Source: Apostichopus japonicus
Lineage: Eukaryota > Echinodermata > Holothuroidea > Aspidochirotida > Stichopodidae
NCBI RefSeq assembly: GCF_037975245.1
Contig: NC_092568.1
Span: 31,652,501 to 31,716,500, forward strand
Direction of reading: 5' to 3'
DNA length: 64,000 bases
In this document: piece after piece, positions 1 through 64,000 of the stretch
How positions within the stretch are numbered: the stretch's first letter is position 1
Layout of the letters: every line of letters begins with the position of its first letter
Translations under genes and position numbers: made by a program
Notes under the pieces: generated by a model
What the model was told of the DNA's origin: nothing
The model's input: the letters and a program-made list of their open reading frames with translations, nothing else
Databases searched by the model: none

Positions 1-310
1 AGTCGATACCGACTAAGAAAGGTTAGTCGGGAGAGGCACCATCCTGACTAATGTAAAACCTGCTATAAACTAGTCGGTGGCTCATATAAATTAGTCGGTA
101 AAGACCGACTGATGTCACCAACTAATGTAACTGACTAATATACATTTACCGACTAAGAAATTGTTGATCGACAAAGCTGACGGACTAAGATGACAGACTA
201 AGAAATCCAACTGACTAAGGAATAAATTAGTCGGTATAGCAACTGACTAAGGCTATGTTAGTCGGGAGAGGCACCAGATGGACTAACGTTATGTTAGTCG
301 GTGAACCAAT
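1..310. repeat. Cluster of short inverted GACTAA / TTAGTCGG motifs
   Basis: About twenty copies of GACTAA or its complement TTAGTC, often extended to CCGACTAA or TTAGTCGG, occur in both orientations within 310 bases. The 17-mer AGTCGGGAGAGGCACCA is present near 30 and again near 268. The block probably continues left of the window. It resembles the tandem, inverted end of a non-autonomous transposon, like the motif-built ends seen at 1055-2103 and 3781-6454. No coding potential is seen. Confidence 0.6.
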
Positions 311-443
311 TTAAGTTTTGTGTGAACGAATATGTTGAACAAACTAAACTCTGTAAAAGCCCAAAGACTTATACATATGCTTTGTTACACATAATAGCTG
401 CATGTGAATAGTGAATACCTTTACATACCATTATAACACAGTC

Positions 444-445
<2 letters not shown>

Positions 446-496
<51 letters not shown>
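446..496. repeat. (TA)n microsatellite
   Basis: Uninterrupted TA dinucleotide run of about 50 bases. Open frames across it are low-complexity YIYI translations and are not genes. Confidence 0.95.
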
Positions 497-498
<2 letters not shown>

Positions 499-623
499 CC
501 TATATATGTATATTCCACGTGTTGTATAGAAATAATAGTAGAAAAGATAAGGACAACATGTAATGCCTTTAAGTCCAACATAATGTTTACAATGGAAGAG
601 ATAAAACTACACGCTACACAAAT

Positions 624-649
624 TTTCGGACACCCTGGTCCTTCGTCAG
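624..649 (-). ncRNA. Hammerhead-ribozyme-like core (Penelope-associated)
   Basis: On the minus strand the sequence reads CTGACGA, then GGAC, a short loop, GTCC, then GAAA. This is the CUGANGA / stem II / GAAA core of a hammerhead ribozyme. It lies directly downstream of the GIY-YIG remnant of a Penelope-like element. Members of that class are known to carry hammerhead motifs at their ends. Stems I and III could not be assigned confidently by eye, so cleavage activity is unproven. Confidence 0.5.
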
Positions 650-699
650 ACGTAAAAAGAGTGATTGAAATTACGTTGGTCTACCGTAAGCCCCAGACT

Positions 700-1054
700 G
701 CTCAAAGTGCTTGAACCCGGAAAGAAAAGCCAGATCCCTATTGAGACCATGACAGTGTGAACGTACTTAAAGGATCAATGCGACTTCCTTCAAGGTTCTT
801 TTATTATGGTCAGACAAATTACCCATGATTATGGCAGTCGATATTGTGTTGCGGAAGATTAAAATGTTCAACCACTGGAAAACTGGTTTTGTTGAGTCTG
901 ATTGTGCTTTTGTGATTATTAAGTCGTAAACAAAAGGGAGTGGAGGTTTGGCCAATGTATTGTATATCAGGACAGAGAACACAAGTGATAAGATATATCA
1001 CAAGGGAGTGGCACAATTGTAAGGACCTGGATGTAAAGGGTACCGGTACACGTT
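700..1054 (-). pseudogene. Penelope-like element, GIY-YIG endonuclease remnant
   Basis: The minus-strand frame at 819-1016 reads VIYLITCVLCPDIQYIGQTS followed by an R-x-NNHKS segment and PVVEHFNLPQHNID. This matches the GIY-YIG endonuclease of Penelope-like retroelements: a modified Y-I / Y-I-G-Q-T pair, a cysteine pair just before it, the arginine-rich helix, and the EHF-x-x-x-H segment. A frame change near 830 leads into NKRTLKEVALI. A further shifted frame near 690 reads SSLGLTVDQRNF, resembling the usual element C-terminus. Stops and frame changes make it non-functional. The upstream part of the same element lies at 2164-2513; the foldback-like block at 1055-2103 separates the two halves. 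Confidence 0.7.
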
Positions 1055-1234
1055 GTCAGTCCGACACGTTTTCAGTCCGAAAATAAAATCCACGTTTTTA
1101 GTCCGAAAAAACGAGTTTTCAGTCCGACACGTTTTCAGTCCGAAAATAAAATTCACGTTCTCAGTCCGAAAAAAACGTGTATCTTAATTTTCGGACTGAA
1201 AAAGTGTCGGACTGAAAACTCGTTTTTTTCGGAC

Positions 1235-1312
1235 TGGCCTAGTTGATTAGGGTGTCCGCGTACAAAGTGGGAGACTCGGGTTCGTTCGAATCCTGGTGGA
1301 GGCTGGAAGCTT
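1235..1312 (+). repeat. tRNA-derived SINE-like head
   Basis: GGCCTAGTTGATTAGGGTGT resembles a tRNA D-arm with A box, and GTTCGAATCC is a B box preceded by a duplicated GTTC. The spacing fits a pol III promoter. No intact acceptor stem closes it and a TA microsatellite follows, so it is a SINE relic and not a tRNA gene. Confidence 0.55.
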
Positions 1313-1345
1313 TTTCATTGTCCTGGATTTTCCTTCTCATTACGT

Positions 1346-1349
<4 letters not shown>

Positions 1350-1435
<86 letters not shown>
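1350..1435. repeat. (TA)n microsatellite
   Basis: Nearly pure TA run of about 86 bases following the SINE-like head. Confidence 0.95.
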
Positions 1436-1437
<2 letters not shown>

Positions 1438-1446
1438 TTATCATAT

Positions 1447-1608
<162 letters not shown>

Positions 1609-1640
1609 AAGGAGTAAGGTTTTAAAAAAAAAAATGGAAT

Positions 1641-1667
1641 TTTCGGTCCTCCAGGGACCTTCGTCAG
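1641..1667 (-). ncRNA. Second hammerhead-like core
   Basis: The minus strand reads CTGACGA, GGTCC, loop CTGGA, GGACC, GAAA. This is a perfect 5-bp stem II between the two conserved hammerhead boxes. The different stem sequence but same architecture as the motif at 624-649 is compensatory, as expected for a structured RNA. Stems I and III were not established. Confidence 0.5.
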
Positions 1668-2163
1668 CAATACTTGGCAGTCGAATGAAAAGTACAAATG
1701 TAACACAATGTAAGTAAGACGCTAAGTAAGTGTAAATTGAATTGATGGAATTAGAACCAAATAAACCATGACTATACAGGAAGCGGATAAAGGAGCAAAG
1801 AACGGATTACATACTTTGTAGAACTGATAGTCGTTTAGGGGTCCTAAGTCTTTGCTGAGGCCGGTGATGTGAGACTTAATAAAAAGATTCAATCGATTTC
1901 TTTACTACCAGTTCGGGCTGTCACTGTTTATTGGTGATATTATGGCATTAAAACTGCATGCCTTCATTCCCCAACTGAAAACTTGTATCTCATTTTCGGA
2001 CTAAAAACGTGTATTTTATTTTCGGACTGAAAACGTGTATTTTATTTTCGAACTGAAAACTTGTCAGACTGAAACTTGTCGGACTGAAAACTTGTCGGAC
2101 TGAGGGGTGTACCCCGATGTAAACACACCCCTGAAGGAGAGAGCTGAATGTCAGGGTCCGTGA

Positions 2164-2513
2164 TCATGTGATGACAGACCTTACACCGGGGTTTACCACA
2201 TTTAATATTCCCCTTGGGTTGGGGAGTGTCGGTGGAGGATAAACGACTCCTAACAAGGATGTTGCGAGGCTGGGAGGTTGTCTTCTAGCAACTACAGGGG
2301 GGTTAATAAATATTGTTACCCATGTCCCAACTTGTTCGACGTGTTCCATTCATTTTTGACCAGCCTAATGAATGGATCGACCTGATCGCTGTGTGTAACG
2401 ACAAATGGAATACGATGCTCTTTCACCTCCCTATGCTGACTTTGAAGCAGTTTCTCCCTGGGAATCCTACGGACCTTATTAAGGGTTCTCTTCAATAATT
2501 TGTAGGGAATCAA
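2164..2513 (-). pseudogene. Penelope-like element, region between RT and endonuclease
   Basis: The minus-strand frame at 2316-2513 reads HRIPFVVTHSDQVDPFIRLV near its end. It resembles the conserved segment that follows the reverse transcriptase in Penelope-like elements. A second frame at 2164-2349 then gives NPPVVARRQPPSLATSLLG, resembling the next conserved stretch (PP..ARR..PSL..SLL). A frameshift lies between them. The recovered parts are colinear with the GIY-YIG remnant at 700-1054. No RT core is in the window. Confidence 0.55.
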
Positions 2514-2519
2514 GAAAGT

Positions 2520-3350
2520 GACTTATTAGGGTGGTTGATTGAATACTAAACTGTAGGCAGGGGCGGATCCAGGGGGGGCCGACCCTGCCCCGGCCCCCCC
2601 TTTTTGGAAATCAGTTGCGTTTTTTTTTATGTGGGAGTACTTCAAATTCCTAATAGGCATAACTTGGTGAAAGAAAAGCCTAATATATATCCAGCTGCTC
2701 TTCCCTGAAACGCGATCGTTTTTATTCCAAATTTGAAACTAAGGCAATTACCAGGCCTACGCGACATCACCTATTAATTAGATACGGTTCAGTACTATAG
2801 TGCTGACTATTACTGTCAGGGTAAATCAATGCACAGTTAGCAAGTATATCATAATTATCTGAATGAAACGGGGTATAGGCGGTTTTACACTATCTAACGC
2901 AACGTAGTCGCCAAGAACCTGAAGTATTTTTAAGGGAGGGCCCGAGGAACATGAACTTATAGCATGCTCCTCGTGGTGGAACATAATTGCACCTATTAGG
3001 TGAATTGAGTGTACTGTTAATAGTAGGAGAGACTAGTGTAGGTTCTTATGACCAACTAGACCGGTTTCTGCTCTCAAACTTTATAGGAGGAGCTTCATCA
3101 GTAGTAGCCTTTGAATATTTTATATTCGGCCTGGGCGTCTCGTCACTCAAAATGCATCTATTTTGTGTGCACGAGTTTTTATGGACTCATAGTGCAGCTA
3201 TAAGATCATCTAAAAGAGCTTCGTGTGAACCTTGAGAGTCAGCTGATTCTTCGTTAGTATGAAACCTTGAGTTAACAAGTAAACCTTTAAGATTTTGGGC
3301 CCTTTTGTATAGGCTAGAATCGGTTCTTTTGGAAACAGTTTGGATAATTC
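2520..3350. other. Gene-free stretch with a hAT-type end
   Basis: CAGGGGCGGATCCAGGGGGG at 2563 looks like the first bases of a hAT-type terminal repeat, with no matching partner nearby. The rest up to 3350 contains only short frames without recognisable domains. Confidence 0.4.
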
Positions 3351-3780
3351 CGCGTGCAGGGGCGTAGCGAGCGGGGGGGGGGTGTGGGGGTGTATATAAT
3401 AATTTGGTCGCTGTCGGCAAATTTTGGGTCTGTCGGCAAAAGGAGAAAAGGTGAAGAGAGCGGAAGGGGAAGAAAGAAGGAAAGCTGAATAGAGAAAAGG
3501 AGAACGGGAGCTTCTTTATCGGGTATTTCGATTTTCCAGTTCTTCATCTGATCAACTCTTTCACCAATCCAATCACCCGACGCCTGCAAGTTAAAAACCT
3601 CTCGGCAAATAACTGATAGTGTCACGGCCGTCAGTATAGCTACTGTAGCCAGGCTCAGCTAGACGAGTGCCAGAATCGCCGGCAACTCATTGAAAGAAAT
3701 GGAATTAAAGGCTTCCGTATAGGCCGCAGCCCATGAGTCGTGCTATCGTGTGATAACGTGTTGTTATTATGCTTTCTAGT

Positions 3781-6454
3781 CACTTCGCCCAACAACCATT
3801 TCGCCCAACTGCCATTTCGCCCAACCAGCCTGGTCATTTCGCCCAACCAGCCTGGTCATTTCGCCCAACCAGCCTGGTCATTTCGCCCAACCATCATAGT
3901 CATTTCGCCCAACCAGCATGGTCATTTCGCCCAACCGTGTTGGTCATTTCGCCCAACCTTATTTTTTATAATATTCAGTCAGAATGACATTACTTTTTCT
4001 ATTCCACTAGTTTAATTTGATTTATTTTGGGCTAGGTTACTTCGTAATAGGTAAATAAAAAAGTGAGGTCCGCTCGATATCGATCGGATTCCGAGCAGTT
4101 ATTTCGGGTATAATGGGAGGATTACACTACTTTAGGCGTTTACGCATACATGAAAGTTATATTATTTTACAAACACAGGGGAATCGGTCTTCATAAAAAC
4201 CTATCAAACCTAACCCCTAAAACACTGATCCATCCTACTGACTAACAATTCCCGAACGTTTCCTTATTAAATTGGAAAAAAAAAACAATATAAAACCCGT
4301 CCGTAATATTGAATTACTATATTTAATCAATGTAACCACTTTATCAATGTAACCACATATGTAATCACATACAGTGTTCGATTTTTCCGGTATCGCATCG
4401 CAAAATGCGATCCAAAACGACAAACTTGCGAGACGTTTCCAAATCAGCATCGCACATTGTGCCGATTTGTGCGATACAAATTCCTAGTCAGATTTGGGAG
4501 CAAACACTCAAACATTAACTTAGGAACTGTCGATCACAATGTAGAAGTTATACTTTATTGTACAACTTATTCACTTGACCGTATAGCGAAAAAAAACCTG
4601 AAAAAATATTATCCTACCATAGTTAAGTGTAAAGCAAATAGCCTAACCACCTCGGCGGTAACGGATCTCACGTAACTAAACTCCCTGGCAACGTGCCAAA
4701 AAAAAATGTTAACAAACAGGTGTTACACAGGGGATGAGCTCACAGTTGTTGGGAAGGTACCTGGGCAAATTCGCAGCACATGTACCGTGGTACAGTAGTT
4801 GGGTATAGGGTTAAACACTGCAGTTGTAAAAATGTACGCATAGTGCACGCTATTCATTGTTAGGCAGTCTAGAAACGGGGCTTTGCTGAACGTTGTTTAT
4901 TTCATAATATCGGAAGTTTTGTAAGTTGCACTTTTTAAAGATTGAAAGACAGATCAAATCTCTTTTCATTTTATAACATAATATAGCTACTTTAACTTGT
5001 CATTTTAAAATTTTCATCAGTTTCGTGACAATTTAAATAAAAAAAGTTGTCAGTATTTTGCATCCTCAACTGCGAATTTTTTCATCGCCAGACATCGCAA
5101 AAAATGACAATTTTCGGGGGCTTTCGTCCCCAGGATCCCCACGAGGGGTTCTAACCCATGACCCCACCATAGCCCTAAGACGGGCCCCTGGACACCACGC
5201 CTTTATGCTCGCACGTTACGCGTGCTAGGCAGGCGAACACCGGCGGGAAATCGGCAGTGTGTTCGCGGGAAATTGAACAAGGTTTTCCAACACTGCTGAA
5301 CTGTGCAGTTACTGTATGCATCATGTTCAAGGTTTTCACGGAGGCCTTTGAGGAAATGAATGGTTAGTACAGTGTATATATGCTGCACTAATGCTGTGTG
5401 TAGGCCAAGGTTCACGAATGTCATTGGTTATATTCGCGCGCCGTAGACGTGTTTTTAGATGTTACGGAGAGTCAGGTTTCCATGGATATTAATCGAAAAT
5501 GAATCTGAGTTTAACTGACGCTAAAGAAATGGATCGTCTTGGGCAGATTAACAAATCATTGCAAGTATAAATAAGTACAGGTAGCTCTGCTGTTAAAAAG
5601 AAAAGTTCAATATCGGTTTGCTGTTATCGGCAATTAGGCAAAATTTTACCGATACCGATATGCTGCCGATATTGCAAATATCGGCCGATACCGATATTGA
5701 AAACGATTATCGTAGCAACACTAGTATAAATAATAATAATAAACAAACATTTTGTAGTTAATACATTGATCGCCAACATTTGGTCCGTTTTGTGGTAATT
5801 TCAAAACTGCTATTCAATATTGGGGAACTGCTATGCAACAAAAATATTGTATAGCAATTGTCGAAATTTGTTGCTATGCAATTTTTTGGCCATAAGTCGA
5901 ACCCTGATCACATATGTTATCAATTTAACCACGACTTCAAGTTTCCTTAATACTCGGTTCGTATCCCGTAACGTTAACAATTCCCGAACGTTTACTATAT
6001 CAAACCTATCAAACCTAACCCCTAAAACACTGATCCATCCTCAAGATTCCTTAATATTCGGTTCGTAATCCTGTAACGTTAAAAATTCCCAAACGTTTCC
6101 TTACTAAAGCTATACAAAGTAAAGGACTTCAAGTTTCCTTAATATTCCTTGATATTCGAACATTTACTATCAAACCTAACCCCTAACACACTGATGAATC
6201 CTCAAGTTACCTTAATATTCGGTTCGTATCCTGTAACGTTAACAATTCCCGAACGTTTCCTTTTGAAATATCATATTTAATCAAGGTTGGGCGAAATGAC
6301 CAGACTGGTTGGGCGAAATGACCAGGCTGGTTGGGCGAAATGACCAGGCTGGTTGGGCGAAATGGTAAGGTTGGGCGAAATGACCAGGCTGGTTGGGCGA
6401 AATGGTAAGGTTGGGCGAAATGACAGTTGGGCGAAATGGTTGTTGGGCGAAGTG
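3781..6454. mobile_element. 2.7-kb element whose terminal inverted repeats are minisatellites
   Basis: The left end starts CACTTCGCCCAACAACCATT and runs as seven further 16-22-bp units of CATTTCGCCCAACCAGCCTG type to about 3960. The right end, from about 6285 to 6454, is the inverted counterpart and finishes with GGTTGTTGGGCGAAGTG. The outermost 47 bases match with a single difference. The interior has repeated AATTCCCGAACGTTT and CCTTAATATTCGGTTCGTA segments and no long reading frame. No target-site duplication is evident. It is probably a non-autonomous DNA transposon; the superfamily is unknown. Confidence 0.75.
5108..5205 (-). repeat. Possible tRNA-related SINE fragment
   Basis: The minus strand carries GGGTTAGAACCC, close to a pol III B box, with a possible A-box-like segment upstream. 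It lies inside the element at 3781-6454. The match is weak and no tRNA fold was completed. Confidence 0.25.
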
Positions 6455-8024
6455 TCCTGCTTCCGTTATTATCCTCTGTTCAGAATGACGTCATCGCAGA
6501 TGTCATTCGTTCTCCGTGGAAAACTTAAGGACACGGCTCACGAATTGTACACAATTTTTAACGTTTCTCGCTTGTATAGCAATGAATGTTGTTATTTCTC
6601 ATTACCGGAAAGTTTTCTGAACATTTTCATCACGAAGTTTCACTATTTCAACGATCGGTGAAAGAGAAAACACAGTTCGATAATTGGTGCCAATTAATTC
6701 TTCTTCTGCCGACTGCCATAAAAATAATATCGAAATGGAAATTCTACGGTGCCAAATTTGACTTAAAATATGCACCAGATTGCATCTAAGGACGTTTCAA
6801 AACTAACAATTTTCCAAAGGGGAGGGGGAGACCCCCTCCCCTTAGACCCCTCCCCCATTTCAGTCACCACTTCCAGATCCGTCGGCAAATCAAATTCTCC
6901 ACACCCCCCAACAAAAGCCCCTTCGCTACGCCCCTGACAGTAGGCGATGCTTGGAAAAGTTCCGTCAGAAGTAACTTTACTTCTAAAAAGCCCTTATATT
7001 TTGTTCTATTGTGTGGGTGAACCAGTGTTGTTTACGTTTGGATCAACGGATACATTACAATGAGCCGGATCTTGCTACACCTTCCATTTGATATAACTGT
7101 CGTAAAGAACAAAAAACAAACATTTAACTTAGTTATAAAATGAACTAAGTAATAACATACTTACCAGGCAGATAATTTACAGAAACATTTCTTATTGTCA
7201 AATTTAACATTCCTCAATATTTCAGAATCTCGGAGTCTCCGAAGGTGCTTTCGCAAACTTACGTGCACTAAAAATCTGGCCTGTTCTGACCAGTGGCGTC
7301 ACCAGACTTTTCAGTCTGGGGGGGGGGGCACAGGGGGCACCAGCATTTGATGGGGGCACTTAGTTGGATACGGATCGCCGTCCTGGGGAGGGGTCTAAGG
7401 AGAGGGGGTGCCCCCTCCCCTTTTGAAAATTTTCGCATACGGAGGATGGACTAGACAGGGGCGTATCCAGGATTTTCTAACCCGGGGGCGCGAATTACTA
7501 TCTAAGCGGAGCGCCACCATCGGTTGGCGCGCAGCGTACAAGAAAATTTCTGGTTTTGATACCCTCCAGATCACCGGAAACGGCACTTCTCGGGCTTGAA
7601 AATGACCAACCAGATATACACTTTTGCCCGAGAACCAAGTATTTCCCAATAGTTTGTTTTCCATCCATAACTTTTTTGAAGACACCCCCATCTTTCAAGG
7701 TTTTCAGCCCATTATTTTGTTCAGAATTTGAAACTTCACATTTCTCGTGAATAAACTCACTTCAAAACATACCCATAATGTTGCAAAAATGTCATTTATG
7801 GACAACCAATATAGAAAAACCTCCTCCAACCCCTAACAGACAGGTCAAAATTGCACGAGTAGAGGGAAGTATGATGAAGAAGAATGTTGGTCAGGGAATT
7901 TTCGAAAATTCAGACACAGTTAATTTATTGGTGTACAATATTAATCCCTCTTGTAACGGCTATTATAAACTTGGTTTAAGGAAATGAAAAAAACCCAGAT
8001 ATTTTTGGAACCGAACACTACACA

Positions 8025-8433
8025 CATAGGCGTAGGAGGCGGGGAGGGGGGGGGGCTCTTACTGAGAGAAGACATAAATTGCAATGATGTAGCTAAAGGA
8101 AATGAATAGTTTACAAAATATCTCCATGATAATTAAAATAAAGTTCTAAGCCATTCGCCATTACTAATGTAAAAGAGAATTTGATATAATTGTACCTCCA
8201 TGCTTTATCTCAATCTACATAAGACATTTCGTTGTTTACATCAGCATCCCGCGGTTAACTGCGCTATTTCCACTGACCGTACGGTACACATTTGCATGCG
8301 ATGTAATAACCGATGCTTGCTTATATGATATTGACACCAACACGTTGAACGCGCGCGGGGCGCGTGAAAAATTTAGGTTTTATATTTCGGGCAAGTCGTT
8401 ACAGCCCCCCAAATCAATGATTGGGTTCCTATG
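8025..8433. mobile_element. CATAGGCGTAGGAG-family hAT MITE, complete copy 1
   Basis: Starts CATAGGCGTAGGAGG and ends TTCCTATG, flanked by identical octamers ACTACACA at 8017-8024 and 8434-8441. Inside the right end is the family signature TTTCGGGCAAGTCGTTACAG followed by a run of C. It is 409 bp and non-coding. Related copies are at 55171-57207 and 62596-63198. Confidence 0.85.
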
Positions 8434-9059
8434 ACTACACACATCGACAGTTTTGAGGCAGTTTATCTTGGAACCGCCATTTTCATTGATATCATGTGAC
8501 ATCTGCTGTTTGCTTTACAAATTCGAACAGGCGCGTAGCGAATAATTTGCCAAGGGAGGGGCGAAGTCTGTAGGCAAACTATCTAAGCATATTGCGCCAC
8601 CTTGAGTTGGCGCGAAGCGTACAACAAAATTTTGTCCGAAAATGCCTCCCAGATCGCTGGAAATGACACATCCCAAGCCTTGCCAGTTGCATCTAAGCAT
8701 TTCTATTTGAAATTACTAGCGATATCATAAAAAAAAATATGCTCGGGGGGGGGGGGGGCTGTCGCTCCCTTCCCGAAATGCGTCATGTTCCCCGACGACT
8801 CGGTCGAGTTCGAGACCATCCACATTTAGTGGTTTCATAGCAAAATTTATTGTTTAAGGCGTCCATACACACACACGCGTTTTGATATAGACCAAACATA
8901 GTATATATATAGATACATTAGTGAGAGAAGAAAAATGGAAACGTCAAAAATGAAGTTGTCGGTGTAAGGGGTAGGGTGAGGCGCAAGCCCCTTCCGAAAT
9001 CCTCGATCAGTCACTGGCTACGCGGCCATGTGTATATAATAGAGATCAGCACTGCAATG

Positions 9060-9160
9060 ATGTCACTGTTCCTCTTTCTCTCCCCCTTTCTCTCTCTCCT
9101 CTTTTTTCCCCTCTTTTTTCCCTTTTTTCTTCTCTTTTTTTCCTCTCCTCTTTTTCTTAC
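9060..9160. repeat. Polypyrimidine tract
   Basis: About 100 bases of almost pure C and T on the plus strand. Apparent lysine/arginine-rich frames on the minus strand are a composition artefact. Confidence 0.85.
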
Positions 9161-9709
9161 CCGGGGGCGCGCGCCCCCAACTTCCCCCCTGGATACGCGC
9201 CTGCTAGATGCAAAATGGTGCCACATTTGATGCTAACTTCGATCTGAAGATATCTTCAGAAATTGCTATTTTTAGGTAATGATTTTAACAACGCGCAGAA
9301 TTTTGCAGAGGATATGAACCACATGCTACCGATATTATGCCTAACCCTATCAATAGAACCTACATTTGTTGAATTAATGTGTGCATGACCCCCTACTCCT
9401 TTCTTGTCCTTCTCGTTTTCTCCCATTGTCTATTAAGATGTAACAGGTTCCAGCATCGTTATTAGCTCCTATCAGGGATCTCACCATGCAATCCAAAGTT
9501 TGAGTTTGATCACACATCGAGTATGGCGGCGAAGCGAAGCGGACGTGTATAACCGCTGGTATGGCGTGAGCACTGTCACATTCAATGTAAATATCGACAC
9601 CTGATGTGATGGCGCGGGTTACGACTTCGGTACCCGACGGTCAAGGATAAACTTTTTCATTTTTTCGCAGCTCATTCCCCCCCCCCCCCCTTGGCGACGC
9701 CACTGGTTC

Positions 9710-10380
9710 TGACACCCTTGAAAGTGTTGGCTTTGTTTGCTTGATTCAGCTTTTAAGTGAAAAGGATCGAAATTTTCTTTTGCGTGATTTCTTTCTAATA
9801 CCAGTTTCTAATACTACATATAAGCTAAGGATTGTGATGTCTTCTTACGTCTACTGATATCTCTTGAGATCTACTTGGGCGTTCTAACGTAACATATGGT
9901 CTAGTTATGCCTTCCGAGTCTTCTGATGTATCATATAGTGCCATCTAAGGTCTTCCAACGTCCTCTGATGTCTTTTATGGTCTTGTGATGTATTGTATTG
10001 TCATCTAGGGTCCTTCCTCACTTTACTAGCACAGTGAGTTTGATAACTTTGCGATGCTTAGCATGCTCAACTCTTTAACCCTATCGAAAAAGTATATGAT
10101 GTTAACCTTGGGTCGTGGCACTGATGTACTAAACCAGAATGCAAAATGCATTGAGGTTTCGATGACTTCAATGCACTAGACTTCTGCTTGTTAGTGTAAC
10201 CAGAAGTAGCTGTTACAATAACACTATGGCATGCTAACACAGGTCAGTCTACTGTACGTGGTTATACACACCTCCATCAAAAGCAATAGGGTTATTGTAC
10301 TCAATGTTATGAATACACACACCAAGTATTACAAAACCAAACCAAATCTCTAATAACTTCGCACATTAGGGTTGCAGAGG
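9710..10380. other. Gene-free stretch with degenerate GATGTCTTCT-type repeats
   Basis: Between about 9836 and 10020 the words GATGTCTT, TCTTCTGATGT, TCATCTAGGGTC and TCTAAGGTCTTCC recur every 20-30 bases, like a decayed minisatellite. Nothing coding is visible. Confidence 0.5.
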
Positions 10381-12010
10381 AGTCCACTTATGGACAAGTT
10401 AGATTGGAATATGCCCACGAAACTTCAAAGAATCAACTTGAAAGAAGCTAATACAGGTCACTGGAGGTCAACCTGAGGTCAAAGGTCACCCAAATGCAGT
10501 TCGACTATTGTATTACAATAGCGTAACTCTCAACCCTGTCAGTGGTAGTTTCACAAGTTATCGGGAAAAAACACATTTTGACCCATAAATGACCTTTGGT
10601 GACCTTGGATCACATCACGGTTATTTTTGAAAATGTGTCCCTACTTCATTCACAACTTGTCCTAATATACCAGCCATGTCAGACTTCGTGACTAGAAGTT
10701 GTTGCAAAAATTAGCATAAGTTGGGAGTTTTTGGCACTTAATCAACCTTGAATGACCTTGAATGACCTAATGGTTTTTATCAAAAATGTTCCTCTTGATG
10801 ATGTGCACTCTGTCCTAAAATCCCAACCTTGATGGACATATGGTTCTCACGTTATTGCAAAAATACTAGTTTTTGACCCCTAATTGACCTTTTTTGACCT
10901 TGGATCATATTACCGTTATGTTTTGAAACGATCCTTTACCCCATTCACAACTAGTCCCAAAATATCAACCATGTCGGACCCTGTTAGTGGTAGTTTCACA
11001 CGTTATTGAGAAAAACAACACATTTTGACCCATAAATGACCTTTGGTGACCTTGGATCACATCACGGTTTTTTTGAAAATGTGTCCCTACTCCATTTACA
11101 ACTCGTCCTAATATACCAGCCATGTCAGACTTTGTGACTAGAAGTTGTTGCAAAAATTAGCATAAGCTGGCAGTTTTTTGCACATAATCAACCTTGAATG
11201 ACCTTGGATGGCCTGATGGTTTTTATCAAAAATGTTCCTCTTGATGAGGTGCACTCTGTCCTAAAATTTGTTTGGCTTACAATATACACACATAATGTTA
11301 TTGCTAGAAATGTATCAAAACCAACCTTTGGCCCCTCATAACTTGAGAACTGGGTGTCCGATTGAAGCGGGAGTTGGTTTCCTATATTCAGCACAAAAAG
11401 CTCTATCATATGTCAACAAATTTTTAAACTTATCTTTGTTCTGTTTTGTTTTGCCCCGTATCTCCTAAAATGAGCATATTTTTTAAGATTTGACCTTTGA
11501 CCTTTTGACCTCGCGGTCAGATGTAGTTTGACACGCTGATTCCAAAAAGCAACATGACAAGTCTGTGCGACCATCCTAACTGTACTTATTAAAAAACAAA
11601 AACATTGACCTCTGATAACTTCGCACACGAAGGTCGCACAGGGGTCAACTATGGATCATTTTGATCGGAAGGTACCTTTGAGATCCGATTATGGCCACGA
11701 AAATTCAAATAACCCAAAAAACTGATAAAGGTCACCGGAGGTCAACCTGAGGTCAAAGGTCACCTAGATGCGGCTCGACTCCCTGATTACAATAGCGTAA
11801 CTCCCAACCTTCACGGACATTTGGTTCTCAAGTTATTGCAAAAATACTAGTTTTTGACCCCTGATTGACCTTTGTTGACCTTGGATCACATGACCGTTAT
11901 GTTTTGAAATGATCCCTTACCCCATTCACAACTGGTCCCAAAATATCAACCATGTCGGATCCTGTTAATGGGAGTTATTGCTTGTTTTAATATTTTGGTT
12001 TTTGGCCTCT
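10380..12010. repeat. AGGTCA-rich interspersed repeat with internal duplications
   Basis: The sequence is dense in TGACCT / AGGTCA words. The segment 10541-10822 recurs at about 10986-11262, and 10822-10995 recurs at about 11806-11970, each with few differences. AGGTCAACCTGAGGTCAAAG followed by GTCA occurs at both 10465-10488 and 11739-11762. No reading frame of note. Confidence 0.8.
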
Positions 12011-12169
12011 AACTGACCTTTGGTGACCTTCACAGGCAACACAAAAAATAGGGCACATCTACTCAATGTGGCACTCATATACACCAAATATTAGATTGGT
12101 CCAAGCTTCCCTACTTGAGATACCGTGTTTACAAGCCAGGCGTCACACACACACACACACCCATACATG

Positions 12170-13310
12170 TAAATGCCCTCAATCGGGGACCATATGTTGA
12201 TACTATGCAAGTGTGGACGTCTTCATATCAAGTTATTGTTTACAGGTTACAAGCGTACTTCCTTGATTGTTAATAAAACATTATGTAAATACCTGATTTG
12301 TTTATTTTTGTCATCATTTACGATCAATTATCATTATGTGATTTTCCACATGCAACTGTGGACATAATGAAAATATATTATCCAATCGTGGACACACAAT
12401 AATGTGTGTACTTTCCACATACCAACTGTGGATGCGAAGGTAATTCTATCCAATTGTGGACACATTAGCGTAGAGTTTTCCCAACTCTAACTGGGGACAT
12501 GTGTGCATAGCATCTGTATATGCCAGGTACTTGCAACACATGACAGCTCAAACCACCACCCTATAATTTCCGAACACAAACATTAGGAATAGTCATTATT
12601 TATTATCAAATACCAATATGTGATATTCCACAATTCAACTGTGGACATCATGGGAATACCGGACTATCCAATCGTGGACAGGGTATAGTGTGAATTAGCA
12701 CATTGCAACTGTGGACACAACGGGAAGGCAATCCAATGCTGGAAACACCGTAGTAGTTTTCCCAATTCTAACCAGGGACATGTTTGCATATCCTCCATAT
12801 GCAAGATATTTTTAACACGTGACAGCTCAAACCACCACCCTACTGTTAAAGGCATATTTTCTGTACATGTAAATAACACAAGTGCCACGTTAACATCATA
12901 ATTAGTCATCACTGGCGATCAACGTGATTTTCCATATCTCAACTGTTGAAATATTGACACTGAATACCGTACTATCCAACCGAGGACACGGTAGCTTATA
13001 GTACGGTGTTTTCCCATATCAACTGTGGATATGAATGAATACTATCCAACTGCGGACATGCTGTGTCTTTAGTGTGGAGTTTCCATATATTAACTGTGGA
13101 TTTGAATGAATACTATCCAATTGTGGACACAGCGTTTATAATGCGGAAGTTCCCAATGTCAACTATGAACTTAATGAATACCATCCAATTGTGGATGTGC
13201 ACACTTAAGCAGAGGGTTTTCCAAAATCTAAGCGGGGACGTGTTTGCACAACCTCTGGATATCACAGCTATTTGTAACATATGGCTGCCTAAAGCATCCT
13301 ACAAACATGG
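12170..13310. repeat. Tandem satellite of GTGGACA motifs, ~290-bp higher-order period
   Basis: TATCCAATTGTGGACAC alternates with CAACTGTGGACA throughout. A larger unit ending in AACTNNNGGGGACATGTNTGCA and CAGCTCAAACCACCACCCTA recurs roughly every 290 bases (ending near 12560, 12840 and 13290), making about three diverged copies. No coding potential. Confidence 0.75.
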
Positions 13311-14260
13311 AAGTATTACATTGCTGAAAGGTTTTATTTCTGTACATATATGTAACAGATAATCATTTGTTTGTCTAAACTATATTGAGCTGTAAACTTT
13401 TGTGTAGTTTAGAAAGACATATAAAACAGCTAACCAGTGAAGCCTCAGAAATTAATCTGACATTCTCATGACACAATCAGTGGCGGGGTCCAAGTCTACA
13501 AAATGTTAAAGCTCAGTAGGAAATAAAACATCTCTTCAGAATTAGGTTTGAGCTCCAATGTTGACCTTTACCGATGCAAAGAATCATGAAATGTACAGCA
13601 TAGACAAAAAACAATGTACAAATAGACAATAAACAATGTACAAATTGTTGTTCCAGTTCACATGTATTGTCATGTAATGCAGCTCCTTTAGAGTATTTAC
13701 CATATCTATAGAGACTTTACACATGGTAACGTCACATCTCACTTGTTCTTTGCATGTATGCACTGTGAACAATGCAGAGGCTTCTTAAAAAGTAAACTAC
13801 AATGAATCATACATGACAACACTATATTTGGGCCAATACAGCAGATCTACAAGTTGCAGAAAGTGACTTGTGGCGCTACATGCCTTCATCATTGTCGTAT
13901 GACCTGTTGCTATTCTATGTGAATAATTCATTACAGACCACAACAAGTATAGGCCTACCAACAGCAATAAAGTAGTAAGAGACATTATATGATATGCCAA
14001 CTATGCAAGCAAACACATGAACAAGCTCAGGTACAATGTCCCTTTAATATCTCACAAAAGTGAATCCTTGCTCAGGTTGGCAATCCATCAGCACAAGTCC
14101 TACTTGTATTTAATATTGAAGTAATGAGATAAACTACCACTTGTTGTCATGTTAAAGAGCAGGGTATGGTAACCACATACTAGGGCTATTCTTAAATGCC
14201 ACTTAATGAAACAAAATTAAAGTTTTTCACTTGGTGAACTTTATAACATTAAACTTCACT
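13310..14260. other. Gene-free stretch
   Basis: Only short frames below 70 codons are present. I see no domains, splice-linked exons or repeats that I can name. Confidence 0.5.
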
Positions 14261-14269
14261 TTAAAGGAA

Positions 14270-15985
14270 CAAATCTGCAATCCTGTCAACTTCAATTAGA
14301 GTAACGCACCCACCCCTCTCACTTTTCCACACCCCCCTCTAGAAAGTGACTGGTAAAATAAGTAAATAAAACAACTTGCTAAACTTTAAAACACTTTATC
14401 TTCAACTTTTGAAACATGTTATCTTTAACTTTAAAACACTAAAACTTTAAAACTATATAAACAACTATATAATCTTTAATTACAGTTAAGCACCCACCTC
14501 TCTTACTTCTCCACCACCCCCCCCCCTCCTCACACACTCCTTGCTTCACCCACCATATTGAAGGGATGATGCTATCACTTACAGATGAAACCATATCGTA
14601 TGCTTATTTCACAAACTATTTGTTCTTGTATTGATAACAATTTCACTGTAAAATTAAAAGGATATCTAGAAAGGTGACTGGTAAAATGTGTAAATAAAAC
14701 AACTTGCTAAACTTTAAAACACTTTATCTTCAACTTTAAAACATGTTATCTTTAACTTTAAAACACTTTAACTTTAAAACTATATAAACAACTATATAAT
14801 CTTTAATTACAGTTAAGCACCGACCTCTCTTACTTCTCCACCACCCCCTCCCCCCTCACACCCTCCTTGGTTCACCCATCATACTGAAGGGTTGAAGCTA
14901 TCACTTACATATGAAACCATATCGTATGATTATTTCACAAACTATTTGTTTTTGTATTGATAACAATGTGACTGTAAAATTAAAAGGATATCTAGAAAGG
15001 TGACTGGTAAAATGTGTAAATAAAACAGCTTGCTAAACTTTAAAACACTTTATCTTTAACGTAAAACATGTTTTCTAAACACTTTAACTTTAAAACTATA
15101 TAAACAACAACATTTACTTTAATTAGAGTTAAGTACCCACATCTCTCACTTCTCCACCATCCCCCCCCCCCCCTCCTTCACACCCTTCTTGGTTCACTTA
15201 CCATATTGAAGGGATGATGCTACCATCTACAAATGAAACCATATCATAGGATTATTTCACAAACTATTTGTTCTTGTATTGATAACAATGTCACTGTAAA
15301 ATTAAAAGGATATCTAGAAAGGTGACTGGTAAAATGTGTAAATAAAACAACTTGCTAAACTTTAAACACTTTATCTTTAATGTAAAACATGTTATCTAAA
15401 CACTTTTACTTTAAAACTATATAAACAACAACATTTACTTTAATTAGAGTTAAGCACCCACCTCTCTCACTTCTCCACCACCCCCCCCCCCCCTTCACAC
15501 CTTTCTTGGTTCACCCACCATATTGAAGGGATGATGCTACCATCTACAGATGAAACCATATCATATGATTATTTCACAAACTATTTGTTTTTTTGTTGAT
15601 AACAATTTCACTGTAAAATTAAAAGGATATCTAGAAAGGTGACTGGTAAAATGTGTAGATAACACACCTTGCTAAACTTTAAACACTTTATCTTTAACGT
15701 AAAACATGTTATCTTAACACTTTAACTTTAAAACTATATAAACAACAACATTTACTTTAATTAGAGTTAAGCACCCACCTCTCTTACTTCTCCACCATCC
15801 CCCCCTCCTTCACACCCTTCTTGGTTCACCCACCATATTGAAGGGAAGGGATGATGCTACCATCTACAGATGAAACCATATCATAGGATTATTTCACAAA
15901 CTATTTGTTCTTGTATTGATTACAATGTCACTGTAAATTTAAAAGGATATCTAGGACAAGTTGACTGTTAAAATGTTACTGGTAA
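14270..15985. repeat. Five-copy ~325-bp satellite
   Basis: The marker GTGACTGGTAAAAT starts copies at about 14346, 14679, 14999, 15322 and 15640, giving periods of 318-333 bp. Each unit has a TTTAAAACACTTTATCTT block, a poly-C block after CTTCTCCACCA, and GAAACCATATCNTANGATTA. Poly-C length and small indels vary between copies. It lies just beyond the 3' end of the SET/recombinase gene. Confidence 0.9.
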
Positions 15986-16235
15986 AATACTCCACCCATC
16001 ATTTTACTTATACATATTAACTACCAATACTATAATTGGTAAACTAATCATAGTGTATTACAAAATCACCATTGTCACCAACGCAACTGATAAACCTTTA
16101 ATGCATAAAACAACTTAAAAGGTACTCATCAATATAGACCTCAATGAATGCATCAAAGACTTGACTATTTGCATGTTAAGTTTTGGAAGGTCTTTCACAA
16201 TCTTTTTCTCTGGGATTGAGCAGGAACAAGAAGGC

Positions 16236-16241
16236 TTTATT
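16236..16241 (-). promoter_or_regulatory. Poly(A) signal of the SET/recombinase-like gene
   Basis: AATAAA on the minus strand, 61 bases downstream of the predicted stop codon (TAG at 16302-16304). The spacing is that of a normal short 3' UTR and supports this stop as the gene end. Confidence 0.75.
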
Positions 16242-16301
16242 TGAAAGAAAGTATAAGTGTAGTATATAGTAACAGTAATGCAAAGACCATGATCAAAGGT
16301 A

Positions 16302-16537
16302 CTATAGTGTCACAAAACTCAATGGATCGCTTTTTCTATTTTGGTTTCGAATGAAGTCTTTGATGTTCCTCCACGTCCTAGATTGTAGTGTTGGCTCAGC
16401 ATGTATAGCTGTCATGATCTTGTCTTTTCCAGGAAGATTGTTCTTTAAAAAGCAGCTCTTGAATATTCTTGCTACAACTTGCTTTTCTTCTGTGGTCCAT
16501 GGCTTCTTCGTTGTGTTTTGTTTTGTCTTCTTTACAC
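16302..16537 (-). CDS. Exon 6: C-terminal Myb/SANT-like domain
   Basis: The acceptor GATTGATCAG/GTGTAAAG gives, in phase, KKPWTTEEKQVVARIFKSCF, then LPGKDKIMTAIHAEPTLQ and RTWRNIKDFIRNQNRK, ending at TAG. The W-x4-E helix, the central PGK segment and the R-x-W-x-x-I-K-x-F-I helix look like a divergent Myb/SANT trihelical DNA-binding fold. The exon lies in an otherwise non-coding region and joins perfectly in phase, which is strong evidence that it belongs to this gene. Confidence 0.8.
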
Positions 16538-19500
16538 CTGATCAATTTAATAACATGTATATATAATGAGATTTATAAAAGATTGTGTGAAAGTTTTTTC
16601 ATGATCTTGTTGCAAATTGAAGTTCTCACACATTACAAAAGACAACTTGTAATAACCTTTAAAATTCACAATTGATAGCATTTGCATACCTTCACTTGCT
16701 TTGACCTTGGAGTCTGTGTAATCGGATGCAGTGGATGACACCGCAATAGTACTGTAATCATCTTCAACGTCTTCATCACGTGGGACCTCTGGAAAGTGGA
16801 TAATTGTTACCAATTAGCACATCATCATTAGTACTGTTTGGCAAAAAGTTTAGTTCAAATTATTTACAGTTACTTGCAATGCATGTGAGATCACTTCATA
16901 AAAGAAATTTAATGAAGTTCTTACTACCATGGCTGTTCGTTAGACAAAGGTGCAGCTTAAAGCTGAAGTGTTTCAATATCATGTTTAAAGGTCATCATTG
17001 AAATGACTGAACGCCGAGTTCTCATGTTCCAAGGCTAGACATTACAGTCACAAACTAACAGATACCTGATAAGCATTAATGCAGGTAGATAAATATGTGT
17101 TCAGATCAATTACACCTCTCTAATGTACTGATGAATAATGTAATGAAGGGTGTAATGATGGATTCTTCTAACATACAGGACAAATCATCGCTCTTCCCAT
17201 TACTACTTCGAGTACAGAATTTAATATAATAAAACAGTCTGCTGCTTTTTCCAACTAAAAACAAGAAAGTATTATCACCTTCATCAGGCTGTATTTGGAT
17301 TTCATCCAAGCTCTTTCCAACTACATTTTGGAGGTTGCCATTTTCTATGTTGAACAAGACTTTAGACACTTTTGCCACTTGCAACGTCTGATCAGGTAAT
17401 CTGTAGTATTCTCTGTGTGTCCTAATGTCGTGTCCCATGAAACGAGCAATGATGTCAAGTTCATTGTCTTTTAAGTTCATTATTTGGCAAACTGTCGCAA
17501 TGTGCTTGCGAAGGCTTGTCGATGTTACATACTCAGGATGGATCGCCCCACAATTCCTGGCATGTGTTCTAATCACATCAGGTCCTCTGATATGACCTTC
17601 ACTGTGCAATGTTGCAAAAATGTACGGATTTGTCTCCAAAACACCAGCCTCTCTTCTTCTCTGGTAGAGTAGATCCAATGCTTCCTTCAACTCGTTTGTC
17701 ATTAACACTGGAACAGTTCTAGTTTTCTTTCCGATTATCTCTACTCGCCACAGTACTTTGCATAGCTCCTGTTCCAATTTTGATAATCCTTCCACCGCAA
17801 CTCCATTACCACCCTTTGTGCATTTGGTTAGGTCTGATGTCGTCATTTTTGCAACTTCACCTGATCGCTTTCGGTTGAACACTATCAAGGAGGCGAGGGT
17901 CACTTCAGCTAGGTCTTTCCAGGTATGTTTTGCGTCATTTGGTTTACTTGTTGACTCATTCTTCAGTACATTCACTCCACATGCAACTTTGTCTTTGAGG
18001 TACTTGGTTAGTTTGACAATATCACTTGTGACTGGGAGGTACTTTGGTTCATTTCTCTTGTTCTCATTTAGAGTTCTCAAAGCATGCGTTGAAACAAGCT
18101 CTTCCCACTTCATGTTATACAGCTCAATAAAGGCTTTGCTTCGCTTTTCAAGGTCAAAATCACCTTTCATTAGAGCATCACCTTTTAAGATTTCTGCAGA
18201 CTTCTTCAGGCTGTGACCAATTTTTAGTGCTAGACTTGGTGTCTCATAAAGGTGGCTATCAGCATCAAAGCCTGATGTCTGGCGTGTGGCGTTTACAACA
18301 GCTACAAACTTCTTTGGATCGATCAAGTCGGTTAATGATGCATTACTTTCACCAGTCAATTGTCTGTATTCAACTACCATGCGGCCAACTTCTCTTAATT
18401 TCGTTCTAATATATGTATACTGGTCTTTATCATGACCAAGTTTCAAGGCAAGCTTTTCTGCCAGCTGTCTGGTTAACGTGTCTGCTTTAATGAAACGTGC
18501 AACGCCTTCCTCATCACATCTAAGACTCGAAAAGATTTCTGAAGTTATCTTGGTTAGGCCAAATTCAGGCAACATCATTTTCCCTTCTTTAATGTAATTC
18601 CTCCTCTTTGCTGGTTTTGCATTTTGTGCGCCTACATGCTTTCTAAATGGACAACGGTGTTTCCACAGATCACTTTTGGCATAATAGCCAAAGCAATCAC
18701 TGCATGGTAAGTAATCATCTGGGTCTGCCGTGAAATTTGGCCGGTAAACTGGAATCAAAACTCCTTGGTTTTCTTTCCTTACTTTTGCATTGTGTACAAA
18801 GTTTCCATAATTTCTCATTTTTGTAAGTCTTTTAGCCTTCAGCTCTGGATCTTTAGTTGCCAGCCATTGAATAACTTCTGGCTCATCCTTATGTTCCTTA
18901 AATTCAGAGAGATGTCGAGGCAATTTTGCTTGGCTTGTTTGGCAAAATGGGCAATATGCACTCTTATCATATTTCCTTTTTCTACCATTATTTGTTTGCA
19001 ACACCTGAATCCCACATGATCTGCTTGATGATGCTGAGTTACAACTGGTTTTTTCCTGAGAGCATTGGTTGATAATGTCTGATGAGCTGGATACACAATC
19101 AGTTTCTTCTTCACAGTTCTGTTTTGTATTGTGAGATGAACATTTTCTGCTTGAAGAGCTAGATACACAACCACTCCTCTGTGTGAATCGAGGTAAGGGT
19201 ATGACATAACTTTCTCCATCCTCAGAATAATCAGATTCAGGCACATAGTCATCACTATGAGAAGACTCAGATTCTGACTCACTGGTTGAGGCATCACTTT
19301 CAGAGACTTCATTGTCCATGACTAAGGAACATGTTTCAGGCCCTTTAGCAGGTATGTCCTGAGTCATGAGTTGAGAATCAATGGTTGAGGCATTGCATTC
19401 CAAGGAGTCCTCAGTGTCCATGATCAGGGAACGTATTTCAGATCCTATGTCTGACATATACTTTTCCAAAGAAAGTGGACTCTTTTCATTGAGTAATTGA

Positions 19501-22496
19501 GATGCATCTTTTAAAACGTTTTCAGTTTCCAAGTTCAGGACCAAAGAGCTTACTTCAGTATGCTTCATTGGAGTCTCTTTCATCAAAATCTTTGGTGCAA
19601 ACTTCATATCATCAGCAGTCATGGGTTGTGAATCAGATGTTAAAGCAGAGCTGTCTGAGGGGTCTTCAGGGTCCATGAGTAATGAACATATTTCAGGTCC
19701 TTCAACTGTTATGTCCTTGTCTGGAGATGATGATCCCTTTTTATTTCGTTCCGAAACAGTCATGGGTTGTGGGCCAGAGTTTAAGGCATTGCTGTTTGAG
19801 GGGTCCTCAGTGTGCATTACCGATGAACTTATTTTAGTTCCTATAGTTGATATGTCCTTTTCCTGAGATGATGATCTCTCTTCGTTTTGTTCATTAGCAT
19901 TCATGGGTTGTGAGTCACTAGTTGAGACATCGCCATATGAGGGTTCTTTAGTGTCCATCACCAACGAAAATGTTTCAAGTCCTTCAGCTGATATCTTTGT
20001 GGGAGATGATGATTCCTTCTCATTTTGTTCACTCTCAGTCATTGGTGTGGGGTCACTGGTTAATGCATTGCTCTCTGGTGAGTCTTCTGTGTCTATGACT
20101 GACGAAATTAACTCAGAGTGTTGATCTGTAACTCTCTTTTCCAGCGATGACAAAATATCCTTTTTGAGAGATGCTGATATCCCCGTTGCCACAGATGATG
20201 TTGATCCATTTTCATTATGTGCCTGTAATATTCAGCAAAGTTAGTATACATCCTTAAGTCTGAGTAATGTGAGTTCGTTCGGTGATGATCATAGTTTCAA
20301 CATAGTTTCACCTGACTGAATTATTGTCTGAGTTGATAAATCAGTCAGAACTACTTAATGCTGATGAATAAAGTCAATAACTTAAGAAACAAAACTCAAG
20401 TAGGTTGTTTCTTTACTGTCTGTCTACATTACCTGAGCACATTTTATATTATATTGACACAATCAGCATACATACACAGCAAATATTATAGATTATTCTC
20501 AAAGTGATGCAACTAAATGAGATGTCTTTGAATATCCTAGAAATTCAATTAAAAGTGAAAGACGAGTTGCAACGTTGATTGGTTCCATATATTTGCTCCA
20601 CTACTTTGCTGTATGAATGTGCTAAACACAAAGCCAGATAGCATATATACTATGGCAAACTATAAAGTTATAACTTTGGTGAGAACTATGTACAAAGTTA
20701 CCTATCTTACAGTTGAGCTGAGAATAGCTTCTTCATAATAATTAACATTATAATGAATACAATAAACAAAGCAAACTGACATGAAAGTAAACTTCATATG
20801 TTACTTCAAGCAACAACAAGAATATTAAAGAATAGCAAACGTTTTGAAACATTCACTTTCATGAAGTAGAAGACTACTTATACTGGGTTGCATTTTATTC
20901 ATAGAAAAGCAAAGGAATTTCTCACAAAGGTATTCTAGATTTAAAGTTGCAATGTGAAGTGTTGAACACTTGTTTCATTCTCATGATTCCCAGTAACAGA
21001 AGTCTTCCTTATGGTATAACCTCAATTTTTACCTTAGCTTGCTGCTTCCAGGGTAGATTAGACACACCGTAATCGTATAGCAGCTCCTCACCTTCTGCTA
21101 TGTCAGTGAGGGCAAAAAGGCATATTACTGGTGTGCCTTCAAAATCAAGAATAGATGGCTTCACGTTTACTTCATTTTTCTCTCCGTGGTTTACCAACCG
21201 TCCCAATATAGGCCCTGTCTCTCGTTCTTCTGTTGCATCAATACTATTTAAGAAAATAAGGTCCATATTATGAAATATCATCAAGTCTACTCTTGATTAA
21301 TCCTGTCACTTTAAGGATTAATAGTTTGATTAGAAGATGAGTGATTGTTGACATGTCACTTACTACAGACACAAATGTAAAACGTTAATGAAAACTCAAC
21401 AATTTCAGGATTACAATTTACTTCAGAGATTGGAGTTTGGGTTTCATTGCTTTGACTACTGTATAAATATGGAACAGCTAATATGTCTTCAGGCTTATGC
21501 ATGTGAATTATTTACCCATATTTGAACTGTTTAAACCACAAATTACATATGTTTAGTGCTATTATTTCTGTATTTGACCATGTTGACTCGACTGTAGTAC
21601 TAGAAGTATGCAGCAAACAATTTTGCATGCAAACAGTGTTTCAAATATATAGCATGCTGTTCAAGATGAATTGGCGAACTCCTTTACATTTGCACTCAGG
21701 CAGACAATTTAACAATTTGTTAAAGAGTAGAATAGTACATGTTCTCACAAAAGAATCATTTGGTATTCAACTCACCAGAACTCCTTTCCTTTACATGAAA
21801 TGAAAAATCTAAAGCCTGATGACCCTTCTTCCTCTTCAAGCTTATCTCCTTCATTAACTGACAGAAGTGACCCAGCATACTGCAGTAGAAACTCTCCTTT
21901 GGTAAATTTGACCTTCGCAAACACTCCTCTGCCTAGAACAGAGAAGAAAATCCAAGTTATTTTTTACAAAATTCACTGCTCATTCTATCAAGATCACTAG
22001 CTGCACCTTCCCAACATTCAACAAAATGAACCCAAATTGGGAAAGAGTTTCAAAACCACACAATTTCAAAACCCAGCTGTAAATTTTAATAGCCACTCAT
22101 TCTGTGCCTCAGTCGAAAGGGTGTGCAATAATATGCCTTCACACCACATCCATACTACTTGAACATCCAAGAAGAACATCTTTTCCTTAATTCTCCAATG
22201 ATCCTTTCCCCTCCTCGCCCCATTCTTCACTTAGGTTCATTGTCACTCTCCTGTTGTTTTCACTCACTATTTATGCCATTGCTAAATAGTCCTATGTTAA
22301 ATGTGAATATGTCACTACACAAACTTGTGGGTACTTCTGTCAAGGTATTCTTACTTTATTACAGCACAAGAAGTATAAAACTGAATTTGATACCTTTTTG
22401 TGGTATTTCTTTTACATAAAATCCATCTCTATCAGTTTTTCGTTTAACCATGGAAATGGCAACATCTTCTGGTTTCTCTCTTCTTTTCCTCCTCAT
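16302..22496 (-). CDS. SET-domain / tyrosine-recombinase-like / Myb-like fusion gene (six coding exons)
   Basis: Exons on the minus strand are 22496-22394, 21932-21776, 21243-21033, 20222-17279, 16788-16690 and 16537-16302. They total 3,750 bases and encode 1,249 residues. All five introns are GT-AG and all phases agree (1, 0 or 1). Domains in order are a KMT5A-type SET domain (about 28-150), an acidic/Ser repeat region (about 160-490), two zinc fingers (about 579 and 663), a tyrosine-recombinase-like domain (about 860-1100) and a Myb/SANT-like domain (about 1182-1240). The SET part suggests lysine methylation of a histone or other protein. The rest suggests nuclear DNA binding derived from a mobile recombinase. 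The start is the first ATG after the acceptor at 22509 and is followed by basic MRRKRREK. I recall similar multi-domain predictions in fish and invertebrate genomes, but no characterised function. Confidence 0.85.
16690..16788 (-). CDS. Exon 5: short acidic linker exon
   Basis: A 99-base exon between TTTCCAG and GTATGC, entering and leaving in phase 1. It encodes an acidic linker beginning EVPRDEDVEDDYST and ending KVKASEG. Being a multiple of three, it could be skipped without shifting the frame. It connects the recombinase-like domain to the Myb-like exon. Confidence 0.75.
17279..20222 (-). CDS. Large exon 4: acidic repeats, zinc fingers, tyrosine-recombinase-like domain
   Basis: One 2,944-base exon. 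It opens in frame after TATTACAG with AHNENGSTSSV and is not expected to start independently. The first 300 residues hold about six diverged ~48-residue repeats of the type SLVMDTEDPS..NALTSDSQPMT, then an Asp/Glu/Ser tract. Next come C-x2-C-x9-H-x6-H (CPFCQ..RH..KEH) and C-x2-C-x11-H-x-C (CSDC..KHRC). Recombinase boxes follow: NRKRSGEVAKM (box I Arg), GKKTRTVPV (Lys), TSLRKHIAT (box II Arg) and FMGHDIRTHREYY (His and Tyr). The usual His of the box II H-x-x-R is Thr here. The donor is GAAG/GTGATA at 17278-17277; reading through would add an unconserved tail to 17106. Confidence 0.85.
21033..22496 (-). CDS. SET-domain exons 1-3 of the fusion gene
   Basis: The joined exons give DRDGFYVKEIPQKGRGVFAK, then FLLQYAG, FCIDATEE, LGRLVNHGEKNEV and IAEGEELLYDYG. 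These align with the KMT5A (SET8) SET domain: G-R-G-V-F cofactor loop, C-V-D-A-T, G-R-L-I-N-H-S, and G-E-E-L-L-Y-D-Y-G. The cofactor-binding Asn-His and the catalytic YDY tyrosines are kept. As in KMT5A there is no cysteine-rich post-SET segment. The TTC TG/T ATT junction across the intron at 21244-21775 restores the conserved C-I-D-A-T, which confirms that splice. Activity is likely but target residue is unknown. Confidence 0.88.
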
Positions 22497-22857
22497 TTTG
22501 TGTGTCAACCTGAAAAAAATAATTCATTTAATTGCAGCATTTTCAAATTTACTTTTCACAGAAGTCATAATGTATTTTAGATTAGATTGAGGTACAGTAG
22601 TTTAAAGGTAATCCATATTTCTTCTTTTCCTGTAGAAAATGGTAGCTCATTCAAACACTCACTGCAGAACATGATGATAAAATGATGATAGAAGTGGGGA
22701 AAGTTAACAATATACTTGGATATTACTGTTACTAAATAAAAAAAAAAACTAGAGAAATCAAACTTTCGGAGGTAGTTTCAGCATCATCCCTAAATAAATT
22801 TCCTTCCTACTTATACAAACACAAGTGTACACAAGTGATGGGATACTATTTTCTTAC

Positions 22858-22974
22858 CAGGTTTGATGGCAACTTCAATGTATATTATCATCAAGTAGAC
22901 TATGATGATTATCAGACTGATGAGTAAGGCGGCTAAACTGATGACCAATGTCCATTCACCAGCACATTTCATTC
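22858..22974 (-). CDS. Candidate upstream exon with hydrophobic peptide (uORF or alternative N-terminus)
   Basis: A 117-base minus-strand stretch between TGCAAG and the strong donor CTG/GTAAGAA. It opens MKCAGEWTLVISLAALLISL and continues with a run of Ile/Val/Leu, a convincing single transmembrane or signal-anchor helix. If spliced to the exon starting at 22509, the frame ends after two codons (G, TGA) before the MRRK start, so it would be a 39-residue upstream ORF. Exon length divisible by three and phase 1 at both ends also allow it to be coding in another transcript. No cDNA evidence is available. Confidence 0.35.
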
Positions 22975-23760
22975 CTTGCATTGCAGAGAAAAAGAAGAAG
23001 AAATGGAAAACTCAAACAAAATCTAGTCAAACTGTACTACTATTAGGTCCAATTCATGTTAATACTAATATTATCTGAATAGAAACATCATTGCTAAATT
23101 AAGCTTGCCATGCAGTATTGTTCTATGCAAATACACATCCATTGAATTTTAGTCATTACAAATTTACCATTTGTCTATAAAGGGAACAAGCAATCTGAAG
23201 GGTAAAATCATTTTACATGGCAACCCCAGCACTTTCCATTTTGGCTGTATATTAAGTGTCAATACTCAATGTGTGATAGTGTTCTCACTGTATAGGACTT
23301 TAATATGCTAACTACAGGTGCTTGTTACTATCCATCTGACCAAAGACCTACGTACTGCTGGGTACAAATCTGTATTTCAGAAAATTAAAGGTATTTTACC
23401 TAGAGCTGTCTAAAATATAACTGACAATACATCTTTATTCCTATGAATACATGAACACTGTTATATGAACACTGTCAGTACAGTAGAAATGTATTCTTGA
23501 ACCAGCGGTTAAGAGTGGTATTAACCAGCAAAATCAGTGAACTGTGTTAGTTTGAACACACACATACCAAAGGCACACATCACACAGAAAGTTCATGCAG
23601 CAGATGGGAAAACATTCCTAGTTTAGACCTATGTACTGTAGTGTAGCCATGCAATTATTACATAATGAAAAGGTGAATATAGCTTAAACATTTAAAATAC
23701 AATAGTTAAGTGTTCCAATTTCCAATGAAACATCAACACTGTCAAGATTGACTATCTAAT

Positions 23761-25650
23761 AGGGGACATATATCTACAATAATGTACCATAGCAACACAA
23801 CACACAGATAGGTGAAGCAGCAAAAGGGAAAACTGTGCTAGTTTAGACTTACTGTACTGTATCCCAGGTAATTATTTGCTAATGAAACAGATTAATTGAC
23901 TTACCATTAAACATAAAATAGTTAAGCATTCCTGTAAACATTCCACAAAGTGAAAGATTGACTATCTAATAGGGGACATATATCTACAATAATGTACCAT
24001 AGCAACACAACACACAGAGAGGTGAAACAGCAAAAGGGAAAACTGTGCTAGTTTAGACTTACTGTACTGTATCCCAGGTAATTATTTGCTAATGAAACAG
24101 ATTAATTGACTTACCATTAAACATAAAATAGTTAAGCATTCCTGTAAACATTCCACAAAGTGAAAGATTGACTATCTAATAGGGGACATATATCTACAAT
24201 AATGTACCATAGCAACACAACACACAGAGAGGTGAAACAGCAAAAGGGAAAACTGTGCTAGTTTAGACTTACTGTACTGTATCCCAGGTAATTATTTGCT
24301 AATGAAACAGATTAATTGACTTACCATTAAACATAAAATAGTTAAGCATTCCTGTAAACATTCCACAAAGTGAAAGATTGACTATCTAATAGGGGACATA
24401 TATCTACAATAATGTACCATAGCAACACAACACACAGAGAGGTGAAACAGCAAAAGGGAAAACTGTGCTAGTTTAGACTTACTGTACTGTATCCCAGGTA
24501 ATTATTTGCTAATGAAACAGATTAATTGACTTACCATTAAACATAAAATAGTTAAGCATTCCTGTAAACATTCCACAAAGTGAAAGATTGACTATCTAAT
24601 AGGGGACATATATCTACAATAATGTACCATAGCAACACAACACACACAGAGGTGAAACAGCAAAAGGGAAAAACTGTGCTAGTTTAGACCTACTGTACTG
24701 TATCCCATGTAATTATTTGATATTGAAACAGATTAATTGACTAACCATTTAACATAAAATAGTTAAGCATTCCTGTAAACATTCCACAAAGTGAAAGATT
24801 GACTATCTAATAGGGGACATATATCTACAATAATGTACCATAGCAACACAACACACAGAGAGGTGAAACAGCAAAAGGGAAAACTGTGCTAGTTTAGACT
24901 TACTGTACTGTATCCCAGGTAATTATTTGCTAATGAAACAGATTAATTGACTTACCATTAAACATAAAATAGTTAAGCATTCCTGTAAACATTCCACAAA
25001 GTGAAAGATTGACTATCTAATAGGGGACATATATCTACAATAATGTACCATAGCAACACAACACACAGAGAGGTGAAACAGCAAAAGGGAAAACTGTGCT
25101 AGTTTAGACTTACTGTACTGTATCCCAGGTAATTATTTGCTAATGAAACAGATTAATTGACTTACCATTAAACATAAAATAGTTAAGCATTCCTGTAAAC
25201 ATTCCACAAAGTGAAAGATTGACTATCTAATAGGGGACATATATCTACAATAATGTACCATAGCAACACAACACACACAGAGGTGAAACAGCAAAAGGGA
25301 AAAACTGTGCTAGTTTAGACCTACTGTACTGTATCCCATGTAATTATTTGATATTGAAACAGATTAATTGACTAACCATTTAACATAAAATAGTTAAGCA
25401 TTCCTGTAAACATTCCACAAAGTGAAAGATTGACTATCTAATAGGGGACATATAATGTACCATAGCAACACAACACACAGAGAGGTGAAACAGCAAAAGG
25501 GAAAACTGTGCTAGTTTAGACCTACTGTACTGTATCCCATGTTATTATTTGCTAATGAAACAGATGAATATTACTTACCATTTAGCGTAAATAAGTTACA
25601 CATTCCTATGAAACGTCAACACAGTAAAAGATTGACTATCTGATAGGGGA
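23761..25650. repeat. ~210-bp tandem array (nine units) with higher-order AAB structure
   Basis: The marker AGGGGACATATA starts units at 23761, 23971, 24181, 24391, 24601, 24812, 25022, 25232 and 25443. The spacing is 210 or 211 bp and most units are over 95% alike. Units at 24601 and 25232 share the same variants (ACACACACAGAGG, CCCATGTAATTATTTGATATT). The last units therefore follow an A-A-B pattern with a 631-bp period. Diverged older copies flank the block to about 23540 and 26450. It lies in the presumed 5' intron region of the SET/recombinase gene. Confidence 0.92.
23905..23931 (-). other. Potential 27-nt microexon, repeated in every array unit
   Basis: The minus strand reads TTTACAG, then 27 bases beginning GAATGCTTAAC and ending TTTAATG, then GTAAGTCAATT. 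This is a complete acceptor, a short exon and a near-consensus donor. The same cassette recurs in the eight following units; in the units at about 24740 and 25370 the donor is GTTAGT. It is 27 bases long and phase-compatible with the exon at 22974. Use as an exon is only an inference. Confidence 0.3.
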
Positions 25651-26866
25651 CATATATCTACAATACAGCATCACAGGCACTGAACACACAGGAAGCAGTT
25701 CTAGTTTACATCTACTGTAGAAATGCAATTATTTGATAATTTAACAGATGAATATGAATTGCCATTTAGTGTAAAATATCATCACAGGCACACACAGAAG
25801 TGAACCAGCAGTTGGGAAAACTGTGCTAGCCTTTTAAACCTACTGTATTAATGCCATGCAATTATTTAATAATGAGACAGTTGAATATAACTTAAACATT
25901 TAACATAAAATAGTTGGTCATTCCTATGAATATCAACATAGTAAAGATTGACTATCTAATAGGGGTTGTATCTTCCAAACATTATCGTAGGAAAACAGCA
26001 AACAGAGGTGAACCATCAGGAGGGAAAATTGTGCTTGTTTAGACCTACTGTACTATAGCCCATGTAATTATTTAATGAGACAGGTGAAAATGACTTAACA
26101 ATTACCATAAACTAGGACATATATCTCCAATACTATAGCAACACAGTACACAGAGAGGTGAACCAACAGAAAGGAAAATTGTGCAAGTTTAGACTTATAC
26201 AAGTTACTGTACTGTATCCTTTGTAATTATGTGATATAGAGAGCAGATAAATACAACTTAATTACCATTTGGCATTGAATAGTTAAGCATTCCTCTACAC
26301 ATTCCACCAATTAAAAGATTGATTATCTAATAGGGGAGATACACATCCATTAATGTACCATAGGAACACAGAACATAGAGAGGTGAACCCACAGAAGGGT
26401 TCAGTGCTAGGCTGGTTTAGACCTACTGTACTGTAGCCATGTAATTATTTGATAAAGAAACGAGTGAAACAAACTACACTATGAATTCAACTTGCTGAAA
26501 AATACTAGGCCTGCACCTAGCTTCTTCAGTCTTATCTTTTCTAATCGCATTTAGAAAGTCCTACTTGATATATTTGAAATTCGAGGCCTAAAGCCTCGGC
26601 CAAAAATAGTCAATCAATGATAGCCTCAATTAGACTAGAGTTAGACTATGCCTAACAGTGATACTGATAGAGGCCGGCCACGGAAGTAGTAATAGTACTA
26701 ATAGTAATACTATTACTAGGCCTAGCCTTCAATGAAACTTAAAATACTAAGTTCTTACAATTAGAGTTAGGTAGCACTGTTATTTTCGGCTGACAGTGCT
26801 GCACATCGGAATCATATCAAACCGAGACACTCCAAAAAAAAAAAAGACATTCTGTTCATTACTCAC

Positions 26867-27120
26867 CGAATAACTGATGAGGCAAGCGTCTATAGACTCG
26901 TTGTAACTTGTGTAGTGCAGTGCACGGAACGGGTACGTAACTTGTAACATACAATCTTTGCTTGTAACAAAAACGCGCGCAAACACGCAGCTTGCCTGGA
27001 CCAACATACTGTGGAAGTGTATGAGGGCGCTGTTGATACACAATGTACTATTGACAGACATAACATACACACTGGATACACTGCAACATACGCTGTACGG
27101 TTCAATCGTGGACCAGCATT
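26867..27120 (-). other. Candidate first (5' UTR) exon of the SET/recombinase gene
   Basis: A non-repetitive minus-strand stretch, relatively richer in CpG than its surroundings, ends in the donor TTATTCG/GTGAGTAATG at 26867-26866. It lies upstream of the 210-bp array. No TATA box is evident. Frames through it are short and unrelated to known domains, so it would be untranslated leader. The transcription start is not determinable by eye. Confidence 0.35.
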
Positions 27121-27639
27121 ACAGGCACGAAATAATTAAATAGCGCCACTATTAGGTCCAAAATATACTGTTCCCATTGTAATAACAATCGGGGACCGTC
27201 CGCGTTTCCCGAGGCGTCCGCGATTGACGGGTGTGTATTCACATTTTCGTCCGCGGTTGAGGGTAATTGCTAACGCACACACACGCACACATACACACAC
27301 TCTCCGCCTGCATGAATGCATAGGTTACGATTTCATCGAAACCAAAAAGGAGAAGCCAACTATAGAAGGGTTTATTTTAAAAAGAGCCCAACAGGCACTA
27401 TGAGTCCTTCCTTAGTGGAATGTTAAAGTGTTGTATGTCATTACGCAGTTTCATGGAATGGACTCGACACAATTATTAAAAGTACTCGGCCCGAAAAATT
27501 GGGGCCGAGAGAATGTGTCCCAAAATGCATTTGAGGTGGAAATAAAATATGGGTCCACCCGGCCCTAAAACGGGCCCGAAATTTTGATGTTCCCAAAGCT
27601 TTCAGACCTACATGTACCAGGTATTCCAAACTCTAAGCT

Positions 27640-28456
27640 GGTGTTTCAGCCTAGATATAGCTTCTGCTCATAGTTTAAGCGAAAGAGATCGTTACCCTTG
27701 TGAGTAAAGTTGATACCGAGATATCTAATAGGAGCATTAGTAATCAAAATATTGAATTCACTGACATGAGCTGGATTATTTGAAATGAAAGGACCAAGGG
27801 GAAGAAACTGGGATTTGCTGAGATTAATTTTGAGACCTGATGCTAGTCGAAAATTCTCTAAGGGTATTCAGCACCTTAACAGTGCTGTTGCGGGTACCGT
27901 CTAAGAAGAATGGGGTGTCGCCGGCATACTGCAGTACTTCAATCTCCCGGCCAAATATGTTTATTCCCTTGACTGTGTTGGCACAAATATTTTTTTTGGC
28001 TAAAATATCTGCACATAGAATAAAGAGGTACGGGCTAAGGGGACAACCTTGCCTTACTCCTCTCTGAATAGGGAAGAAACCTGTCGAATGACCATTATTT
28101 AGAACACAGGAAAACTACCAGTGTAGAGTGTTTTTGATCCATCGTCGAAAACTGTTCCCAAAGTTGAAATAAATAAGAGTGTGGTCAATAAAATCCCAAT
28201 CGATACAATCAAAAGCTTTTTCTAAATCAATAAAGAACAAAAGACCCGGAATGTTATTTGTGGTAGTGTGATCGATTAGGTCCAGCACAAAACGAATTTT
28301 TTCCCCAATAAACTTATTTTTGATAAAACCAGTCTGGTTATCCCCAAAAGTATTGTCGACGACCCGTTTTAACCGGATAGCTACTGCTTTTGCTCCAATC
28401 TTGTAGTCAGTGTTAAGGATACTAATTGGTCTATAGTTAGCTATAACGTTATGCAT
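27640..28456 (-). pseudogene. L1/Tx1-type LINE reverse transcriptase fragment
   Basis: The minus-strand frame at 28456-28115 begins near NYRPISILNTDYKIGAKAVA and contains GLLFFIDLEKAFDCIDWDFI (motif A). A second frame continues with GVRQGCPLSPYLFILCADIL, then IFGREIEVLQYAGDT and, further on, SGLKINLSKSQFLPLG and RYLGINFT. The order is that of L1/Tx1-clade reverse transcriptases. Two or more frameshifts and stops break it. The catalytic YADD box reads YAGD, so an essential aspartate is lost. It has no endonuclease part here: a dead, truncated copy. Confidence 0.85.
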
Positions 28457-28469
28457 GGTCCTTATACGG

Positions 28470-29490
28470 CTTAGGAATCAGAGTAATGAAGTAGTGGTCA
28501 TTTGAATTGGTCAAGCACTCTTTGGATCGGGAAGACGCATAATGGTACTCTTCTTCATTGTCATAAGAGTTCATATGAACCATTGGCTAGGTGGTCCAAG
28601 TCGTGCTGTTTTTGATTAGGGCCTTAAGGGTTTTTTCAGGTCCCGTTACACTAATTTAAGAAGTGATGATGTAGTGGTCATTTAAATTGGTCAAGCACTC
28701 TTTGGACCAGGCAAGACGCATTATAGTACTCTTCTACATTGTCATTAGAGTTCATATGACCCATTGATTATGTGGTCCTAGACGTGCTGGTTTTGATTAG
28801 GGCCTTATGGTGTTTTTCAGGTCCCGTTACATTAATTTACGAAGTGATCATTTAGTGGTCGTTAAGATTGGTCAAGCACTCTTTGGATCGGGTGAGACGC
28901 ATTATGGTACTCTTCTAAAATGTCCTTAGAGTTCATGTTACCCACTGTTTGGGTGGTCCAAGGCGTGCTGGTTTTGATTAGGGCTAATTTTTTTCACGTC
29001 CCGTTACATTCATTTAAGAAGTATTGATGTAGTGGTCATTTAAATTGGTCAAGCACTCTTTGGACCGGGCAAGACGCATTATGGTACTCTTCTACAATGT
29101 CTTAGAGTTGATATGATTCATTGGTTGCGTGGTCCAAGGCGTGCTGGTTTTGATTAGGGCCCAAATGCTTCTTATTCGTGGTCCCGTTACACCACTTTTA
29201 AAGTGATGATGTAGTGGTCATTTAAATTGGTCAAGCACTCTTTGGACCGGGCAAGACACATTATGGAACTCTTCTACAATGTCTTAGAGTTGATATGACC
29301 CATTGGTTTAGGTGGTCCAGGCGTGCTGGTCTTGATTAGGGCCTAAAGGGATTTTTACAGGGCCCGTTACATTAATTTAAGAAATGATGAAGTATTGTCA
29401 TTTGAATTGGTCAATAACTTTTTGGACCGGGCAAGATGCATTATGGTACTCTTCTACATTGTCATTAGAGTTCATATGACCCAAAGATAA
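28470..29490. repeat. Six-copy ~180-bp satellite
   Basis: GGTCAAGCACTCTTTGGA recurs at about 28509, 28689, 28870, 29047 and 29229, with a diverged copy at 29409. Each unit also has GACGCATTATGGTACTCTTC, GTGGTCCAAGGCGTGCTGGT and GTCCCGTTACATT. The period is 177-182 bp. The array separates the dead LINE from the 13-bp array. Confidence 0.9.
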
Positions 29491-29577
29491 ACCTCTCTTC
29501 CACGACCAATTGTTGAACATCTTGTAAGATAGCATTCGTCTTGTCATATAATGTATGGTGTTACGTCGATACGAGCT

Positions 29578-29889
29578 ATCAAAGGGCGCTATCAAAGGGC
29601 GCTATCAAAGGGCGCTATCAAAGGGCGCTATCAAAGGGCGCTATCAAAGGGCGCTATCAAAGGGCGCTATCAAAGGGCGCTATCAAAGGGCGCTATCAAA
29701 GGGCGCTATCAAAGGGCGCTATCAAAGGGCGCTATCAAAGGGCGCTATCAAAGGGCGCTATCAAAGGGCGCTATCAAAGGGCGCTATCAAAGGGCGCTAT
29801 CAAAGGGCGCTATCAAAGGGCGCTATCAAAGGGCGCTATCAAAGGGCGCTATCAAAGGGCGCTATCAAAGGGCGCTATCAAAGGGCGCT
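29578..29889 (+). repeat. Perfect array of twenty-four 13-bp units (ATCAAAGGGCGCT)
   Basis: 312 bases made of exactly 24 identical copies of ATCAAAGGGCGCT. Because 13 is not a multiple of 3 and the unit has no in-frame stop, all three plus-strand frames stay open and encode the same 13-residue repeat (GAIKGRYQRALSK). The array ends 287 bp before the start codon of the intact LINE ORF and may be part of that element's 5' UTR. Complete identity indicates very recent expansion or active homogenisation. Confidence 0.95.
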
Positions 29890-30176
29890 GCTCCGCGGCA
29901 GCCAGGACTTACGAGCTCTCGCAAATTTTCAAGTTTTTAACTACAATTGGACTCATCCAGTCTGCAGTCGTTATATATCTAGTAGCTTCCAAGGTGGTGA
30001 AGGATATTATCACTCCACTCAGAACTTTCGGAGGTAATTGCATCAAAACTGGTCTGTTTTATCTGTAAACTTTTTCATATCCTTTAGCCTAGCCGCCTGT
30101 TTGCATTACGTGTGTACACGTACATATCATCACGTACAGCGTACAATACGCGGGGAATCAATTATTGTTTGACACT

Positions 30177-32906
30177 ATGCCTGTACGGTATACAAGAGAG
30201 CAGCTACTGGCACTACGTAATCACAAAGCCACACACAATAGTTATCTGAAATCCGTTTACGAGAACTGTGATGTGCTATTATTGAAATCCATTCGGCGGA
30301 AACTACGAGGTGTACGCGGTGGTAGAAGGGAAAAGTTCCGAAAAATCCCGATTCCTTCAATAACATTACTCAATGCACAATCGCTCAACAATAAATACGA
30401 CGAACTTGTTGGAAATATCAAAGCGATCCAGAAAATACGCGATTCCTGTATCATTGCAGTGACCGAATCATGGCTACGAAGTTCGACCCCGGACACTTTG
30501 GTGAACATACCGGGTTATCATCTATGCAGGGCCGACCGTGACCCAGGTAAAAGCGGGAAAACCAGGGGTGGAGGACTTATAACGCGGATTAATAAAAAAT
30601 GGTGCAATAACGTCTCGATAAAACAGACGTTTTGCTCTGAACACTTGGAACTTTTAAGAATTATTTGCCGTCCCTTTTACCTACCTAGAGAAATCAGTGC
30701 AATAGACATTTTAGTTGTTTACATTCCACCAAGTGCAGAGAGTAAGGTTGCTTTGGACACCATTAGTGACGTAGTTAGGGTCTGTGAAGCACAACATCCC
30801 GATGGAATTATCATATCATTGGGAGATTTTAACCGGAGAATTTTGAAGGGCCTTTTTCCGCAAGTTACACTCCATACAAGAGGCAATCAGACTCTGGACC
30901 AATGTTTCACTTCAATTGAGAACTTGTATCGGTGTTCGGTGTTGCCACCTTTGGGAGGATCGGATCATTCTACTGTTCATCTCAAACCGGATTATATTAC
31001 AAAATTCAAAAGGGACAAGCCTGTCGTCAAATCCCGTCTCATGTTTAATGACCAGGAGTCATTAGACAAGTTACGTCATATGCTGGAAACGACAGTTTGG
31101 AACTGCTTAACTGACTGGAACGATTTTGATCACACCATGAATGTGATTACGGGATATCTTCAGTTTTGTATCGAAACAACTATGCCGGTGAAGTACTTCA
31201 AGACATACCCAAACAATCACCCATGGATGAACAACAAAGTTAAAAATCTACTGAAAGAAAAACATGGATTACTGGGAACCAATATTGATCTGCGGACAGT
31301 TAATGCTAAGATCAGAAGCGAAATTCGTTCTGCCAAACGGCAATATAAAGATAAAGTCATGTCCAAGGCATCAACAAATCCAAAGGAAATGTGGAATGGA
31401 CTGAAGCTCATGATGGGTTGTAATGACGTAGAAGCCGATCGCACAACTGTTGATGCTGGTGACCTAAACAAGTTTTTCTGTCGATTCGAACGACCAAAAC
31501 AACCTATCGACCTCCCAGAAGTGGACGGAACCCTGGAACCACCCTTCACGCTGGATGACGTCACTTCCGTTCTAAGATCGTGTAAGGCATCTCCATCATG
31601 TGGCCCGGACAATATTCCCGGATGGTTACTGAAATATTGCCACTCTGAACTCGCACAAGTTGTTTACATGTTATATGCTCATTGTTTTAAGACTGGTTAT
31701 ATACCTTGTGATTGGAAAAAGAGCAAGATCATACCATTACCGAAACTATCTCGCCCAACTGGAAATAAGGATTATAGACCTATTGCACTAACCAGTGTTT
31801 TAATGAAGTGTTTCGAGAAACTTCTTCGTAGCGAAATATTGAACTGTATTCCATCACTGGACAAATACCAATTCGCATACCGCAGTGGCAGATCGACGGA
31901 GGATGCCTGCCTGCTTCTGGACACTATTCTACGTCAACATGTGGACACTCCTAGTAATTATGCAAGGATTTGTTTTATGGACTTCAGTTCTGCATTTAAT
32001 ACCATTTGCTGTTCTAAATTACTGGACATTATGAAGGCGTATGTCAGTAACAATGTAATTATTCTTCTTTATAACTTCCTGTTTAATCGTACACAGTTTG
32101 TTCACTGTAACAGTGTCAACAGTGATACTCTCGTAATTAACACTGGTGTTCCACAGGGTTGTTGCTTGTCCCCATTACTTTTTGAAATTTATACTGATTC
32201 ATTAGTCTCTTGTTATGACAATGTTTATATCTTGAAGTATGCAGACGATACTGCCATAATTGGGATGTGCACCGATAAAAACCCACAATGTCTAACAAAT
32301 TATTTTGCAGCCATAGAGTATACTGTGAATTGGTGCAAGGATAATTATATGCTTATTAATGGTAAGAAAACCAAGGAAATGATTGTTGATTTTCGTGCAG
32401 TGCAAAGTCATGCCCCATTGTACATTGACAATAATGTGATTGAGGTTGTGTCAGATTTTAAATATCTTGGATTAACCTACAACAGCTCGCTTACTTGGAA
32501 TACCCACGTGAATAATTTGGCAGCAAAAGCTAAACAGAGATTATATTGTATTCGTAGGCTCGCCGGCTTTGGCTTAGATTTTGATAAGCAGCTTTGGCTT
32601 TTTCAGACAACGGTGCTGTCTTTCCTTGTGTACTGTGGCCCAGTTTGGTTATCATCCTGTTCTAAAGGACAATTAGACTACTTGAATAAATCCGTCAAGT
32701 TGTATTCTACCATCACGGATGATTTTATTGAACGTATCATATGTCTATGTGCTTCTTCTATAGTCGAGGATTCCGAACACCCTCTTTTTGATTTTTATAT
32801 GAAACCACGTAGATTTTACACGATCCCACGTATGCGAACAGAACGGTTTAGGCGATCATTTTTACCTAGAAGTATTAAAACTTTGAATTGTATGATACAT
32901 AGATAA
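30177..32906 (+). CDS. Intact LINE ORF2: endonuclease plus reverse transcriptase (CR1/L2-like)
   Basis: An uninterrupted 909-residue frame opening MPVRYTREQLLALRNHKATH. The N-terminal half is an APE-type endonuclease with LLNAQSLNNKYDE, AVTESWL, RGGGLITRI, SLGDFNRR and GGSDHSTV. The RT half has DYRPIALTSVLMKCFEKLL, FAYRSGRSTEDA, CFMDFSSAFNT (motif A), NTGVPQGCCLSPLLFEIYT (motif B) and LKYADDTAIIG (catalytic motif C). DFKYLGLTYN follows. Catalytic residues appear complete, so the copy could have been active recently. The architecture and simple-repeat tail fit the CR1/L2/Rex group; no ORF1 is seen upstream. The alternative upstream start at 30165 adds only four residues. Confidence 0.93.
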   Translation: MPVRYTREQLLALRNHKATHNSYLKSVYENCDVLLLKSIRRKLRGVRGGRREKFRKIPIPSITLLNAQSLNNKYDELVGNIKAIQKIRDSCIIAVTESWLRSSTPDTLVNIPGYHLCRADRDPGKSGKTRGGGLITRINKKWCNNVSIKQTFCSEHLELLRIICRPFYLPREISAIDILVVYIPPSAESKVALDTISDVVRVCEAQHPDGIIISLGDFNRRILKGLFPQVTLHTRGNQTLDQCFTSIENLYRCSVLPPLGGSDHSTVHLKPDYITKFKRDKPVVKSRLMFNDQESLDKLRHMLETTVWNCLTDWNDFDHTMNVITGYLQFCIETTMPVKYFKTYPNNHPWMNNKVKNLLKEKHGLLGTNIDLRTVNAKIRSEIRSAKRQYKDKVMSKASTNPKEMWNGLKLMMGCNDVEADRTTVDAGDLNKFFCRFERPKQPIDLPEVDGTLEPPFTLDDVTSVLRSCKASPSCGPDNIPGWLLKYCHSELAQVVYMLYAHCFKTGYIPCDWKKSKIIPLPKLSRPTGNKDYRPIALTSVLMKCFEKLLRSEILNCIPSLDKYQFAYRSGRSTEDACLLLDTILRQHVDTPSNYARICFMDFSSAFNTICCSKLLDIMKAYVSNNVIILLYNFLFNRTQFVHCNSVNSDTLVINTGVPQGCCLSPLLFEIYTDSLVSCYDNVYILKYADDTAIIGMCTDKNPQCLTNYFAAIEYTVNWCKDNYMLINGKKTKEMIVDFRAVQSHAPLYIDNNVIEVVSDFKYLGLTYNSSLTWNTHVNNLAAKAKQRLYCIRRLAGFGLDFDKQLWLFQTTVLSFLVYCGPVWLSSCSKGQLDYLNKSVKLYSTITDDFIERIICLCASSIVEDSEHPLFDFYMKPRRFYTIPRMRTERFRRSFLPRSIKTLNCMIHR

Positions 32907-32972
32907 CATTTTTTAACCTATTTTTGAGATGCTGTAGTCCATTTTATTATATTGTCATTTTATGATGAATAT

Positions 32973-33010
32973 CAATAAATTTTACTTTACTTTACTTTAC
33001 TTTACTTTAC
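32973..33010 (+). terminator. LINE 3' end: AATAAA and (TTTAC)n tail
   Basis: AATAAA is followed by six TTTAC repeats about 65 bases after the ORF2 stop. Short tandem-repeat tails replace poly(A) in CR1/L2-type LINEs, so this marks the element's 3' terminus. Confidence 0.85.
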
Positions 33011-33401
33011 CATTGTCGAATAAGTAACTGAGTAGGTAGCAGTTACTCATTCGCGAATGTCTAACGAGGAACGCGGAATAAGTATCTAACTTCACACCGG
33101 TTGGGTATCCAGCTCTGGAGAAGTCATCTTGTAATATCAGATCGGGCTAAGTAAGTTAACCGTCTCAACTCTTAATGCACAACAGAAGGGTAGAACCGTG
33201 CGTGCAAATATGCAACTACTAAGAATTTTTTGGGGCCTGCGCGTTACATTCAACGTTAATGACGTAGACGGCACATTCGGCTTACTTCACTGAGTATAGT
33301 ATACTTTTTACAGTAGAATGCAAATACGCATGCGTGAAATAAAAACTTTTTCACACCGAGAACGTACAGCGGGAGATTTCCACATTTCCCGCGTACTGAA
33401 T

Positions 33402-33480
33402 AAAATATATTGACTCTGAACCCGGATTTCACCTCCATGCTCCCGGGTGGCGGGGAAACTTTCCGCCTCCACGTATCGTT
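33402..33480. repeat. Interspersed ~78-bp repeat, copy 1
   Basis: The segment from AATATATTGACTCTGAACCC through GGCGGGGAAACTTTCCGCCT recurs at 35164-35243 with about three differences. It contains GGCGGGGAAACTTTCCGCC, an imperfect inverted repeat. Its class is unknown. Confidence 0.7.
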
Positions 33481-33788
33481 TGAAATACATCTACCTTCGA
33501 CCTGCATGGTTGATCTTTCTCCAACTTTTAGAAATTCCCACCATCCAAACAACTACCGTCATGATAGTAACGATTGATAAACAGCAGAGTCAGACAGACA
33601 TGACTGATTAGTTCAGAAGAAAAATTTAACAGTATGCCGCCTTCTGACAGTCGACGATCTTGCATGTTTGGTTTCCCATTTACGTAAACAACCAGTCAAT
33701 TACAATGACCGCAAAACATTTGATAAATAATTGGAAGACAAAGTATTGAGCCAAACGATCTTTCTTTTAAAATATTCAGTGATTTTCA

Positions 33789-35039
33789 CAGGGGCGGCGA
33801 TCTGTTTCAAATACTGGGGGGACATTTGCTTGGATGCAGGCAAATTACTATCAGAACGGAGCGCCACCATTGGTTGGCGCGCAGCGTACAAGAAAATTTC
33901 TGCTTTTGATAGCCCCCCAGATCACCGGAAATGGCACTTTTCGGGCTTGAAAATGACCAACCAGATGTACACTTTTGCCTGAGAACAAAGTTTTTCCTTA
34001 TAGTTTTTTTTTCATTCATAACCTTTTTTCAAGATTGTGACCAGTCACACGTACATCATGTTCGACCTCATTGCAACTCCTGTGGATCATTTCGTTTGTA
34101 GGTAATTCTACGTAACGCCCCACAATACCCGTCAGCCCACTTTTCAATGTTTTTAAGCCCATTATTTGTTCAGAATTTGAATAATAAATTCACTTCAAAA
34201 CATACCCATAATGTTGCACAAAATTTCATCTATGGACAACCAATATAGAAAAAAAAAAACCTCAACCCCTAATAGACCGGTCGAAATTGCACGAGTAGAG
34301 GGAAGTATGATGAAGAATGTTGGTCAAGGAATTTTCGAAAATTCAGACACAGTTAAATTATTGGTGTACAAATATTAAAACCTCTTATAACGGCTACTAT
34401 AAAACTCCGATATCATAGAAAATACCAAAAAATATGCTCGAGGGGGAGGGCGGTCTCCACCCTTCACCCCCCCGCCCTCCCTTGGCTACGCACCTACGGT
34501 TAGAAATCTTGTAGGAAATAGGCCAAATGGAAACCCAGTGAACCCATATCGATGTGGATCATATGTATGATTGTACGTACTTACACTACACAAGATGCAA
34601 ACCAAATTTCATTACGTTTGCAGTCCGTCTAGCTATTCATTTCGAGAAAAAAAAGAGTAAAAACTACTTTCGGTCATATATAGTAACAAATTGTGACCCG
34701 GTTAGACAGTCGCCTTGCGAGGAATTTGCCAAGGGAGGGGCAAAGCTTGTACCCAGAATTTCTAATTGTAGCGCCACCATTAGTTGGCGCGAAGTGCAAA
34801 AGAAAATTTCGCCGAAAATGCCTGCCAGATCGCTGGAAATGGCCCTTCCCATGCAGGCCTTGTAAGTTGCATCTAAGCATTTTCTATTTTGAAATTACTA
34901 GCGATATCATAAAAAAATACAAAACATATGCTTAAAAAAACTATGCCACCAAATATTGGGGGGATATTAGATATTATATCCCCCACCTAAAATATTGGGG
35001 GGGGACATGTCCCCCGTCCCCCCATGATCGCCGCCCATG
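33789..35039. mobile_element. hAT-like element with exact 8-bp TSD
   Basis: Starts CAGGGGCGGCGATC and ends GATCGCCGCCCATG, an inverted repeat with two mismatches. It is flanked by identical GATTTTCA at 33781-33788 and 35040-35047. It is 1,251 bp and encodes no transposase. Inside are two copies of the GCGCCACCATNGGTTGGCGC hairpin module (about 33860 and 34770), each followed by CAGATC(A/G)C(C/T)GGAAATGGC. The same module also occurs at 7508, 8598, 51860 and 55530. Confidence 0.88.
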
Positions 35040-35124
35040 GATTTTCATAAGTGAGAACACATGACCAACGGTGGATGATGGGAATGAAAAATTGCGAATA
35101 TCTGTAAGACGTACGTTTGTTGAT

Positions 35125-35243
35125 TTTGGCGCTATATAAATGTTTTCTGATTGATTGATTGATTGAAAATATATTGACTCTGAACCCGGATTTCACCTCC
35201 ATGCTCCCGGATGGCGGGGAAACTTTCCGCCTCCGCGTATCGT
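35125..35243 (+). repeat. SINE-type tail followed by copy 2 of the 78-bp repeat
   Basis: TTGGCGCTATATAAATG followed by (TGAT)n at 35151-35165 is a 3' tail typical of SINEs mobilised by LINE machinery. The copy of the 33402-33480 repeat follows immediately. Confidence 0.5.
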
Positions 35244-35446
35244 TTAAAACAAAATAAATGAATACAAATTTATGATGATTTAGCAAGTTCCAAAAATAAC
35301 CAGGGTGTAAAGAAAACTGAAATGAAACCAGCATTTAGACCAATCAAAATCTCGCACGCCTTTATAAAAATTTTAGAAGCAGCATTCAAGGAATTTCAAA
35401 TATTTCCATAAAGGCAAAACTTAATGTCGGGTAAAAGCTTGAAATC

Positions 35447-35545
35447 TATAAAAAGGTGTATATTCGTTGGGTTTTCTATCATACACCCGAAGACGACTGA
35501 ACATTCAAGACATTTCTTTTCATCTTGTCAACCTTTGAGTTTGAG
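35447..35545 (+). promoter_or_regulatory. Candidate TATA promoter and first exon
   Basis: TATAAAAAGG at 35447-35456 is a strong TATA box. About 30 bases on is TTTTCTATCATACACCC, a possible start. From there an unbroken stretch reaches TTTGAG/GTAAGAAA, a good splice donor at 35546. The layout of TATA, about 65-bp leader and donor is that of an inducible gene's untranslated first exon. I could not find a convincing coding exon downstream; a possible acceptor TTTTCTGCAG ends near 36000. Confidence 0.35.
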
Positions 35546-35559
35546 GTAAGAAATTTCAC

Positions 35560-37430
35560 CATTATTAAGAAAAATTATATCTATTGTAAATCTTTGAGAG
35601 CTTAAACTTTCTTTTGAGTTTCTTTTCAAAATTCGAGTTTCACCAGTTGAAACCTCCATCATTGTGTTTCACAGGATAGGGTTAGGGTTAATAATTAAGT
35701 TCATACTTTATATTATCAAATTAAAGATAAACTTATTTCAATTATATGATAGTAGAAAATTCTGTTGGTACACAGAGTCAAACTTAATATATGCAAGAGA
35801 AACATATTCTACGCTGTTGAAAACCCTATAATCCGCTAACTCCAGATGTGGATAATTGAATGTAATATACTTTTAACTATAGATAAATTTGCACATTAGG
35901 TGGTCCGTGATGTCTTAAGCAATTATCATTTTCTCGATTGATTTATCCTTAAAAGTTTGGTGTATCTGGTATGTTTGCTTGACATGCATGTTTTCTGCAG
36001 TTTCTATCATTAAACTACAACTGTTTGGTTGATATTTTATGTTTCTCTGTTAGTAACTTATTAATTAAAATATTATAAAGAAAAACAAACTTAGGACATT
36101 TTCAGCTGAACTGACATGATGACATCATTCACTCCGCTGTTGCCAGATGCCTTTACACAAACTATCAATAATTTAAAAAAAAAAACATCTTCGTGATACC
36201 AGCTGCTATGAAGATGTCGTTTTGACTAAAAGATACAGAAAAGTTTCAACGATACATGCTAAGCAAAACGCTTAAGCCACCGGAAGACCGTTATAACTAT
36301 AGTTTTGAATAGAATTTCTACTCACAAACAGAACAGTTATCTATGTTCTTTGCTTTGTATTAGTAACTTAGCAGGATGCTAAGCATTTGTCGTTTTCACC
36401 TTTTATCAAGGCTAACTAAATTTTCACCTGAACTTTCCTTTTAAATAAGTAGTTACGTGTAATGTCCCCTTCTAGGCACTCTCTGGTTCTCGAACTGAAA
36501 ATTTTTATTTGTCTAAGTTATTTATTAGTTAAGGACAAGTTAAGCATGGGAGTAAACTTACGTGTGAGGATGAAAATCTCAAATACAACGTATTAAAATA
36601 TACTAATTTTTGGTAAATCATTCATGAATATTGAAATATTCGTTTTAAGGAAATGTCCGTAGCTTTGCTTGTTTTGTACTGACATAATTCACAGCATGAA
36701 TACCTGTTTCTATTATATAAAGGTTAGTATACCTTTTCACACTTTCAACAGTAAAGAAGTACTTTTGCAGTATAGAGGAAAACCCAAACTTTAACAAATT
36801 AGTTATGTTCATAAACTAAAAATGGCTAAAATGATTGAAATCATTCACAATTTGAACAGGCCCACATTTACACAACAATAATGCCTGCATAGCACAACGT
36901 AAGTTTCGTGGGACTTTATATCAAAATTTCAAATGATCAATATTTTATGGAGTGTGGATGTGTTCCATATAATCAGTCCAAATATTTTTCCTCAAAGTTT
37001 CTATGATTAGTCGAAGTTTGCTGAAACACCGACATCGGTCAATAGTTTGTTTGGATATTTTGTTTACCCTTACATGTATGCACTACGCTATACCACCTAC
37101 AATTAATACTAACCTAATTTCAAAAGTGGATAGTTTTAGATTAAGTTGTCGAACGTTTGGGATCTCAAGGAATAGATGTCGAAGTATCCATTTCATAACA
37201 TTGGAGTATATAGTTGATGTTTTCAGATAAAAAAAATAATTTGAAATTTCCAGACAAACAGGTCGAAAGTTTGAGAACATATACGTAAGTTTGAAAAAAA
37301 ATTTTTTTTAATATAAACAATGTCAAAATAACTAATCACTAGACAATGTTCTACTGCATTGTGCAATATGTGACTTAAATAGTACACACTATCACCTTGG
37401 TAACCACATAAATTATTGGAACAATAGAGA
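35560..37430. other. Gene-free, AT-rich stretch
   Basis: No frame above 75 codons and no recognisable domain. A TTAGGGTTAGGGTTA near 35680 is too short to be an interstitial telomere. It could be intron if the promoter at 35447 is real. Confidence 0.5.
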
Positions 37431-37438
37431 AGAATGTA

Positions 37439-40293
37439 CAGTACTGTGATCGCTTAACGATCGTACAATTTCGAAGAAACGATATTCTGCCATTTTTTAC
37501 GATTTTATTCGACGTTATTCGAAATTATGCGATTTTGCGCGATTTAAAAAATCGTTGAAAAATTCGGACGAAAATTTTTGTACGAAATTCGCACAATTAT
37601 TCACGGTTTTTGCGGTCAGTTTTACAACGTACAAAATCGCACAAAATCGTTGAATAGGCCTTTTAGAATTACAACAGTCTTTTTTTGATATTACGTGTGT
37701 TCAAAGTATACAACACAACTTTCATCTATGGTTCAAAGCACTTAGTTACGAGACTCGATGTCATACATTCAATATGCACAGTCTACAGTACCGCTCACGT
37801 ATAACTGGACATGTGTACGCGCACATGATCGTGTAAAGACGTATATAAACAAGTACAATCGCGATTTAACTCGTTGACAAATAAATTGCCGTGTAGACAC
37901 CACGTAAAATCCATGTTCGAGTTTCTACGCAGGAAATGCTATTGTGCTTAATGAATAGGATTGAAGTCGCCGAAAGAATTTGAAAACCTAGAAGAAAAAA
38001 TAAAGTGTTACTAAGCGTTTCTTGTGTCAATTTTTTATATAATTTACTGTTGGCTCCAACTGAATGAAAAAGAAAAAAATTCCACCCAACCACTGAAAAG
38101 AAAAAAAAAATCCACCAACAACTTTGAGTTTGAAGAAGGGCCTGATAAAAACAAAACATGTTTCTCGTCCGCGCAATGGGCCTCCTTTTTCCTGATTCCC
38201 GAGTTTCTATTCGGATTACAAGAAATCTAAACTATCCTTAAAAATTATTTTGTAAAGGTTGCCACATATTCCAAACTAGTATTAGCGCATGAAAAGAAGA
38301 AAAATGGCCGCCCGTTTTTTCAGATCTCAGTACGAAAAACATGTATTTTATTTGGATAATAGAACAATTTTCGTTAATGTGGTTAAGTTAATATTTTCCT
38401 ACCCTAGCTATATGTCGATTTTATAAAACCTTCATGAAAACAGACTTTTTTGAAAATGGATTTTGAAGCTGTCAAAAATTTAACAAATGCTTACCGTTAA
38501 GTACTGACGTCAAACAATACATTTCGTATATATTCCGATAAAGATCCACAAAGGATAACAATGCTAAGTAGAGCTTACTAAAGAGAGATAGAAACTGCAT
38601 GTACATGGTCATTTTAAGTATCCAAGTACTATACAAAGAGATTGAGTTCACCGAATCACCCCTTTTCCCTACCACCTGAGGAAAACCGTCTTCTATAAAA
38701 TATAGTACCATACAGTACTTAACATTTGATACAAAAGTTACTTCTACAACAGTATGTGTCCCAATAAGTTTTAACCGCACAGAAAAGTACCATTAATTTG
38801 CATGTTACACTAAAAGTTACACTGGGCGTCAAGATGGCGGGAAAATGTTACATCGTGTTCAATGTATTGAGTCGTTCCCACGGTGCAATGAACTTGGGCA
38901 AGTTGCCAAGTTCGAATGTCGATGACCTACTTATCTTCCGTGACCAATGTCAATGGGAATTAGGTGTGTAAAATCTCGGGTTTTCCACGTGTTATATATA
39001 TATACATATATAGAAGTTTTACGTAAGCGGAGCGAATTTCGGGCGGCTCGTTATTGTGAGGAAGCACTTATCTAAGCATCAATATTTGTGAAAAGTATCG
39101 AACGGGTTTTCTTCAGAAAATATTTTTGACTAGTAATTGGAAACTCAATGTATTAAGAAGTACTGGGTCTAAACATTATCATTGCATTTTGGGGGAAGCC
39201 AGATCTTCAAGTGCAAATATTGTTTTTTCATTTAAGATTATCGTAGTTTTCTCGCGAGGTGTATACGGCGTAACTTTCAATGTAGGCTTTTTGATCATAT
39301 AGCCTACCCTGTATGTCATTCTGCGTAATCTCGTTATCGAATGAGTTACGGTATTGTCTTAGTGGGGAAACATTCAGACTGTCTCCGAATATGTTCGTCA
39401 TTTTTTTTTGGGGGGGGGGGGGAAGGGGGGTGGCACAACAATTCTTGTGTTGGTAGGGGCCCGTTCCCCGTGCCATCCCGTTTTACAGTGCCGTAATTTA
39501 ATAACGTCGTACGTGGTCTCATTTCGTGAACAAGAATTTTTTACTATTTTGGTAAACAATGTCCCAAAGACTCCCAGGGTCCCTATAAACACCTGTTAGC
39601 TCATCCTGCTGCAGTGATTGGATATTAAGTACGCGCGTTCCTCGTTTTTCCTCAGGTAGGCCTACCTCCGTATAGCATTCTGGGGAAAACAAACATTCTG
39701 GACGTTAGTAATATATATATAAGCTAGTCATAGCAAGATCCATGCAAGGAAGACCGTGCTGTAATGTGTACAGGGCTAGCGCTGTTCACATCGGCGTAGT
39801 AGGTAGTTTTAGTCGCAAGGTCGTTTTATTTTTGGGACGGGTGAAGGGAAGTGATGGTCACTCTGTTGAGGCGATTGGTAGTTGGTAAATATCGGTAACG
39901 TATGAGAAAATATCGGTCTGAAGATGGGAATAAGGATAGTGGAATTCCAAGCCCGAGCTTGATCAAGCCCCCTCGTGAGAGGTGGGGTTATAACAACTAA
40001 GCCCGGGTAAACGTTGACCAATGTAAATAAACTATTGCCTTTGGGTGTAAAAGATACGATGGATATTATCAGTTTTGGTTTCCGCCGCTTGCTTATTTCT
40101 GTATCGACATAAACTGTGTCTATTTTCATGCTGGTTGTGCATGTGTATAATGGACCAATGCAGCGAGAATGAAGGAATTACGTAAGGCATTGCTGAGTAG
40201 TACACAGTGTATAGCTGTCCGTGTATATCCGCATACATACAGTATATGAAGTTTGAGTTGCTTTCTTGAAGACGTCCAGATAAACGGAAAGGC

Positions 40294-40332
<39 letters not shown>

Positions 40333-42966
40333 CGATATTTTCCTGTACAATATGTCGCAGAAGTTGACAGAGTAGAGTATGTGGTCGGAAAATGAAGTAT
40401 TCGCATTGCTTGGCATTTGGTGCGACGAAAATAATATGTCGAAAACGCTCCAGACATCTGTATGTATGGGAAAGAAAAGCGTTTAGCCTACACACCATGC
40501 AATACTAGCAAAATATACTGCAGTGGAATTTCTTGTTGGCAACTTGCCAAGAAAAGTTTTTACATCTATGTCTAGTCCAATGGTACAGTACAATGGTACG
40601 GACATCGAGCCCAGTCCAACCATTTTGTGTTAGGGGTCAAATATTTCTTTTGGGTAGCGTGGGCGAACAAATTTTTTCCAGAGTTGTTGGAACATTGTAC
40701 GTACACAAAGTCGGCATATCTGCTAGATATAGGCTAATTGATATGATTATATTTAGGTTTTATCCATTGATTTTTTTTTTCATTTTGGATACTATGAAAG
40801 TTTTTTTTTTAATTAACCCCCGCGAAAAGTCGTACCACTCAAAATATTGCGCTTCAGATACGAACAATGATTTCCCTGCCCAGTGCATTGACTTTTTCAA
40901 AGGTGGTAAACGTTGGCCGCATCGGGAAAGCCCCGGTAGAAAATAGCGTGTGTGTGCGCTGCTTGGATGATATATGCACCCGCGAAAATCTCACTGCATA
41001 GCTGTCGATCGCTGCTCGTATTCTCTATTGCAATAACCTGGTTCGGACGTTTTCCAAGGTTTGCCGCTATGCCCGTGGGAACGGGGTATTTGTGCATGAG
41101 TCATGAGTGACCTTTTTCAGTCGGTAATTGTGGGGAGGGGGGGGATCAACCCAGGCCCCGCGCCCATAACTCGTAATGGTTTAGACTTTAAAAAAAAATG
41201 CAATGTTTCAACTAAACAAAAGGCTGCGTCTTTCTGTAACAAAGCAACTGTCAATCACCCCCAACAAACATTGAATGTCGGCCGTCCGTCCAGGGTATTT
41301 TAACTGTGCACCTGTTGCTAGCCAGCTACATCTGATACAAGGCTAAGGAATTCCGCCTTTTGGTGTAATATGCAAATGATGTCTGGTGCAGTACTGTACT
41401 GTCTGGCGACACACATGTAAACAATCTGTGTAGAGCTAGCTGTTATTAAATAACTTTTGTGTCAATGCACTGTGAGCCTATATGGAACATTTCAAGACGT
41501 TTCTTTTTTTTCTGAGGTGGTCGGGAAGGGGGATTGTTTGGGTTTTCTAAATCTTTTGTATCCTCCTAAATATAAAAGATGGTATTTTCAACATCTAAAA
41601 CGTTAATGTACATGTAGTTTCTAATTTTCATCAGTAAGGCTTACTGAGTGAGAATAAAACTTGTCTAAATTTGCCAGTTTTACCATCATCGTAGTTCGTA
41701 CGCACTTCCTTTTATCCTCCGTCACGGATCTTTATTGGAATATATACGAAATGTGTTGTTTGAACATCATCTGCATTTTACGGTAAGCATTTTAATAATC
41801 GTTGAGCTTCAAAATCCATCATTTGAAACACGATTTCTTGTGCTTGAAATACAAATCCAACAAAGGGCTAGGCTATTGGCGAAATTAAACTGTCAAATGT
41901 TTGAACCTAAGCACTGTAGCGACAGGTGTTATAGACCAAGCAAAATACATGTTGATCTCGTTCAATACTTTACAGAAAAAAGGACGACAAAAACATACAC
42001 AAAAAAGCGGATGCAGACGAGGAACATGTTTACCACCTAGCACTGCATCAAACGCCCTTTATAAGTTTATCATTTCTTCAAAATCTTCCCAACAGTTTAA
42101 AAATGAATTTAAGCTGAATTTTTCCTTCATGGACCACAACCTTTATGTTAGAAAAGGGGAATAAGACCATTGAATAGTTTCCTTATTAAAACATTATATG
42201 GGAAAACACTGTACCATCGTCCTCTTTCCTTCTAGATATATATCATTAACAGTTATCACAGCATCATGCGCTAAGTACGATGTAGGAAATGGCTGTTTCA
42301 AACATCTCACTAATTCTTTCGGCCACTTTAATCTCCATTCATCGAGCACAAAAAATAGCATTTCCTTTTGTCAACGAGTTAATGCTCTGTTGTACTTGTT
42401 TAAATACGCTTTTATACGATCCTTATACGGGAGCGGTACTGTAAATGTTTGCATGCTGACTGGATGAATTGACTGTTTTTAACTTCGATTTTTATTTTTA
42501 CCGGTAAATTACTTTCATGCCCGTTTTTGAAGTGAATTGATTCACACATAAAAATACATTTTTAAAGAAGCATCGGTGGGAAAAACAAATTCAGTGTTTT
42601 TCGCTTTTCAAGATTTCATGAATTCCGCATTTTACCGCGATATTCCGCGAACGCGGAAAACCACTGGCCCTCGACCAGTGAGCGCCTATATGCTTTTCAT
42701 TTCATTGATTCTTTTTCGACATCTTTATTGGAACGGCTCTGAAAATTCTAATCTTTCACCTCGCCCGTTCACAGTTAATTCTCTGCTTCATTAAGCACAC
42801 ATTCCTGTGGTCAAATGTACGATTTTTACATGCGTAGAATTGTGCGAAATTTCGTTGAAAGTTTCGTGTATGAACTTGTGCGAAATTGTGCGATATTACG
42901 CGATATTATTCGAAATTCTGCGATCGTTGAAAATTTTTGTACGATAGTTAAGCGATCACAGTACTG
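37439..42966. mobile_element. Matching inverted ends 5.5 kb apart (CAGTACTGTGATCGC)
   Basis: CAGTACTGTGATCGCTTAAC at 37439 is repeated in inverted orientation ending at 42966, with near identity over the first 29 bases. Both sides then run into degenerate CGAAATTNTGCGATTTTNCG words. The flanking octamers AGAATGTA and GTAATGGA match at 5 of 8 positions. It is either one old, large hAT-type insertion or two copies of one MITE in opposite orientation. No transposase is recognised in between; the longest frame, 137 codons at 40533, has no recognisable domain. Confidence 0.45.
40294..40332. repeat. (ATT)n microsatellite
   Basis: About 13 ATT units. The poly-Ile and poly-Asn frames over it are artefacts. 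Confidence 0.95.
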
Positions 42967-42999
42967 GTAATGGACCCAGCACACTTTATATAGTAGATT

Positions 43000-44330
43000 A
43001 GTATTTTAGTATTACATATTAGATTGAGTAGATTATAAGACTAATTGCAGAATACTGTACCATGTAACTAAATATCATGGTGTATCCTTTAAATTAAATG
43101 CGATAAATTCTGTTGAACATAAAATGGTGGCATTTACAATTATTGGTGACATTGATTTGTTTATGTTGTCCTTGATTTTCTGATTTATAACAACGATGAT
43201 AGCAAACTATCATGTTATGAATGCATCAACATGTGAACAGTATACATCCTTCACTAATTCAACAAAGGAGCCTTTAGAGCTAGTGTAACTTCTTTCTGAG
43301 AAGGCTTTTGAGTTTTGACTTCCATTTGGAAAACTTACTTATATCACTTTACACTACAGTAACCAGGAAATGAGGTAGCCGCGACCGTTTTTTTTTTTAA
43401 GTTACTACCAAGTTGGTGCTATTAGGCAATACTCTATTTTGGGATAGAAAGAGTTTAAATTTATGCGTACATTTTTTTCTTTGCAAGTGAAGAATCATCC
43501 ACAGCTAAAGTGGCTATGCGGATTGACAAACAAGTGAAGCAAAGTAAAAACCCTAGCCTATGCATATTATACTTTAAAAAGTACAAAGAACCAAATGTCT
43601 TAGTAACTTAATTCATCTTGGAGTTGCTCAGCAGATTCGAGGTTATTTCACCATTTCAGAACCCATGCTCAGACAAAAAAAAGACAAAAATGAAATGGCT
43701 ACACAAATTAGTAGTCTATAACTGAGAATCACCATGCAGGCAGATATGCAGTAAATTTTCAAGTTGTCAGACTAATTTATTTGTTGCAAAGAACTCTTTA
43801 ATTGTGCTGGTAAACTAAAGTAGGAAATGAAAACAGTTACTTTATTGAGTATAGGCCCCTGTCCCTCACGTACCTCACTGCATACTAGACTTACAGTTAC
43901 AAAATAAATATGCCCAGACGCTTGATCAAAAAATGCTCTTGACAGGAATAACCACCAAACTGAGGAAGGCCCTGCATGGTGCATCATTGTATAAATCTGG
44001 GTCTGGAGCAAGGCTACAGTAGTTCTACTTTGCTCCGCTCATGAGAACTTGCATTTGTTTCAAGTTTTATTTTTATTTTATTTTTTTCTTGTGGGGAGAT
44101 CTCCCTACCAATCCATGTCCATTTTACACTGATGTAGACTAAGGCCTATTCATATTTGCAAAGCTACCGAATCATAAACCAAACACATTTGATACCGCAG
44201 ACTTTCATACTGATAATGCTCACTGTGCGAATGTAAGTAGAAAAGCATAAATAACACTTCAATAATACAGTACAACGCATTCTTATAACCAACACAACAA
44301 CACCTACAGTGTCAGCTTAGTTCAATTATC
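43000..44330. other. Gene-free stretch
   Basis: I see no reading frame with a recognisable domain and no named repeat here. Confidence 0.5.
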
Positions 44331-44339
44331 AGCGAAATT

Positions 44340-45002
44340 TTCAGCAAAAAATTATCTTTTCCCTGGAGAAAACCAGCCATTCATCTTTTTATCTTTCGAG
44401 ATATTTTGTGACCGTTTTTAGAGACTTTCCGAATCAACTTCTCGACTAATTTTGGAGACATTTCGAATCATCTTTTTCAACTTTCCAGGAGAAAGTAACT
44501 CAACTTGTTTTCTTTTGAGATATTTATCCAGACCGTTTTAGAGTTGTTTCGAGACATCTTTGCGAAATTTTTGGAGACTTTTCGAGTCATCTATTAAACT
44601 TTCCAGGTGAAATAAACAATCATTTTTCATCCTTCTTATCACCTAGCCTCATTCTAGGAGTATCCCTGCTCATTTAACATTCTGTTTCGGATTTTACGGT
44701 TAGAGTTTTTTGAGAGCCACTGGCATCATTTTTTCTCCCGCCTCAAAAGTCAGGAGCATTTTCGGGATATCCTTTTAGGCCTATTTGGACCTTTTTCGAG
44801 CCATCCTACCAACCTTCCAGATATTACGGTTAGAGTTTCTTGAGAGCGACTGGCATCATTTTTCTCGAGCCTTACCAGCCAGGATCACTTTTGGAATTAC
44901 CGTTGCACTTTGGTCATTCTGTTCAGGACTTTACGGTAAGAGTTTTTGAGAGCCAATTGGCATCATTTTCTCGAACCACAAAAGCCAGGAGCACTAAAGA
45001 AT
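44340..45002 (+). repeat. Tandem 5' UTR monomers of the Jockey/I-type LINE
   Basis: TTACGGTTAGAGTTTTTTGA followed by GAGCCACTGGCATCATTTTT starts at about 44696, 44827 and 44934, so three diverged 107-131-bp units sit directly upstream of the ORF1 ATG. A further, more diverged repetition (GGAGACTTTTCGAGTCATC, AACTTTCCAGG) fills 44340-44640. Repeated 5' monomers often act as internal promoter units in LINEs. Confidence 0.65.
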
Positions 45003-46191
45003 GGATCAGGTAATCCGAAGAACCAATTCCAGAATTCATCGATTTCATCACCGTCACCAACAAGAGGAAGAGATACCAGAGCCGTACCCTACCATCCAAA
45101 CCAGAGAAATTCAGGAACACCAGAGATGCCAGCCCACCAACCAACCAGACACCTATACAGTTACCACCCACACTACCAGAGCCCAGCATCCTAAAGAAAT
45201 CTACCTATTTCACACATGCAGATCCAGACAGCAAAAAGCCAGTTTCCCAACAGCTACAGTTACTTCATTACGTTTATCTAAAACAACAGTAACATCATCG
45301 TAGCAGCAACCAACGCTCATACCCAGAAGGCACTCCTAACACAACCGTGGCCAACCATCAAACCAACCAATTGCCAGCCTACCAACCGCAGTACGAACAC
45401 CAAAGCTAGAAGCAATCATCACCAGAATTCACCCTAACTTTTCAGAAAAAGACATCATCGAAGCAGCCAAGACGAATAGACTCAACACAACAGCGGCAAG
45501 AAGATTTTCCTAAAGGGCTCCTCCACTGCAATCTGGAAAGTCGCCCTTACCTGTCCAAACCAGGAAGACCTTTACAAGGCAGTGGCCAAAGGTATCACTA
45601 TCAACGGACAACACCACTACATAGAGAATATCAGGAAAACCAGAGAAGTCATCCAATGCCACAATTGTCAGCGATTCGGCCACCTAGCGTCAGTATTTAC
45701 ACACCGAACGACATGCATCAGGTGTGCCGGCAAACACAGCCTAGCCAAATGTACTAAACCCAGAGAACGACCGGAATGTGCAAATGTCACAGAGGACACA
45801 AAGCCAGCTACAGAGGATGTTCCAAATACATAAGGGAATTGTCCAGACAGAATCCACCACCCATCAGACGTCAACAACAACAAATCCAGAAACCAATTTA
45901 CGATCGTCGACCACAACCTAAACCAACCAACGTAGCCACCCAGTCTCAGGTTACAAAACTACGAGAGGAGCACCAGAAACAAATAGCAGAACTGAAAGAA
46001 ACGCACACTCAACAACTACTTGAAGTCCAGAGGAAAACAGCCGAAGCAAACTCAGCCATGTTCCAGCAATTGCTCCAAAACACTACAGAGCAATTGAATG
46101 ACATGAAAGGAAACCTTGCCATCCTTATCGCCGAAATTTCTCATCCGTTTCCAGTGATAAGAACATTGTCACAACCATCACCACCAAACTG
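45003..46191 (+). pseudogene. Jockey/I-type LINE ORF1 (gag-like), frameshifted
   Basis: It starts at ATGGATCAGG but reading shifts at least twice. The recognisable part has three retroviral-type zinc knuckles. The first is CHNCQRFGHLASVF, whose last Cys is lost to a change. The second is CIRCAGKHSLAKC. The third, in the next frame from 45776, is CKCHRGHKASYRGC. A Gln/Glu/Lys-rich coiled coil follows (LREEHQKQIAELKETHTQQL), ending at 46191. This order of CCHC knuckles is typical of RNA-binding ORF1 proteins of Jockey/I-group LINEs. The shifts and the lost cysteine mean it is inactive. Confidence 0.8.
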
Positions 46192-46305
46192 AAGAAACAC
46201 ATGGGGCTTAACCTGGTAGACTCCGACCTGCAAACAGCCCTTAGACGCCGCTCCATGGAAACTCTACCACCCACCAACATGAGGAAACAGCAGAAGTCGA
46301 AATAA

Positions 46306-48900
46306 ATGGCGGAACAGCTTAAAATAATGCAATTCAACGACAACTCCATCAAAAACAAATTACAAGAAGTACAAGACTACATGAACAATATGGATATCGA
46401 CATAGCCTGCTTCAACGAAACTCTACACAACCGCCGGCCAAACTTTCCAGACTTTAACATCATCACCAGGAGGCCTGTAGACACCAGAGGAATCATCATT
46501 GCAGTCAGGAAAAACATCAATTTCTCTGAAATAAACAACAACATCATCAACACCTACATCGCCCAAGGTGGAGAGGCAGCGGCCATCAACATCACTTTCA
46601 ACAACAGGAAACAGGTCATGGTCCTTTGCGTTTACTTCAGTGCATCAAAACAATTTCCCAGTGATTTCCTCCACTCAATTAGTAGCAACACAAAGAACAT
46701 CATCATCACTGGAGATGTCAACGCAAAGCACACGACGATAGGATGCCGGTCAACCAACAATGCAGGGATCCAGCTCAACAACCTTTTGTCAGCAAGCAAC
46801 CGTATTTGTTTAAACACCGGTGAACCCACCAAATACCTTTACACAGACTACGGGGAACCAGAGCAACTGGATTATTTCCTCATATCCAGCAACATCTATC
46901 AACTTTTCAACTCTCTTCACATCGGAGAAGAGTGACCTCGGTTCAGACCACAGACCAGTAAAATCCTTCATCTCAACACCTCCACCAAAACAAAAGTACT
47001 TCCTCCTAGACCTAACTACAAGGAAGCAAATTGGTCCCTTTACAGGATACACATCCAGACCAATATTAAACAGTACAACAATATCTCTTCTATCCAGCAA
47101 ATTGTGGAGCAGCGGAGGAAATCACCGATCTCATCACAAACGCAAACAAAGTTGCAGTACCTACTCATCCTCCACCAAGGAGATTTCAACTTCCAAGACA
47201 TATCATCAAGATCATCAAACAACGTAGACAACTTCGGAGAGCCTTTCAGAGAACAAGGAATAACGACATCAAAGCTAGACACAACAACATTAAGAGGAAA
47301 ATTGCAGAACTTATCCGCAAACAAAAAGAAGACCAATACAACAACAGGAGCAAACAACTGTCAAACAACAAGGATGCAAAGAGTTTCTGGAAACAGTCAA
47401 CAGAATTTTCTACATCAAAACAAAGCACCAACAAATACCCACCCTGAATTACAACAGTCACCACTCATCGACCGACCAGGAAAAGGCAGAGACCATCAGG
47501 ACTATTTTAGCACCGTGCACTCTGTTCCAGACAATCCACGGTACAACAAAAACATCCTTAGATTAGCCAATTTTATCAAAAGAGGATATCTTCCACCTAC
47601 CATCCCCAAGAAGAGATCTCAGTTGAGGAAAACCAGGGACATGAAAATTATATCAAGATTGGGTACATTCCAAAGATCTGGAAATCAGCCATCACCATTG
47701 TAATTCCAAAACCTGGCAATGATCACAAACACCCTGGCAGCTACAGACCCATCAGCCTCTTACCAGTCCTCGGAAAATGCCTAGAGAAAATCATCGCCCG
47801 TCGTCTTTCCAAGTTCATTAAAGAACACAACATTATCCTTGACAGCCAGTCAGGTTTTCGCCGCAACAGAAGCACAACTGACCAACTCTTCCACCTTCTA
47901 CAAGACACATCAACTCAAAGAACCAAAGGTCACCACACTATTGCAGCTTTCTTCGATGCAGAAAAAACCTTCGACAGGATGTGGCACGAAGATCTCTTAC
48001 TGAAACTCAGAAAGTACAACATTCCAATCAAACTAACAAGATGGATCTCCAGCTTCCTGTCACACTGCTCTACCAGCTTCAAAATAGGATCATCGTTCTC
48101 TTCACCACTTCAAATCAACACTGGTACACCCCAAGGCAGCACCATCAGCCCTGTTCTTTACATCCTCTATGTAGGAGACATCCCTCAACCAGACAACGAC
48201 TATACTAAAATCTCACAATACGCAGACGATATCACCATCTGGACCAGTCACATTCACCCGTACAGAGCCGAAGATTACCTACAACACTACATCAACAGAA
48301 TCCATTGGTGCAAGGACTGGAGAATAGAGCTTAACCCGAAGAAATCCCAGATTCTCTACATCGCCAAACGAAACAGAATTAGAAGAAGACAACTATATCT
48401 CACACTCAATAACACCATCATCCCAGTGACCAACCAAGTAGGATTCTTAGGAATTCACATCGACAATCGGTTAAAACTTGGGTACCAACATCGTCTCAAC
48501 CATAGAAAAGTCAAACAACGTGTCAGACTACTTTTCAGAATTGCCGGAACCGAAGAACACCCTTTAGCATCACCAAGCACTACTATGAAGATCTACAAGA
48601 TGATGATCAGACCACTCTTTGAATATGCGGCACCAGCCTTAGCCCACATACCACCTACAACACAGAACAACTTGCAGCCACACAACGCAGAGCATGCAGA
48701 GTCGCCTTCCACCTGCCACAGGATATAAACTGTGAAACAGTAACAACCATTGCCAACATTCCATCAGTGAACGAGAGACTAAATCAAGTTAGGGACAACT
48801 TCCTTGACAAAGTCGCCGTTCCTACACATCACCTACACCATTCACCAAGAATCAACTAAAACAGACACCATACGTCCTGGATACGACTCCCCTCACCGGC
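46306..48900 (+). pseudogene. Jockey/I-type LINE ORF2 (endonuclease and RT), frameshifted
   Basis: Opens MAEQLKIMQFNDNSIKNKLQ with an APE endonuclease: ACFNETL, TRGIIIAVRK, IITGDVNAKHT, EPEQLDYFLIS. A frameshift near 46935 leads to the SDLGSDHRP box. After a run of shifted frames the RT resumes at about 47690 with GSYRPISLLPVLGKCLEKII, SGFRRNRSTTDQLF, AFFDAEKTFDRMWH (motif A), NTGTPQGSTISPVLYILYVG (motif B), QYADDITIW (motif C) and GFLGIHIDNRL. The catalytic YADD survives although the frame is broken. C-terminal sequence runs to about 48900, where a TA microsatellite interrupts it. Confidence 0.85.
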
Positions 48901-48922
48901 CTAGACATGGAAATTTGGGGAC

Positions 48923-49024
<102 letters not shown>

Positions 49025-49189
49025 CGCCACAGGGATATGCAATCCGTCTAGCCTCCAGAACCAGAGCCAACCTTTGATTTCAGCCGCAACTTACCACCAT
49101 CGCCACCACTCATCGCCTCCTCAACCCTAACATGCTACCTTTCCTGTCACCGTCCAGACACATGTCTTTCCGACCCTGCCCACAAAGTT

Positions 49190-50350
49190 CATATTTAAAA
49201 ATAACTCTCAAATTTCCGGTTTATTTACCGGTCAGTGGCTTTCGCCCCTGGCTCGCTGAAGCGCCTTTCGGCGGAAACAGCTAATTACGAGACAATCTAA
49301 GCATCTAATAACACTTCAAAAAATGTTCGGCCTAGGCTAGGCTACAGTAAGTACAGCAGCCTGCACTGCAGTAGCATGGACACTGCGAACTTGTTCGGAT
49401 ACCTATAACCTTAAATAACCCAAAAACTATATCTCATGGTATAAATCACCTGAAAATATACTTGATATGGTTGGGTCATTTTGGAGAGAAAATAACTGTA
49501 GCTTTGTACTTTTTCTTGCAATTGGCTCTTGCTGTAGGTTGTCATGGTGAAATCGTGTATTTCTTAGGAGTGTCCGAACTTCGCAATACTGACTATAGTA
49601 CTAGCCTATGCCTCTCAGTGTATTAGTTGCCTTAGTTTATCGGCCTAGTTACTCCTAAGTATGCCTAGCGTCGATCTATTGAACAATATAACAAGGAAGC
49701 CTACAGTAGACCAAACACTTCGGCCGGTAAACAGTATAATGTAGCCTAAATAGTAAATATATAACGTTAGTCGTTAACATAATTTGCTGCCTACCTTCTA
49801 GTATGATCTGCCAGTAAATGCTCCGCGAAGGTAACATTGGTCATTTGTTCGATCCCCGATCTCTGTTCCAGTAGATCGTTTTTTGGGGACCCAGTCCACG
49901 TAGCACCAGCTCAAATACACTTTTCATGCCTGCAATTCTCTGTCCCTTTTTCGCTCACTGCTTTTGGCATCGGGACCCACAATAAAGCAACCTGTGCCTT
50001 CCACCTAAACAGCGCGGCGACCGCAATATACACGTTACGTGTGTTATGCTTACACTGCATGAAACTGTGCTAAATATTACGTACATTTACATACAGGATA
50101 TACACTGTACAGTAACAGTATATTACATATACCGTATCACGTGACCAAGTCAGAAATTGGAGTAACGGTGTACCAGCGAAACCTATGAAATTGGCCCGCC
50201 CTCTAAAAAATTTCTAGCTGAGAGAATACCTTTTTAACAGAAAGATCTACTTCGGACAAAATGCAACAGCATTTAATGAAAAAATCTATCACATAACATA
50301 GATCTTCGTATTTTGCTCACCCCTTTCACATCCCGTTTATGGTTAATAAA
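49190..50350. other. Gene-free stretch upstream of the 282-aa gene
   Basis: AGGCCTA-rich sequence without domains. It probably holds the promoter of the gene at 50459, but no TATA box stands out. TTACAG/GTAATT at 50360 is a possible donor for the leader intron that ends at 50454. Confidence 0.35.
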
Positions 50351-50458
50351 AAGTTACAGGTAATTTGCCTTTCTATGCTAAATTGAGGAGTCTAAAGTAA
50401 CTTTTATACGAAAATTGTATTGACATCTTTGTATATATCGTGTTTATTTTCCAGCAAA

Positions 50459-51307
50459 ATGGCATCGCATAGTGATTTGGTTGAAAAGGCGGTAAAGGTG
50501 GTTTTGGAAGACATCAGGAAGTATGCTCCTGAGGAATACAAGAAACTGAATGCAGAACCAGCCATGAAAGAGAGGATTATCCTAGCCGCGACAGAAACGG
50601 CTGAAGAAAGCCTGTTGCTTACCGATGAGTTGCGCAACCAGCCTGAAGACATCGCTGCACTACTCAGCAAGCATCTCTCCGACGAAAGAATTCAGCTAAT
50701 TCGAGGAGGGCTTGAGATTCCCACTTTCCGATTGGAAATTGCAAAGAGAGATGACGAGAAGCACTGGTTGGAATTTACCAGGGAAGGAAAACAGTTTCTA
50801 CCCTCGCGAGCAATTTCAACAGCTCTTGATGTCGATTGGGGAAGCGCCATGCAGTTGGGCAGCATCTTGGTTGAGGCCATTCTTCTCGTCATGTCTGCCG
50901 TCGGGATCTCGCCATCTCCAAGTGGAAGAGGGGTAGAGCAGGCGCTCAAGGAAGCAGCTAAAGCGATCGAAGACAGCGCAAAACTGCAGAAGGCTCTAAT
51001 AGATTTTGGTACAGCTTGGGATTCAGCAGACAGTGCCATTGGTAAAGCTAGAGCACTCTTCTTTCTTATCGTGGATATCAACTCATCTGCGGTTATTTGG
51101 ACCATCATCAAAGCTCTGTTTTACAACATAGGATGGTTTGATTGGCTGTTGACTGCTGCGAAAGTTACTGCTATGATTGTAGTAGTTGTCGGAACAGGCG
51201 GGGCTCTTCTGATCGCTGAAGCCGCCATCATTGTGCTGGATGCAGTAGCTTTTGCACGTAAGATTGCCAACGTAATCCTGCTTTCCGAAATAAAGAAAAC
51301 CCTTTAA
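50459..51307 (+). CDS. Unrecognised 282-aa protein with hydrophobic C-terminal helices
   Basis: A single coding exon. TTTATTTTCCAG ends at 50454 and CAAA separates it from the ATG, so the leader is probably spliced and this is the real start. The protein begins MASHSDLVEKAVKVVLEDIR. Residues 1-90 are charged and helical. A central segment has TFRLEIAKRDDEKHWLEFTR and VDWGSAMQLGSILVEAILLV (first hydrophobic helix, about 120-145). An alanine-rich amphipathic stretch follows, and residues about 205-275 form two or three further hydrophobic helices (IIKALFYNIGWFDWLL, AMIVVVVGTGGALLIAEAAI). There is no signal peptide. AATAAA overlaps the stop. I do not recognise the family. A soluble N-terminus plus late hydrophobic helices would suit a membrane-inserting or channel protein, but that is inference only. 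Confidence 0.8.
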   Translation: MASHSDLVEKAVKVVLEDIRKYAPEEYKKLNAEPAMKERIILAATETAEESLLLTDELRNQPEDIAALLSKHLSDERIQLIRGGLEIPTFRLEIAKRDDEKHWLEFTREGKQFLPSRAISTALDVDWGSAMQLGSILVEAILLVMSAVGISPSPSGRGVEQALKEAAKAIEDSAKLQKALIDFGTAWDSADSAIGKARALFFLIVDINSSAVIWTIIKALFYNIGWFDWLLTAAKVTAMIVVVVGTGGALLIAEAAIIVLDAVAFARKIANVILLSEIKKTL

Positions 51308-51312
51308 ATAAA
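51307..51312 (+). promoter_or_regulatory. Poly(A) signal overlapping the stop codon
   Basis: The stop TAA at 51305-51307 shares its last A with AATAAA. The 3' UTR would be only 20-30 bases, unusually short for an animal mRNA, unless another signal downstream is used. Confidence 0.6.
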
Positions 51313-51639
51313 AATTCGTTGATTACACTATATCGGTATACTACCATACTTATACACAACACATGTATTATTCTACGTGGGAACCATTTCATCTACAATT
51401 CCATTAAAAATGTCGTTCATAAAATAATCTAAATGTTAATCAATTGTTTTATAAATTGTAATAACAAAACAAATACATAAGATTTTAACTTCATATCAAG
51501 AGCAGAGCATCATTGGAAGTCTGTTAACACTATTTGTCCTTGAAATGTCTAACACATTATCAACATGTCATTTGAGGCTATAAAAGTCTTGTGTATTTTC
51601 AGTGAGTTTTCTGATACATCTGAGGAACGAAGCTAATAG

Positions 51640-52308
51640 CAAGGGCGGCGGAACCGGGGGGCACAGGGGGCACGTGCCCCCCCCCCACTTTTCCTCAGGT
51701 TAAAAATGTGCCCTTTTTCCACATAAAAATTGATGTGTCTCAAGTTAGCAAGAAGCCAGGGATTCCAGGGAACCAGAATGAACACTCGGGAAGGGCCGTT
51801 TCCGGCCATCTGAGGGGTTTGTAAAACCAAAAATTTTCTTGTACGCTCCGCGCCAACCGATGGTGGCGCTCCGCTCAGATAGTCGTGCGCACAACTTTGC
51901 AAATCCTGGCTACGCCCCTGACTTTTAATGAATTTCTGTGGGTCAAACTCAAAGCTATTTCGAAAGGAATTTTTTTTTTTAAAGATATTAACAAGAAATA
52001 AACTCTAATTAGGAAGATTCCTACATTAGCAACTAGCATGATTTCACCTCATTTTGTCTCAAAAGAAGACTTGTTCCTTGTTTCCCAATTTGCACATTGG
52101 ATATTGCAGTGCTAGTATGCATATTTTCCTTGAGGATGGGGGAGGGGGGGCGTTGATGGAGTGATGTGTATACGCAAATAAGATAATACAATAAGAGTTA
52201 TAAAGGGTACTAAATAGAAGGCTTCATCAGTCGAATCGAATTTTTGCAAAGTGCCCTTTGATGTCGGTGCCCCCCCCCCCCAGATTAAATGTGCTTCCGC
52301 CGCCCTTG
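51640..52308. mobile_element. hAT-like element with exact 8-bp TSD
   Basis: Starts CAAGGGCGGCGGAA and ends TTCCGCCGCCCTTG, perfect inverted repeats of 14 bases. It is flanked by identical GCTAATAG at 51632-51639 and 52309-52316. It is 669 bp and non-coding. Inside, a minus-oriented end of a different hAT-like family (CAGGGGCGTAGCCAGGATTT, ending at 51920) with the GCGCCACCATCGGTTGGCGC module shows nesting. Confidence 0.9.
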
Positions 52309-52319
52309 GCTAATAGTGT

Positions 52320-53100
52320 CCGTAGTATAGACTACATAGTCCAGTCACTTTAATTGATGAACCTCAGCTGTTTAAAGGATCATTTCCAGAAATTAAAAGT
52401 ATGATAGAGAACCAACCTAGACTGATAGAAGAAGCTAGGGTAAATTAACAAGAAGGTTGCAATAACAAAGTGAAGATTTTGATGTATATCTATCGTAATG
52501 GTGCACCTACTGTGACCCATTCCTGCGGAAGAATCTAGTCAGTCCAATATATGAGCTGTACATTTAATCTAGCATATCACGAGTTAGGAACAACATATTG
52601 AATTGGGAGTTTCAACTAACAATGTAGTTTTCTCGGGTTACTGTAAAACTGTGCAGGACCAAGAAGTTATGAATTTTTGTTTATTAAACACAGTGTTTTT
52701 GTTTCAAGGTTCTAGGTTGCTCATTCTTAGACTCGCAATAACATTGTTTGTCATATTTTGAATATTTCTTCCAGAATCCTCCTTTGTGTAGACTTACTGA
52801 TTTAATATACTGCAGCATATAACCCAATATCATATGTTATATTTCATTGTCTCATGACTATAATAACCAATATATTTTAAACAAAGCCAGGGAATGGGAG
52901 GGCATGCTGGGAGTCATGCATTGTTCGTGATAATTCCTCGATCGCGCCGACCCTCCCCCGCCTCCTTCTCCGAGAATTGATGCACGCCTCCTTTCATGTA
53001 ACATGGCATCCCATAGACAATCGGGGGAAATGGTTCAGTCAGGGATTTTAACTTTTAGCCGCGGTCTTCAACCACCCCCGGCCTTTCTTTCAACCTAACA
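52320..53100. other. Gene-free stretch
   Basis: Only short frames; no recognisable repeat or RNA gene. Confidence 0.45.
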
Positions 53101-53109
53101 CAATGTAAT

Positions 53110-53810
53110 AGCATAACGTTACGTTAAGAGCTACTTATATAGACTTAATTCGTAGTCAAAATATGCCTAAGAATGCACGATGATGTCTAAACCTTTATTT
53201 TTCTGGGGGAGGGGAGGATCCCCAGATCCTCTGAATGTGGATCGATTTCAACGACCGCAGGTACCGCACCCTCTGTATAAATTCCTTACTCGCCTCTGGA
53301 ATTTCCATAAAGGTTTATGCCTCAACCTAAATCAGTTGGGGAAAATTTTGAAACTGGCCCCGTGGTGAACGCATGGTAAATGTGATGATAGGTTTGCTAT
53401 ATAGAAAAATTTATAGTTGCAAAATTGAGTCAGAAATGTTCCATACTAGCCATTGTAGCCAGTAAACATGCAAGTGTTTGCATTGTCAATTATATAGGTT
53501 TACTTTACACAAACTCGTTTAGTTTTACACAAACTGTATTCTCTTATGGTCGCGGATCCAGAATATTTGTCGTGTGCACGCTCCATCTTCTTTTTTCTAA
53601 CCTGCCAAAAAAAAAGTAGCTATTGTCCCAACCTTGCGCTAAGACCTAATTTAGAGTCTAAATATACCCCAGAATGCACCATCTGACATCTACACTTTTA
53701 TGTTATTACTTATGGCGGAGTGTTACCAACCCTCAATAGAGTCGGATTCTAAGACACTACTGGGGCCCTCCTTTATAAGATCCTGCGTGTTCTTCCTTGA
53801 TATGTAAATA
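53110..53810. repeat. Two diverged copies of one dispersed repeat
   Basis: AGACTTAATTCGTAGTCAAA followed by ATATGCCTAAGAATGCACGATGATGTCTA at about 53138 is matched by CTAATTTAGAGTCTAAATAT and ACCCCAGAATGCACCATCTGACATCTA at about 53645. Each is followed by a CTTTTAT / GGGGGAGG or CTTTTATG block. The repeat class is unknown. Confidence 0.45.
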
Positions 53811-53819
53811 CAAAGGGTT

Positions 53820-55160
53820 TCAAACAATTTTTATAGAAGGCTCAATGTTAGCTTCACAATGGTTACGAAAACTACACCAGACATTTCAGTCGGTATATAT
53901 CAATGTTACAATGACGCAGTTAAACTGACATAGTTTTCGTAAATCAAATTTAGTAACGACACGACATATTGTTTCAAAATTGTAGACATTAAGAGCTCAA
54001 CCTATTAACAAAGAGACGATTTATTAAGACAATATTCTACGTCCGACTTGAACATTTAAACCCACTTTAGTTTAATATTGTAGATCAGACGGACAGATTT
54101 GAGTTGACACTTGAGACGAAAAGCTGAAATATTTGTCGAAATTTTGAAAAACAATAGTTGAAATATTATAAAACGAAATTGATACAGTCGAAGTTTTGAG
54201 GACAAGCAAAAATGCTATTAAAATTGTAAAAAACACAGTGAAGATTTGTGATGTCCTCTCTGAACCACCGTATTCTTCAAAGCTGAAATTCTTCTATGCA
54301 TGGAAAGATTGTCAACCCCACTAGTTTTTCATCAACCATCACTTAAAATGAAGTACGTTAGTTTGATATAATATATTTAGTAATAACTTGCGTGAAACGG
54401 TATACAGTGATGTTCATACTCCATGGAAATTGTGTTTTGATCTGTACTTGCATACATACAAAAGTATGGGAAAGCTTTGCTTTTTCAGTTTAACATGGAG
54501 TGCAATGCTCTTGATAGTCAGAACCACTTGGATGTATGTATTGCCTGGTCTCGTCTCTCCTTTATTGTAGAAAAATACCTTTACCAATTTCAATGCTCTA
54601 AGATCAACGGTGACCCATGACCATCGATCGATGACCTTTACATTTCATGCAACCGCCGACTTCCTCTCGGGAACTTCATAGTGCAGTAGGGTGCGTATGT
54701 GCTGCATTATAACCAGTGTGTAAATTGAAGTAGTCTGGAAGCCATTTCCAATATAACGAGGTAAGTGTATATGCGTCCGGATCAAGGCATGTCCTGGTTC
54801 ACTGGAAACGCGATCTCCTGATATAGGCCTACAGAGCATCCCGGTGGGAAACAACTTCAGGTCCACTTACTACAGACATTTCCATACACATGGCTTATGG
54901 TGGATAACCAGTTTGCTAATAGCTGTTCTTCTCTTTATATATTAGTTATCTGCCCCAGTAAATAAAGTGACTGTAAATATAGGCCTTGGCTATTACTGAC
55001 GTAATTCCTTGTACATATAACTGAAACCGGGGTCGGTATAAGTTTACACAAGGGCGCAGACATGTTGTTTATCCAGGAAATGGCTGCGATTGGCTGAAAC
55101 CCTAATGTTTTTCTGAGATCTATTTTGATTGGTGCTAACATTGTGTGGCAACGTCGTGGT
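53820..55160. other. Gene-free stretch
   Basis: Short frames only. ATTGAAATATT / GAAATTTTGA-type words between 54080 and 54200 look like a decayed short repeat. Nothing else is recognised. Confidence 0.45.
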
Positions 55161-55448
55161 GCCGTACTGCCATAGGCGTAGGAGCCTCATTTGGTTTGGG
55201 GGGGCTGTAACGACTTGCCCGAAAAATACAACCAAAGTTTTCGCGCGCTTGGCGCGCGTTCCACATGTCAATGTGCATATCATATAGGCATTCATTGGTT
55301 ATTACATCACCTACCAATAACATAAAATCATTTTCCGTGTTAGTACCCTTCCATATTGGTTAGAATATTTGGGGAAGTTGTTACAACAATAATGATAATA
55401 ATAATATAAGAAAAACACATTGTAAATTCTTCTTCTTTCAGTAGGTGC

Positions 55449-56757
55449 CAGAGGCGGAGCTAGGGGTATTGGTCGGGGGGGGGGGGGAGAATGGTCTGTA
55501 GGGGCGCTTTTGACACTATCTAAGCGGAGCGCCACCACTGGTTGGCGCGGAGCGTACAGAAATTTTTTGAGTAAAGATCCTCCCTAGATCGCCGGAAATG
55601 ACCCTTTCCGGGCCGCGAAATTATTTTTCCCACTTCGACGCGGCCACATGGGCGTGGCTTATGAATACGTCAGAGGCCGGCAAGTTTGTGACTTCGACTT
55701 CGAGCTCTTACGTATATAGCTCTTTAATTATATACTCAGCTAATATACTCAGGCCCAATATACTCAGGCCTAAGACATGACTTCATGAGATCCATGATGA
55801 TGTGCGACTGCTTCTCCCAGTCAATCGGGTCTTCTTGGAGCTCTTGAGGTAAATTCCATCACAAAATCAAACTGTGTTTGTTTATTAGATGTGTTATGAA
55901 CCTCCCGTGTCAGGAAAAGTTTGGAAAAGAACCTCCCGTGACAGCAGGGTCTGGAAAAGTTATAAATGAACCTCCCGTGGTATTGATTATTACACTTCAT
56001 ATTACACCAGGTAGGCCCACTGACCTTTCAATGCTAAAAACCTACAAAGATACATGTATTGTATTGTGCCCCATATTGTTTTATCCATCATTCTAAATTA
56101 TTTGTTCATTTATAAATGAACCCCCTTTTAAACTGCAGTAAGGAGCCTACGTGCTTTCATCATTAGTTTACGTACGCTACTGGGTATTGTTACGGACTTG
56201 AAATATTCTACCCATTTTATTAAACAGTTGTCACTTGCGTCTGTATTAACTATAACCAGGGAGCTGTTACTGTTAGAGTAGCAGCTCCCTGCTATAACTA
56301 TGACTAAATAGCAATGTCCCTCTGAACTATACTATTTATTATACTGGTACGTGTACTAGAATCCCTGACATGTAACTTAATTGAGAACTTTCAGCACCCA
56401 AACAAACACCCGAGAGATGTCACTGCATAGTCTGTGACGTAGACCAATAAGCCGTAACAACGACCGATAGTCCACGCCCATTATGCTAATATGGCCGCGT
56501 CGAAGTGGGAAAAATAATTTCGCTTCCGGGCCTTGCTAATTTGCAGATATATGAAGAATAAATAGGTGTCATCGCCATTTGTCAGAAAATAGCACCAACA
56601 ATATGTGACAAATGTCAATAGGTATTTGAGAGCGCAATATAAAATCAATAATCGCGAATAAGTAAAAAGTGGTGAAAGCTGAAAAGGGCGCCAGCAGTCC
56701 ATTTGAGTCCGTCAGGGGGCATCCGCCCCCTCTGACTGTATGGACGCTCCGCCACTG
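55449..56757. mobile_element. hAT-like element nested inside copy 2
   Basis: Starts CAGAGGCGGAGC and ends GCTCCGCCACTG. The flanking octamers GTAGGTGC and CTAGGTGG match at 6 of 8. They are the two halves of the host minisatellite word CAGTAGGTGCCC, so the site is clearly reconstructed. Long internal inverted repeats include the CGAAATTATTTTTCCCACTT word near 55618 and its complement near 56500. Three AACCTCCCGTG words lie at 55899-55980. No transposase is encoded. Confidence 0.8.
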
Positions 56758-57155
56758 CTAGGTGGCGCAAAATTCTAAGCATATTGCCCAAATTTTCACC
56801 AAAAGAATTGAAAAAAACACACTGCAAATTATTATTCTTTCAGTAGGTGCCCGAAAAAATTCTCAGTATATTGCCCGAATTTTTACCACAAAATTTGAAA
56901 AACACATTGCCAATTCTTCTTCTTTCAGTAGGTGCTCCAAAAAATTCCCAGCATATTGCCCGAATTTTCACCAAAAAATTGAAAAACACATTGCAAATTA
57001 TTATTCTTTTAGTAGATGCCCGGAAAATTCTCAGCATATTGCCGAATTTTTACCCAAAAAAAAATGAAAAACACATTGCAAATTCTTCTTCTTCCAGTAG
57101 GTGCCCGAAAAATTCTCAGCATATTGCCCGAATTTTCACCAAAAAAAATGGTTGG
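56758..57155. repeat. ~80-bp minisatellite inside the MITE
   Basis: Units contain AAAACACATTGCAAATTATT, CTTTCAGTAGGTGCCCGAAA and ATTCTCAGCATATTGCCCGA then ATTTTCACC. About five units are present here. The same unit occurs once or partly at 60755 and 61630 and about three times, inverted, at 62640-62890, so copy number differs between MITE copies. Confidence 0.88.
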
Positions 57156-57219
57156 GGGGGGCTGCAGCCCCCCCCCCCAGCCCCCCCCCCCGCCTCCTAC
57201 GCCTATGCGTACTGCCTGT

Positions 57220-59290
57220 CGGCTTGCTAACTGTAATAGCCTACTGTGCGAGAATATTCATGGACCAATATTCATGTCTTACTAAGAAATGCCTTTACAT
57301 CGCCTAATAAGTTGTCGTTTTTATGCAGGTTTTTTTTTCGTCGCGAAGAGTGGGAAGCAGCTGAGATGGCTACTAGCCGCAGAGAGTCTCCAACCAGAGA
57401 TAAGAAACATTCTTAGAAATGTACAAGCAGCACTAAAATTAGCGGAGTGTTACCTGCTAAGTTACTGCAGAATACTGACTACAACAGGTACCAGATCAAG
57501 GGGGTCCAAAACTGCAAAGAGAGAAACTCGCCAGATAACCTATGAAAATAAAACTTGTGCTCACGTCAGTCAATTGAGTGACAGGGGTAACGTTATAACC
57601 CTTACAGGCTGAAACCCCTGATTAATACTTGCTATCTGAATTTTGTCCATGGATTCTAAGCTGTTTTGTACAGTACATAGAATTCTGAACTTAGTGAAAT
57701 AGCGCCATCTATAAAATAGTTCATGCATTATACCACCGTTAATGTCTATACTGTGGAGCATACAAACAGCCATCATATCTTTAAGAATGGGAATATGTAA
57801 GGAAGTATTATACCGCAGAACTGTTGTTTATTTAACTTGACTGCTGTTCTGCTTTTATTACGATTATTCTCTCTATTTTTGGTGGAGAGCTAGGGGAGGG
57901 GGGGGGGGCATAGGGGTGAGGTGTAGGCGGGTGAGTTAGAAGCGGGCAAAGAGCGGGAAGGAGAGAAAGACAATGAAATTATGTACCTTGGAACGGGTGG
58001 GGGGAGGGGGTTAGGTTTTAGGTAAATTGCGGCAAAAATACATCCCATTACATGAAGTGCACGTTACCGTCCGATGGGCTCTGTTGAGTTCCCGACGTTA
58101 CAGAGTAAGCATTTGTTTAGGACCTAACTATATGGTGTTCCGAAAGTTCGTTCCGCCCTAGAGCCCATCTTCCCTTCAGCATCTCAGCCATACTACAAGT
58201 AGCCCCCAAACCGTCTGTGATACTCGGTACGAATTGCCTACGGAACACACACTGTAACGAACTCAGTGAGTAATTAACTTTTCTTGTACGGATACAAAAC
58301 GCACACGTGGTGAGTTGAATAGGTACACAAACCTCAACGCCGAAAAATATGGCGCCTAAGGGAAACAACAGTGGCTTGGAAAAGAAGAGGGAACTTGCTA
58401 GGGAATGGCGGAAGAAAGGGAAAACAAATAAAGAAACTGACTCTACTACATCTATACATATATATGTAGCCTATATAAAACAATAACAATTACCGTATGC
58501 ATGGTGTTTAGTGTATGTTTAAAAATCTTTCTTTTTTTTAAATGGGGCGGAACGAAGGGGTGGTGCCGGGGGAGGTTCAAATCACAAACCAAACCAACTA
58601 ATCTTTTTGCATCTATCATAGTTGCTGCTATCATCACGAAGGGTGATCTTTTACTGTGTTTGAAGATAAATTTGAACTTGTTTGACTTTTTGGTCAGTCA
58701 CCGTATTGCCTCAAATGTGCTTTAAAGTCAAATCATGGTTATTTGATACTTAACATTCAGCCAGATGATCTTACTACGACCTGAAAGCTTTTTCCATCAC
58801 TAGGATATTAAATTATACAGTGTAACAGTTCTTATATAAATAGAGAATTTGAATAATTTAGAGGTCAGAACCTCAAAAGATACGCTTGAAAACTCTTAGC
58901 AATCGTTTAGCTTGCTTAGTATTGGTATTTATTAGTTACTAAAATTAATTAATGGCAAATTAAAAAACTTTTTTTTCACAACTTTGGTTTTCAAGTTTAG
59001 CTAGCTAATATTTGATTGGCGTTACAAATGAGTTTCAGGAATTTATTGTTAAGTTTCAGGGAAGAGGAACCGTTGCGCAGGGGCACGTCACCGTCAACCC
59101 CCCCCCCCACCCACCCCATCATCTTTCAGTTGTGTGAGAATGAAAACATTATTACAATAAAAAGACAAGTCCCCTGTTTTGTTTATATTAAATAACCTAG
59201 CTTAAGCTTTCACTCGTCTGTAATGACTTTATTTGTCAATGCAGAGAGAAGAAAAATTAAAATTTGCCAGACCCTAGCAATAGTCAAAAG
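57220..59290. other. Gene-free stretch
   Basis: A frame at 57289-57612 and a short ATGGCGCCTAAGGG start at 58348 were examined, but neither shows a domain or a convincing splice partner. G-rich runs near 57900 and 58000 and a C-run near 59100 are simple sequence. Confidence 0.4.
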
Positions 59291-59292
59291 CG

Positions 59293-59380
59293 TCCTTCGA
59301 GCCGGAATCGAACCAGCGACCTAGAGATGTCATGAATATCCTTCTACAGTCTCCCGCTCTACCAACTGAGCTATCGAAGG
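59293..59380 (-). tRNA. tRNA-Tyr(GTA) with a ~15-nt intron
   Basis: The minus strand starts CCTTCGATAGCTCAGTTGGT (acceptor and D arm) and ends GGTTCGATTCCGGCTCGAAG GA, giving a full 7-bp CCTTCGA/TCGAAGG acceptor stem and discriminator A. The anticodon arm is GGAGA-CTGTAG, an intron of about 15 bases, A-TCTCT; anticodon GTA reads Tyr codons. Introns one base 3' of the anticodon are usual in animal tRNA-Tyr. The 88-bp total equals 73 plus the intron. TTTT at 59289-59286, a few bases past the 3' end, is the pol III terminator. Confidence 0.95.
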
Positions 59381-59389
59381 TTCTCATGT

Positions 59390-60180
59390 TCCGAAGAAAG
59401 CAAAATAATACATAAAGTATTGCTACGTATTTCCGGCGTATCCTATATGATTGTACAGTCCGATCTTTCGGGAATTGCTATAATTTCATATTACGAAGTT
59501 TCTGCGTGACTGCAGGGTTTGGGTAATCAATATTTTCAGTTCATGAAGGCTCTCAGCTGTAAAAGACAAGTTATTGGCGACGACGACGACAGTTAGTGGA
59601 ACTTAAAAGTTAGCGAGGTAAGTGACCCTACCATTTGGCTATAGTGTACGTACTGTAACTTTTGAGAGCAGGTGCTATTGTATTGTTGGAAAACAATATA
59701 CACTTCGGTGACACTTCACAGTGCAGCTAACTTGCCGTGCGCTGGGTTTGTTTTCTAGGGGAAGTACCTAACGAGGTACTAACACTGTGACAGTGATAGG
59801 GCCAAGATTTAGCTCGCATACTTGATGACATAACTGTCGAAAACGGTAAGAGACTTACGCTCCTGATGCTAGATAAATAAATAAGCATAAAGCCCAGTAG
59901 GCCCTCGTAGAACTGAAGGTAAATAGTAAAACGAGTATTTTTCATATATTGTGCCGGAGCTGATCAGCTTAGCCAAAAGTCGAACTGTATTCTACCTACT
60001 GCCTACGTACAAACATATTATACTGTTAGGCATAACAACGTTTACTAGCTTAATATTAGGCTGTAGCTAGATCCTCCTGGGATAACTTCGCCAATAATAG
60101 AAAACTAAGAGTAGGCATAACTGACACTATTTAGTCCTAGGTTAAAATATCATCATATGCCATAGGACCAGGCCATTACA
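59390..60180. other. Gene-free stretch with one strong splice donor
   Basis: AAGTTAGCGAG/GTAAGTGACC at 59618 on the plus strand is an excellent donor preceded by a GAC-repeat leader (GACGACGACGAC). It might end an untranslated first exon, but no following exon was found before the window ends. Confidence 0.3.
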
Positions 60181-60186
60181 TGAGCA

Positions 60187-60870
60187 CATAGGCGTAGGAG
60201 CCTGATTTGATTTGGGAGGGCTGAAACGACTTGCCTGAAAAATAAAACCAAAATTTTTCGCGCGCTTTCAACATTTTTAAGCAGCATTTTGCGTTTGGTC
60301 GCCATTTTATACTTTTTCGATATGTCCATCGAGGTTTTTAACATATCAATCACCAAACAGCAAACTAAGATATTAGCCAAAAAAATATCTTGGAGAAAAC
60401 AGAGTTGAAAGTTGCAAATTTTCGACTTTTATGCCACCATTTGAAGTAAGATATAAATAGCTAAGCTAGTTATGTATGTCGTTATGGCATAGTGGAGTCA
60501 GTGCGGTTGAGAAAAATCATAGAAAAGGACCCAAAATGCTGCTTTAATGTGCTATCATATAGGCATCCATCGGTTATTACATCACATGCCGATAACCGAT
60601 CAATGCCTATATGCCATGCACAATAACATGTTATATGCGCGCGAAGCGCGCGAAAAACTTTGGTTTATTTTCCCTGTTATTACCCTTCCATATTGGTTAG
60701 AATTATTGGGCAAGTTGTTTCAATAATAACGATAATAATAATATCAGTTTAACCATTGAAAAACACATTGCAAATTATTCTTCTTTCCGTAGGTGCCCAA
60801 AAAATTCTTAGCATATTGCCCGAATTTTCACCCCCCCAAAAAATGACTATAGAGTCCCAGCCTATGACAC
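60187..60870. mobile_element. CATAGGCGTAGGAG-family MITE, incomplete copy
   Basis: The left end CATAGGCGTAGGAGCCTGAT is intact. The body has GCGCGCGAAGCGCGCGAAAA and one minisatellite unit (60755-60835). A weak right end CAGCCTATG ends near 60866, but the flanking octamers CATGAGCA and ACACTTCC do not match, so the right boundary is uncertain. Confidence 0.6.
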
Positions 60871-61394
60871 TTCCAATTCCAGCTCCAGTGATTAGCTCTC
60901 CAACAAAAAAGATTGAACATAAAATATAATTAGCATACATGTGTGTGTTTTTTTCCTTGTTTTTTCTTTTTGTCCACAAAATCCTCACTTTGTTGGAAAT
61001 GACATGCTTTTGTGACAAGAGCAGAACATCCAATTACTAGGCCTGGAGGTGTTTCCTACAACATTGAATGTACAAATTTTAAATATTTCAGGTCAGGCTG
61101 CAATCATAAATGCTGTTTGAACTTTGAATTAGCATTTGACAAAACTTGAGCAACATTTGCAACAGTGGTTATGTACTGTACGTATTTTCAGAAATTTGGT
61201 CTGACAAATTCAAAATTACAAACACTATGATCCAAAATTTGCAATTAAAATAAGAAAATGTGTTTCATTTTTTATGCTTCTCTGTATCTGTAGTGCAAAT
61301 AGAGTAACACATAGCAATTAACATGCACTTGATGCCCATCCTAGCTGCAGGCTAATATAAACAATGTGGTAATTAGTAAACTGGTCACAGGCCA

Positions 61395-61705
61395 TATATA
61401 GACCAATTTGATTTGAGGGGGGGGGGGCTCTAACGATTTGCCCAAAAGATATAACCAAAATTTTTCGCGCAACATCTTAATGTGCATATCATATTGGCAT
61501 TCATCAGTTATTACATAGCATGCCAATGCATACTATCATTTGCCGTGTTATTACCCTTCCATATTGGTTAGAATTATTGGGCAAGTTGTTACAACTTACA
61601 ATAATAATGATAATAATAATATCAGTTTAGCCATTGAAAAACACATTGCAAATTATTTTTTTTACTCAGTAGGTGCCCGAAAAATTTTCACAGGGGCTGC
61701 AGGGG
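61395..61705. mobile_element. CATAGGCGTAGGAG-family MITE fragment
   Basis: Family-specific words are present in order: AATTTGATTTGAGGGGGG, AACGATTTGCCCAAAAGATA, CCATATTGGTTAGAATTATT, and one unit of the 80-bp minisatellite ending GGTGCCCGAAAAATTTTCAC. The left end is decayed, the right end is missing. Confidence 0.6.
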
Positions 61706-62595
61706 ATGTAATATGGCAAACCTTTTTGTGTGTGTTTTAATGGAAAATTATATTTTTAGACAGATTTCAGGGTCTTCTTTGCTATAATCTGACAGGGCAT
61801 ATCTCAAACCACTATTGTACTGTAGATAGAGTAGGTGGGTGCACTGTGACAGGGGCCAAGTCCCTTGCCCAATATTTAAAAAAAAAACTAATGCATTGTT
61901 ACCGGGCAACACAATAAATTTAAATAGTTTAGAATATGTAGTACATTGCATGAATTCAGACAAATACATTTGTAATTTTTAATAAAACATGAAATACTAT
62001 CATTCATTAATCATACATATGGAAACAGAAAAGCATATTAAGTGCTGTAAAATACATTACCACCTAAATTACACTGTAGTTTTCACTCCTAGTTGCCACA
62101 TTTGTATAGCTTTACTTTCTACTGTATATATTCCCCTTAGCTTGAGTGTGTGCTGGGTTGTACAGGGAGTTTTACTGAAAGTAGAAATTGTAGATGTTGC
62201 ACCACAATTAATTGCTCCCATTGACTTACACATGACACTCGTCAATTTCCAAGGCCGCTAGAGTATATTAAGAAGTTTTCAACTGACATGTCCTACCCAC
62301 CATATAAAATAGCTGATGGCTAGAAGAGCTCAAAGTTTATGATAGTGCTCCCCAACCCATCTGCCAGCTGTCGCTGCAGAATCATCTTGTTTCACCCTTG
62401 ATTTTCTAAAATACCTTAAATCACTTTACCTTAAAACCTCCTGATTTTTAGACCATCAGTAGTTTATTTCATCCTCTTCAACATCCAAGCATCAAACACC
62501 TTGTGATGACTCAGAAAATGCCAAAAAAAGTCAATATGTACAGTAGGTCACTTTTAGGGCTATATTCCGACAACGGTTAAACTCTCAGGCGGACA

Positions 62596-63198
62596 CATTG
62601 GCGTAGGAGGCGGGGGGCCTGCAGCCCCCCCAACCAAACTTTTTGGTGAAAATTCAGGCAATATGCTGCGAATTTTTTGGGCACCTGAAAGAAGAATAAT
62701 TTGCAATGTGTTTTTCATATTTGTTTTGGTGAAAATTCAGACAATATGCTGAGAATTTTTCGGGCACCTACTGAAAAGAAGAATAATTTGCAATGTGTTT
62801 TTCATTTTTGTTTTGGTGAAAATTCGGGCAATATGCTGAGAATTTTTCGGGCACCTACTGAAAGAAGAATTATTTGCAATGTATTTTACAGTGGTTAAAC
62901 TAATATTATTATTATCGTTATTATTGTAACGACTTCCCCAATAATTATAACCAATATGAAGGGTAATAACAGGGAAAATATAACCAAATTTTTGCACGCT
63001 CCGCGCATTCAACATCTTATTGTGCATGTCATATAGGCATTGATCGGTAATCGGCATGCAATGTACGATTAACGCCTATATGATAGCACAATAAGATGTT
63101 GAACACGTGCCTGGCATTCGAAAAATTTTGGTTATATTTTTCGGGCAAGTTGTTACAGCCCCCCCCCCCCCAAATCACATTAGGCTCCTACGCCTATG
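62596..63198. mobile_element. CATAGGCGTAGGAG-family MITE, copy 3, near-exact TSD
   Basis: Starts CATTGGCGTAGGAGG and ends GGCTCCTACGCCTATG. The flanks GGCGGACA (62588-62595) and AGCGGACA (63199-63206) match at 7 of 8. About three inverted minisatellite units lie at 62640-62890. A central inverted repeat around TGATCGGTAATCGGCATGCA is shared with the copy at 60187. It is 603 bp and non-coding. Confidence 0.85.
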
Positions 63199-63499
63199 AG
63201 CGGACATGCATGCACTACTCTAATTGTGGTGTTATACCTGTACTGATGCACACAGTAGTTGCCATGGAAACTGTTTGTTTCTTTTAAACCCATTTTTATC
63301 TTAATGTTAGCCTACACACCTTAAGAATCAAAACAACAGAAAATTGCTATTTGACCAAAGAAGTAAAAAACATCAGTTCTGTGTCTTAGAATATACAGTT
63401 ATCACGTTGTTTCACCCTTTTAGAGTACTATGATTAAATTTAATCTTGAGTTTGGAAACCTAACAGTTATTTCAGCAAACTGTATACGTACGTATATAC

Positions 63500-63605
63500 A
63501 TGTGCGGCGATCCTGGGGGGGGAAGGGCGGATATATCCCCCCATGAAAATGGGTGGAGGGGATGTAATACACCATATCCCCCCCACCAAATGCCAGGGAT
63601 AAGAA
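63500..63605. repeat. Fragment of the GGCGGCGATC-type hAT-like family
   Basis: GCGGCGATCCTGGGGGGGG followed by GGATATATCCCCCCATGAAA and a CATATCCCCCCCACCAAAT segment resembles the ends and the 34950-35030 part of the element at 33789-35039. It has no paired end. Confidence 0.5.
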
Positions 63606-63609
63606 TATT

Positions 63610-64000
63610 TTCATGCCTACATTTATTCATCATCGTGAATGTACGGCTCTTTTTTAGCTTCATTTCTCGCCTACCATTAACGCAGTGCGATCTTTTCAAA
63701 TAAACCGTCTTTATCTTTATCACGGTATTGATATAGAACATATATGCACCCTCATAGTATTCATATAGGCCCTATAGTAGGCCTACACATGTACAGTACA
63801 TGTTCCCTCGAACAGCTGAGAATCTCATGTTACCAGGGTAATGCTTAATACACGTTTCACCTGGATGCCCTAGCAATCCGTACCTAGGAATGTAACTATG
63901 TGTAATTGTGTATTGCATGTGTATAGGCCTACAATAGCCTGCATGAGGCCATTTTCTTCATCGAATAATATAAAAGAGCTCTCGAACATTCTAACGTAGC
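63610..64000. other. Gene-free right edge
   Basis: AGGCCTA-rich sequence with no recognisable feature. Confidence 0.5.

What the first reader, a model, noticed from the sequence alone, without database searches (positions are those of the whole stretch)
16302..22496. SET methyltransferase, zinc fingers, tyrosine recombinase and Myb-like domain fused in one gene
Splicing by eye joins six minus-strand exons, all GT-AG and phase-consistent, into a 1,249-residue protein. A KMT5A-like SET domain with intact motifs is fused to a tyrosine-recombinase-like domain that keeps Arg, Lys, Arg, His and Tyr, and then to a Myb-like domain. A recombinase-derived targeting module that delivers a lysine methyltransferase would be an unusual domestication, or the gene could be part of a mobile element that carries its own chromatin modifier.
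Basis: partly seen in the sequence, partly recalled or inferred. Interest (0 to 1): 0.85.

Follow-up and report, generated by a model that had tools for sequence, protein, structure and literature searches.

The report
Jumping gene carrying a histone methyltransferase
In a sea cucumber, a 17-kilobase piece of jumping DNA encodes one protein that joins a DNA-cutting type of recombinase to a histone-type methyltransferase, so the element appears to move with its own chromatin-modifying enzyme.

Summary
Six GT-AG, in-phase minus-strand exons give a 1,249-aa protein: KMT5A-like SET, two C2H2-like fingers, a tyrosine-recombinase (YR) domain whose predicted structure matches XerH and Cre, and a C-terminal Myb/homeodomain-like domain. 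The genome is Apostichopus japonicus (sea cucumber).
It is not a lone host gene but the only gene found in a 17,217-bp mobile element, window 10132-27348. The gene region has three near-identical copies on other places or contigs; one (C19) shares both borders. Four of four paralogous sites lack the element exactly. The left terminus recurs at 39 other places. A 2.1-kb derivative is the element with its interior deleted. Old copies are broken. YR catalytic residues (except one His) are nearly invariant in 121 proteins, 31 with detected SET.
Best reading: a YR DNA transposon whose transposase is fused to its own lysine methyltransferase. SET genes in other transposons and YR transposons were known; their fusion was not found in six capped literature searches. 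SET function is inferred, and NCBI's model omits the SET exons.

The parts
10132..27348 (-). whole mobile element, 17,217 bp (gene on minus strand)
   Evidence: both borders shared with the copy C19:453430-470246; 4 of 4 fetched paralogous sites are empty
10132..10174 (+). left terminus AACCAGAATGCAAAATGCATTGAGGTTTCGATGACTTCAATGC, with GGTTTCGAT motif at 10155
   Evidence: 39 of 39 other matches that run to the query's end start at query 25-34, i.e. window 10124-10133; 13 of those 39 junctions were fetched and show the border
27323..27348 (+). right terminus GGTTACGATTTCATCGAAACCAAAAA: imperfect inverted repeat GGTTACGAT/ATCGAAACC, then A5
   Evidence: identical in C19, C17 and L073-L077 (5 of 5 fetched), with different flanks
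22394..22496 (-). exon 1 (start codon, start of SET)
21776..21932 (-). exon 2 (SET)
21033..21243 (-). exon 3 (SET: RLVNHG and ELLYDYG motifs)
17279..20222 (-). exon 4: acidic/Ser-rich linker with ~141-bp repeats, two C2H2-like fingers, tyrosine-recombinase domain
16690..16788 (-). exon 5 (acidic linker)
16302..16537 (-). exon 6: Myb/homeodomain-like domain and stop
22811..23011 (-). open stretch upstream of exon 1; a possible 5' exon judged by eye (AG before, GT after)
   Evidence: unproven
14343..15976 (.). tandem array of about five ~320-bp units, inside the element
   Evidence: families D5, D11, D19
23565..26412 (.). tandem array of ~210-bp units, inside the element
   Evidence: D2, D4, D6, D7
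10523..12030 (.). ~150-bp repeats near the left end; kept in the 2.1-kb derivative
27345..27625 (.). target repeat to the right of the insertion (first 4 bases overlap the element's A run); paralogues give the empty sites

Best explanation
The gene is the transposase of a 17.2-kb tyrosine-recombinase DNA transposon, a young, multicopy family in Apostichopus japonicus. Inferred mechanism: the YR domain, helped by the zinc fingers and the Myb-like domain, binds the terminal motif GGTTWCGAT, takes the element out or copies it as an end-to-end joined form, and inserts it without target duplication at a short A-rich site such as CAAAA. It also moves 2.1-kb deletion derivatives in trans. The KMT5A-like SET domain, delivered to the element or the target by the same protein, methylates a lysine on nearby chromatin (H4K20 is the first guess), most likely to counter silencing of the element or else to bias where it inserts. 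Shown: element, borders, empty sites, copies, derivative, predicted fold, conserved catalytic residues. Inferred: which protein acts on which end, the joined intermediate, the SET activity and its purpose.
For: Near-identical copies of the gene region, introns included, at C8:7.75 Mb, C19 and C14 (99.5%, 98.5%, 97.0% over 7-9 kb). C19 shares both borders against unrelated flanks. Paralogous empty sites, 4 of 4 fetched. Left end at 39 other places, one of them the C19 copy; 13 of the 39 junctions read; right ends of five more copies, 5 of 5. Internal-deletion derivative on C17: 10128-12167 (97.6%), 11 bases, then 27277-27348 (98.6%). A head-to-tail junction at C7 (L064). GGTTWCGAT occurs three times in 64 kb counting both strands, all within 26 bp of the two ends. 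YR fold and near-invariant catalytic residues. Copy at C8:7.75 Mb has an intact 1,249-aa frame. Fewer changes in exons than in other bases of the gene region: 4/3750 v 12/2650 (P 0.009) and 13/3750 v 22/2651 (P 0.015). Older copies carry stops. SET detected in 31 of 121 family proteins, motifs present.
Against: No transcript was seen joining SET and YR exons here, and the database model omits SET. The second catalytic His is Thr, so strand exchange is not certain. No activity, circle or binding was tested. Only one insertion has empty sites. The C8:7.75 Mb copy, closest in the gene, has another right-end sequence and a diverged left part (87.5% over 80 bp, then a break to about 11594), so ends and gene do not share one simple history. 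C14 lacks both ends. 90 of 121 relatives show no SET, at least partly because they are split models or single exons. Relatives in other species were not tested for mobility.
Confidence: 0.82

Rival explanations
1. Domesticated host gene: a lysine methyltransferase uses an old recombinase domain only for DNA targeting.
For: The same architecture is found in echinoderms, a mollusc and teleosts; exons change less than other bases.
Against: Young copies elsewhere with borders and empty sites, decayed older copies, and conserved catalytic Arg/Lys/Arg/His/Tyr. Crypton-derived DUF3504 domains lack most catalytic residues (PMC3212892, abstract).
Confidence: 0.06
2. Passenger: the gene is cargo in an element moved by another protein.
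For: The 2.1-kb derivative exists in many places without the gene, so the ends can be served in trans.
Against: No other open frame of 113 aa or more was found in 10132-16300 and 22600-27348 (a spliced gene of small exons could be missed), and the gene itself encodes a recombinase.
Confidence: 0.08
3. Segmental duplication or assembly artefact rather than transposition.
For: Homology extends over about 17 kb, and the C14 copy lacks both ends.
Against: Same ends against unrelated flanks in many places, empty sites cut at exactly those ends, and an internal-deletion derivative.
Confidence: 0.02
4. Integrated virus or virus-derived element (YR integrase plus host-like SET).
For: Phage and some eukaryotic-virus integrases share the fold.
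Against: No further frame of 113 aa or more in the element outside the gene span; a scan of viral contigs gave 60 pattern hits and 0 confirmed relatives.
Confidence: 0.02

Closest known systems
Crypton DNA transposons (CryptonA of animals; PMC3212892, abstract and sections 5 and 8 read)
   Same: DNA transposon with a tyrosine recombinase; non-autonomous derivatives more abundant than autonomous ones (section 8)
   Different: Section 8 says animal Cryptons have no C-terminal domain and that no terminal repeats were found; this one has N-terminal SET, C-terminal Myb-like domain, six coding exons, 17 kb, and a terminal motif in inverted order. Kinship of the YR domains was not resolved
SET-carrying transposons: HarbingerS and MuDR of Phytophthora (PMC12730594, passages), Helentrons (PMC4067079, passages)
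   Same: mobile DNA that carries a SET methyltransferase
   Different: other transposase types (DDE type recalled; Rep/helicase in passages); in the Helentron the SET is a separate frame
SETMAR (primate SET-mariner fusion; recalled; named in a table seen among passages of PMC2200798)
   Same: SET joined to a transposase domain
   Different: domesticated gene with a DDE transposase (recalled); here a young multicopy element with a tyrosine recombinase
Starship elements of fungi (recalled; papers seen in search listings only)
   Same: large elements with a tyrosine recombinase
   Different: fungal, many cargo genes; relation to this YR not tested
Tn916/Tn1549-type integrases and integron integrase (fold only)
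   Same: YR fold; end-to-end junction and lack of target duplication are reminiscent (recalled biology)
   Different: bacterial; no sequence kinship shown

Membership tests
KMT5A-type SET lysine methyltransferase | SET domain with its conserved motifs | tested here: met
   Pfam E 1.7e-16, KMT5A best in PDB E 6.6e-22; GRGVFA, RLVNHG, ELLYDYG present. The roles of the motifs are recalled; NHS of KMT5A reads NHG
KMT5A-type SET lysine methyltransferase | H4K20 monomethylation | not testable with these tools
   needs an enzyme assay
Tyrosine recombinase | fold | tested here: met
Tyrosine recombinase | six catalytic positions (R, K, H/K, R, H/W, Y; recalled) | tested here: inconclusive
   five of six kept in 120 or 121 of 121; the third is Thr in 118 of 121
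Crypton | DNA transposon with YR and no reverse transcriptase found | tested here: met
   (frame scan only)
Crypton | sequence kinship with Crypton/DUF3504 YR | tested here: inconclusive
   DUF3504 is not among the 25 families listed for 20 members, a capped list; Phage_integrase in 3 of 20, best E 5.5e-4; no Crypton profile was compared
Crypton (animal) | no C-terminal domain and no terminal repeats (PMC3212892, section 8) | tested here: not met
   C-terminal helical domain; terminal GGTTWCGAT motif in inverted order
DIRS/Ngaro YR retrotransposon | reverse transcriptase | tested here: not met
   no frame of 113 aa or more outside the gene span in 10132-27348; Pfam finds only SET in the protein
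SETMAR-type domesticated gene | single-copy host gene | tested here: not met

The most novel reading that the evidence does not exclude
A separate superfamily of animal tyrosine-recombinase DNA transposons, with relatives in echinoderms, molluscs, a nemertean and fishes, whose transposase is built with its own histone lysine methyltransferase, so that each insertion writes a chromatin mark on itself or its target. The extra domain is exchangeable (OTU or BRCT instead of SET in two relatives), and SET and YR halves have recombined among lineages.
Probability: 0.45. Interest if true: 0.85.

Novelty: new variant of a known kind. Interest (0 to 1): 0.74.

Why it matters
It offers a natural case of a recombinase and a chromatin writer in one protein, in a family young enough to have an intact second copy, deletion derivatives and empty sites. 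It makes testable whether a transposon can set its own chromatin state. It could also explain a set of 'uncharacterized' or KMT5A-named proteins in fish and echinoderm databases as transposases, and gives a source from which SET-DNA-binding host genes could be born.

Tried and rejected
Viral origin: a viral-contig scan with the YR alignment gave 60 pattern hits and no confirmed relative. DUF3504/Crypton by Pfam: not among the 25 families listed (capped) for 20 members. The right end of the C8:7.75 Mb copy at first looked like a compensatory hairpin change; the C7 junction has the same kind of right end (GGTTCCTT...AAGGAACC), so I take it as a second end type. Whether the A5 after AACC belongs to the element or to the target was not settled: it is present at 9 right junctions (window, C19, C8:7.75 Mb, C17, L073-L077), absent at the C7 tandem junction and AAAT in the diverged C12 end, while the window's empty sites hold CAAAA(A/G). 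SET-exon groups B (5 copies, 99.75-100%) and C (4 fetched of 5 seen, 99.3-100%) are young and lie on several contigs, but 5 kb and 4 kb downstream of one copy each held no YR match, so they are not counted as members. Genome-wide YR copy number and pattern counts of both ends were not obtained (tool busy). No structure was made of the SET domain. Fold matches of the C-terminal domain are middling only. Support values of the two trees were not looked at.

Literature: six searches, listings of at most 20 papers each out of 35, 64, 3, 38, 97 and 14, showed no paper on a SET-YR fusion or on this element. Opened: PMC3212892 (outline with abstract, sections 5 and 8), PMC2200798, PMC6431247, PMC12730594 and PMC4067079 (passages only). 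No bioRxiv library was held, and most subscription papers are missing.

Full report
Observation. The six exons are splice-consistent units and give 1,249 residues. The only Pfam hit up to E 1 is SET. The SET part is closest to KMT5A/SETD8 among solved structures. The recombinase part, invisible to Pfam in this protein, was folded from a 52-sequence alignment (pLDDT 85) and matches XerH best, then integron integrase, Cre and Tn1549 integrase; phage integrases lead among viral models. In an alignment of 121 proteins (the best 120 listed of 535 hits, plus this one) R943, K989, R1062 and Y1097 are kept in 120 (Y1097: the other has a gap) and H1088 in all 121, while the second catalytic His position is Thr in 118. 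The C-terminal part forms a confident small helical domain of homeodomain/Myb type, with middling matches only.

Species and relatives. The best database protein is a nearly identical Apostichopus japonicus model of 1,032 aa that begins inside exon 4 and lacks SET. Contig lengths given for three other A. japonicus proteins (P0015, P0016, P0036) equal those of C2, C7 and C6 of the window's assembly, which fixes the species. Among 121 family proteins, 27 show SET, fingers, YR and Myb; 4 show SET, fingers and YR; 52 fingers, YR and Myb; 38 fingers and YR (the last classes include pieces from split gene models or single exons). Named members with SET come from sea cucumbers, sea urchins, sea stars, the mollusc Solemya and many teleosts; oysters and a nemertean appear without detected SET. 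Of 20 members scanned, 10 carry SET, one BRCT, one OTU. SET and YR trees of 23 proteins agree broadly (distance correlation 0.70, 0 of 2000 permutations as high), yet the window protein sits with A. japonicus P0015 and a Holothuria protein in the SET tree and with sea urchin and sea star proteins in the YR tree (support values not examined). Front and back modules seem to have been exchanged.

Mobile element. The window lies at C8:31652501-31716500 of a 671.6-Mb assembly in 35 contigs. A DNA search with the gene found full-length copies at C8:7.75 Mb and C19:0.46 Mb and a nearly complete one, in two pieces, at C14:25.89 Mb, introns included. Homology runs far beyond the gene, from 10132 to 27348 for C19. 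At both limits window and C19 become unrelated at the same base. The C14 copy lacks both ends (12145 and 26171 are its limits). The C8:7.75 Mb copy, the closest in the gene, has a different right-end sequence (GGTTCCTTGC...GCAAGGAACCAAAAA) and a left part that is mostly diverged before about 11594, though it keeps GCATTGAGGTTTCGATGACTT. So ends and gene need not share one history.

Empty sites. The sequence just right of 27348 belongs to a repeat. Four of its paralogues were fetched, and in 4 of 4 the two flanks of the element are continuous...GTACTA-CAAAA(A/G)-GAGAAGCC..., against GTACTA|AACCAG...GAAACCAAAAA|GGAGAAGCC with the element. There is no duplication of target; at most the short CAAAA run is shared.

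Family of ends. About 770 bases of the left end match 39 other places at 95-98% up to the query's end, and 39 of 39 begin at query 25-34, that is window 10124-10133; one of the 39 is the C19 copy (40 of 2,793 first-look candidates were scored and the list is cut, so this is a lower bound). Thirteen of the 39 junctions were fetched: all share the terminus (12 AACCAG, one GACCAG) and have different flanks. At C17:1.519 Mb the element is about 2.13 kb: window 10128-12167 at 97.6%, 11 bases, then 27277-27348 at 98.6%. It is an internal-deletion derivative. Right ends of five more copies, 5 of 5 fetched, carry the same GGTTACGATTTCATCGAAACCAAAAA before unrelated flanks. At C7 one copy's left end abuts another element's right end, head to tail. 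A diverged relative at C12 has GGTTACGATTATCATCGAAACC at the same place. GGTTWCGAT is found three times in the window, at 10155, 27323 and 27335 (minus strand), all at the ends, and is the natural candidate for the recombinase site.

Age and selection. Against the C8:7.75 Mb copy, 4 of 3,750 exon bases and 12 of 2,650 other bases of the gene region differ; against C19, 13 of 3,750 and 22 of 2,651 (Fisher P 0.009 and 0.015). The C8:7.75 Mb copy reads through; C19's frame was not properly tested; C14 has gaps of 1 and 3 bases in exon 4. More distant copies at C8:39.69 Mb and C2:10.60 Mb match exon 4 only in pieces, with stops in several of them; dN/dS by piece runs from 0.25 to 1.80, and is 0.73 and 0.81 in the two longest pieces at C8:39.69 Mb; the one C12 piece has no stop and 0.64. 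Young copies, one of them intact, beside decayed older ones fit a transposon.

What it does. As no other frame of 113 aa or more was found in the element outside the gene span, its transposase is best taken to be this protein. The recombinase explains the clean insertion and the head-to-tail junction. The SET domain keeps its motifs, so it is probably an active lysine methyltransferase. That it acts on chromatin at the element or target is inference; relief of silencing and choice of insertion site are the two leading purposes. I place anti-silencing first, by analogy with other transposons that carry chromatin enzymes (PMC12730594, passages).

Comparison with the known. YR DNA transposons (Cryptons) and SET genes inside HarbingerS, MuDR and Helentrons are described. 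I found no description of their fusion, in six capped searches of open papers. Kinship to Cryptons at the YR level was not resolved, so I call it a new variant and not a Crypton.

Noticed in passing
window 30093-32906 (+): Open frame of 937 aa that reads like a non-LTR retrotransposon (endonuclease and reverse transcriptase, by eye).
   Followed up: no
window 46306-48728 (+): Further retrotransposon-like frames, broken into several pieces (by eye).
   Followed up: no
window 50396-51307 (+): 303-aa open frame with a possible start at MASHSDLVEK and a hydrophobic second half; not searched.
   Followed up: no
window 29497-29964: 13-bp minisatellite array with many exact copies.
   Followed up: no
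window 27623-28450: Another dispersed repeat, more than 20 matching places at 76-96%.
   Followed up: no
L048-L052 (C13, C16, C9): SET-exon group B: five copies 99.75-100% alike over 1.2 kb. Its second SET exon is nearer to teleost family members (60% over 65 aa, 58.6% over 70) than to the window protein (37.7% over 69), though a 25-aa piece of the window SET matches at 60%: possible horizontal transfer or old lineages. No YR match within 5 kb downstream.
   Followed up: partly
L053-L056 (C1, C9, C11): SET-exon group C: four copies 99.3-100% alike; no YR match in 4 kb downstream of one.
   Followed up: partly
G000:C13:9229189, 9269216, 9309243: Three SET hits spaced exactly 40,027 bp apart: large tandem units or an assembly repeat.
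   Followed up: no
P0030, P0080: Family members with BRCT or OTU domains and no detected SET, suggesting exchangeable extra domains; positions not checked.
   Followed up: no
L064 (C7:20557620-20557780): Head-to-tail junction of two elements with a second type of right end (GGTTCCTT...AAGGAACC), like that of the C8:7.75 Mb copy.
   Followed up: partly
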